From a virus, in IMG/VR virus record IMGVR_UViG_3300032163_000678, positions 1 to 34,321 of that record: a stretch of DNA of 34,321 bases. One strand, written 5' to 3'. How positions within the stretch are numbered: position 1 is the stretch's first letter; each line of letters begins with the position of its first letter. Below, piece after piece: positions 1 through 34,321 of this stretch. A program made the translations under genes and the position numbers. The notes below the pieces were generated by a model. That model did no database searches. It was not told where the DNA came from and saw only the letters and a program-made list of their open reading frames with translations.

Positions 1-681
1 CGCGGACAGCCGACGCCGCTTCGTGCTGCGCCGCTTGTTCGACGTGTGCCGACGACGGCTCACCCGGCGCTTGCGGTTCGCGGACAGCCGGCGACGCTTC
101 ACCGTGCGGCGCTTGTTCGACGTGTGCTTCCGTCGCACGACCCGCCGACGCGGGTTCGCGGACAGACGCCGACGCTTCACCGTGCGGCGCTTGGTGGTCG
201 TGGTGGCCACCGTGGTCTTGCGACGACGGGGGCTCTTCCGGCGGGAGTGGCCGAGGCGAGCAGCCGTCGAATGCCGACGAGGCTCTCCCGGCCAGGTGTT
301 GGCGCGATGCCGATTGGTCCGATGGATGGCCTTGCGGATGCGCGAGCGCGCAGCTGCAATCCTGCTTGCGTGGGTCATTCTGGCTCCGTTGGGTTGCTGT
401 TGCTGTGCCTCGCGCATTCGGTGCGCGAACTTTGTGCGGTCCGCCCGAGTCAGCTCGTGCGCCCGCTGGATCCGTGCCTCCCGGGAGAGGCCGTTCATCG
501 CCTGCTTGGCGGACCGGTAGGAGCCGCGGCCGTTGATCGCCGCGATGGCGGTCACTCCGCCGTTCCGGTTCATGCGCTTCGGAGAGGGAGAGCCGGCGCG
601 GCTTCGCGGGGGATTCGCGTAGCCGTAGCTCTTCACGTCCTTGGGCGTGATCCGAAACGCTTTACCAATCACTCCGGCCAT
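1..681 (-). CDS. Arg/Lys-rich tandem-repeat protein, C-terminus cut by window edge
   Basis: The minus-strand frame is open from an ATG at 681 to the window edge (227 codons seen, no stop). A GGAGGA ribosome site lies about 8 bases before this ATG. The first ~140 residues are mixed and mildly basic. From about residue 145 the chain becomes extremely basic, with a 26-residue unit (KRRTVKRRRLSAN followed by a basic half ending in HTSN) seen twice, then a third partial copy running off the edge. This is visible as 78-bp repeats in bases 1-190. Such composition is known from histone H1-like tails, protamines and virion core proteins that neutralise DNA, so nucleic-acid binding or genome condensation is my inference; no family is recognised. 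It lies beyond the terminator of the late operon and has its own candidate promoter. Opposite-strand open frames here are shadows of the repeats. Confidence 0.7.
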   Translation of the reverse strand, partial: MAGVIGKAFRITPKDVKSYGYANPPRSRAGSPSPKRMNRNGGVTAIAAINGRGSYRSAKQAMNGLSREARIQRAHELTRADRTKFAHRMREAQQQQPNGARMTHASRIAAARSRIRKAIHRTNRHRANTWPGEPRRHSTAARLGHSRRKSPRRRKTTVATTTTKRRTVKRRRLSANPRRRVVRRKHTSNKRRTVKRRRLSANRKRRVSRRRHTSNKRRSTKRRRLSA

Positions 682-756
682 CTTCGGGCATTCCTCCGCG
701 CTCTCGCGGGTGACGCCCAGCGGACCGAAGCCACTGAGTTACCTGTACGGTGAAGC

Positions 757-786
757 CATAAAAGCAGGCTCAACCCGAACGGTCAA
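757..786 (-). promoter_or_regulatory. Candidate promoter for the Arg-rich repeat gene
   Basis: A minus-strand TTGACC (786-781) is followed after 18 bp by TTTATG (762-757). The -35 box is identical to those of the divergent promoters at 26.3-26.5 kb, but the -10 box is poorer. It sits between the late-operon terminator and the start codon at 681, which supports a separate transcript. The -10 is uncertain. Confidence 0.35.
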
Positions 787-795
787 CGAATCTGC

Positions 796-842
796 AACAA
801 AAAAGAACAGGGGCCGCCCGAGGGATCTCCCCGAGCGGCCCC
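796..842 (-). terminator. Rho-independent terminator of the late operon
   Basis: On the minus strand a strong GC-rich hairpin (outer 8-bp stem GGGGCCGC/GCGGCCCC at 842-835 and 817-810, inner stem with two mismatches) is followed at once by a T-rich tract (GTTCTTTTTTG). It lies 32 bases past the stop of the last late gene (874). This is the clearest terminator in the window. Confidence 0.85.
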
Positions 843-873
843 GACCCGGCCGCCGAAGCAGAACGGGGGGGGG

Positions 874-1284
874 CTACTTGCGCAGCACCAGCCAGCCGAT
901 GGCGAGCGCCGCCGCTCCGGCGATCAGCCAGGTCGTGCGGTTGGTCGAGGCGACCTCCGGGTTCATCGCCGCTTCGTTCGGAGCGATCACCATCGGGCTG
1001 TCGGGCATCGGCGGGGGAGGGATCGGAGCGCTCCCGCTCATCACGATGCGCTGGCAGTCCGCGAGCACTTCCTTGGAAGCGGCCGTTTTCAGGCTCGCGC
1101 GCTTCGCGTTGACGCACATCCGGAACGCCGCGGCTTGCGTCTCGGTCATCGCTCGCGTGTACCCCATGGTCCAGTAAATGTCGTGCAGCACCGGAGGCGC
1201 CGTCGCGCCGAGCCCGGCAAAGCCCACCGACGGGGGACCGAGCGGAGGCAGTCTGCGGGGCGTTGCGTAGGTGACGTAGGCCAT
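874..1284 (-). CDS. Small tail-anchored late protein, begins MAYV
   Basis: 136 residues. ATG at 1284 is chosen because GGAAGGA lies about 9 bases upstream; an in-frame extension to 1365 lacks a good site. The N-terminus has the FAGLG motif shared by many neighbours. A middle stretch has two Cys (in FRMCVNAKR and LADCQRIV) that could form a disulfide, then a proline-rich linker. The C-terminus is one hydrophobic helix (TTWLIAGAAALAIGWLVL) ending in RK. I infer a single-pass membrane protein of the virion or entry machinery. It is the last gene of the late operon: its stop is followed by a run of nine C (minus strand) and the terminator. No family recognised. Confidence 0.75.
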   Translation of the reverse strand: MAYVTYATPRRLPPLGPPSVGFAGLGATAPPVLHDIYWTMGYTRAMTETQAAAFRMCVNAKRASLKTAASKEVLADCQRIVMSGSAPIPPPPMPDSPMVIAPNEAAMNPEVASTNRTTWLIAGAAALAIGWLVLRK

Positions 1285-1331
1285 GGGGGTGAGTCCTTCC
1301 AAGCAATCGTGCGCGTACCAGCCAGGAGTCG

Positions 1332-2597
1332 TCAACTTTTCCGCTTGCGACGAGTCAGCCACCACGTGGCTCCGACCGCGGCGACCGCGGTACCAGCCCA
1401 GAGCAGCGTGCGCGAGGACTCCCGCGCGGCGGCCTGTTTAGCGGCTAGCGCGGCGGCCTGTTTAGCGGCTAGCGCCGCAGCGTACGCCACCAGGTCCGCA
1501 TTTCGCTTTGCTTCGACCGCCTTCGCGTACGCCACCAGGTCGGCGTTCTGCTGCGCGCACGTGGGCTTCTTGCCGCAGCTCGCCAGCTTCGCGCAGAACG
1601 CCTTCCATACCTCCGGCGATACGTTCTTCGGGACTCCGGATGTGCTGCAAAGGGCCCCGACCAGGGCTGTCTCGTTCTCCCAGCATCCTTTCGGCGCAAG
1701 CTGCGCGCACGTCATCGCCGAAGCGAGATAGATGATTTGGTTTGGTGTAGGGATCCTACCTTTGACCCCTCGAACAACAGCAGCGGTGATCACCGCCATC
1801 GATGCCCGCTCAAGCTCATCGATCCACCAAAACGACTGCTCTTTGAACCCCTTCTCGATCTCGACCTTCTTCGCCAGGTCGTTGACGCCGATCCTCGCGA
1901 TGTACGGTGGCAGGTAATCGAGGTGCCACTCGAACTTCCCCTGCACCGGCATACCAGGAGTACCTGAGTCGCACAGGTAGCTGACGTAGTCGCGACCCTG
2001 CAGACGCCAGGCAGTGTACTCGTCCAGAGGCAGACCAGCGTCTCGGAGTTGCGACAACGCCCACTCGATGTCGTACACGCCCGGAGCGATCTCGCTCAGA
2101 GATGTCACCATGGACGCCAGTACGCTCTTCAGCGCGGTGAAGCGCATGCAGTCCAGCGTCTGGTTCGCGTAGTAGAGGTCCCAGTACTCCTTCTGGAGAG
2201 GAGTCATCTGCGCGTAGCTCGCCACGTACTCCGCTGCGCTGATTCTGATCGGCGGCTTCGGCTTCTTTCCGCCGAACAATTTCACGAAGAATTTTCCGAC
2301 CGACTTGATCCCATCTTTGACGGGGCCGTACAGCTCGCCTGCGAGCCAGGCACAGGCTGGAGCAGCAGCAGCGCCGACACCGGTAGCCGCGCATCCAGCG
2401 GCTGCGCCGGCCTGCGCCGCCGACTTCATGTACTTGTCCGTCTCGGCCTCGATCGTCTTCTCGGCGGCCTTGAGGGGGTCCTTCAACTCTTTCTTGTAAG
2501 AGTTGTACGACTCCTTTGTTGCCTGGAAATCCGCATCCGGAGCGGAAGCGGCGTCAGCGCCAAGCGCGGACAGTCTGTGGACCGAAACGTACGCCAC
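1332..2597 (-). CDS. Tail-anchored late protein with AYAAA repeats
   Basis: 421 residues, GTG start with GGGTGAG just upstream, 4 bases after the previous stop. It begins MAYV like two other late genes. Residues ~70-100 are Ala/Gly-rich and hydrophobic, followed by a Lys-rich stretch (KFFVKLFGGKKPK). The middle is globular; residues ~300-360 hold seven to eight Cys. It then has repeats of the type NADLVAYAAALAAKQ and a final membrane helix (TLLWAGTAVAAVGATWWL) with tail TRRKRKS. The Cys block plus AYAAA repeats also occur in the gene at 11186-12328, so the two are partial paralogs. Role unknown; inferred membrane-anchored virion or entry protein whose repeats may form a helical stalk. Confidence 0.8.
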   Translation of the reverse strand: MAYVSVHRLSALGADAASAPDADFQATKESYNSYKKELKDPLKAAEKTIEAETDKYMKSAAQAGAAAGCAATGVGAAAAPACAWLAGELYGPVKDGIKSVGKFFVKLFGGKKPKPPIRISAAEYVASYAQMTPLQKEYWDLYYANQTLDCMRFTALKSVLASMVTSLSEIAPGVYDIEWALSQLRDAGLPLDEYTAWRLQGRDYVSYLCDSGTPGMPVQGKFEWHLDYLPPYIARIGVNDLAKKVEIEKGFKEQSFWWIDELERASMAVITAAVVRGVKGRIPTPNQIIYLASAMTCAQLAPKGCWENETALVGALCSTSGVPKNVSPEVWKAFCAKLASCGKKPTCAQQNADLVAYAKAVEAKRNADLVAYAAALAAKQAAALAAKQAAARESSRTLLWAGTAVAAVGATWWLTRRKRKS

Positions 2598-2601
2598 GCG
2601 C

Positions 2602-3210
2602 TCACCCTACGATTCCGTCTTTTTCGACGTCCAGGATCTCTCCCGTGATGATGCAGCACGGGCCTTCGGTCTCCGTGTAGACGAACAGGAACGTCTTGCC
2701 CGTGCCCGGATGCACACCGGCGCCCAGCATCGCCTTCGCGATGTCGACCTGGTAGTGCACGGGCTCGCCCCGACAGTAGAGCGTCGCCTGGATGCCGAGG
2801 ATCGGCGCCAGCTCGGCGAAGCGCTTCGGGAGCGGCCCGTCCAGGTCGACGACCTCGCCGCGGTCCACCGCCAGCCTGTCTTCGGTCTGATGGTAGTCGC
2901 GCAGGAACGAATCGCGCACCAGGAGCTGCTGCGGCCCCTCGGCGCGGTGCTTGTAGTCGATGAAGTGGTCGCGGCGCTTCTGCCACTTCTCGCTGGCGTA
3001 CATCACGGCGTTGCACTCACCCACGCGCCGCATCGTGTGCGGCCAGTTCCAGCGAAGATCGGTCTCCTTCTCGATTGGGCGGTCCATGAACGCCTCGCGG
3101 ATCCGCTTCGCGGACTCGAACGAGCCGTCATCGTGCGTCGGGGCGACCACCCCTGTCACGCGGGAGTGACCGGAATGGCCCCGGTTCGGGACGTAGTCGT
3201 ACCGCCTCAT
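2602..3210 (-). CDS. Late-operon protein of unknown function, 202 aa
   Basis: ATG at 3210 overlaps the upstream stop (ATGA). The protein is soluble-looking, mixed alpha/beta, with no signal peptide or membrane helix, unlike most neighbours. The C-terminal half carries a run that looks like a compact beta domain (VHYQVDIAKAMLG, then GTGKTFLFVYTE and CCIITGEIL). The GTGKT string resembles a P-loop but lacks the normal preceding spacing and a Walker B, so I do not call it an ATPase. Function unknown; its position suggests a structural or assembly role. Confidence 0.75.
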   Translation of the reverse strand: MRRYDYVPNRGHSGHSRVTGVVAPTHDDGSFESAKRIREAFMDRPIEKETDLRWNWPHTMRRVGECNAVMYASEKWQKRRDHFIDYKHRAEGPQQLLVRDSFLRDYHQTEDRLAVDRGEVVDLDGPLPKRFAELAPILGIQATLYCRGEPVHYQVDIAKAMLGAGVHPGTGKTFLFVYTETEGPCCIITGEILDVEKDGIVG

Positions 3211-3629
3211 GCGGACCCCGTCCGGCTCTGCCACCAGCGCCAGCCGAGCGCATAGAGAGGGACGAGCACCGCGCCGCGCGCGGCGTACGTCTGCACGCGC
3301 TTGCCACGGATGAGCGCGAGCCCCGCGCCCGCGACAGCGCCCACGCCCAAGGCGGTCACCAGCCCGAACGGCGTCGTCGCGTCGAACGTGTAGCCGAGCC
3401 CGGTCAGTCCCGCTCGTGACATCGGCAAGATCGAGCCGCGCGCGATCGGTCCTGAGCCCACGGAGCGGAGAGCGCCCCCGGGCGTGCGGCCGATGTCGGT
3501 GCTCGCGACGCCCAGCGAAGTCCCCACGCCGAGCTTGGGCGTGGGCAGATCGTCGCCCATGCCGAGCCGTTCGGCTGACTCGAAATAGTCGTAGCCGCCC
3601 TTGTCCGGTCGCCAGCGGGAGTAAATCAC
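3207..3629 (-). CDS. Late membrane protein with GMGD motif
   Basis: 140 residues, GTG start overlapping the preceding stop (GTGA). The N-terminal half contains ERLGMGDDLP, the G[LIM]G[DE] motif shared across this operon, then a Gly/Ser-rich region. The C-terminal half has two hydrophobic stretches, LVTALGVGAVAGAGLALI and VLVPLYALGWRWW, separated by a basic segment; the end (QSRTGSA) is less basic than its relatives. Predicted membrane protein of unknown role. Confidence 0.72.
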   Translation of the reverse strand: MIYSRWRPDKGGYDYFESAERLGMGDDLPTPKLGVGTSLGVASTDIGRTPGGALRSVGSGPIARGSILPMSRAGLTGLGYTFDATTPFGLVTALGVGAVAGAGLALIRGKRVQTYAARGAVLVPLYALGWRWWQSRTGSA

Positions 3630-3694
3630 GACTTCTTAGTCCACCTTCCAACCACGATGCCTGCGCCAAACAGTACCACGGTCCAGAGAATCAT
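3626..3694 (-). CDS. 22-residue single-helix membrane peptide
   Basis: ATG at 3694, CAGGTG about 9 bases upstream. The product is almost only one membrane helix (ILWTVVLFGAGIVVG) followed by RWTKKS, so it has the same anchor-plus-basic-tail ending as its larger neighbours. Its stop overlaps the next GTG (GTGA), which supports translation. A longer in-frame extension to 3859 would run through the GGGC repeat and into the glycosyltransferase gene and is unlikely. Confidence 0.5.
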   Translation of the reverse strand: MILWTVVLFGAGIVVGRWTKKS

Positions 3695-3769
3695 CGCCGT
3701 TCGCACCTGAGATTGATCGATGCTGCCGAGCGCCACGACCAGCTGCCCTCCCGGGGCTTGTGAGGGAGA

Positions 3770-3793
3770 GGGCGGGCGGGCGGGCGGGCGGGC
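3770..3793 (+). repeat. Six tandem GGGC units, G-quadruplex candidate
   Basis: Six perfect GGGC units lie in the only sizeable gap (about 105 bases) inside the late operon, between the glycosyltransferase stop and the 22-residue peptide. A further GGG at 3764-3766 adds a seventh G-run. The plus strand (template for the late genes) could fold into a quadruplex; the RNA would carry the C-rich complement. It may be a slippage-prone repeat or a pause site. Confidence 0.6.
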
Positions 3794-3800
3794 GCAAGAC

Positions 3801-4460
3801 TCATGCCGTGCATGAGCCGTTCCTCGCCAGGCACACCTTTGCGGAGTGCACCTGTGCAAACATCTTGACGAACTGCGCCGTCCCCTTCCACCACCCGAAC
3901 TTCGCGTGCTTGTCGTAGATGTTCACGCCGGTCAGCGGGACGAGGCAGACGGTCGAGCCGAGCTTTCCGGCCGTGTGGTTGATCGCCACCTCGATGCTGT
4001 AGCCATTCCAGCAGTCCCACGGGACCTGCGCCAGCACGTCGCGGCGCACGACACGCTCGCCCGTGATGATCGGGGTCGCCCACTGCAGCAGGTTCCGCAT
4101 CGCGCCGTAATCACGGAGCCCGCAGACCATGCCGTATCCCTGACGCGCTACGGAACAGAGCAGGCGAACGTGCTCGGGGCCGAAGTCTTTCAGATCCGCA
4201 TCGACGAACAGGATCGCGTCCGCAGACGGACAGGAGTCGACCGCGGCCTTCATCGCCTGGCCCTTCCCCCGGTTGGGGGACAACCGAAGCACCTCCGCGC
4301 CCGCACGCTCTGCGACGAGCGCGGTGCCGTCAGTAGAACCGTCGTCTACTACCAGCGTGCGGCGGACCGCGCCCGATGCCAGCACCGCGCGCACCACTGC
4401 CTGGATGCGCGGTGCCTCGTTGTGAGCGGGGATGATCGCGTCGATGATCATGGGGCTCAC
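3801..4460 (-). CDS. Family 2-type glycosyltransferase
   Basis: 219 residues. N-terminal GT-A fold motifs are in order: AIIPAHNEA (residues 8-16), VVDDGSTDGT (37-46), RGKGQAMKAA (64-73) and the metal-binding DAD in ILFVDADL (87-89). These match nucleotide-sugar-dependent family 2 transferases of the dolichol-phosphate-mannose-synthase type. No membrane helix is present, so it is probably cytoplasmic or peripheral. Substrate unknown; it could glycosylate virion proteins, modified bases or a host surface polymer. GTG start overlaps the preceding stop (GTGA); an ATG three codons in is possible. Unusual to find embedded in a tight block of tail-anchored virion-like genes. Confidence 0.85.
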   Translation of the reverse strand: MSPMIIDAIIPAHNEAPRIQAVVRAVLASGAVRRTLVVDDGSTDGTALVAERAGAEVLRLSPNRGKGQAMKAAVDSCPSADAILFVDADLKDFGPEHVRLLCSVARQGYGMVCGLRDYGAMRNLLQWATPIITGERVVRRDVLAQVPWDCWNGYSIEVAINHTAGKLGSTVCLVPLTGVNIYDKHAKFGWWKGTAQFVKMFAQVHSAKVCLARNGSCTA

Positions 4461-4690
4461 CCGCCGGTCGGCCGCTTCTTCTTCCAGTCCCGGTACGACC
4501 GCGCCGCGGCCCAGAGCCCGTACCCGGCGAGCGTGGCGTACAGCCAGCGCGGGATCTGGTTTCCGGCCGTGGTCAGATCGCGCCGGAAGTGGCTCGGCTC
4601 CTCACCAGTCGCCACGAACTGGGCGATTGGGAGCGGGAGCATCGACACCGGGGGAAGTGTCGGGACGGTGGCGGGGAGCGTGGCGGCCAT
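4457..4690 (-). CDS. Small tail-anchored protein, 77 aa
   Basis: ATG at 4690, 7 bases after the previous stop; the frame runs further upstream but overlaps the neighbour. A Pro/Thr-rich N-terminal half is followed by one hydrophobic segment (WLYATLAGYGLWAAA) and a basic tail (RDWKKKRPTGG). Same general plan as the other late membrane proteins, without the GLGD motif. Function unknown. Confidence 0.7.
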   Translation of the reverse strand: MAATLPATVPTLPPVSMLPLPIAQFVATGEEPSHFRRDLTTAGNQIPRWLYATLAGYGLWAAARSYRDWKKKRPTGG

Positions 4691-4697
4691 GGGGGGC

Positions 4698-4985
4698 TCA
4701 CTTCCGGAGATGATCGCCCCAGAGCCCGAGCGCGATCGACCCCAGGATGAACACAACGATCATGGTCTTCTGCCCGCCGGTCATCGCGGCCTCACTCACC
4801 TCCGGGCCGCGGAGCGCGCCGGACTGGTAGTACCCCGCGCGGTACGGCGCGCGGTAGTCGTGCACGGAGTGGTAGCTCCGTCCGCGGGGCCAGTGCGTGG
4901 ACACGTCCCCGATGCCCGCGAAGCTAATGTTCGCGGTGTCGAACGGGGCACGAAAGTGAGCGGTGTCGGTGTAGATGCGGTTCAT
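4698..4985 (-). CDS. Small tail-anchored protein with GIGD motif, 95 aa
   Basis: ATG at 4985 overlaps the preceding stop (ATGA). The N-terminal half is Tyr/His/Arg-rich and contains FAGIGDVST. The C-terminus is a single membrane helix (MIVVFILGSIALGLWG) ending DHLRK. Inferred single-pass virion or envelope protein; no family recognised. Confidence 0.75.
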   Translation of the reverse strand: MNRIYTDTAHFRAPFDTANISFAGIGDVSTHWPRGRSYHSVHDYRAPYRAGYYQSGALRGPEVSEAAMTGGQKTMIVVFILGSIALGLWGDHLRK

Positions 4986-5203
4986 TCGGACAGCACTCCA
5001 ATCGCGTCATCGACCTGTGCAGCGAACTTCTTGGTCAGCACGCCCACGCCGTGGAGGTAGGACGTGTCCCACTCTTTCCACGCATCCATGATGTCCTCGG
5101 CGTCTTTCCGGGACTGCTCGGCAGCGCTGCGCAGGCTGACGATCGCCTCACGGCAATCGGTCGCCGCGATGGCGAGGATCTCTTCTGCCTGGTCGCGCGT
5201 CAT
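4982..5203 (-). CDS. Small helical protein, 73 aa
   Basis: ATG at 5203 overlaps the stop of the large repeat protein (ATGA). The product is hydrophilic and predicted to be nearly all helix, with an Ala/Glu-rich first half and a Trp pair (AWKEWDTS). No membrane helix or signal. Possibly a partner or chaperone of the flanking tail-anchored proteins. A longer frame here is a shadow of the upstream gene. Confidence 0.65.
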   Translation of the reverse strand: MTRDQAEEILAIAATDCREAIVSLRSAAEQSRKDAEDIMDAWKEWDTSYLHGVGVLTKKFAAQVDDAIGVLSE

Positions 5204-6903
5204 CCGATGAGGCCCTTCTTCTTCGCGTACCATACCCCGCCCACCGCAGCGGCGGCCAGTAACCCGACACCGAGAGCGCCCATGCCGGCCTGTCTCACCG
5301 GGGGAAGCGGCTGCGGCGAAGCCACCGGGCCCGCTTTCTTCGTGGGCGGCGTCATCTTCGGGCACGAGAGCGCGACGGCATAGGCGTTCGGGCACGAGCG
5401 CGTCGTCCCGGGATCGAACCGGCCGCCGAGCGCGAACAGCGCGCCGCAGGTCGCGGCGTCCCACGTGCCGGTGATCGGGATCGGCTTGTAGCCGGCGCGG
5501 TCGAGCGCCTGGTTCAGCTGGTCCTGGATCAGCATGACCTCGTCCCAGGTCTTGCCGTAGTCGATCACGCACTCGCCCGAGGCATTCAGCGGGGGCAGGC
5601 GCGGATCGCGCTTCGGCGGGGTGACTGCCGGGGGCTTCACCACCACCGGTGTCGCGGCGGGGAGCTTCTCGGGCAGCACCAGGACGATCTTCGAGCAGGC
5701 GGACTTGATCGTGGTGGCCACGAGCAGGCTCGCCAGCGCGGCCGACACCTTGAGCCGGCCCGCGTTCACGTCGACGAGCGTCGCAGACGCGGCGCCGCAG
5801 GTGAGCCCGGTCAGCTTCCCGTCTTCCGGTACCGGCTTGAATCGCCCGGGCACCAGGACCTCGCCGTTCAGGAGCTTCTGGAGCAGCAGCACGTCGGTCG
5901 CCGTCGGGGCCGCGACCGCGGCGGGGGCGACCGTGATCTTGCTCGGGGCCGTCCAGGGGTAGAGCGGATCGCAACCGATCGGCAGCGCGGCCTTGTTGAG
6001 CAGGGCCGCGAGCGGCGCGCTCACCGCGAGCTTGCCGGCCTTGATGTTGCTGATCACGTAGTTCGCGGCGCCGCAGGTCGTCTTGCTGAGCTTGCCGTCA
6101 GTGGGCAGCAGACCCATCCCGCCCGGGCCGAGCACCTCCGCGTTCAGGCCCGCCTGGATGGCCAGAACATCAGTCGTAGTCAGCACCGCTGGGGGCGAGA
6201 CGGGAGGCGGAGCAGACTGTGCCGCGATGATTGCGCGGCAGGCAGTCACCGCCGCCGGGAAGTACTGCGCAAACACGAGCGCAAAATCATCGGCCGGTTC
6301 CGGGTCGGACGGAGCCGCCACGTACGAGCGCTGGAATGCGTCGAGGCCCACGCAAGTGCCCCGGTCGAACACGCCGGTCTCGGCGACCTTCGGCAGGCCG
6401 CGGGCGGCCAGCTCGGCATTCAGCATCTGCTGCCAGCGGCGCGCTTCCGCGCTCGGGACGCCCACCGGAAACGGTAGCGTGGTCGCCGGCTGAGGTGGCG
6501 GGCAGGTCGGCACGACGGGGGCCTTGGTGACGTAGCCGCAGCCCGCGGCGAAGTTCTTGCCGTACGCGGCCAGTAGGCTGGTCAGCTCGGGGCCGATCTT
6601 GCCCTTCGATGCCCACGCGAGCGCGCCGCACACGCTCGGCCCGATCAGACCGTCGACGCCGAGCTTCGTCGTGCACCCGGCGCGCACCAGCTCGACGTTC
6701 ATCAGCTCCTGGAGCTTCTTGACCCGCGCGTCGACCCACCACTGGCCCGGCACGCCCGCGGGCAGGCTCCCGCCCGTGCTCGCGGTAGGCGTGCTGGTCC
6801 GGTCCCACGTGATCACGGGTTCCAGGTTGTCCAGCCACGCAGTCAGATCGGTGTCCCCCAGGGGGCGACCGCGCTTGCTGCCGTTGAAGACGCCGAGGCT
6901 CAT
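5200..6903 (-). CDS. Tail-anchored protein with five peptidoglycan-binding-like repeats
   Basis: 567 residues, ATG one base after the previous stop. It contains about five copies (roughly residues 58-125, 150-225, 243-310, 335-400, 455-520) of a unit like LQxxLNxELxxxG, then DGxLxxxTCGA. Order and spacing match the PG_binding_1 family (three-helix peptidoglycan-binding domain), but the usual T..A becomes TCGA and each unit gains a second Cys about 30-40 residues later, suggesting one disulfide per domain. Pro-rich linkers separate units. The end is QAGM, a membrane helix (LGVGLLAAAAVGGVWY) and AKKKGLIG. I infer an anchored protein that contacts the host wall during entry. A GLGD-like LGDTD lies near the N-terminus. 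Confidence 0.8.
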   Translation of the reverse strand: MSLGVFNGSKRGRPLGDTDLTAWLDNLEPVITWDRTSTPTASTGGSLPAGVPGQWWVDARVKKLQELMNVELVRAGCTTKLGVDGLIGPSVCGALAWASKGKIGPELTSLLAAYGKNFAAGCGYVTKAPVVPTCPPPQPATTLPFPVGVPSAEARRWQQMLNAELAARGLPKVAETGVFDRGTCVGLDAFQRSYVAAPSDPEPADDFALVFAQYFPAAVTACRAIIAAQSAPPPVSPPAVLTTTDVLAIQAGLNAEVLGPGGMGLLPTDGKLSKTTCGAANYVISNIKAGKLAVSAPLAALLNKAALPIGCDPLYPWTAPSKITVAPAAVAAPTATDVLLLQKLLNGEVLVPGRFKPVPEDGKLTGLTCGAASATLVDVNAGRLKVSAALASLLVATTIKSACSKIVLVLPEKLPAATPVVVKPPAVTPPKRDPRLPPLNASGECVIDYGKTWDEVMLIQDQLNQALDRAGYKPIPITGTWDAATCGALFALGGRFDPGTTRSCPNAYAVALSCPKMTPPTKKAGPVASPQPLPPVRQAGMGALGVGLLAAAAVGGVWYAKKKGLIG

Positions 6904-6904
6904 G

Positions 6905-7384
6905 TCAGTGCTTCTTCCTGGCCAGGAGCGCCTGCGTCAGACCGCGCACGTTGAGCAGGTACGCGAGGCCGCCGACGACCGTGATACCGATCCCCCACTT
7001 CGCCCACGTGGGCAACTGGTTCAAGAACGAATCATCGGTCTCCGGAAACTCGCCCTTCGAGGTGATGCGCTTGGTCTTGCCGAACATTTCTTCGGTGGTG
7101 AGCCCGGTGCGCTTGACGGTGTCCGCGGCCTGCTGTTCTGCAGCCGTTGTGGCGTTGGCCGCCAGGAAGGCGTTGCGCCTGTTGCGAGCGGCGTCGTACG
7201 TGTTCGTACTGTAGTTGCGGTCGTACCAGCTGAGCGCGTCGTACCAGCGAAGCCAGTCGTTGTGGAGCTTCTCCGCCGCGCTCGTCTTGAACGGCGTGTT
7301 CATCATGAAGCGATTGATCGCGTCCATGTCCTCGCCCTGGTCTCCCAGCGCGAGCCCAGCAGCTCCGGTCGCAACGTAGGCCAT
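6905..7384 (-). CDS. Tail-anchored helical protein, begins MAYV, 159 aa
   Basis: ATG at 7384, 3 bases after the preceding stop. N-terminus MAYVATGAAGLALGDQ carries a variant of the shared GLGD motif. The body is helical, rich in Asn/Arg/Trp/Tyr (WLRWYDALSWYDR, then YDAARNRRNAFLAANA). The C-terminus has one membrane helix (WGIGITVVGGLAYLLNV) and ends in LLARKKH. Likely single-pass membrane protein of the late set; function unknown. Confidence 0.75.
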   Translation of the reverse strand: MAYVATGAAGLALGDQGEDMDAINRFMMNTPFKTSAAEKLHNDWLRWYDALSWYDRNYSTNTYDAARNRRNAFLAANATTAAEQQAADTVKRTGLTTEEMFGKTKRITSKGEFPETDDSFLNQLPTWAKWGIGITVVGGLAYLLNVRGLTQALLARKKH

Positions 7385-7387
7385 GAC

Positions 7388-8176
7388 TCAGATCCACTTC
7401 GCTTTCTTGGCGACGAAGAACCCGACGACCGCGAGCACGCCCCCGCCGATCGCGTACTTGGTCGAGGCGCTCATGCCGGCCTGGTATTCGACCGGCGGCG
7501 GCACGACGGGGCCCACCGGGGGGACGTACGGCGCGACTGATCCGCCCCCGCCGCCCGCACCGACCTTGACCGGGGCCGACAGCGTCTTGCCGGCGCACAC
7601 GCCCTGGTACGTGGTCGCCATCACCGCGAGGTTTGCGTCGATGGCCGCCTGGGCCGTGGTGCCGGCAGCGAGCCCGCGGCCCGTCGCCTTGTACCAGGCG
7701 ATGGCGCCGCAGGTCTTGCCGCCGAGCGCGCCATCAGGCGAGCCCAGCTCCTGGTAGCCAGCGGCCTTGAGCACACGATTCAGGTAAGCCTGCAGCTCCC
7801 TCACTCGGGAGTCGTCCTTCTTCAGGCCAGGCACGGTGGGCTGTGCCGGCGGCGCGGCCGTGGTTGCGTCGCGCACCAGCTCAGTCGTGTTCACGAACGC
7901 GGGCAGCGAGTAGTCATCCCCGAGCCCTGCCTGCGGACCGAACACACCGCCGCCGTTGCGCGGAGCGCCGAACACGCCGCGGTTCGTCTGCCACAGCAAC
8001 TCACCGAGCCCGTGCAGGCCGGGATTCCCGTCGTTCAGGTCTGACGGCTTGAACACCGACTGCACCGACTGCTGCCACGGGTATCCGAAGACGGGGCGCG
8101 TCCAGATGCCACCATGGAACCGAGTCGGCCACGGGTGGACGTGCGTGTCGTAGGGGTTGGGTACTCCGAAGGCCAT
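7388..8176 (-). CDS. Tail-anchored protein with one peptidoglycan-binding-like domain
   Basis: 262 residues, ATG with GAGAAAGAG upstream. The N-terminal ~100 residues are aromatic and Gly-rich and hold both GLGE and AGLGDDY. Residues ~125-190 contain one PG_binding_1-like unit (VRELQAYLNRVLKAAGY, then DGALGGKTCGAIAWY) with the same TCGA signature and a second Cys (QGVCAGK) as the five-repeat neighbour, so the two are related. A Gly/Pro-rich linker leads to QAGMS, a membrane helix (YAIGGGVLAVVGFFV) and AKKAKWI. Inferred wall-contacting anchored protein. Confidence 0.8.
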   Translation of the reverse strand: MAFGVPNPYDTHVHPWPTRFHGGIWTRPVFGYPWQQSVQSVFKPSDLNDGNPGLHGLGELLWQTNRGVFGAPRNGGGVFGPQAGLGDDYSLPAFVNTTELVRDATTAAPPAQPTVPGLKKDDSRVRELQAYLNRVLKAAGYQELGSPDGALGGKTCGAIAWYKATGRGLAAGTTAQAAIDANLAVMATTYQGVCAGKTLSAPVKVGAGGGGGSVAPYVPPVGPVVPPPVEYQAGMSASTKYAIGGGVLAVVGFFVAKKAKWI

Positions 8177-8193
8177 GATGTCTCTTTCTCGAT

Positions 8194-9975
8194 TCAGTGC
8201 GCTGCCGCGAGCAGGTCATCCAGATCCCCGTCGTCGATCATCCGGGCGAGCGAGGTGTACGCCTCGTAGTAGTCCGGCTCGTTCGCCATCCACGCTCCGT
8301 GCGCGCGAGTTTTGCACCAGATGGCCGGGTTCTTGTAGGTGAGCACCTTGGCCACGAAGTCGGCGCCGAGTCGGCGTTCCACGCCCGCGAGGTCGAGCAT
8401 CTCGCGCCAGTTGGGCTCGTGCCCGGAGCCGGCCCACTCGGCGGATTGACCGGCCGCATCGTGCGAGCGGGACACGTGACCGACCTGCACAAGCTCATCC
8501 CCACGCTGCTCGAAGATGATGCCCGACGTGTAGCCCTGGACGTGAGCGTCGTCGCGGATTGCCTCAAGCGCCGCTTGCTTCGTCGGGTACCCGCGCGTTG
8601 GCCCGATCGTCGTGTGCGTTCCGCCACGACCCACGCGGTCGACGTAGAACTGCCCACTGGTCCCGTGGACGTGCACGGCGTAGTCGTTCGCGGATGCGCT
8701 GGACTCATGATAGATGCCGCGCGCGTTCTGGCGATGCGCAGACCGCTCGATCGCGCCGTAGCCCTCGACGCCGCGCACCGACGACACGGCCCTGGCTTCC
8801 GGGAACTCCGCCATCACGGCGCGGATCTGCCCGCTCGTAGTGCGGCTCGGAGATTCGATCTTGTCGAGCACCACCACCTGGCCACCGATGCGGCTCGCGA
8901 TCGGGAGCCCGTAGGACCAGACCGTCTGCCCGTCCGTGTGGCACGTGTCCTCCCGGTGCGGGCGCCCCGAGCGGAATGCGCTGATCACCTTGGTAATGTT
9001 CTGTCGCGCGTTCGCTTCCATGTGACCGTGGTCCTTGTCGCCGATCCCAAACGAAAAATTCCCGTCGAGGCTGAGGTGCGGGTTTGGTTCCAGACCGGAC
9101 TCTGCCTGCGCGTACGCCTCATCGTACTCGCGCATCGCCGCTTCGTAGATCCGGCGACCAGCCATGTACTCGTCATCACCGATTCGCTGCGCGCGGTAGT
9201 CAGCCTGCACCGCGGTGAACGCTCGGATGGCGGCGCCCGACTTCTCCATCGCCGCGTCGTACGCGCTGCCGTTCGGGCGCATGGCGGCGATGTTACGCTG
9301 CTCCTCGTCGTACTCACGGTCCCACTGCTCCGACCAATCGGACGGCAGAGTCATCGCCCGACTGGCGCGCTCGTAGAACAGCGCCTTCTTTTCTTCCCGC
9401 GATCGGGCCAGAGTCGGCCTGTAGTGCTCACTCCGTATCCTTCGGCCGCGCGCGTTCGCCACCATGCCGCTCATCCCTCTGTGCTTCGCTCGGTACGCCA
9501 GGTAAGCGCTCGGCTCCGACGCCGCCCCTTCGGCCGCTGACTTGTACCCGTGGTAGTAGTCCGTCCCGTCTTCGCGCTTCGTGACCGGCGGCTTCACGCC
9601 CCGCTCGCTCACGCAAAGCTGGCGCGTACGACCAGCGGAGCGGTCGGTGCCTCCAGCAGCGAACCCCTCCGCGAACGAGCCCTGCCCGTGGCCCCGGTTG
9701 CCGGCATGCCGACCGTTGAGTGAGTGGTGGGACGCGAGCCCCGCGTGCATCTGCGCGTCATCGACGAGCGCGGCGAGTGCCGGACCATCCCACTGGTCGG
9801 CGTCCCCGTTCACGTAGTCGATGTCGATCAGGTCGCCGTTTCGCGCATCGAAGCCGAAGCTCACGCCTTCGAGCCCGTGCAGGTTGGATGCCGGCCACTG
9901 GTCGTTGAAGTCGGAGATGTCCCTCTCGTCGACCTCGACGGTGACCTCGCTCGGGCTCTGATGGGCGACGTGCAC
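8194..9975 (-). CDS. Large soluble late protein, multidomain, 593 aa
   Basis: GTG start with GGGGG 5 bases upstream, 2 bases past the previous TAA. No membrane helix. The N-terminal ~60 residues (DFNDQWPASNL, GFDARNGDLIDIDY) resemble a small domain seen in many phage and plasmid proteins. A central segment (QNITKVISAFRSG, TDGQTVWSYGLPIA) resembles the family I remember as DUF8033, unchecked. Then comes a short repeat-type domain (YPTKQAALEAIRDDA) like those with a GG..Y.TK..AL pattern. A GIGD occurs at ~residue 310. Function unknown; it is flanked by membrane proteins on both sides. Confidence 0.75.
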   Translation of the reverse strand: MHVAHQSPSEVTVEVDERDISDFNDQWPASNLHGLEGVSFGFDARNGDLIDIDYVNGDADQWDGPALAALVDDAQMHAGLASHHSLNGRHAGNRGHGQGSFAEGFAAGGTDRSAGRTRQLCVSERGVKPPVTKREDGTDYYHGYKSAAEGAASEPSAYLAYRAKHRGMSGMVANARGRRIRSEHYRPTLARSREEKKALFYERASRAMTLPSDWSEQWDREYDEEQRNIAAMRPNGSAYDAAMEKSGAAIRAFTAVQADYRAQRIGDDEYMAGRRIYEAAMREYDEAYAQAESGLEPNPHLSLDGNFSFGIGDKDHGHMEANARQNITKVISAFRSGRPHREDTCHTDGQTVWSYGLPIASRIGGQVVVLDKIESPSRTTSGQIRAVMAEFPEARAVSSVRGVEGYGAIERSAHRQNARGIYHESSASANDYAVHVHGTSGQFYVDRVGRGGTHTTIGPTRGYPTKQAALEAIRDDAHVQGYTSGIIFEQRGDELVQVGHVSRSHDAAGQSAEWAGSGHEPNWREMLDLAGVERRLGADFVAKVLTYKNPAIWCKTRAHGAWMANEPDYYEAYTSLARMIDDGDLDDLLAAAH

Positions 9976-9977
9976 GA

Positions 9978-10490
9978 TTACCCCCGTCGCTTTTGGCGCG
10001 CGTAGAGCGCCTGCGCGCCGAGACCGAGGCTGCCCAGAAAGAGACTCGCCGCCGCGCCCGTCCAGGCGTAGGCGCGCTCATCCTTCGCGCTCGGGGCCAG
10101 GGCAGTGCCGACCAGGTAGCCGGCACCGCCGCGCAGCACCAGGCCGACCAGGATTGCGGTCATGTTGACGGTCGCCATCACCGGGCCGACTTCGCCCAGG
10201 CGCTTGCGGCTCAGCACGTCCGCCGTGTCCCCGAGCGCGCCCGCGACGGGGCTCAAGCTCGCGGCCATCTTCCAGGCCGAGCCCGAGCGGCGCTGCGGAG
10301 TCCAGGCATGCGCGGGGGCGCCGCCGCGGCCGAAGTAGCCGCCGAGCCCGCCGGTGGGCTCCCCGCGCTGCACCGGCATGGGAAGCGGGACCGGAGGGGC
10401 AGACGGGAGCCCGGTGTGCTGCGGCAACGCTACAGCAGACAGATCCCCGCCACCCTGACCGAAGTACTCTCCGAGTCCGTCTGGGCTCAT
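9978..10490 (-). CDS. Two-helix late membrane protein with GLGEYFG repeats
   Basis: 170 residues. ATG at 10490 overlaps the previous stop (TGATG) with GGAGGAAG just upstream; a GTG one codon earlier is possible. The N-terminus repeats a motif: DGLGEYFGQGGG and, after a Pro-rich spacer, GGLGGYFGRGGA. The C-terminal half has two hydrophobic helices (VNMTAILVGLVLRGGAGYLV and AASLFLGSLGLGAQALY) and ends ARQKRRG. The GLGE motif and basic tail link it to its neighbours. Function unknown. Confidence 0.75.
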   Translation of the reverse strand: MSPDGLGEYFGQGGGDLSAVALPQHTGLPSAPPVPLPMPVQRGEPTGGLGGYFGRGGAPAHAWTPQRRSGSAWKMAASLSPVAGALGDTADVLSRKRLGEVGPVMATVNMTAILVGLVLRGGAGYLVGTALAPSAKDERAYAWTGAAASLFLGSLGLGAQALYARQKRRG

Positions 10491-11179
10491 CACTTCCTCC
10501 GCTTGCGCGTGAGCGCGTACAGGATCCCTCCGGCTGCGCCCACGGCTACCCCGGTGGCCAGGAGCTTCATCCAGGGGCTCGGTGCCGCCGGCACGGGCGC
10601 GGCGGTCGCATCCCCGAAGCCGCTGATCGCCTGCGGGTTCTGCATGATGTTGACCGTGGACCGGCCGCGCATCAGGCCCGTGCTGACGTCGCTCACGATG
10701 GGGGAGACGGGGAACATGCCGCGCTCGATGAACGCGACCTGTGCGCTCGTGTCGAACGCGACGGGGCTGTTCGGTACCGGGATGATCTGGCGGCCCGTCG
10801 TGACGTCGCGGACCTCGGACGGCTGGAACATGCGCTCGCGCGCGAGGTACCCGGGCAGGCTGCGGGCCTGCGCGAACACTCCCGAGTCGGGATAGATGTT
10901 CGGCGGGCTACCGGGGGGATCGAAGATCCCATCGTTCTGCACGTCGTCCATCTCGGCCATGACGCGCAGCTCGTTCAGGGCCCAGCCCTGCTCAGCGCCC
11001 TCGTCCTGGACCTCACCGATGCCGGCCAGGTGGCGCCCGTGGGCGCTGTCGATCTGACCCGCGTAGTACGGAGCGGTGCCCGACGAGTAGCGCGTGTCGC
11101 TCGATCGGTTCACGTCCGACCACATGGACGGGAGATTCCCCGAACGGGGCTGCGTCGGATAGACGGGGTAGTGGGGCAT
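10490..11179 (-). CDS. Tail-anchored late protein with GIGE motif, 229 aa
   Basis: ATG at 11179, 6 bases after the previous stop, with GGCTGAAG nearby. The N-terminus is rich in Pro/Tyr/Ser; LAGIGEVQDE carries the shared motif. The middle has a loosely repeated beta segment (DVTTGRQIIPVPNS and DVSTGLMRGRS). The end is a membrane helix (LLATGVAVGAAGGILYAL) plus TRKRRK. Predicted type of single-pass membrane protein with its bulk on one side; function unknown. Confidence 0.75.
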   Translation of the reverse strand: MPHYPVYPTQPRSGNLPSMWSDVNRSSDTRYSSGTAPYYAGQIDSAHGRHLAGIGEVQDEGAEQGWALNELRVMAEMDDVQNDGIFDPPGSPPNIYPDSGVFAQARSLPGYLARERMFQPSEVRDVTTGRQIIPVPNSPVAFDTSAQVAFIERGMFPVSPIVSDVSTGLMRGRSTVNIMQNPQAISGFGDATAAPVPAAPSPWMKLLATGVAVGAAGGILYALTRKRRK

Positions 11180-11185
11180 GGGGCT

Positions 11186-12328
11186 TCAGCCTACTCCCGC
11201 CCGAGCGGCCTGTCGCTTTTTGCGCCCGAACAGGAACCACCCGCCGACCGCCAGCGCCCCGCCGAGCAGGAGCATGCTGCCCGTGCTCATGCCCGCGGAG
11301 GGGACCTGCACCGGGGCCGTCACCTCGACCGGGATGTCCGGGGGCGGCGGCGGCGGCGGCGGGGCGGGGGGCACGCCCGGGGGAAGCGAGACCGTCACCT
11401 GGGGCGGCGGGGGCGGCGGCGGGGGCGGCGTGCCCTGCGCCTGAGATGCCTTCACGGCCGCGGCGTATGCGGCCAGCTGGGCGGCCTTCTGCGCGTTCGC
11501 GACGGCGACCGCAGCGGCGTACGCCGTCAGCTCCGCGTTGCGCTTCTGGTCCGTCGCAGCAGCGGCGTACGCCCGCAGATCAGCGGCATACTTGTCCTGC
11601 TGCGCCTTGACCGCGGCGGCGTAGGCAGCGAGCCCCTGCCAGTCGATCGGCTTAACCACTGCCTTGAGGATCGGGGGGCGCTGCCCCGCCTGCTGGGCCT
11701 TGAGCGCGGCAGCGTAGGCGATCAGATCCGCGTTGCGCTTTTGCTCCGCCAGCGCGGCAGCGTAAGCGCGCAGATCGGCCGCGGCCTGGTCGCCGCAGAT
11801 CGGCGCCTTCTGGAACGCCGTCCACCACGCCGGGTCTTTCATCCACATCCAGCACTGGGCGTTCTGGGCCCGGTCTGTGCCGGTCTTGTAGCCGTTCTTC
11901 TGGCAGTAGGTGCGCGTGGCGGCCTGCGCCGGAGTCGCGCAGGTGGGCACCGTCAGATGCGTCGACGTGGCGCACACCGGCAGATCGAGCAGGTGCCACA
12001 TCGCGTTGTACGAGCAGTCCTTCGCGTAGTTCGTCCAGAGCGGGTTGGGGCCCGTCAGGCAATTTTTGATATTCGATGCCTGCGCCATGTTGAGGCAGCT
12101 CGTGCAGTCGGGCAGCGATTCGACCCAGCAGGCGTTCGCTCCCTCGAAACGCCAGCTCGCTGGCTTGCCCGGGAGATCGGGCCACGCGCCCAGACCGCGC
12201 AGCACCGTGGGCTTGCAGGCGGCGTGCGCAAACGCACGCTCCGCGGGAGTCACGCACGCAGGCCAGCGGCTCACGTCACCCGATGCGCGGCGGTCAAACT
12301 CGTCTCCCAGTCCAGTGCTCACGTACAT
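11186..12328 (-). CDS. Tail-anchored Cys-rich protein with AYAAA repeats and polyproline
   Basis: 380 residues. ATG at 12328 with GAGAAAG upstream. N-terminus MYVSTGLGDEF carries the shared motif. Residues ~25-165 hold about 12 Cys and many Trp, likely a disulfide-bonded domain. Then six copies of an AYAAA-type helical repeat (ADLRAYAAALAEQKRN is typical), two polyproline runs, SAGMS, a membrane helix (MLLLGGALAVGGWFLF) and GRKKRQ. The last Cys, repeat and anchor modules also occur at 1332-2597. I infer an anchored stalk presenting a Cys-rich head; the Cys content suggests folding in an oxidising place or in the virion. Confidence 0.8.
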   Translation of the reverse strand: MYVSTGLGDEFDRRASGDVSRWPACVTPAERAFAHAACKPTVLRGLGAWPDLPGKPASWRFEGANACWVESLPDCTSCLNMAQASNIKNCLTGPNPLWTNYAKDCSYNAMWHLLDLPVCATSTHLTVPTCATPAQAATRTYCQKNGYKTGTDRAQNAQCWMWMKDPAWWTAFQKAPICGDQAAADLRAYAAALAEQKRNADLIAYAAALKAQQAGQRPPILKAVVKPIDWQGLAAYAAAVKAQQDKYAADLRAYAAAATDQKRNAELTAYAAAVAVANAQKAAQLAAYAAAVKASQAQGTPPPPPPPPPQVTVSLPPGVPPAPPPPPPPPDIPVEVTAPVQVPSAGMSTGSMLLLGGALAVGGWFLFGRKKRQAARAGVG

Positions 12329-12344
12329 GGCGGCGGTCTTTCTC

Positions 12345-12887
12345 TCAGTCGAGCTTCCAGATTTTGTAGGTCGTCACCCGGCGCAGCATCTTCCCCTCGT
12401 CGGTGCCCGCCACCGGGTCGAGCACGATCCAGCGGCCAGCCTTGGTCTCGTACGCGCGGGCGAACACGTGACTGTACTGCCCGGGCTTCCCAAACCCGAC
12501 CGTCACCAGATCCGATTCGCGGCCGACCTGGCGGACCATGGTGGCGATGATACCGCTGATGTCATCGCAGTCAGCGGTAGCGCGTCCGTGCTGCATGATC
12601 TGCTCGGCCAGCCGCTGGGGGTCACTGACCCACTCGGTGGACAGAGGGTCGTTCTTGTAGCGCACGTGCTCGGCCACGAAGTTCCGGATTGCGATCAGCT
12701 CCGACAGGTAGTCCTTGCCCTGGAGGTAGCGGACGCAGTGCTCGGTGAGCTTGTAGACCACGAGCGAGCGCTCGCCGCGCTGGCCCTTGATCATCTCCCG
12801 CATGGTGCCGATGGTCGTGTGCGCGCCCGCAAACCGCCCGAGACGGTACGGCTCGACGATAGAGCTGGGGAGGGCGGCGAGGGTCAT
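12345..12887 (-). CDS. Transglutaminase-fold cysteine protein
   Basis: 180 residues. ATG at 12887, 4 bases after the previous stop; a longer in-frame start would overlap the fibre gene. The pattern DCDDISGI (Cys107), YSHVFARAY (His140) and VLDPVAG (Asp157) matches the Cys-His-Asp triad of the transglutaminase-like superfamily, which includes proteases and cross-linking enzymes and is seen in phage structural operons. No signal peptide or anchor. It might cross-link or cleave virion proteins or peptidoglycan peptides; the choice cannot be made from sequence. Confidence 0.8.
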   Translation of the reverse strand: MTLAALPSSIVEPYRLGRFAGAHTTIGTMREMIKGQRGERSLVVYKLTEHCVRYLQGKDYLSELIAIRNFVAEHVRYKNDPLSTEWVSDPQRLAEQIMQHGRATADCDDISGIIATMVRQVGRESDLVTVGFGKPGQYSHVFARAYETKAGRWIVLDPVAGTDEGKMLRRVTTYKIWKLD

Positions 12888-12891
12888 GATT

Positions 12892-14055
12892 TCACGGCAC
12901 CACGTCGCTCGTGATGACCTTCGCACCGGCGTTGGTCAGCACCGTGCCGTGGATCTTGATCCAGTAGTTGGAGTAGGAATCCAGCTCGAACGGGAACGCG
13001 AGCGCATTGTTCCACGTGGCCGCGGCCACGTCGGAGTCGACGATCTGCACGCGCCCCGTGGTCACCCATGCGCCACCGGACGAAACCAGCGTGTCCTTCA
13101 GGAACAGACCGTCTGCCGTGACGTCCGTGCTGCTGGCCTTGCACCCTTGCAGCGACAGGAACTGACACTGGACGACGGTGTCGTCCAGGTTTGCCCCGAT
13201 GAACACGCAGGAGTACAGCGGAGCCACCACCGACTGGACCGCGTTCTCCTGGATCCCGAAATTGGAATCGTTCTGGTAGGGCGACGCAGCCATCAGCGAG
13301 CCAGTATTCGTCGGAGCCGTAACGACCACTCCGCTCGGAATATCGTATCTACCCTGCAACTCCACGAGGCAGCTGTCGCCAAGCGTGAGTACTCCGCCCT
13401 GACTGAAGCTCACCAAACTCTTAATTTTGGCGTTATCTCCGAGCAATGTTGCGCCGGAAATAGCGACCGCGCAAAGCGCGACCAGCTCGGCATTGGCACC
13501 AAGATCGAGCGTGCCCATGACCAGCGCGCCGCTGACCACGTACAGAATTCCCGCGGGAGCTACCGTGATGCCCGTAACTATGGAGAGCGAGGAAATCAGG
13601 ACGATGGGCGCGCCCGCTGGCACCACGACACTCTCGGCGTACACATACGCCACCAGCTGCAGCGCCAGCGGCACGCCGGGGTTTGCGGTGATCGCTCCCT
13701 GGATCGTGCTGTACGGGGCGCCGACCGATCCGTCCTGCTGCGCGAGCGGGACAGCCGTGAGCGAGTCAACGATCTTCACGAGCGACCAGGGGGGGATCGC
13801 AGCGCCCGCGCCGCTGAGCTTCAAAATCCAGCGACCAGGACCCGTGTCAGGAGCGATGATGGACGTGCCGTTGGGCGCCGCCGTGCTCGTCCGGTCGAGC
13901 TGATAGCCGCCCTGGTTCGCGACGCAATACACGAACGCCCCGTCCGCCAGGGTGGTCGTGTTGATCCCGGCGACCGACGCGCCCGGGTTGCCAGTGGTGA
14001 GCGTAAGCCGGGGGGCCACGAGCATGCTGCCGAGCGAGGCATTCTGGAAACTCAT
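12892..14055 (-). CDS. Beta-rich fibre or spike-like protein, 387 aa
   Basis: ATG at 14055, AGGA about 11 bases upstream. No membrane helix or signal. The chain is full of short beta strands with Val/Ile/Thr/Ser and small turns (GDSCLVELQG, GTLDLGANAEL), a style typical of right-handed beta-helix phage spikes and pectate-lyase-like folds. The N-terminal ~100 residues (DGAFVYCVANQGGYQL, GPGRWILKL) look like the head-binding part of tail fibres. Probably the host receptor-binding protein, by inference. Bases ~13.3-13.65 kb look less GC-rich and use AT-ending codons more than neighbours, consistent with exchange of the host-range region. Confidence 0.7.
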   Translation of the reverse strand: MSFQNASLGSMLVAPRLTLTTGNPGASVAGINTTTLADGAFVYCVANQGGYQLDRTSTAAPNGTSIIAPDTGPGRWILKLSGAGAAIPPWSLVKIVDSLTAVPLAQQDGSVGAPYSTIQGAITANPGVPLALQLVAYVYAESVVVPAGAPIVLISSLSIVTGITVAPAGILYVVSGALVMGTLDLGANAELVALCAVAISGATLLGDNAKIKSLVSFSQGGVLTLGDSCLVELQGRYDIPSGVVVTAPTNTGSLMAASPYQNDSNFGIQENAVQSVVAPLYSCVFIGANLDDTVVQCQFLSLQGCKASSTDVTADGLFLKDTLVSSGGAWVTTGRVQIVDSDVAAATWNNALAFPFELDSYSNYWIKIHGTVLTNAGAKVITSDVVP

Positions 14056-14067
14056 GAGAGACTGGTC

Positions 14068-14475
14068 CTATCGCTTGAAATTCGCGGCGAGCGCGACCAC
14101 GGTGAGGGTGCATGCGACGGCGACCCACATGCGGGTCGTTTCCGTCTGGGACATCCCGGGCTCAGCATCTGCCTCAGGAGCGACGATCGCGCCGGTGCCG
14201 AGAAGCACGCGCGGGCGCCCGACGATCCTGGGGCCGCCCAGGATCACGCAGTTGCCGTTCTGGTCGATGAGGTCGCAGCTGGGCTCGATGTAGACGTCCG
14301 TGCCCGGGTATCCCCAGGGCCCGTAGCCTCCGCCCGCGAAGTACGCGCCGCCGGGGCCGTAGATCGCCGGTCTCCGGCCGCCGCCGCCACCGTGATGCCC
14401 GCCGTGGTGACCGCCGCCGCCACCACCGCCGTGGTGACCGCCGCTGCCGTGACCGCCGCCGAGTACGCCGAGCAT
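14068..14475 (-). CDS. His/Gly-rich protein with C-terminal anchor
   Basis: 135 residues. The first ~33 residues are almost only Gly and His (runs such as GGHHGG), then RRP and an aromatic Gly-rich stretch (GGYGPWGYPG), a segment with two Cys (SCDLIDQNGNC), and a C-terminal helix (MWVAVACTLTVVALAA) ending NFKR. Upstream of the helix stands PGMS, like the AGMS of three relatives. The His-rich head could bind metal ions or self-assemble; this is inference. It is the first gene of the late operon. The -10 box ends only 7 bases before the ATG and no ribosome site fits in between, so the message is probably leaderless. Confidence 0.75.
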   Translation of the reverse strand: MLGVLGGGHGSGGHHGGGGGGGHHGGHHGGGGGRRPAIYGPGGAYFAGGGYGPWGYPGTDVYIEPSCDLIDQNGNCVILGGPRIVGRPRVLLGTGAIVAPEADAEPGMSQTETTRMWVAVACTLTVVALAANFKR

Positions 14476-14482
14476 GACGCCC

Positions 14483-14512
14483 AGGCTACGGGCTCACCGG
14501 GCCGGGGCGCAA
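14483..14512 (-). promoter_or_regulatory. Late-operon promoter, leaderless type
   Basis: Minus-strand TTGCGC (14512-14507), 18-bp spacer, TAGCCT (14488-14483). Seven bases after the -10 comes the ATG of the His/Gly-rich gene, so transcription would start at or next to the start codon. Same layout as the promoters at 20043-20072, 22752-22781 and 26475-26504. Confidence 0.6.
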
Positions 14513-14539
14513 CAAACTGGCAAATCGGTGGCGCTGTTT

Positions 14540-17212
14540 CTACCCACCCGCCACGAGCTTGGCGCCTGCGGCCCACAGGTCGCGCAGGAATTGCTGGCCC
14601 GCGCGGCGCACCAGGGGGCTCGATTTGCGGCCCGCGCGCTGCAACTCGACCACGATGCGCTGGGGGTTCATGCCGGCGACGATGGCCCCGAACTGCTCCG
14701 GGCCGAGCATCTCCAGGAGCGTCCTGGCCACGTTCTCGGGAGTTTCCCCGCTCGCCAGGGCCTGCTCCAGGGCCGGCGCGAACTTGTGGATCAGGTCGGG
14801 GGTCACCTCGATCTGCGGAGCGACGGCCGGCGAAGCAGGAGCTGCCTGCGCCTGCGGCGCCTGCTGTACCGCCGGGGCGGGTTGCATGGGAGCCTGCGGT
14901 TGCTGAGGGAGCGGCGGGCCCATCACCATCGGAGCGTGGTGGGGGATCATCTCCATGCCGCCACCGGTCATCGGCGGCGGGCCTGCCAGGTCGAGCGGGG
15001 GGCGGTTTACCGACGCGCGCGGATCCCCGAAGGCGATGCCGCCCTCGGTCGAGAAGCGCAGCGGTTCGCTCTGCATCCCCAGCGGCGGCGGCGCCTGCAT
15101 CATCCCCCGGGGGACGCTGTGCTGGGCAGACGCCTGCATCTGCTGGTACTGCGCGGCCTGCATCTGCTCCGGAGTCGCCCCGGGGGCGCGGAGGTTCCGG
15201 ACGGTCTCGCCCGCGCTCTGCACGATCTCGGGGAGCTTCTGGACGAGATCCATTCCGATCCGTCCCATCATCTCCTTCCAGTCCTTCGGCCCCTCGTCCT
15301 CGCTCTTGCCCGACGGGCCCCAGCCGAGCGCCGTGGCCGCAGCTTCCGCGCGCTCGATGTGCTTGGCGATGTCCTTGTTCTCCTCGGCTTCCTTGCGGTA
15401 CCGATCGGCCTCGCTCGTGATGCGGGTGATCTCCCCGCCCACCGTGCTGAGGCGGTTCTCGTACATGTCCTTCTGACCGGCGAGCCGCGTCTCGAACATC
15501 GTCTGCTGGCTCTTGGTGTCGCGGTCGTGCTGCCGGCGCTCGTCTTCCAGCCGCGTCGCGAACGCGCGCTCGCGCTCGTCCATCTGCCGGCGCATCTCGT
15601 CGCGCACCTCAGTCAGCCGTCGCTCGGACCGATCATCGGTGTCGCGGATGCGCGCCTCCGCTTTTCGCTCGGCCTCCTCGGCGCGCTTCTCCGCGCGCTC
15701 GACTTGCTCGCGCAGCCGGTCCTCCACGCGCTTCACATCCTCTGAGTGGCCGCGCAGCACCCGGTCCATTTCGGAGCGATAGCTGTCCGCCAGGCGCGTC
15801 AATTCGCCGCGGTGCTCGGTGGTGATCCGGGCGATCTCGGCGGCGCTCTTCTCGCTCAGCCGCGTGACTTCCGCCGAATGTTTGTCGCTCTGCCGGCCCA
15901 TCTCGGCGCGCATGTGCTCGACTGCCTTTGCGTCAGCGGGCTCGGGCTTGAGCATCGGGACGAGCGCATTGAGCATCGCCACCGCGTCGGCGGGGCGGTT
16001 GGCCGCGGCTTCGGCCTGCTGCTGCGCTGCTACGCGGTCACGGCGCTCCTGCTGCAGCTGTTCGCGCTGGAGACGCTCAGCCTTCTCCGCGTTCTCGCGG
16101 ATCGTCTGGATCATCTGCTCGTTGCCGCGCGCCATGAAGTCGAGAGTCGGGTTGATCCGCTGCTGCGCGGCTTCCTCGCGGGCACGCGCTTCCTCCCGCT
16201 GCTTCTCCTCGCGGTCGCGAAGGCGCTCTTCGTGCGTCAGCTGCGCCTCGAAAATCTTTGCGTCGGCGGTCGTGGTGGGGCGGGCGTACCCGGCCCCGCC
16301 TGGAGACGTCTGAAAGGCTGGACCGAATCGCATGGCTTCCTCATCTTCTGGGTCACCGCTACCGTGCCCATCGTCGTCGAGTACCGCGGCCTGCAGGTTC
16401 GGCGGATAGACCGCCGTCGAAATGCTCACGTTCACGGCGGCAGTCAGCGCCTTCACGCGCGGCACGCCGGTGCGCGGATCTATTGCCCCGCCGCGCTTCG
16501 GTGGCCCGTAGAGCACGAGCGCGTAATCCCCACCGCCGTACTCGCGCACGAAATCGCGGGGCGTCATGTAGCGCTGGATCGAGCGCTGCAGGCCCTTGCA
16601 CACGACGCCGCTGTAGTGCGGCGGCCCCTTGCGCTCGACGCGGATGTAGTACTGCCCGTTGCCGATCATCGGGCAGCGGCTCATCAGGTCCTCGATGCTG
16701 CGCGGGGGATGATCCCCGACGAGGTCCTCGGGGGGCAGCTCGCTGTCCATCGCCACCCCGTCCTGGAGAAGCGGATTCAGCTCGGGGGGAGGGATGGGGT
16801 CGGAGCCCATCGCGTAGATCCGCGTGTGCTGCGCCACCTCGGCCACCGTCGGGATCGGCGGGGCAGTCGAGCGGTGCTTCACCACCAGCTCATCGATGCT
16901 GCGCGGGCGGCCGTTGCCGTTCGCGCTACTGAAGCCGTGCCCGTGAAAGGGAGGATCGGGCTCGCGCTCCGACTCCGGCGGGTCTGGGTCATCATCCGGA
17001 TCCGGAGCGGGGGGGACCAGGGGTTGAGTCTGCAGCTCCCGGATCTCGCTCGCGCTGGTCGGCACCAGGCCCGCGGCGTTCTTGCGCGCGGCGATATTTG
17101 CGCGGCGCACCTCCTGAGCGCGAGCAAGCCCCGCCCGCTGCGCGTCGCTCTGCGGACGCTTCACGCGGGGGGCGGGGACCGTCTCAGTGCCGGGGTCAGC
17201 TTGGTCGTCCAC
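14540..17212 (-). CDS. 890-residue coiled-coil protein, likely structural or scaffold
   Basis: GTG at 17212 overlaps the previous gene by 17 bases. The N-terminus is basic (QRAGLARAQEVRRANIAARK), then acidic/proline-rich. Residues ~175-290 form a globular beta-containing domain (GQYYIRVERKGPPHYSG, GGGDYALVLYGPP). From ~residue 325 to ~640 there is one very long charged coiled coil (Arg/Glu/Gln-rich). A Pro/Gln/Met-rich segment and a short helical C-terminus with EQALASGETPENVARTLLEM follow. It could be a scaffold, tape-measure-like or DNA-packaging accessory protein; no family is recognised. Long plus-strand open frames across it are shadows. Confidence 0.8.
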   Translation of the reverse strand: MDDQADPGTETVPAPRVKRPQSDAQRAGLARAQEVRRANIAARKNAAGLVPTSASEIRELQTQPLVPPAPDPDDDPDPPESEREPDPPFHGHGFSSANGNGRPRSIDELVVKHRSTAPPIPTVAEVAQHTRIYAMGSDPIPPPELNPLLQDGVAMDSELPPEDLVGDHPPRSIEDLMSRCPMIGNGQYYIRVERKGPPHYSGVVCKGLQRSIQRYMTPRDFVREYGGGDYALVLYGPPKRGGAIDPRTGVPRVKALTAAVNVSISTAVYPPNLQAAVLDDDGHGSGDPEDEEAMRFGPAFQTSPGGAGYARPTTTADAKIFEAQLTHEERLRDREEKQREEARAREEAAQQRINPTLDFMARGNEQMIQTIRENAEKAERLQREQLQQERRDRVAAQQQAEAAANRPADAVAMLNALVPMLKPEPADAKAVEHMRAEMGRQSDKHSAEVTRLSEKSAAEIARITTEHRGELTRLADSYRSEMDRVLRGHSEDVKRVEDRLREQVERAEKRAEEAERKAEARIRDTDDRSERRLTEVRDEMRRQMDERERAFATRLEDERRQHDRDTKSQQTMFETRLAGQKDMYENRLSTVGGEITRITSEADRYRKEAEENKDIAKHIERAEAAATALGWGPSGKSEDEGPKDWKEMMGRIGMDLVQKLPEIVQSAGETVRNLRAPGATPEQMQAAQYQQMQASAQHSVPRGMMQAPPPLGMQSEPLRFSTEGGIAFGDPRASVNRPPLDLAGPPPMTGGGMEMIPHHAPMVMGPPLPQQPQAPMQPAPAVQQAPQAQAAPASPAVAPQIEVTPDLIHKFAPALEQALASGETPENVARTLLEMLGPEQFGAIVAGMNPQRIVVELQRAGRKSSPLVRRAGQQFLRDLWAAGAKLVAGG

Positions 17213-17750
17213 GCTTCGCCGCTACGGCCGGGGCCGCCTCCTCATCGCCGTCGCCGTCGCCGCCGTCCGCCTCGTCCTCGTCTTCCTCTTCGTCCTCCTC
17301 TTCGGGGGGCTCATCGTTCGTGATCTCGGCCACGCGCGCGAGAGTCGTGTCGGTGTCGTCGATGACCACCTGGATCTGACCCTTGTGGGCCGCGTCCGCG
17401 ACCTTCAGCATGTTGCTCAGTAGCTCGCGGTAGGCCAGCAGGTGGCGCGTGATCGCGTCCGCGTCGTCGGGGTAGAGCACCGAGTCCTCGGGCTCGCCGC
17501 CCGGCTCGGGCAGCTCTTCCAGCAGCTCGTCCATGTCCGCCTGGAGAATCACCACCTCGCCCAGCGTGAGCGAGGCGAAGTCCTTCAGCAGCGTCATCAC
17601 CGTGTCGGCCATCTCGGACATGGCCATGCTGACGGTCGTCTCCGGGGCGGCGGCGAGCAACTTGATTCGATCGCGGTGCGCCTCCATCTCCGTGATCAGC
17701 TTGTCCATGTGCTCGGCTTGACTGGTCTGCGGCTCTGCGTCGTCGGGCAT
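17196..17750 (-). CDS. Acidic helical protein, 184 aa
   Basis: ATG at 17750 shares a base with the previous stop (TGATG); a GTG one codon earlier is possible. The first ~140 residues are helical with a Met/Leu-rich pattern. The tail is extremely acidic (runs of Glu/Asp mixed with Gly) and ends AAKRGRPS. Such tails occur in scaffold- and histone-chaperone-like proteins; it could pair with basic proteins such as its basic N-terminal neighbour or the Arg-rich protein at the left edge. Function unknown. Confidence 0.7.
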   Translation of the reverse strand: MPDDAEPQTSQAEHMDKLITEMEAHRDRIKLLAAAPETTVSMAMSEMADTVMTLLKDFASLTLGEVVILQADMDELLEELPEPGGEPEDSVLYPDDADAITRHLLAYRELLSNMLKVADAAHKGQIQVVIDDTDTTLARVAEITNDEPPEEEDEEEDEDEADGGDGDGDEEAAPAVAAKRGRPS

Positions 17751-18430
17751 CACGAGGGGGTACCTTTGGGTTTTTCTGCGGCCAGTGCTGCGGTCACATC
17801 GAAGTCGTCGACGGGCTGTGCGGCTTTCTTCGCACGCACGTCAGCGATGATCTTCGCGTCGAACACGTCGATCTTCTCCTGCTCGTTGCCGTAGGGCGGC
17901 TCGCGCAGCTCGCACGCGAGCACCTGCGTGTTGCCGAGGGACAGGAACTCCCCCTCATCGGTGCGTCGCGCCGTGCAGAGCCGCACGGCGTTGCTGTACT
18001 CGGGATCGTCGGGGAAGGGCGTGAGCTGGCGCGCGTAGTGGTGGCACTGCGGCCGCACTGGTTCGACTTCCAGCCATTCGGTGGTGGGGAAGCCGAGCAT
18101 CGTGCGCCCCTTGACCGGGACACGGTAGGCCCCGATCGGCGTCCGCCTCACCTGCGCGGGCGTGAAGGTCTGCTCGATCACCCCCCACTCGTCGCGCAGC
18201 ACGAACGTCGAGTAGTCACCCATGCAGACGAAGCGCTCGGGGTCGAGATCAGGCGCCTCCGCGTCCTTGATCGAGTTGGCCGGCATCGGGCGCGGCAGCC
18301 CATCCTGAGGGTCGAAGCCGTGGATCGCGGGCCCCTCCGGAAACGCCTGGTACAGCTCGTCCTGGATGCTGGGGGCCTCGACCATGTGGCGGGGCGCCCC
18401 GGGGCGGTCGTCCGCGCCGTTCGTCGTCAT
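17750..18430 (-). CDS. Unknown soluble protein, 226 aa
   Basis: ATG at 18430, 16 bases after the previous stop. Residues ~65-200 look like a compact alpha/beta domain (VCMGDYSTFVLRDEWG, YRVPVKGRTMLGFPTTEW) with His/Cys residues (CHHYARQ, VRLCTARR, VLACELREP) that might bind metal. No membrane helix. Its stop overlaps the acidic protein and it sits directly before the coiled-coil protein, suggesting a shared structure. A TTGACA with a weak TACACT (15-bp spacer) upstream is too poor to call a promoter. Confidence 0.7.
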   Translation of the reverse strand: MTTNGADDRPGAPRHMVEAPSIQDELYQAFPEGPAIHGFDPQDGLPRPMPANSIKDAEAPDLDPERFVCMGDYSTFVLRDEWGVIEQTFTPAQVRRTPIGAYRVPVKGRTMLGFPTTEWLEVEPVRPQCHHYARQLTPFPDDPEYSNAVRLCTARRTDEGEFLSLGNTQVLACELREPPYGNEQEKIDVFDAKIIADVRAKKAAQPVDDFDVTAALAAEKPKGTPS

Positions 18431-18446
18431 GCCGCACAGAGTGTAG

Positions 18447-18986
18447 CTACGCGGGCAACCTGTCAACCGGCTCGTTCGTCAAGCTCGGCGATGGTACCTG
18501 GAGCACTGGCGCGGGCGGTGAAGTCGGTGCCTGGATCAGCTCTGCCGGAAGGGCGAGCCCCATCTCAGCGGCGATGACGACAAGCGACCCGTTTCGGAGC
18601 GGGTGCGGCCGACGCGGCGGGGTCCCTGTGGCGGCCTGATACTCGCGCGCCATCGCCAGGTACTGGAGGGTCAGTGATTCGATCTCACGGAACAGCATCG
18701 ACTGCGCTCCGCCCGCTTCGGCGAGCGTCGTCTGGTAAAGCTGCCGGGCCGATGTCGCCTCGCGCACGCACCCCTCGATCTTCTCGTAGTACTCGTCAGC
18801 GCGCTTCCGCTGCCGCTCGGTCTCCGCGCGCTGGTCGTACACGTCGATCGATGCCGACGCGAACACCTGCTCGATCGTGCTGACCGATTTGCTCACAAAG
18901 CGGCGGGCCATGAACACGCAGGCGGCCCAGCCCGCGAGAAGTCCGAGAACGAAAACGATCAGAAGCCAGACGGGGGGGTGGTTCAT
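18447..18986 (-). CDS. N-terminally anchored coiled-coil protein, 179 aa
   Basis: ATG at 18986 overlaps the HNH stop (ATGA). It begins with a membrane helix (WLLIVFVLGLLAGWAACVFMA, residues ~7-27) followed by RR, then ~90 residues of charged coiled coil with Arg/Glu (AETERQRKRADEYYEKIE) and a Pro-rich tail. This topology resembles inner-membrane spanins or segregation-type membrane proteins. Without a partner lipoprotein gene beside it, the spanin idea stays weak. Confidence 0.7.
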   Translation of the reverse strand: MNHPPVWLLIVFVLGLLAGWAACVFMARRFVSKSVSTIEQVFASASIDVYDQRAETERQRKRADEYYEKIEGCVREATSARQLYQTTLAEAGGAQSMLFREIESLTLQYLAMAREYQAATGTPPRRPHPLRNGSLVVIAAEMGLALPAELIQAPTSPPAPVLQVPSPSLTNEPVDRLPA

Positions 18987-19498
18987 CGGTCCTGATACTT
19001 GGTTGCGAGCCGCTCGAAAGCAAGGGAGACGGCGCTCCGGTGGCCTGGCTGCGCCTCGGGGTAGCGCTCGGCACCGTGGCAACGCGAGCAGAGCCACCGA
19101 ACGGCCGCGGGGGCAGAGAAGTCCTCGTGGTGGGCCTCCACCGATTCGGTGGTGCCGCACGTCTCGCAGGGGCCCGGCGTCAGGGTGCCGCGCTTGACCC
19201 TCATCGCGACGAGCTTCCGGGCGCGGACCTTCGCCGCGTACTCCGGATCCGTCCGGTACCGCTCGGTCTCAGCCCCTGGCGTCCTGGCGCGCGCCAGGCG
19301 TGTCCGCTCGGCCGAGTACGCCTTGCAGTACCGCTGCCTGCCGTTCTCTCGGCAGCGACCGAAATTCTCTTTCGGCTCAAAGCACTGGTGTCCCGAGCAC
19401 CATCTTTCGGCGGGCGCGTCCGGATCGCCCCCAACGTCAGCAGGCTGCCGCCTGACACGTTTCTTGGTTTGAACGGCAAATCGGGGCATCTGCAACAT
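18983..19498 (-). CDS. HNH homing-type endonuclease with two zinc motifs
   Basis: 171 residues. The C-terminal part reads CETCG (111-115), VEAHHEDF (His123-His124), WLCSRCHGAER (Cys137, Cys140, His141), the zinc-structured HNH pattern common in phages. The N-terminal half has a separate Cys/His cluster (WCSGHQCF, C49, YC58K) followed by a Lys/Arg-rich helix, the usual DNA-binding arm of such nucleases. It may be a mobile nuclease or act in packaging or recombination. No ribosome site precedes the ATG; instead the start codon lies inside a perfect 20-bp palindrome. An ATG three codons in is possible. Confidence 0.85.
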   Translation of the reverse strand: MLQMPRFAVQTKKRVRRQPADVGGDPDAPAERWCSGHQCFEPKENFGRCRENGRQRYCKAYSAERTRLARARTPGAETERYRTDPEYAAKVRARKLVAMRVKRGTLTPGPCETCGTTESVEAHHEDFSAPAAVRWLCSRCHGAERYPEAQPGHRSAVSLAFERLATKYQDR

Positions 19499-19513
19499 TA
19501 CACGTGTAATGTT
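19494..19513. promoter_or_regulatory. Perfect 20-bp palindrome centred on CACGTG
   Basis: Bases 19494-19513 form an uninterrupted palindrome (half-site AACATTACAC). It is AT-rich in a GC-rich neighbourhood, fills the gap between the RuvC-like stop and the HNH gene, and covers the HNH start codon. A protein dimer site (operator) controlling the HNH gene is the simplest reading; a nuclease target is an alternative. Confidence 0.65.
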
Positions 19514-20032
19514 TCACACTTTCCCACGTGGGATTTCAGCAACAGCGCACGCCTGCGCCCCGGCCACGGCCGCGGCGGTCGCGAGCAGGACGCGCTTGTC
19601 GCGCGAGAGCGGCGCGCGGTTCACGGCCCGCCGGACGTACGCCGAAACGGCGCGGGGGTCGTCCACGGTGAAGGCTGCCTGGAGCAGGTCGTAGGTGCCG
19701 AAGTCGTACACGGGGATTCTCAGCAGGTCACCGATCGTCCTGAGCGCGAGTCGCACGAGCGCGACGTTCGCCGGATCCTCGGTGGGGTCACAGGGAGGCC
19801 CAAATGCCAACACGGCGGGGGGGTGACGGTCAAGCACGATGTCGAGCACGAGCCGGTGGGCCCGGCACCGGCGGGCGATCTCCCAGGCGTCCCGGGGAGT
19901 CAGCCCCCGGCCGGCGTGAAGCACATCCGCGTCGATGGGTTTGAGATAGCTCGGGCAACTGGCGGCGGCGACGGTGGCGACCACGCTGTAGGCCACGCTG
20001 TGCAGGCCAGGGGCGATTCCGAGCGCGATCAC
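19514..20032 (-). CDS. RuvC-fold protein lacking the usual acidic residues
   Basis: 172 residues, close to RuvC length. The start MIALGIAPGLHSVAYSVV matches RuvC motif I (GIDPG....GY) except that the catalytic Asp7 is Ala. The second acidic position (normally a Glu in a beta strand) appears as VLAFGPP, and the C-terminal DAADALA-type helix appears as KRVLLATAAAVAGAQA without the acid pair. I infer a RuvC/RNase H-fold that may bind branched DNA without cutting it. GTG start; the -10 box ends 10 bases upstream, so the message is likely leaderless. First gene of a unit with HNH and assembly-type genes. Confidence 0.5.
   Translation of the reverse strand: MIALGIAPGLHSVAYSVVATVAAASCPSYLKPIDADVLHAGRGLTPRDAWEIARRCRAHRLVLDIVLDRHPPAVLAFGPPCDPTEDPANVALVRLALRTIGDLLRIPVYDFGTYDLLQAAFTVDDPRAVSAYVRRAVNRAPLSRDKRVLLATAAAVAGAQACAVAEIPRGKV
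19522..19533. promoter_or_regulatory. Second palindrome, 12 bp, same CACGTG core
   Basis: TCCCACGTGGGA is a perfect palindrome in the last codons of the RuvC-like gene. Its centre is 24 bp from the centre of the 20-bp palindrome and it has the same core, so the two could be a cooperative operator pair. Confidence 0.45.
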
Positions 20033-20042
20033 TCGGAAGGGG

Positions 20043-20072
20043 ACCCTACCCCGTCAGCCGGTCAGTGGACAA
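20043..20072 (-). promoter_or_regulatory. Promoter of the RuvC-like unit, leaderless type
   Basis: Minus-strand TTGTCC (20072-20067), 18-bp spacer, TAGGGT (20048-20043). The GTG start codon follows 10 bases after the -10 box, leaving only about 3-4 bases of untranslated leader and no room for a ribosome site. Confidence 0.6.
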
Positions 20073-20076
20073 GTGC

Positions 20077-20424
20077 TCACGCTGCGCGTTCGGTCACCAG
20101 GGCACGGAGTGCCAGTGGAAGCTGCGAGACCAGGCGAGCCCCGGAGGGCGCGAGCGCGAGCGCGGTGGCCTCGTTGCCGAAGTCGAACTCCCGGAACACC
20201 GCGTGGGGCACGGCGGCGGCATGCGCGCGCTCGGTGAGCGCCGCGAGAGCGGGCTCGTCAGGGACCTGGAGCACGACCAGGTTGTTCGAGTCGCGGTACC
20301 ACTCCGCGTCGACGGCGGGGTGCGTGGCGGTGAACGCGCGGAGCGCGTGGCACGCTTGCGCGAGCTGCGCACCGGGAGCGAGATCAGCGCGGGCGATCAG
20401 GAACAGCTTGGCGTTCGGGCTCAT
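20077..20424 (-). CDS. Pth2-type peptidyl-tRNA hydrolase
   Basis: 115 residues, the normal length for the family. Recognised by ARADLAPGAQLAQACHA (residues 11-27; family pattern R.DL....G...AQ.CHA), the central W..SNNLVVLQVPDE, and FREFDFGNEATALAL with the following P and LPLAL. Pth2 enzymes, typical of archaea and eukaryotes and scattered in bacteria and phages, release stalled peptides from peptidyl-tRNA. It lies 40 bases downstream of three phage tRNA genes on the same strand, which supports a role in tRNA quality control during infection. ATG preceded by GAAAGG at some distance. Confidence 0.85.
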   Translation of the reverse strand: MSPNAKLFLIARADLAPGAQLAQACHALRAFTATHPAVDAEWYRDSNNLVVLQVPDEPALAALTERAHAAAVPHAVFREFDFGNEATALALAPSGARLVSQLPLALRALVTERAA

Positions 20425-20464
20425 GGGCAGAGGGCCTTTCGTGAAGGTCGGTGGGAAGCAAGGG

Positions 20465-20537
20465 CGCGCCCGGGTGGAATCGAACCACCGTGGCCGGGGT
20501 CATTACCCCCGGTGCCAAACCACTTGGCAACAGGCGC
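20465..20537 (-). tRNA. tRNA-like gene 1, enlarged anticodon arm (possibly AAU)
   Basis: 73 bases. Acceptor GCGCCTG pairs with CGGGCGC, D-stem GCC/GGC, T-arm GGTGG-TTCGATT-CCACC, discriminator G, no encoded CCA. The anticodon stem CCGGG/CCCGG closes a 9-base loop (GGTAATGAC) instead of 7; alternatively the stem is 6 bp with a 7-base loop GTAATGA, giving U33 and anticodon AAU. Either way the arm is two bases longer than normal. Identity therefore uncertain. Confidence 0.75.
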
Positions 20538-20561
20538 AGATCGCGAACAGGACCGATTCGG

Positions 20562-20634
20562 CGGGCATGCCTGGCTACGAACCAGGGACCTCCGCGGCTT
20601 TCACCGCGGCGCTCTACGACTGAGCTACACGCCC
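20562..20634 (-). tRNA. tRNA-like gene 2, probable tRNA-Phe(GAA) with 8-base loop
   Basis: 73 bases. Acceptor GGGCGTG/CATGCCC, D-arm GCTC-AGTCGTA-GAGC, T-arm CCTGG-TTCGTAG-CCAGG, variable AGGTC, discriminator G, no CCA. Anticodon stem CCGCG/CGCGG encloses eight bases, GTGAAAGC. U33, GAA and A37 are in the right order for Phe, but one base is extra; the flanking G and C could pair to leave a 6-base loop. The D-loop lacks the usual GG pair. Confidence 0.78.
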
Positions 20635-20638
20635 GAGG

Positions 20639-20721
20639 CTCCGAGGGGTCGAATTGAACGACCGACCTCCCAGGTGGCCCCGAGGGACCACCCGGGCGCT
20701 CTACCACTGAGCTACCCCAGA
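20639..20721 (-). tRNA. tRNA-like gene 3, grossly expanded anticodon arm
   Basis: 83 bases. Acceptor TCTGGGG/CCTCGGA, D-arm GCTC-AGTGGTA-GAGC, T-arm GGTCG-TTCAATT-CGACC and a normal AGGTC variable region are all present. Between anticodon-stem strands CCCGG and CTGGG there are 18 bases rather than 7, which can extend the stem to 9 bp (CCCGGGTGG/CCACCTGGG) with a 10-base loop. A weaker parse gives a mismatched 5-bp stem with loop GTGGTCC (GGU, Thr) and a 12-base variable region. Only 4 bases separate it from gene 2. It may be a tRNA mimic, contain an insertion, or be degenerate. Confidence 0.55.
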
Positions 20722-20731
20722 ATGCGAGAAA

Positions 20732-20757
20732 CCCCACGCCCGCGACGCGGGGTGGGG
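20732..20757 (-). terminator. GC-rich hairpin before the tRNA genes
   Basis: An 11-bp stem with one bulge and a 3-base loop, followed on the minus strand by TTTCTC. It could terminate readthrough from the upstream unit or act as an attenuator or processing signal 10 bases before tRNA gene 3. The T-run is short. Confidence 0.45.
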
Positions 20758-20771
20758 GGCTGCCGAACGCG

Positions 20772-20802
20772 ATCTCACCGAAGCCCTGGGGCTGCCGGTC
20801 AA
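20772..20802 (-). promoter_or_regulatory. Candidate tRNA-unit promoter
   Basis: TTGACC (20802-20797), 19-bp spacer, TGAGAT (20777-20772) on the minus strand, between the stop of the preceding gene and the tRNAs. The -35 box is the one used elsewhere in the window; the -10 is weak. Confidence 0.35.
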
Positions 20803-20829
20803 TGCTGCGAGCGGTGCATGGGTGTGAGG

Positions 20830-21222
20830 TTAGGTCGAGGCAGGCGGCGTGTCAAGCGGGTCGACGGGCCACTCCCAATCGCTCGGGTCCCAAAATCCAT
20901 CGTCGTACGTTTCGAGGCTGACGTACACTGGCGTGTTTTCTGACGCACCGAGCGCGATCAGTGCGTGCATCCCGGCGGTCACGGCCTCGTCCACCGACGC
21001 GCAGGGCTGGTGCAGGGCAAGCGGGTGGGGCACATCGAGCAGCAGCGGCTGGCCCTGCGAGGCGCGGCACTCGGGCACGTACTTAAGAAACTGTTCCTCC
21101 ATTAAGTCGACGATGAGAAAGCAGTGGGCCTCGGCGGGGGCACTGATCAGGCGCTGAAGCCAGAGTCGGAGCACCGGTGGCAAAGCCGCCAGCCGCACCG
21201 CCGGCACCAGCACCGGGCTCAC
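20830..21222 (-). CDS. Unknown protein, 130 aa
   Basis: GTG start overlapping the previous stop (GTGA). The N-terminal part is helical with hydrophobic residues (LRLWLQRLISAP), followed by an alternating beta/alpha segment (HCFLIVDLMEEQF, PVYVSLETYDD) and an acidic, Trp/Pro-rich tail. No membrane helix or metal cluster is obvious. Last protein gene before the tRNA genes. Function unknown. Confidence 0.65.
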   Translation of the reverse strand: MSPVLVPAVRLAALPPVLRLWLQRLISAPAEAHCFLIVDLMEEQFLKYVPECRASQGQPLLLDVPHPLALHQPCASVDEAVTAGMHALIALGASENTPVYVSLETYDDGFWDPSDWEWPVDPLDTPPAST

Positions 21223-21470
21223 GCGCTCTTGCCGCCGCCGGGCTCGGTCTGGTCGCCCCAGAGCGCGGCGATCTGCGCGTCGACCGCGGCGTCCACCGAA
21301 GCCACGCGCGAGTCCAGCGTGTCAACCAGGGCGGGCAGCAGTTCCGCGTGGGGGATGCCTTTCTTGCCGGCCCAGCTGGTCGCGAGCTTGCGCAGCTCGG
21401 GGATCAGGTGCGGCGCCTCGGTGGCGACGAACCGGAGTAGCGAAATCACAAACGAAAGCGGTGCGGCCAT
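21219..21470 (-). CDS. Unknown helical protein, 83 aa
   Basis: ATG at 21470, 8 bases after the previous stop, weak ribosome site. The chain has an amphipathic, fairly hydrophobic N-terminus (LSFVISLLRFVATEA) and a second helix (LVDTLDSRVASVDAAVDAQI). Could be membrane-associated. No family recognised. Confidence 0.6.
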   Translation of the reverse strand: MAAPLSFVISLLRFVATEAPHLIPELRKLATSWAGKKGIPHAELLPALVDTLDSRVASVDAAVDAQIAALWGDQTEPGGGKSA

Positions 21471-21478
21471 GGTTGTTG

Positions 21479-21931
21479 TCACGCTGACTTGGAGAGAGGA
21501 TCCGCACCCAAGAACGCCGACATCATGCGCTTCAGCTGCCACGCTGGGACCGCCACGTACTGGGTTTTCGCGCGGTCGACCTCGACGCGGGCGGGGCAGT
21601 ACATCATGCCGTCGGTCACGTAGAGCCAGAGGTTCGGGTACAGCTCGGGCACGACCGCTGACCTGGTCGGATCGAAGCGCACGTACCCATCCGCCGCGAG
21701 CGTGGAAAAGTCCCCGAGCACCAGCGCCCAGGATGTCGGCCGTTCAATCGGGCCACCGGAGTACTTCACCCGGGACAGCGCGGCGCCCGTGAACGAATCG
21801 AACACCTGCCGGCAAGTCGGGCAGTACGCGAGATTCGGCGAGCGGTGATCCCAGTCGAGCGCGACGTCGTGCTCGGGACAGGAGCCGTTCAGGGCTGGCT
21901 CCAGCGCGAGCTGACGTACAGGTATGCTCAC
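21479..21931 (-). CDS. Zinc-ribbon-like protein, 150 aa
   Basis: GTG overlapping the upstream stop (GTGA). An N-terminal cluster, CPEH (residues 18-21) and CPTC (37-40), fits a four-ligand zinc site of the treble-clef or ribbon type. The remainder is beta-rich (WALVLGDF, LWLYVTDGMMYCPA) with a helical end. Function unknown; such small zinc proteins often bind nucleic acid or other proteins. Confidence 0.7.
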   Translation of the reverse strand: MSIPVRQLALEPALNGSCPEHDVALDWDHRSPNLAYCPTCRQVFDSFTGAALSRVKYSGGPIERPTSWALVLGDFSTLAADGYVRFDPTRSAVVPELYPNLWLYVTDGMMYCPARVEVDRAKTQYVAVPAWQLKRMMSAFLGADPLSKSA

Positions 21932-22275
21932 GCTGCGCCCCGCGACGACGCGGTCTCACGGTTCGCGATGAGCGCGCTCGCCTGCGTCTCGGGGTGCGCG
22001 TTCGTCCAGTCGGTGAACAGCGCCACGCCGGTGAGCACACCGAGCACCGAGTACAGGCCGACCGCGTTGAGCGGCATCGTGCGCTCGTGCGCCGGCTCCT
22101 GCGCAGCGATCAGCGCTTCGCCCACACCGAGCACGCCCGCGAGCATGACCGCGGTCTTCGGGTTGATGCTCTTGCCGCGAGTCACGGCGAGCAGGCCGTT
22201 GGCGATTCCGATACCCACCGCGAAGCTGTACGGGTGGCGGTACAGCGTCTGCATGAATCCATCGCTGCTGCTCAT
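21928..22275 (-). CDS. Small multi-pass membrane protein, possible holin
   Basis: 115 residues. ATG at 22275 overlaps the lipoprotein stop (ATGA). Hydrophobic segments: FAVGIGIANGLLAV, AVMLAGVLGVGEALIAA and AVGLYSVLGVLTGVALF, giving two to three membrane helices. Size and topology fit a holin and a lipoprotein precedes it, but no endolysin is next to it, so this is only a suggestion. Confidence 0.65.
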   Translation of the reverse strand: MSSSDGFMQTLYRHPYSFAVGIGIANGLLAVTRGKSINPKTAVMLAGVLGVGEALIAAQEPAHERTMPLNAVGLYSVLGVLTGVALFTDWTNAHPETQASALIANRETASSRGAA

Positions 22276-22742
22276 GGGCGGGGACCTCGTGCTTGTGCAA
22301 GTGCCGTCACGACTGCTTGTTCGGCATCGGCGAGCGCTCGCACACGGCGAGCGACTTCGGCCACGTCGGCGAGGACCACCTCGCCCGATTCGTTCACGGC
22401 GCGGCCCGTGTCGTACGCCTGGATCGCGGCGACGAGAAGCCGGTGGGATTTCTCTGCGACGTCGAGCGACGTCCACACGAGTTGCCACTTCACGCGGACC
22501 CGGTCCACCGCGTGCACCGCGGCGTCACGGTTGCCGCCCCCAGCGCGCACCGACTCCAGCGCACCGACCTGGTCGGCGCGGTAGAGCCCGAGCGCAGTCG
22601 ACTCGGCGGTCTCGATGGCGAGGCGTGTGCTGTTCGCCGTCGTGACCGCTGCGGAGCGAGCGACATCGGCCGCCGACACGCCGGGGACGCAGCCCACGGT
22701 GAGAGCCAGGCAGGCGAGAGCGATGCGAAGGGCCAGGGGCAC
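22272..22742 (-). CDS. Predicted lipoprotein, 156 aa
   Basis: GTG at 22742 is chosen over an upstream TTG because the promoter -10 box ends 9 bases before it. The N-terminus (PLALRIALACLALTVGC) is a signal peptide with a lipobox ending in Cys. The rest is a long Ala/Val/Arg-rich helical region (VAEVARRVRALADAEQAV). It could be an outer-membrane spanin or periplasmic inhibitor; neither is proven. First gene of a five-gene unit, apparently with a leaderless message. Confidence 0.65.
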   Translation of the reverse strand: MPLALRIALACLALTVGCVPGVSAADVARSAAVTTANSTRLAIETAESTALGLYRADQVGALESVRAGGGNRDAAVHAVDRVRVKWQLVWTSLDVAEKSHRLLVAAIQAYDTGRAVNESGEVVLADVAEVARRVRALADAEQAVVTALAQARGPRP

Positions 22743-22751
22743 GGTTCGCAA

Positions 22752-22781
22752 AACCTATCGCGGGTCAGGCGAGTCGGTCAA
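22752..22781 (-). promoter_or_regulatory. Promoter of the lipoprotein unit, leaderless type
   Basis: Minus-strand TTGACC (22781-22776), 18-bp spacer, TAGGTT (22757-22752). The lipoprotein GTG is 9 bases further on, so the leader would be only a few bases. Confidence 0.65.
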
Positions 22782-22798
22782 GAAATCGACAATTCGCC

Positions 22799-22843
22799 CG
22801 CACGCCCCACGGCCGAGGGGGGGGGTAAGCCGTGGGGCGTGCG
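22799..22843. terminator. 15-bp perfect hairpin with G9 loop after dnaB
   Basis: A perfect 15-bp stem (left arm 22799-22813, right arm 22829-22843) encloses a 15-base loop with nine consecutive G on the plus strand. It lies about 95 bases past the dnaB stop and just before the next promoter. It is well placed to end the replication transcript, but no T-run follows on the minus strand, so it could instead be an RNA stability element or a protein site. The surrounding 22752-22937 holds no gene. Confidence 0.55.
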
Positions 22844-22937
22844 CAGCGGCTGCCCGGGTCGCGGGAGGGTCCGAGCATGACTTCGGGGGGTCGCGACCGG
22901 GGCATTGAGCGCAGCATAGCCGCTGCCAGTGCAGCCG

Positions 22938-24371
22938 TCAAATGCCGGGGTCGAACTCGTCGTCGAACTGCGAATACGAGTCGCCCACGCTCTCGCTGAA
23001 CCGCATCGACTCGCCCCGGAAGAACAACTCGACCGTGTCGCAGGGGCCGTTGCGGGCCTTGGCGATGATCAGCTGCGCTGTGCCCTTGGTGGCCTCGGTG
23101 TCGTGCAGCTCGGGGCGATACAGGAACCAGATGTTGTCCGCGTCCTGTTCGATTTGCCCGCTCTCGCGGAGGTCCGACAACTCCGGTTGCCGGTCCTTCT
23201 TCTTGCCCTTGTCGACGTTGCGGTTCAGCTGCGCCAGGGCGAGCACGGGGACATCGAGGTCCTTGGCAAGCTGCTTCAGGCCCTTGCTCACGCTGGCGAC
23301 TTCCTGCTCACGCGACGCGCCATGCGGTCGGTCGCCCTTCACGAGCTGCAGGTAGTCCACGACGATCAGCCCCAGGCCCGAGCACGGCACGTCGCTCCGA
23401 CCATTGTCCAGGTCACGCTTGAGCTTCCGGGCTCGCGCTCGCAGGTCGAGCAGCGGCAGCGCTGGCGTGTCGTCGATCCAGATCGGTGCCTGGTCGTACA
23501 CGTGGGAGCCGGCGATAAACGCAGTCCAGTCGTCGGGGTGCAGGCGGTTCATCCGGACGGCCGCGGCGTTGACGTTGCCCTCGGCGCACGCGAAGCGCAC
23601 GGCGATCTGCGCCTTCGGCATCTCCAGCGAAAAGAATCCGACGCCCGGCGGCGGGCCGCCGGAGCGAGTCGGCTTCACGGCAGCGGCCATGATGTTGCAC
23701 GCGAACGAAGTCTTACCGACGCCGGGCCTGGCCGCGATGATGGTCAGATCCGACTTGTGCAGGCCGGCGCTCAGATCGTCGAGCCGCTTGAGCCCGGTGG
23801 TGAGCCCGGTGAGCACCGTGCCGGACTGCTTGGCGAGCAGCAAGCGCGCGACCTCGTCGTCCATGATCTGGCCAAGGCGCTGAAAGTGCTGCCCCGTGCT
23901 CGTCGCTGCCAGATCACCGATCGCGTTCTCGCACTGTTGCACCAGCTCGTGGCCGGTCACCGACAGCGTGTACCCCTCGGCCACGTAGCGCTGGCAGGTG
24001 GCGATCAGCTGGCGCTTCTGCCACAGGTCACGAACGATCTCGGCGTGGGCGGCGACGTTCACGATGCACGGCGTGCAGTCAATGATCTGCGAGAGGTACG
24101 GCGAGCCGCCGCTCTTGAGCAACGTGTCGGCGGCGCGCATCCAGTGCGCGACCGTAAGCACGTCGCACGGCTGGTTCGCCTCTCGCAGCGCGATGATCGC
24201 CGCCATGATGTTTCGGTTGGAATCCGAGTAGCAGTGCTCGGGCCGCATGATCGGCAGGACCATGTCGCAGTCATCGCCGCGCAGCAGGATCGTCGAGAGC
24301 ACGGCGGCCTCGGCGTCCATGTCGTGCGGCGGCACAAGACCCGGGACCAGACGTAAATTCGTTGGCTCCAT
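22938..24371 (-). CDS. dnaB: Replicative DNA helicase, DnaB type
   Basis: 477 residues, normal length. N-terminal helical domain (residues ~18-150) followed by the RecA-like motor: Walker A ARPGVGKTSFA (214-224), FSLEMPKAQIA (247-257), Walker B LIVVDYLQL (335-343), LALAQLNRNV (377-386) and DLRESGQIEQDADNI (400-414). It unwinds DNA at the phage fork. ATG at 24371, two bases after the loader stop with GGTGGGG upstream; a GTG seven codons earlier overlaps the loader. Immediately downstream of initiator and loader, so all three form the replication operon. Confidence 0.95.
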   Translation of the reverse strand: MEPTNLRLVPGLVPPHDMDAEAAVLSTILLRGDDCDMVLPIMRPEHCYSDSNRNIMAAIIALREANQPCDVLTVAHWMRAADTLLKSGGSPYLSQIIDCTPCIVNVAAHAEIVRDLWQKRQLIATCQRYVAEGYTLSVTGHELVQQCENAIGDLAATSTGQHFQRLGQIMDDEVARLLLAKQSGTVLTGLTTGLKRLDDLSAGLHKSDLTIIAARPGVGKTSFACNIMAAAVKPTRSGGPPPGVGFFSLEMPKAQIAVRFACAEGNVNAAAVRMNRLHPDDWTAFIAGSHVYDQAPIWIDDTPALPLLDLRARARKLKRDLDNGRSDVPCSGLGLIVVDYLQLVKGDRPHGASREQEVASVSKGLKQLAKDLDVPVLALAQLNRNVDKGKKKDRQPELSDLRESGQIEQDADNIWFLYRPELHDTEATKGTAQLIIAKARNGPCDTVELFFRGESMRFSESVGDSYSQFDDEFDPGI

Positions 24372-24373
24372 GA

Positions 24374-25282
24374 TCACCCCACCAGGCTGCACTGCGGTAC
24401 CTGATCAAACGTCGTCAGACGCGGAAACGACGCGAACAGATCCTGCGGCGCGGCGCGCGTCGTGATCAACGTCGAGCGCTGGTTGACCCAGCGCTCGTGC
24501 AGCACGTCTTCGAGCTTCTCGTAGAACCACCACTCGCGCTCGGACCGCATCGGAGCGAGCCCGTCGACGATCGCGAGATCAGCAGCACGCAAGCGCTCGG
24601 TCGGCTCCGGATCTTCCGAATCGAACTGGTAGCCCTTGAGCGCCGTGCGCAGCGACTCGACGTCCTGGTACCAGAGATGCACACCCCGAGACCGCTGCAC
24701 CGTCGCTCGCAGAACCGCGCTGGCGAGGTACGTCTTGGCGCTCTTCGCTGGCCCGGTCAGCAAAAGCCACGGACCCGTACGGCCAGGTGCCTGGTCACTG
24801 AGCGGCACGACCGCATCGAACGCGCGGCGCTGCGCCTCGGGGTGACGGGACTTAAACTCTTTGAATCCCCCGATGGTGTACCCGGCGTGCAGCGCCGGGA
24901 CGTTGCTGATCGCAAGCCGCGTGCGGATGGCGAACTCGCTGTACCGCTTGCAGCGCGGAGCATCCAGCTCGCCAGCCGGTGTCCACTTCGGCAACCGGCC
25001 TGGTCGGAACAGTGTCTGGCTGCGAGCGCACGCCGCCGTGGCGCTCGGCGCGTGGCAGCGGGCGCACTCGGTCGCACGCAGGTCGGCGTCTTCGAGCCAG
25101 GCCCGGGTCTGGGCGCACAGGTACTCAGCGGCAGTACCAGGGCACGTCGTCGCCAGCGCCGGCATCTGAGCCTGGAGCCACGGCATCGCTCCCCCGGCGT
25201 CCCGGATCTCCTGACGCAGTGCGTCCTGGAGGTCCTGGAACAGTTTCGCGGCCCCCAACCCCAGTGTTCCCAGGCGTTCCAT
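24374..25282 (-). CDS. AAA+ helicase loader, DnaC/IstB type
   Basis: 302 residues. ATG at 25282 is preferred (AGAGGA upstream) over a TTG at 25306. The N-terminal part has a Cys cluster (CARCHA at 73-78, CAR at 85), then the ATPase: Walker A GPAKSAKT (177-184), LAIVDGLAP as Walker B (236-244), and a sensor-like TLITTRAAPQDL (271-282). The Walker A has Ala-Lys where Gly is usual and the second Walker B acid is Gly, both uncommon. Order initiator-loader-DnaB indicates it loads the downstream DnaB. Its start region overlaps the end of the initiator gene by 158 bases in another frame. Confidence 0.85.
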   Translation of the reverse strand: MERLGTLGLGAAKLFQDLQDALRQEIRDAGGAMPWLQAQMPALATTCPGTAAEYLCAQTRAWLEDADLRATECARCHAPSATAACARSQTLFRPGRLPKWTPAGELDAPRCKRYSEFAIRTRLAISNVPALHAGYTIGGFKEFKSRHPEAQRRAFDAVVPLSDQAPGRTGPWLLLTGPAKSAKTYLASAVLRATVQRSRGVHLWYQDVESLRTALKGYQFDSEDPEPTERLRAADLAIVDGLAPMRSEREWWFYEKLEDVLHERWVNQRSTLITTRAAPQDLFASFPRLTTFDQVPQCSLVG

Positions 25283-26000
25283 GTGGCTTTTCCTCTCTTT
25301 CTTCAATCAAATCAGGGAGTGAGACGGTTGCGGTAACCGTTCGCGTAACCGTTTCTGAACGGTTACCCGAACGGTGTGGTCCTGATCCCGGTCCCGGTCC
25401 CGGTCCTGGTCCTGGTTCAGATCCGGATCCTGCGTAACGGTTACCCGAACGGTTACCCGAACGGTTTCGGCGTGCTGATGAGTCACTTCCGCTACGTGCA
25501 CTCAACTCCGCGTAAGACCTGAGAGTTTTGCCATTCGATTTGGCCTCCAATACCTTGCCAAATGTCTCCGCCCACCGAGTGGCCGCCCACTCACTTTCCA
25601 TTGGGAGTGAATCTTGCAAAGACTCGACGTGGTCGAGCTTGAGGGTGCAGTCTGGCACCAGCTTCCAGGCACGGAATATGCCTATGAGCTGATTTCCGTT
25701 CTCACAGGAATGGTAACGGGGTGCCGCGGGGAGCCGAATGACGCGCGCGAGGGGGTCGTACATCACGTGCTGCACCCCCTGGGGGTCAGGTACGAGCAGG
25801 GCGCCCAGCGCTCTTTCGATGCGCTGCGGGTCGCGGTGCATGGCGTCCGCGATCGAGGCCGCGGACACGTTTCGGATGAGCCCCGGGATGGTCGATCGGA
25901 GCTGCCCGGTCAGGCAGTGCACCCACACGAGTGCAGGCAGATCGTCCAGCCGAAAAAACCACTCGTCGTCCCACATTCGTGGGTCTACCAGCCACGCCAT
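25125..26000 (-). CDS. Phage replication initiator, winged-helix/DnaD-like
   Basis: 291 residues. ATG at 26000 with AGGT upstream; a GTG 12 codons earlier is possible. Residues ~1-125 (DPRMWDDEWFFRLDDLPALVWVHCL, read in parts; GLIRNVSAASIADAM; VIRLPAAPRYHSCEN) match the N-terminal helix-turn-helix of phage replication proteins whose members start with a W/F-rich strand and test several residues of host target DNA. Residues ~185-240 are a low-complexity Arg/Gly/Pro linker (GNRSGN repeats, GPGPGPGPGSGP) that is simply the translation of the iterons. The C-terminus is Gly/Pro-rich and overlaps the loader gene. Probably binds the iterons and recruits loader-helicase. Confidence 0.75.
   Translation of the reverse strand: MAWLVDPRMWDDEWFFRLDDLPALVWVHCLTGQLRSTIPGLIRNVSAASIADAMHRDPQRIERALGALLVPDPQGVQHVMYDPLARVIRLPAAPRYHSCENGNQLIGIFRAWKLVPDCTLKLDHVESLQDSLPMESEWAATRWAETFGKVLEAKSNGKTLRSYAELSARSGSDSSARRNRSGNRSGNRYAGSGSEPGPGPGPGPGSGPHRSGNRSETVTRTVTATVSLPDLIEEREEKPHGTPGNTGVGGRETVPGPPGRTASGDPGRRGSDAVAPGSDAGAGDDVPWYCR
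25285..25467. other. Putative replication origin: iterons inside the initiator gene
   Basis: 12-bp units close to AACGGTTACCCG occur inverted at 25330-25341 and 25342-25353, then direct at 25358-25369 (half copy after it) and at 25436-25447 and 25448-25459 (half copy after it). The inverted and direct sets face each other around AACCGTT-TCTG-AACGGTT. Between them is a 6-bp CCCGGT-type repeat (about 25385-25416). A comparatively AT-rich pyrimidine tract (25285-25318) adjoins. Iterons in the middle of an initiator gene followed by loader and helicase are the plan of the lambda O-P origin. Confidence 0.6.
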
Positions 26001-26004
26001 GCAG

Positions 26005-26055
26005 TTACCTGCACCGTCGTGAGGTGAAACAGACACTCGCGCTCAAGGTCGTCAT
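26005..26055 (-). CDS. Possible 16-residue leader peptide before the initiator
   Basis: ATG at 26055 has a good GAGGAAAGG ribosome site 6 bases upstream; the 16-codon frame (starts MTTLSASV) ends with TAA only 4 bases before the initiator ATG. It could couple translation of the initiator. Too short to judge by composition. Confidence 0.35.
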   Translation of the reverse strand: MTTLSASVCFTSRRCR

Positions 26056-26075
26056 GCAGACCCTTTCCTCTGTGC

Positions 26076-26267
26076 TCAGCTGGCCAGCGTGGAAGGTTTT
26101 TCTTCGGTCGCGCGGAGATGGCGCACGTACCGGCGCAGCGCGCGGCGGATCGTGGCGCTCTTGCTCAGCCGGTCCAGGCTCGATGCCTCGTCGAGCAGAA
26201 CCCAGTCCTCCGCGGTCATGTGCAGATTGAACTGCCGCGCGCGCGCGGGTTGTTTGCGTTTCGTCAG
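26076..26267 (-). CDS. Ribbon-helix-helix regulator, CTG start
   Basis: 63 residues. The pattern of a basic arm (TKRKQPARAR), a beta strand RQFNLHM, helix TAEDWVLLDEASSL, turn LSKS and helix ATIRRALRRYVRHL is that of CopG/Arc-type DNA-binding proteins. The frame has an in-frame TAA upstream and no ATG/GTG/TTG before the beta strand; a CTG sits 5 bases after a perfect AAGGAGG, so CTG is the likely start (the internal ATG would cut the strand). It is the first leftward gene of the divergent region and probably controls one or both promoters there. Confidence 0.7.
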   Translation of the reverse strand: MTKRKQPARARQFNLHMTAEDWVLLDEASSLDRLSKSATIRRALRRYVRHLRATEEKPSTLAS

Positions 26268-26297
26268 GCGGCCCTCCTTGAGTGGTTACAGAAATAC

Positions 26298-26327
26298 TGG
26301 CTACTGCCCCGGCCACCGGGTGGTCAA
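26298..26327 (-). promoter_or_regulatory. Leftward promoter of regulator and replication genes
   Basis: Minus-strand TTGACC (26327-26322), 18-bp spacer, TAGCCA (26303-26298). Transcription would start near 26291, giving a leader of about 23 bases with AAGGAGG before the regulator. Mirrors the rightward promoter. Confidence 0.6.
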
Positions 26328-26336
26328 GATCGAAGT

Positions 26337-26354
26337 TATCCCCACCTCTGTGGG
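26337..26354. promoter_or_regulatory. Possible operator with DnaA-like site
   Basis: CCCAC-CTCT-GTGGG (26341-26354) is a perfect 5-bp inverted repeat next to the leftward -35 box. It overlaps TTATCCCCA (26337-26345), one base from the DnaA consensus TTATCCACA. Either reading is tentative; it may be the target of the ribbon-helix-helix protein. Confidence 0.35.
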
Positions 26355-26474
26355 CAACCTGAGGAAAGTGTACGCAAGGCCGCGGATCGGCAGGGCCTGG
26401 CGCAAGGCATGGCCATGAAAAAAAACTTCGCGCCGCCCGGGAACCATTTCCGTAAGCGACCTGCCGAGCCGGGC

Positions 26475-26504
26475 TTGACCGCCCCCGCGCATCAGTGGTA
26501 GCGT
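26475..26504 (+). promoter_or_regulatory. Rightward early promoter
   Basis: TTGACC (26475-26480), 18-bp spacer, TAGCGT (26499-26504). It drives the chain of small plus-strand genes. An ATG lies 10 bases after the -10 box, so the first ORF (11 codons) would have almost no leader. Confidence 0.65.
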
Positions 26505-26514
26505 TGCTGTCACA

Positions 26515-26550
26515 ATGGTTTTGCGTCTTCTGAGAGCCGGGTCCCGATGA
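26515..26550 (+). CDS. Possible 11-residue leader peptide
   Basis: ATG at 26515 stands about 3 bases from the predicted transcription start. The frame (MVLRLLRAGSR) ends in a TGA overlapping the next ATG (ATGA). It may be a leaderless minicistron that brings ribosomes to the first real gene, which lacks a strong ribosome site. Confidence 0.4.
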   Translation: MVLRLLRAGSR

Positions 26551-26669
26551 GCCACGGCGCCGCGTTGTGGATCACCTGGGCTCTCATCCTGGGCTCCGTC
26601 ATGGTGTCGTCCGACATCGCGCACGTCGCCCGGGCGCTTGATCGTATCGCGGACCGGTGCAGCAAGTGA
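26547..26669 (+). CDS. Single-helix membrane peptide, 40 aa
   Basis: ATG at 26547 (ATGA with the leader peptide). One membrane helix (ALWITWALILGSVMV) is followed by a short amphipathic, basic tail (ARALDRIADRCSK). First gene of the rightward chain. Small early membrane peptides in phages often target host membrane enzymes, which is only a possibility here. Confidence 0.6.
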   Translation: MSHGAALWITWALILGSVMVSSDIAHVARALDRIADRCSK

Positions 26670-26899
26670 GGGGTTCGCACCGCAAGCGCGAGCGCGATGG
26701 CAGGTACGCTGTCGAGCAACCCTGCGATGCCTGCGGCCAGCCGATCCACGGGGAGCACGGCACGGACGCGGAGGTATGCGGGGGCGGAGACGGACCAGGG
26801 TTCTTTCTCTGTTCTCGCCGCCGGTGCGGGAAGCTCTACGAAACTCTGACGGCAGAGCAGCGCCTCTCCCTCTACACGAGCACGCGGAGCAGCAAGTGA
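26666..26899 (+). CDS. Small zinc-finger protein, 77 aa
   Basis: GTG at 26666 overlaps the previous stop (GTGA). Contains CDACGQPIHG and, further on, VCGGG, FLCSRRRC: four or more Cys plus His suited to a zinc finger. The N-terminus is strongly basic (RGSHRKRERDGR). Possible nucleic-acid or protein binder; no family named. Confidence 0.65.
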   Translation: MRGSHRKRERDGRYAVEQPCDACGQPIHGEHGTDAEVCGGGDGPGFFLCSRRRCGKLYETLTAEQRLSLYTSTRSSK

Positions 26900-27204
26900 C
26901 GCACGCAGGCCCGCGGCATCCCAGGGGTCAGCAGCGCCACAAGCGCGCTCCCGCCAAGCCATCTCCCCGCCCCGAGCCCCGAGCCCGGCAGGCGCCGTTC
27001 GCGCGGCCCCGCGCGGTGCTCCGGATTCGGGTCCGCGTCGGCGCGCTCGACGAGCGCGGTCGCCTCCACCTGGAGGAGATCGGTACCGGGAAGGCTTTCT
27101 CTCTGCCCACCACCCTCGGCGAATCGGTGACGCTGGTGTTGCCGATCGAGACGGGGGACGAGTGCTGGGTCGTGCTGGAAACAGAAAAGGGACGCAAGCG
27201 ATGA
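26896..27204 (+). CDS. Small protein with basic arm and beta domain, 102 aa
   Basis: GTG at 26896 (GTGA). The first ~45 residues are Arg/Pro-rich and disordered; the rest alternates beta strands (AVLRIRVRVGALD, RLHLEEIG, VTLVLPIETGDECWVVL). Looks like a small beta-barrel or sheet with a basic tail, perhaps nucleic-acid binding. Function unknown. Confidence 0.65.
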   Translation: MTHAGPRHPRGQQRHKRAPAKPSPRPEPRARQAPFARPRAVLRIRVRVGALDERGRLHLEEIGTGKAFSLPTTLGESVTLVLPIETGDECWVVLETEKGRKR

Positions 27205-27692
27205 AGAAAAAGACCACCAAGGCAGTCAAGTCGCGCAAGCAGGCCAAGCCTGCGAAGCGCCGGGCCACCACCCGAGAGCGCGCTCTCGCCGAAGCGTCCG
27301 ACCTGGAGCATCTGGCGAAAGAGTTCACGCATTCGCGCCGCAACCGGACCGCCGGTGAGCAGGCGCGAGAGGACGCCATCGATCAGGCGGAGCGCGGCGC
27401 GGGAGAAGACTGGATGATGGACGCGCTCCTGGCCACGCGGATCGTCGCGCGAGCGCGCCCGACGTTCACCACGGACGAGGTGTGGGCGGTGCTCGGGCGT
27501 GACCCGTCGATCGAGGGGCGAGCGATGGGCGCGGTGCTGCGGCACGCGGCCGGTGCTGGGCTGTGCCGCCGCACCGATACGACGCGCAAGAGCCTGCGGG
27601 TGATCTGCCACCGCCGCGATCTCCGCGTCTGGCAGTCGCTCATCGCCATGCCGTCCCGGCCCCGAGCGAGCAGGAAGGGCCGGAAGCCGTGA
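27201..27692 (+). CDS. Winged-helix-like protein with basic arm, 163 aa
   Basis: ATG at 27201 (ATGA). A Lys/Arg-rich N-terminal ~35 residues (KKKTTKAVKSRKQAKP) precedes helices and a segment TFTTDEVWAVLG, RAMGAVLRHAAGAGLCR, SLRVICHRRDLRVWQS. The latter matches the layout of a common small phage domain that ends in a Ser-x-Arg...Trp-x-Ser stretch and looks like a winged helix. Probable DNA-binding protein; target unknown. Confidence 0.7.
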   Translation: MKKKTTKAVKSRKQAKPAKRRATTRERALAEASDLEHLAKEFTHSRRNRTAGEQAREDAIDQAERGAGEDWMMDALLATRIVARARPTFTTDEVWAVLGRDPSIEGRAMGAVLRHAAGAGLCRRTDTTRKSLRVICHRRDLRVWQSLIAMPSRPRASRKGRKP

Positions 27693-27919
27693 CCAAGAAA
27701 ACCAAGAAAACACCGCAGGCTAAGACGCCGAGAACGGCGAGTGAGCCCCCTTCCGCCTGGTCGATGGTCGACGTGAACCGATCGCTTAATCAGGCGTACG
27801 ACGCCGAACTCAGTCATTCCCGGACAGGACAAGCCGCCATTCTCCACCTCTGCGATGCGGTCGCGCAGCTGACCTGCCTGGTGCAGGAGCACATCCTGCA
27901 GTCCAAGAGGCCCCGGTGA
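27689..27919 (+). CDS. Unknown small protein, 76 aa
   Basis: GTG at 27689 (GTGA). Lys/Thr-rich N-terminus (TKKTKKTPQAKTPR), then two predicted helices (VDVNRSLNQAYDAEL and AILHLCDAVAQLTCLVQEHI). No motif recognised. Confidence 0.6.
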   Translation: MTKKTKKTPQAKTPRTASEPPSAWSMVDVNRSLNQAYDAELSHSRTGQAAILHLCDAVAQLTCLVQEHILQSKRPR

Positions 27920-28206
27920 ACCCGCTCCTGCTGGCGGTAGGCGCGCTCGTCCTGACCAGCTGCGAGAAGGACGCGCAGACCACGACCCGGTCGAGCAACC
28001 CCGACATCTCGGTCGACCTGCTGTTCGAGCACGAGGGCTGCCGGGTGTTCCGGTTCGAGGACGGCACGCACCTGCACTACTTCGTGAAGTGCGCGAGCGG
28101 TTCCGCTTCTACGTCCACGGCGCACAGCCAGTACAACGCCACCACCAAGACCACCGACACGGTGATCGAGGACATCCCCACTGAGACTGTGAGAGGTGGC
28201 CGGTGA
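27916..28206 (+). CDS. Small predicted lipoprotein, 96 aa
   Basis: GTG at 27916 (GTGA). N-terminus NPLLLAVGALVLTSC is a signal peptide with lipobox. The mature part LFEHEGCRVFRFEDGTHLHYFVKC resembles the small phage lipoproteins I know as the DUF4884 type (recollection, unchecked). Likely anchored in the cell envelope; could act in superinfection exclusion, which is speculative. Confidence 0.7.
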   Translation: MNPLLLAVGALVLTSCEKDAQTTTRSSNPDISVDLLFEHEGCRVFRFEDGTHLHYFVKCASGSASTSTAHSQYNATTKTTDTVIEDIPTETVRGGR

Positions 28207-28469
28207 ACATCGACTTCCTTGCTGGCTGCCTGACGGGGCTGTTCCTGATTCCGGCGGTGAGCCACCTCTTGAGCACCGGGCGCCTGGACGGGTGGGCGAA
28301 GGCCCCGAAGAGAAAGCCATCGCCAGGCGAGCGAGTGCTCGTCTGGTCGCCGGAAAGCCCTCACTGCCTGGTCGCCACCTACAACGGTCCTGACGGCGGC
28401 GGTGACGTGCCGGATGACGCTCGCCTGTACTGGCGCCGCCTGCCGTCGACCCCGGCGGGGTTCCTGTGA
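28203..28469 (+). CDS. Membrane-anchored small protein, 88 aa
   Basis: GTG at 28203 (GTGA). One hydrophobic N-terminal helix (FLAGCLTGLFLIPAVSHLL) and then a small beta-like domain (GERVLVWSPESPHCLVATYNG, DDARLYWRRL) resembling short phage proteins that end in a WMPLP-type strand. Function unknown. Confidence 0.6.
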   Translation: MNIDFLAGCLTGLFLIPAVSHLLSTGRLDGWAKAPKRKPSPGERVLVWSPESPHCLVATYNGPDGGGDVPDDARLYWRRLPSTPAGFL

Positions 28470-28855
28470 CGCGCCCCCGGTACACGCTGCTCACCGCCGA
28501 GACAAAAGCCGGCGTGGTGACGCCTGAGGACGAAGCAGTGCTCGCGGCCGCACAGCACGGCACCGGTGTGGTGGTGTTGAACGGCGATCAGCTGCGCGAG
28601 CTGGCCGTCGCTGCGCGTGCGGCGATGGCCAGATTCGCGGCACTCGCCGTGGAGATCATGACGGAGGAGCGCGCAGCGTTCGTGCGCAAGTTGCGCGTCG
28701 ATCGCGGCTGCAGCTGGCGCGCGGTGGCGGCTGAGTGTTCGGACACCTGGCAGGGCACCTGGTACCCGCCATCCAACCAGCTGATGGGGATCGCCCTCTG
28801 CGAGGCCGCCGCTCTGCTTCTGCACCAAGACGCGAACGCGGAGCCCTGGAACTGA
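28466..28855 (+). CDS. Conserved phage-type small protein, 129 aa
   Basis: GTG at 28466 (GTGA). The C-terminal half, FVRKLRVDRGCSWRAVAAEC and SNQLMGIALCEAAALLL, follows a pattern seen in many actinobacterial and other phages (R..RG.SWR.VA..C ... NQ..G..LC..AA). It looks like a helix-turn-helix-type fold. Function unknown. Confidence 0.65.
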   Translation: MTRPRYTLLTAETKAGVVTPEDEAVLAAAQHGTGVVVLNGDQLRELAVAARAAMARFAALAVEIMTEERAAFVRKLRVDRGCSWRAVAAECSDTWQGTWYPPSNQLMGIALCEAAALLLHQDANAEPWN

Positions 28856-28857
28856 TC

Positions 28858-29226
28858 ATGGCCCCCTGGGTGCAGCATGCCCTCAGCGCCGCCGCCGGAG
28901 CGGTGGGCGGGGCCCTGTGGAGCGCGTGGCGCCAGCGCCGCCGCGCGGCCGCGCTCGCCGCGCTCCAGGGGAAAGCGAAACGGCGCCGCCGGTTCAGATG
29001 GAAGAGTTGGGACCAGGACATCTCGGTGCTCCCCCCCACCATGTTTGGTGGCCTGGCGGCTGCGGGGGTGCTCGTCACTCTGACGGGGATGGTCGCCGCA
29101 CCGGTCACCTCGTGGTGGATGGCCACCGTTCCGCGCCCTGAGTCGGTCGCGCTACTGCTTCTGTTTCTCGCCCTGGGGGCCCCGTTTTGGGTTGCTATCT
29201 ACCGCAAGGGGCTGAGGGAAGAATGA
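28858..29226 (+). CDS. Integral membrane protein, 122 aa
   Basis: ATG at 28858, two bases after the previous stop. Hydrophobic segments: VQHALSAAAGAVGGALW, MFGGLAAAGVLVTLTGMVAA and ALLLLFLALGAPFWVAIY, with a very basic loop between the first two (RQRRR, KRRRRFRWK). Probably three membrane helices. Role unknown. Confidence 0.65.
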   Translation: MAPWVQHALSAAAGAVGGALWSAWRQRRRAAALAALQGKAKRRRRFRWKSWDQDISVLPPTMFGGLAAAGVLVTLTGMVAAPVTSWWMATVPRPESVALLLLFLALGAPFWVAIYRKGLREE

Positions 29227-29489
29227 CGCTTGCTGCGGTCATCATGCTGCTCGGCACGCACGCCGCAGTCTTTGTGCTCGGATTCCTTGCGGGCCACGGC
29301 CGAGGCACCCGCGCCGAGGCGCGGCGCGCCGCGATGGATGCGCTCACCGGGCTCTCACGCTACGAGCGTCAAGCTCGCCAGCTGGAGGACGCCGCGCTCG
29401 CGCACGATTTGGAATCGAATCACCACGACGCCCGTCTTCAGCGCGCCGCCGCGGCCGAGCTGCGCAGCCAGGACAACAGGAAACGATGA
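29223..29489 (+). CDS. Anchored helical protein, 88 aa
   Basis: ATG at 29223 (ATGA). An N-terminal membrane helix (LAAVIMLLGTHAAVFVLGFL) is followed by an Ala/Arg-rich coiled-coil region with several His. Type of inner-membrane protein with a cytoplasmic helical tail; function unknown. Confidence 0.6.
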   Translation: MTLAAVIMLLGTHAAVFVLGFLAGHGRGTRAEARRAAMDALTGLSRYERQARQLEDAALAHDLESNHHDARLQRAAAAELRSQDNRKR

Positions 29490-29824
29490 GCCGCAACGCG
29501 CTTGCTGTGCTCTTTGCTGTGGCGCTGGCCATCGGCATGGTCGCCCGTGGCGCTCTGGACAGTTGGATCGCTCGCCGCCGAGAACGCGCGCTCGCGGCCC
29601 TGGAAGCCCTGGACGAGGACGACATTCGCGATCCGTGGCAGCCGAGGCGCCGCTCCTACAAGAGCATGCGCCGCCGCCGGTCGCCCCCTGCCTGGGATCT
29701 TCGTCTTTGGCGCTGGAGTGATCTGCGCCGCGGCTACACGATGCTGGTGACCGTTCTGCTCGCGGCCGCAGCCACGCTCCTGGCTTTCGGCTGGGCCTGC
29801 CGGATCGTGATGGTGTCTCGGTGA
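29486..29824 (+). CDS. Two-helix membrane protein, 112 aa
   Basis: ATG at 29486 (ATGA). N-terminal helix ALAVLFAVALAIGMVARGAL, a charged Arg-rich loop (RRRSYKSMRRRRS), and C-terminal helix YTMLVTVLLAAAATLLAFGW. Likely both ends on one side of the membrane. Function unknown. Confidence 0.6.
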   Translation: MSRNALAVLFAVALAIGMVARGALDSWIARRRERALAALEALDEDDIRDPWQPRRRSYKSMRRRRSPPAWDLRLWRWSDLRRGYTMLVTVLLAAAATLLAFGWACRIVMVSR

Positions 29825-30216
29825 CGCCCGCGTTCGTGCTGAAGAATCACGTGGACCAGCTCGTCTGTCCCACGTGCAACCGCGCGGTCAAGAGCTGGGC
29901 AACTCACCGCCGCTCCACGCGCTGCCGCAGATACGCGAACCGTGCCCTGGTCCGCGAGGGGGATCTCACCCGGTTGTCCTTCAAGGACGCGAAGTGCCTG
30001 CGCGAAGCGGAGATCACCATCACCAAGCTGAACGAAGGCGACCGCCGGATGGCGTACTTCGGCCCCCGCTGGGCGGCGGAGTTCGTGGATCTCCTGCTCG
30101 CCGCCTCCTACACGGAGGCCGCGATCATCGCCGTCTTGCGTTCGAGCCCAGCAGATCGCGAGCGCGAGCGGGCTCTTGTTGCTCTACTACCCCGCAGCCG
30201 GAAAGGCACCCGATGA
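29821..30216 (+). CDS. Zinc-finger protein, paralog of the gene at 31062
   Basis: 131 residues, GTG at 29821 (GTGA). N-terminal CPTCNRAVKSWATHRRSTRC has the spacing C-x2-C...H-x6-C of a C2HC finger. A middle helix and a C-terminal segment YFGPRWAAEFVDLLLAAS then ADRERERALVALLPRSRKG align in order with the gene at 31062-31547 (HYAPRLVAEWLRVLACLG, DELDRELALGAIRG). The pair probably arose by duplication. Function unknown; a nucleic-acid or protein-binding role is likely. Confidence 0.7.
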   Translation: MTPAFVLKNHVDQLVCPTCNRAVKSWATHRRSTRCRRYANRALVREGDLTRLSFKDAKCLREAEITITKLNEGDRRMAYFGPRWAAEFVDLLLAASYTEAAIIAVLRSSPADRERERALVALLPRSRKGTR

Positions 30217-30566
30217 CCCAGGTTGTCACTGCCAAGCGACTTCTCCTCCAGGTCGCAAACGTGAGCCTCTGGGAGGTTATGTGGAACGAATCGCAGCCTC
30301 CGGCGGCGACCGGACCGACTCAGAGGCATCTCCTGAGTGCCCGGAAACGCGGCTTCATGCTGACCACCGATGGGGAATCCCCTCTCACCGGCTACCAGCT
30401 CGCGGCGATGGCTGGAGCGATGCTTCAGGTCGCCAATCCGCAGGGAGTAACCGGCATGGTGCTCCACGCGATCGAGGACGTACGCAACGGCATGAACGCG
30501 ATCATGAGCGACCCGGGGGTGCAGCGCGCCGCTGCGCTGGCCGCGCTCCGAAAGTCAGCACCATGA
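30213..30566 (+). CDS. Unknown small protein, 117 aa
   Basis: ATG at 30213 (ATGA). Soluble-looking, mostly helical, with a central YQLAAMAGAMLQVANPQG and a C-terminal Ala-rich helix. No motif, signal or membrane segment identified. Confidence 0.6.
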   Translation: MTQVVTAKRLLLQVANVSLWEVMWNESQPPAATGPTQRHLLSARKRGFMLTTDGESPLTGYQLAAMAGAMLQVANPQGVTGMVLHAIEDVRNGMNAIMSDPGVQRAAALAALRKSAP

Positions 30567-30865
30567 GGCTATGCAACCTGCACGGCTCACTGCTCCCTTC
30601 GCTGCGCGATGATGAGCAGGAGCTTGAGAAGAAGCTCACCCGCGCGCGCGCCCTGATCTCTCTCGTCGAGGCGGTCGACGCGCTGAACGTCAACCTGCGC
30701 GTCCTGGGGGAGGACATGAGACGCATGGAGGCCAAGTGGCTGGAGATCACCAGCAACCCCGAGCGGATCGCCGCCATGCTCCGCGCCACTCTCCTGAACG
30801 ACGCGGAGTTGCGCCGCAAGCTGACACTCACGGTGCTGATGGAAGAAACGGAGAAGTCCAGGTGA
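30563..30865 (+). CDS. Coiled-coil small protein, 100 aa
   Basis: ATG at 30563 (ATGA). After MRLCNLHG the chain is a helical heptad-type sequence (LEKKLTRARALISLVEAVDA, LNDAELRRKLTLTVL). No enzyme motif. Probably forms a dimer or binds a partner protein. Confidence 0.6.
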   Translation: MRLCNLHGSLLPSLRDDEQELEKKLTRARALISLVEAVDALNVNLRVLGEDMRRMEAKWLEITSNPERIAAMLRATLLNDAELRRKLTLTVLMEETEKSR

Positions 30866-31065
30866 TCGACCGCGAGATTCAAGAGCGTGCCGACTCGGCC
30901 CGAGTTGAGGTCCGTCGGCTGTTGGAAGAGGTGGAGAAAACGGACCCTGCTGATCCCTGGGCCTGGATGCAGATCGGGTTTCTCAAGTCCCAGATCCGCG
31001 CCGTGAAGTTGCGCGTCCGTGATATACGAAGAGCGTGGAAGCGGGCGGGTAAGAGGCGCAAGTGA
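30862..31065 (+). CDS. Small charged helical protein, 67 aa
   Basis: GTG at 30862 (GTGA). Helical and highly charged, with a basic C-terminus (VRDIRRAWKRAGKRRK). May bind nucleic acid or pair with the preceding coiled-coil protein. A longer in-frame extension would overlap that gene. Confidence 0.55.
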   Translation: MIDREIQERADSARVEVRRLLEEVEKTDPADPWAWMQIGFLKSQIRAVKLRVRDIRRAWKRAGKRRK

Positions 31066-31547
31066 CCAAGCCGCGGATCAACAAGTCGCCTCCGTTCGAG
31101 CGCGACCTGGAGACGGGTCGCGTGCGCTGGGTCATCCCGACCTTGTCGCTTCGGCTGCCCGAGAAGAAGCCGATGTGCCCAGCCTGCGGCACGATGCTGG
31201 ACGAGTCGCTCAAGGATCATCGGAGCAAGGGACGGTGCGCTCGGGCCTGCCAGCGCGCGCTCCGCCGCCTGGACGTGGTCGATCTTCCCGAGTCGGATCA
31301 GGTCGCCTGCCGCGACGCCCGTTTCCTCGTCACGGTGATCCAACCGGACGGCAGAGCGAAGCACTACGCGCCTCGGCTCGTGGCGGAATGGCTGCGCGTG
31401 CTCGCCTGCCTGGGCGCCCCGGATCCGGTGCGGGTCGCCCTGATCACCGGACCCCGGGACGAACTGGACCGCGAGCTGGCGCTCGGGGCCATTCGTGGAT
31501 TCGTGGTGCAACTGAAGCCGAGAAGGAGACGTTCCCGTGCCAAGTAA
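31062..31547 (+). CDS. Zinc-finger protein, paralog of the gene at 29821
   Basis: 161 residues, GTG at 31062 (GTGA). Finger CPACGTMLDESLKDHRSKGRC has the same layout as in the gene at 29821, with a 30-residue N-terminal addition. Shared blocks: HYAPRLVAEWLRVLACLG and DELDRELALGAIRG. The C-terminus is strongly basic (KPRRRRSRAK). Function unknown. Confidence 0.7.
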   Translation: MTKPRINKSPPFERDLETGRVRWVIPTLSLRLPEKKPMCPACGTMLDESLKDHRSKGRCARACQRALRRLDVVDLPESDQVACRDARFLVTVIQPDGRAKHYAPRLVAEWLRVLACLGAPDPVRVALITGPRDELDRELALGAIRGFVVQLKPRRRRSRAK

Positions 31548-31743
31548 GCCCCCGGAATGGAAACTCGTGCCCTACGTTGTCGCCCACTGCGAGCGGCGCC
31601 CGATGTGGATAATTCGCCGGAATGGCGTGCGCGTTGCGCAGGAGATCATCACGCCGTTTTTTCGCCTGCCCGACGGGACCGTAGTGCGAGGACACCGAAT
31701 TAGCGCGGCCACGGCCGCGCTGCTGGAAGGAAAGAAACGATGA
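31537..31743 (+). CDS. Small beta-type protein, 68 aa
   Basis: GTG at 31537 with a strong AGAAGGAGA upstream; overlaps the previous gene by 11 bases. Reads as a compact beta domain (WKLVPYVVAHCERRPMWIIR, ITPFFRLPDGTVVRG). No family recognised. Confidence 0.65.
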   Translation: MPSKPPEWKLVPYVVAHCERRPMWIIRRNGVRVAQEIITPFFRLPDGTVVRGHRISAATAALLEGKKR

Positions 31744-32147
31744 CGGAAGATGCTGTTCGCGATCAGCGGGACGCGCTCTGGGCGCTCCTGGACGACATCG
31801 ACACGCTGGACGACTCCTGCCGGGAGTTTGATGCCGAGTTTCGGGAGCGAGTCCGTGCGGTGCAGAAGAAGCGCTGGGACATCCTGCACCCCGATGAGCC
31901 CCCCGAGCTTGCGGCGAAGCGCGCTGAGTACAACCGCTGCCTGGAGCAGCGGTTCGTCGAGGCAATCGCTGCGGAGAAGGCGTGCGCCGCCGCGTACGAG
32001 GCAATCGTTCGCGTGACGGCGTTGCAGCAGAAAGTCTGGCCGGAAGGCTCACCCGAACACGCCTCAGCCGCCAAGGCGCGCCTTCTGGCGACTATTTGCG
32101 CCAGCCTTGCCCAGGGTGCCTCTGTCCGTGTCTCCGCGTACCGCTGA
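31740..32147 (+). CDS. Helical protein, 135 aa
   Basis: ATG at 31740 (ATGA). Long charged helices throughout (RDALWALLDDIDTL, FRERVRAVQKKRWDILHP, RFVEAIAAEKACAAAYEAI). No signal or metal site. Function unknown. Confidence 0.6.
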   Translation: MTEDAVRDQRDALWALLDDIDTLDDSCREFDAEFRERVRAVQKKRWDILHPDEPPELAAKRAEYNRCLEQRFVEAIAAEKACAAAYEAIVRVTALQQKVWPEGSPEHASAAKARLLATICASLAQGASVRVSAYR

Positions 32148-32442
32148 CCGCGTCACTCACCGCTGCCAGTGCACGGGCGAGTGCGGGCAGACGCACGCCT
32201 GGACACCGGGGGCGCCCGCGGCCCCGTGCCGCGCCCCGCACGGCTGCGCGATCGTGCGGAAAATCGACCACCCATCGTTCTGGCAGCTGGTGAGCACGGA
32301 GGGGATGCCTCTGCGCTTCGCCGAGCTGTACCGGGAGAAGGCAGTGGAAGTTGTCCTGGCCCCGGTTGCAGTCGGCGAGAACAAGCTGCCCGTCTGCCAG
32401 CGCTGCCGCGCGGGGATCGAGAAGCAGGCCGGTGCAGCGTGA
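32128..32442 (+). CDS. Cys-cluster zinc protein, 104 aa
   Basis: GTG at 32128 is chosen (AGGGTG about 9 bases upstream); an in-frame TTG at 32107 would overlap more. CQCTGECGQTHAW, CRAPHGC and C-terminal CQRC give seven Cys and several His, arranged like a phage zinc-knuckle or degenerate HNH-type module. No catalytic HNH core is visible. Function unknown. Confidence 0.6.
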   Translation: MSPRTADRVTHRCQCTGECGQTHAWTPGAPAAPCRAPHGCAIVRKIDHPSFWQLVSTEGMPLRFAELYREKAVEVVLAPVAVGENKLPVCQRCRAGIEKQAGAA

Positions 32443-32795
32443 TGGGCAGCTACATCGAGGAGCGCGAGGATGAACCGATGAGCCGGATCAATCAGGTGAT
32501 CAGCCGTGCGCGTTGTAGCGGCTGCCAGGAATCGATGACGCAGGTGCTGTACCGCCGCGGGAAGCCCTTCACTGAGTTCCTGGAGCGGGTGAAGACCGCT
32601 CGCGCGGGCTGGGAGATCACGCGCAGCGGTCGGCAGTTTTGCCCGACCTGCGCCGCTGTCCGCGGTCTCGAAACGATGATCGCTCTCACCGATCCGCTGC
32701 CGGTGCCATCGCTCCGTGAGATGCGGCTCGTCCGACGCCGGCAGCTGAGCTACTGGATCGGGCACTGGGCAGGTAAGCTGGAACGCTGGTTTTGA
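32442..32795 (+). CDS. Zinc-binding small protein, 117 aa
   Basis: ATG at 32442 shares a base with the previous stop (TGATG). CSGC near residue 22 and CPTC near residue 67 form one likely four-Cys zinc site. The C-terminus is basic and aromatic (RRRQLSYWIGHW). Function unknown. Confidence 0.65.
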   Translation: MGSYIEEREDEPMSRINQVISRARCSGCQESMTQVLYRRGKPFTEFLERVKTARAGWEITRSGRQFCPTCAAVRGLETMIALTDPLPVPSLREMRLVRRRQLSYWIGHWAGKLERWF

Positions 32796-32808
32796 GAAGG
32801 AGACGACC

Positions 32809-33162
32809 ATGGCAAGCTCTGAAGAGTCTGACGCCGACCGCTACCTGAACGCCATCACGGCGCTTCAGGATTCTCTCGACGCGGAGGTGTGCACGCTCGG
32901 GCGCGACGAGATGCGCGTCCTGGTCGCCATCGCCCGCCGGCTCAAGGCCGGCCGGATCGCGTACGGCGACCTGCGCATCCGCCCGGACAAGCGCGACTGG
33001 GACGCGGAGCTGCGGGACGAGCTACTCGACGGGCTCGTCTACGGCACCGTCGCCATCCTGAAGGACCAGGACCGGCTCGCCCTCCGCCGCGCCGCGAGCC
33101 CCGGGTGCAGCCAGCTGATGGCTGGCACGGCTGACGAGTCGCATGAGGACGGCGACCGGTGA
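32809..33162 (+). CDS. Unknown acidic/basic helical protein, 117 aa
   Basis: ATG at 32809 with GAGAAGGAGA, one of the strongest ribosome sites of the chain and one of the few genes not overlapping its upstream neighbour. The protein holds KAGRIAYGDLRI and DAELRDELLDGLVYGTVAIL, a layout I have seen in small phage proteins of unknown function. No enzyme motif. Confidence 0.6.
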   Translation: MASSEESDADRYLNAITALQDSLDAEVCTLGRDEMRVLVAIARRLKAGRIAYGDLRIRPDKRDWDAELRDELLDGLVYGTVAILKDQDRLALRRAASPGCSQLMAGTADESHEDGDR

Positions 33163-34321
33163 GCGCTTCGGACTGGGTGGCCCCTTGCATGGTCAGCGTG
33201 GTGGCCGGCGCGGACAAGTGGGTTGTCGCTCACTCCGACTGCCGGTTTGCCCTGGAGGGGATGCCCGACGGGTGCATCGACGCGGTGGTCACCGATCCGC
33301 CCTACGCGCTCAAGTTCATGGGCAAGCGCTGGGACACGGGGGAGGCCGCGTTCGATCCGGCGTTCTGGACGGAGGTGCTTCGCGTGTGCAAGCCCGGCGC
33401 GCACCTGGTGGCGTTCGGGGGGAGTCGCACCTGGCACCGGCTGGCGGTGGCGATCGAGGATGCGGGGTGGGAGATCCGGGATTCGCTCGCATGGCTGCAG
33501 GGGCAGGGTTTTCCGAAGTCGCTCGACGTGAGCCAGGCGATTGACGCGAAAAACGGAGACAAGCGACCGATCGTGGGCCGCGCGAATGGCGCCGCGTCGT
33601 CGCTCACAAACTCGCTTGGGAGGTTCGCGCCGGAGTACGATACTACCTCTGCCGCCTCTGCCGCCTCTGCCGCCTCTGCCGCCTGGGATGGCTGGGGGAC
33701 GTCGCTCAAGCCTGCGATCGAGCCGCTCGTGCTCGCACGGAAGCCGCTCGCCGGCACCGTCGCCACGAACGTACTCGCGCACGGCACGGGCGCGCTCAAC
33801 ATCGGCGCCTCCCGTCTCGCGCATCAGGAGGAGTGCCGGCTCCTGCCCGATCAGCACGGTGACAACGCGGGCACGTTCTACGCGCAGGGCGGCAGGCACA
33901 AGCCGACGCTGGAGTTGAAGCCCGACGGCCGCTGGCCCCCGAACGTCCTCCTCGGTCACCAGCCGGAGTGCCGCCGGGTGGGATCGAAGCGGGTGTCCGC
34001 AAGCGGCGGCGATGTTGCGGACCAGACACCACGTGAGAACGCTGTCTTCGGCGCTCTCGGCGCTGCGGCGGAGTGGTCCGCGCACGGCAACGGTGACGGG
34101 ACGGAAGACATCGAAGCCTGGTCTTGCGCGCCGGGGTGCCCCGTCGCGCTCCTTGATGCGCAGAGCGGCGACTGCCCGGCTGGAGTCGCCGTCCAGCGCA
34201 ACGGTGGCGGCAACAAAATCTGGGGCAGCCCCAACGGCCGGGGCCCGACTGCGGACGCGGGCTACACGGACACCGGCACGGCCTCGCGCTTCTTCCCCCA
34301 GTTCCAGGTCGAGTACGAGGC
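33159..34321 (+). CDS. DNA methyltransferase, beta class, C-terminus cut by window edge
   Basis: GTG at 33159 (GTGA); about 387 codons seen, no stop before the edge. VVTDPPYALKFMGKRWD is the catalytic DPPY motif IV (residues ~42-58) followed by HLVAFGGSRTWHRL and WEIRDSLAWLQGQGFPKS, typical of phage amino-methyltransferases (N6-adenine or N4-cytosine). Motif IV coming first and GWGTSLKPAIEPLVLARKPL further on fit the beta class; the cofactor motif I should lie beyond the edge. A (TCTGCCGCC)x4 repeat encodes SAASAASAASAA in the insert. Likely protects phage DNA from host restriction. Specificity cannot be read. Confidence 0.85.
   Translation, partial: MSASDWVAPCMVSVVAGADKWVVAHSDCRFALEGMPDGCIDAVVTDPPYALKFMGKRWDTGEAAFDPAFWTEVLRVCKPGAHLVAFGGSRTWHRLAVAIEDAGWEIRDSLAWLQGQGFPKSLDVSQAIDAKNGDKRPIVGRANGAASSLTNSLGRFAPEYDTTSAASAASAASAAWDGWGTSLKPAIEPLVLARKPLAGTVATNVLAHGTGALNIGASRLAHQEECRLLPDQHGDNAGTFYAQGGRHKPTLELKPDGRWPPNVLLGHQPECRRVGSKRVSASGGDVADQTPRENAVFGALGAAAEWSAHGNGDGTEDIEAWSCAPGCPVALLDAQSGDCPAGVAVQRNGGGNKIWGSPNGRGPTADAGYTDTGTASRFFPQFQVEYE
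33648..33683 (+). repeat. Four tandem TCTGCCGCC units in the methyltransferase gene
   Basis: Four exact 9-bp copies add 12 Ser/Ala residues in the variable insert of the methyltransferase. The unit length is a multiple of three, so copy-number change would alter length without a frameshift. Confidence 0.85.

Follow-up and report, generated by a model that had tools for sequence, protein, structure and literature searches.

The stretch of DNA analyzed here (the window: 34,321 nucleotides, taking up the whole of a 34-kb IMG/VR record) is best explained, with a probability of about 0.72, as an incomplete piece of the larger genome of a phage from an undescribed lineage, whose tailless icosahedral particle would consist of a presumed internal membrane enclosed by a shell of two predicted single-jelly-roll capsid proteins, and positions 874–14475 as its membrane-protein operon. 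A preliminary description of the window had proposed an undescribed membrane-bearing virion, which is the best-supported reading in light of a conserved capsid pair in relatives, the lack of a tailed-phage module in Pfam scans, and a transglutaminase-like enzyme shared with the membrane-containing phage SSIP-1.

Genomic context

Searches with Pfam and PHROGs found almost nothing among the window proteins beyond replication and enzyme genes; no capsid, portal, terminase, or tail tube was recognized, as previously described. The window lacks capsid genes because the contig stops about 2 kb before their expected place. The operon lies on the minus strand and is cut by the left end of the window; the anchored-protein cluster runs on past position 1, and the boundaries 874–14475 are those of the window, not biological ones. 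Relatives of 124.6 and 179.4 kb (G001 and G002) are syntenic with the operon, which in both extends into two adjacent capsid candidates (MCP1 and MCP2). Directly upstream of this pair lies the counterpart of the gene truncated at the window's edge (1..681), and the window's own genome presumably carries capsid genes too.

C-terminal anchors

Under a strict rule (a single C-terminal hydrophobic segment and a net-positive tail), 7 of the 18 genes in 874–14475 follow one anchor plan, versus 1 of 31 in the rest of the window (Fisher p = 0.002). A loose rule, tolerating a second hydrophobic stretch, adds three genes with the same ending, for a total of 10/18. The earlier count of at least ten products ending in a helix plus a Lys/Arg tail thus holds under the loose rule (10) but not under the strict one (7). 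Genes are marked below by rule; weaker candidates also include the short open reading frame 3626–3859. "Scan" denotes the segment/tail scan, and percentages are amino acid identities.

1..681, minus: Arg/Lys-rich basic repeat protein, 3'-truncated at the contig edge; 45% identical to G001 45813–46589, also G002 16327–18567
874..1365, minus: C-terminal TM and RK tail (strict; scan)
1332..2597, minus: protein of 421 aa with YAAAVKA-type helical repeats, then a C-terminal TM and TRRKRKS (loose; sequence, scan)
2602..3150, minus: conserved late protein lacking a TM, start codon revised from 3669; 58% in G001; family at 17/25 capsid-linked loci
3207..3629, minus: membrane protein with conserved N-terminus (weaker candidate); 73% over 78 aa in G001; family at 15/25 capsid-linked loci
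3801..4451, minus: family 2 glycosyltransferase (PF00535, E = 1.4e-17); no G001 match, outside the conserved late set
4457..4690, minus: small late protein, hydrophobic C-terminal stretch (weaker candidate); 47% in G001
4698..4985, minus: C-terminal TM and DHLRK (strict; scan); 62% in G001
5200..6903, minus: 567-aa protein, repeated peptidoglycan-binding-like units (PF01471, E = 4e-4, slightly short of the cut-off), AGMG, C-terminal TM and KKKG tail (loose); syntenic G001 homologue 37395–39047
6905..7384, minus: C-terminal TM and RKKH (strict; G001 comparison, scan)
7388..8176, minus: peptidoglycan-binding-like unit resembling those of 5200–6903, AGMS, C-terminal TM and KKAKWI (strict); cross-matches G001 37419–37616
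8194..9975, minus: large soluble late protein with conserved blocks (72% block in G001); no match in the Pfam scan
9978..10493, minus: two-TM late protein, GLGEYF motifs, basic tail (loose; G001 comparison, scan)
10490..11179, minus: C-terminal TM and TRKRRK (strict); 63% over the aligned length; the query that led to the 179-kb relative
11186..12328, minus: C-terminal TM and RKKR tail, helical repeats, N-terminal GLGD (strict; G001 comparison, scan)
12345..12887, minus: transglutaminase-like cysteine enzyme, C107/H140/D157 (PF01841, 4.2e-7)
12892..14055, minus: candidate receptor-binding spike, first ~80 aa conserved, remainder beta-rich and variable; three G002 proteins alike in residues 1–87 only
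14068..14475, minus: Gly/His-rich protein, C-terminal TM and KR (strict; scan)
14540..17212, minus: coiled-coil protein of 890 aa, conserved and encoded immediately upstream of the operon, a possible scaffold; 46% over its full length in G001
19514..20032, minus: RuvC-like resolvase; G001 homologue, RuvC family matches in the G001 core and G002 sets
22938..24335, minus: DnaB replicative helicase (PF03796, 1.6e-84)
24374..25282, minus: DnaC-like helicase loader (phrog_50, 2.9e-6)

Anchors cluster in the relatives as well: in G001, 14 of 34 in the late cluster versus 4/159 elsewhere, and in G002, 14 of 37 versus 2/257, so that 7–14 C-terminally anchored proteins are found per late cluster across the window and these two genomes. 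By comparison, the tailed-phage controls Mx8 and λ gave 0/85 and 1/61, and the membrane phages SSIP-1, P23-77, and PRD1 gave 5/57 (strict), 1/36, and 1/30, respectively. The late cluster of G001 that matches the operon also encodes peptidoglycan-binding and M15 peptidase domains.

The anchored proteins are modular mosaics with common stalks and anchors, which suggests one common location. Another common element is a short tag, G-hydrophobic-G-[D/E/A], where docking or maturation might take place; the conserved transglutaminase-like enzyme is a candidate for processing it. A sortase- or GlyGly-CTERM-like sorting signal was considered and rejected: AG[MF][GS], a pattern picked after looking at the sequences, precedes the helix in just 9 of 58 anchored proteins, and AG[MF][GS] plus helix is read as a duplicated anchor module.

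Candidate capsid proteins

The capsid pair is the best conserved of 62 comparable proteins, at 93% and 89% versus a median of 64%. It occurs in about 35 contigs and is adjacent in 25 of 25 loci, or 35 of 35 with further loci included; MCP2 is present in one copy per contig (21/21 contigs). Twelve capsid-pair contigs have circular-looking ends and span 112–182 kb, and one, of 298 kb, is linear. MAG bins bearing the capsid gene pointed to no consistent host, as the four bins came from four phyla. The capsid genes are known from relatives, outside the window, which counts against the best explanation.

The two candidates are 252 and 317 aa long, the latter with a 58-residue helix, and their AlphaFold models, of modest confidence (pLDDT 63 and 68), form a beta-sandwich. 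In Foldseek searches, MCP2 matched HHIV-2 best (E 0.023) and P23-77 VP17 as well, while MCP1 matched PBCV-1, an iridovirus, and SPV1 (6oj0, prob 0.89). Nearly all PDB matches are jelly-roll capsids, but weak ones (lowest E 0.016, TM no higher than about 0.4); the best BFVD match of a candidate (E = 9e-4, prob 1.00) has 211 residues, as many as SSIP-1 gp46, and may be that protein (UniProt I1ZBH9). On these models, MCP1 and MCP2 are predicted to be single-jelly-roll capsid proteins. A likeness to SSIP-1 gp45/gp46 noticed by eye was dropped because no sequence link from the candidates to either SSIP-1 or P23-77 emerged from hhalign, from hmmsearch, or from a shuffled PSSM test.

A transglutaminase-like enzyme shared with SSIP-1

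SSIP-1, an isolated tailless phage that contains a membrane, has a circular dsDNA genome some 44 kb long. Its gp34, annotated as a structural, virion protein, is a homologue of the enzyme encoded at 12345..12887 (profile comparison, 7.6e-8), and among 50,697 phage records, SSIP-1 alone (two records) matched this enzyme. The Cys-His-Asp triad is invariant throughout the family, including gp34, and the gene is single-copy in 21 of 21 large relative contigs. Beyond gp34, the late-cluster and capsid families have no significant similarity to SSIP-1 proteins; in tblastn searches of SSIP-1 proteins against G001 and G002, gp34 gave the only capsid-cluster match, alongside a short gp15 match (4.6e-5) and others above 0.008.

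SSIP-1 resembles the new lineage in its circular genome and in several proteins that end in one TM and a Lys-containing tail; it has two capsid protein types (PMC6356626), as proposed here. The new genomes are 2.5–4 times larger (up to 6.8 times for the linear contig); if particle diameter grows with the cube root of genome length, SSIP-1's 100 nm would translate into icosahedra of about 140–160 nm. SSIP-1 differs in having far fewer anchored proteins, a structural protein with a RecA-like P-loop (gp40) whose counterpart was not found in the new lineage, and no DnaB/DnaC/RuvC set noted.

The circular genomes, with their tyrosine recombinase, RecT, and YqaJ genes, would also suit a large plasmid or non-viral mobile element carrying an envelope-protein operon. 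This reading is scarcely credible for elements classed as viral in IMG/VR, with a virus-like capsid pair, a gp34 homologue, and a capsid protein unmatched in 72,556 plasmids.

Tailed-phage hallmarks and the packaging ATPase

Direct Pfam scans, which detected the λ and Mx8 terminase controls, found no terminase, portal, or capsid family among 70 core proteins of G001 or among 43 of the proteins over 215 aa in the circular relative G002. These scans replaced a search of the relatives with the terminase profile phrog_2, a weak negative since it also missed its Mx8 and λ controls. Portal family PF04860 was matched in 0/22, and portal families in the Pfam scans matched the λ control only, the Mx8 portal itself being missed; HK97 capsid family PF05065 gave 0/23, a weak negative as the Mx8 control was missed too.

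That the virus is instead a tailed phage whose structural genes have diverged strongly, and whose anchored proteins assemble into a complex in the host envelope, is improbable. Genomes of 112–298 kb are typical of tailed phages, and profiles can miss divergent terminases, as phrog_2 did. Against it stand the negative scans of the circular relative and the shared core, with working controls, and the likeness of the best-conserved proteins, as modeled, to jelly rolls. Furthermore, the only Walker-A open reading frames in G001 and G002 encode DnaB, DnaC-like, ChlI/ComM-like, and MoxR-like proteins, with no packaging ATPase among them.

Nor did the FtsK-HerA profile PF01580 give any match over the cut-off in 21 relatives, although it recovered only a scrap of the P23-77 control and missed PRD1; of the few sub-threshold matches checked, two were the Walker-A of DnaB and one lay, judged by eye, in an SNF2-type helicase. 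The FtsK/A32-like ATPase that the first description proposed seeking was therefore not found by either scan, and its tectivirus- or corticovirus-like affinity appears misplaced, the proposed type being that of two single jelly rolls (SSIP-1, sphaerolipovirus-like). Numerous small membrane proteins and Foldseek matches that include double-jelly-roll capsids, e.g., PBCV-1 and D13, would fit a phage with a double-jelly-roll capsid and an FtsK/A32 ATPase. Such a phage is nonetheless very improbable: neither of the best-conserved candidates, at 252 and 317 aa, is long enough to hold two barrels, the two distinct capsid genes are neighbors, and the FtsK profile was negative, if weakly so.

A model for assembly and genome entry

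We infer that the anchored set probably sits in the virion membrane and carries DNA through the bacterial wall. Made without signal peptides, these proteins would insert via the C-terminal helix, which would leave their soluble N-terminal parts on the cytoplasmic side. Once budding has brought the membrane beneath the capsid, the N-terminal parts would face the shell and the Lys/Arg tails the lumen, where the DNA goes. Lumen-facing Lys/Arg tails conflict with the positive-inside rule. During entry, by analogy with PRD1, the vesicle could be reshaped into a conduit across the envelope, kept in the wall by exposed peptidoglycan-binding units, while virion peptidases and glycosidases from the same cluster would open the wall. 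An entry channel, earlier offered as an alternative to a membrane virion, fits too if these proteins fill both roles.

The same tailless virus might instead make most anchored proteins late, as non-virion factors for reshaping the membrane of the host, be it as an assembly platform or for lysis, egress, or the exclusion of superinfecting phages. Lysis-type enzymes in the cluster (M15 peptidase, endolysin-type families) and a glycosyltransferase inside the operon agree with this idea, which is unlikely in view of SSIP-1 gp34 and gp41, both annotated as structural and both bearing such anchors in their sequences, the interleaving of anchored genes with the capsid pair in relatives, and the shared stalks and anchors.

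Relation to known viruses

The tailless phage proposed here resembles Helvetiavirae/Singelaviria (HHIV-2, SH1, P23-77), which have an internal membrane, genomes of 17–30 kb, and two adjacent single-jelly-roll capsid genes (putative in the new lineage), with the smaller gene first in P23-77 (VP16-VP17), as here. There is no sequence similarity, and Helvetiavirae have an FtsK-HerA ATPase, whereas none was recognized in the new lineage. Sulfolobus polyhedral virus 1 (Portogloboviridae), matched by the MCP1 structure, has a single capsid protein, an archaeal host, and a much smaller genome; it has no packaging ATPase (PMC8812541), and none was recognized in the new lineage. PRD1 (Tectiviridae) shares no genes with the lineage and differs in its double-jelly-roll capsid protein, 15-kb linear genome, and packaging ATPase P9. 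It serves as a working analogue by its membrane proteins, wall digestion, and tube: its virion membrane holds many small membrane proteins, and it has peptidoglycan-digesting virion enzymes and a DNA-delivery membrane tube (PMC3782422).

Implications

To our knowledge, the largest prokaryotic single-jelly-roll membrane phage has a 44-kb genome, and genomes over about 100 kb are found only in tailed phages and, among jelly-roll viruses, eukaryotic giant viruses. Prokaryotic double-jelly-roll membrane phages have genomes under 20 kb (PMC8812541). We found no account of tailless phages this large in the literature covered, mostly outside subscription journals. There is an even chance, in our estimate, that the lineage is a bacterial counterpart of the large tailless viruses: circular, 112–182 kb (perhaps to 298 kb), membrane-lined, with two jelly-roll proteins, a dozen or more modular anchored proteins, and no recognizable terminase or FtsK/HerA motor. 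Its existence would explain one class of "viral" contigs, large ones in which structural genes go unrecognized. If true, widespread tailless phages of 112–182 kb would break the known size rule and would offer a bacterial system for how jelly-roll shells reach giant size, how large genomes enter cells without a tail, and how they are packaged without a known motor.

Genome organization and relatives

The window is an entire IMG/VR record of 34,321 bases without end repeats and is a fragment. Its minus-strand gene run extends from ~25.3 kb to the left edge and includes the following features:

22938-24335, minus strand: DnaB
between ~25.3 kb and the left edge, minus strand: DnaC-like loader
between ~25.3 kb and the left edge, minus strand: RuvC-like resolvase
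14540-17212, minus strand: coiled-coil protein, followed by the late genes (874-14475)

Within the same window, a PTH2-type peptidyl-tRNA hydrolase gene (PF01981; window 20077-20424, G002 113603-113938) is phage-borne, and three neighboring tRNAs are predicted at 20462-20721 (minus strand), including a tRNA-Ile(AAT) and one with an odd 4-base anticodon; Rfam backs the middle one only.

Two syntenic relatives were identified. A homologue of window 17750-18466, 55% identical, led to IMGVR_UViG_3300033233_000009 (G001, 124,597 bp), and searching with a 10490-11125 profile yielded IMGVR_UViG_3300012157_000001 (G002, 179,401 bp). Gene order in the window from 25.3 kb to position 1 largely matches that of G001 10.1-46.6 kb and that of G002 from 159.5 kb, across the origin, to 18.6 kb; the left end of the window thus falls inside the gene that in both relatives directly precedes a pair of proteins, 252 and 317 aa long. 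Positions 1-240 encode tandem Arg/Lys-rich, protamine-like DNA-binding repeats (KRRTVKRRRLSAN), the likely cause of the assembly stop. Twelve genomes of 111.6-182.4 kb are apparently circular and one linear contig reaches 297.7 kb; exact, assembly-style terminal overlaps of 120-132 bp occur in eight contigs and near-exact ones in three more, while that of G002 is 33 bp.

A ComM/YifB-like (ChlI) AAA+ domain within the late operon is a separate gene in G001 (33813-35405), fused in G002 (3371-6553), and absent from the window. A VWA/metallopeptidase protein (G001 118508-121033), near a 75% conserved MoxR-type ATPase, has 841 aa versus 453 aa in G002, its insert having intein-like ends by eye (CFPPGT...VHNC). 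A DNA methyltransferase is encoded at the right end of the window (33147-34319); its G001 counterpart (100861-102231) is split by an ORF for an HNH endonuclease (101312-101932), as expected of a mobile intron or homing element.

A candidate capsid pair

Among 62 G001/G002 proteins that could be compared, the 252-aa and 317-aa proteins show the highest conservation (93% and 89%; median 64%). Profile scans with the former recovered 31 viral and four MAG contigs, with the 317-aa protein nearby in 35/35; a separate scan with the latter found 32 contigs, and the 317-aa protein is single-copy in 21/21 large contigs. The MAG bins are labelled Methanomicrobiales, Pseudomonadota, Planctomycetota, and Deltaproteobacteria, and these are probably mis-binned viral contigs. 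AlphaFold models both proteins as beta-sandwiches (pLDDT 68 and 63), the second with a 58-residue N-terminal helix. Their PDB matches are almost all jelly-roll virus capsids (HHIV-2 first, with P23-77 VP17 also listed, for the 317-aa protein; PBCV-1, iridovirus, and SPV1 for the 252-aa protein), at weak E-values (0.016-0.1), and the fold is therefore predicted. When predicted viral structures were searched, the best match of the 252-aa protein (E=9e-4, probability 1.00) was a 211-residue protein, as long as SSIP-1 gp46.

Packaging and the tailed-phage alternative

Pfam scans of the G001 core and of 43 G002 proteins revealed no tailed-phage head-tail module. An exhaustive Pfam listing that covered 70 G001 proteins of the shared core contained 15 families, and no tailed-phage structural family was among them. 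For 43 of the G002 proteins >215 aa, terminase, portal, and capsid families appeared, among the best 25 of 34 families, only in the controls spiked in (terminase and head proteins of lambda and Mx8); portal PF04860 scored 0/22. Whole-record searches with phrog_2 and PF05065 also gave no match, but they carry little weight because tailed-phage controls were missed too. No packaging ATPase was recognized, FtsK/A32-like ones included; SPV1 and FLiP likewise have none (PMC8812541).

C-terminally anchored late proteins

By a hydropathy rule, one C-terminal helix plus a net-positive tail ends 7/18 products in 874-14475 versus 1/31 elsewhere in the window (Fisher p=0.002). The 'at least ten' originally proposed is reached when a second hydrophobic stretch is tolerated (10/18), not under the strict count. 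The same rule gave 0/85 for Mx8 and 1/61 for lambda, and the clustering was independently repeated in the relatives (late cluster versus rest, 14/34 versus 4/159 and 14/37 versus 2/257). The anchored proteins are mosaics that combine peptidoglycan-binding-like units, helical stalks of the YAAAVK type, and an anchor that is shared in part. The peptidoglycan-binding-like units lie at:

window 5200-6903 and 7388-8176 (clearer in G001 49987 and 50638)

An M15 peptidase is also present in the G001 late cluster. The family of window 12892-14055, with three G002 copies (122948-123541, 161966-162652, 162719-163537), has just the first ~80 residues in common while the remainders differ, and looks like spikes with exchangeable tips.

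The motif G-[LMF]-G-[DEAQN] (e.g., GLGEYF, GLGD) is found repeatedly in late proteins that otherwise show no relationship (window 9978-10493, 11186-12328, 7388-8176, and 10490-11179; G001 and G002 late clusters). It is enriched in late clusters of G001 (18/34 versus 7/159, Fisher p=6e-11), G002 (17/37 versus 14/257, p=1e-9), and the window (7/18 versus 1/34), although the pattern was picked after viewing and is therefore treated as a lead; it is possibly a docking or maturation cleavage site. SSIP-1 gp34, gp36, and gp37 carry it as well.

Relationship to SSIP-1 and proposed entry

In the known membrane phage SSIP-1, a T=49 capsid with two types of capsid protein encloses a membrane (PMC6356626, PMC6260650). 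Among 50,697 phage records, the transglutaminase-like protein encoded at 12345-12887 matched only SSIP-1 gp34, annotated structural, at E=3e-3; a three-sequence profile improves this to 7.6e-8. The Cys-His-Asp positions are invariant, and the gene occurs once in each of 21/21 large contigs. Several SSIP-1 late proteins likewise have a C-terminal helix followed by a tail that contains Lys.

In PRD1, the vesicle is converted into a tube as enzymes of the virion break down peptidoglycan (PMC3782422). By analogy, these domains of the anchored proteins would point toward the shell in the virion and toward the periplasm at entry, and under this topology the Lys/Arg tails would adjoin packaged DNA. 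The candidate capsid pair, the lack of a tailed-phage module in Pfam scans, and the gp34 link to SSIP-1 favor the undescribed membrane-bearing virion first suggested for this operon. We conclude with moderate confidence that the window derives from a previously undescribed variant of the two-jelly-roll membrane phages, one with a large genome.
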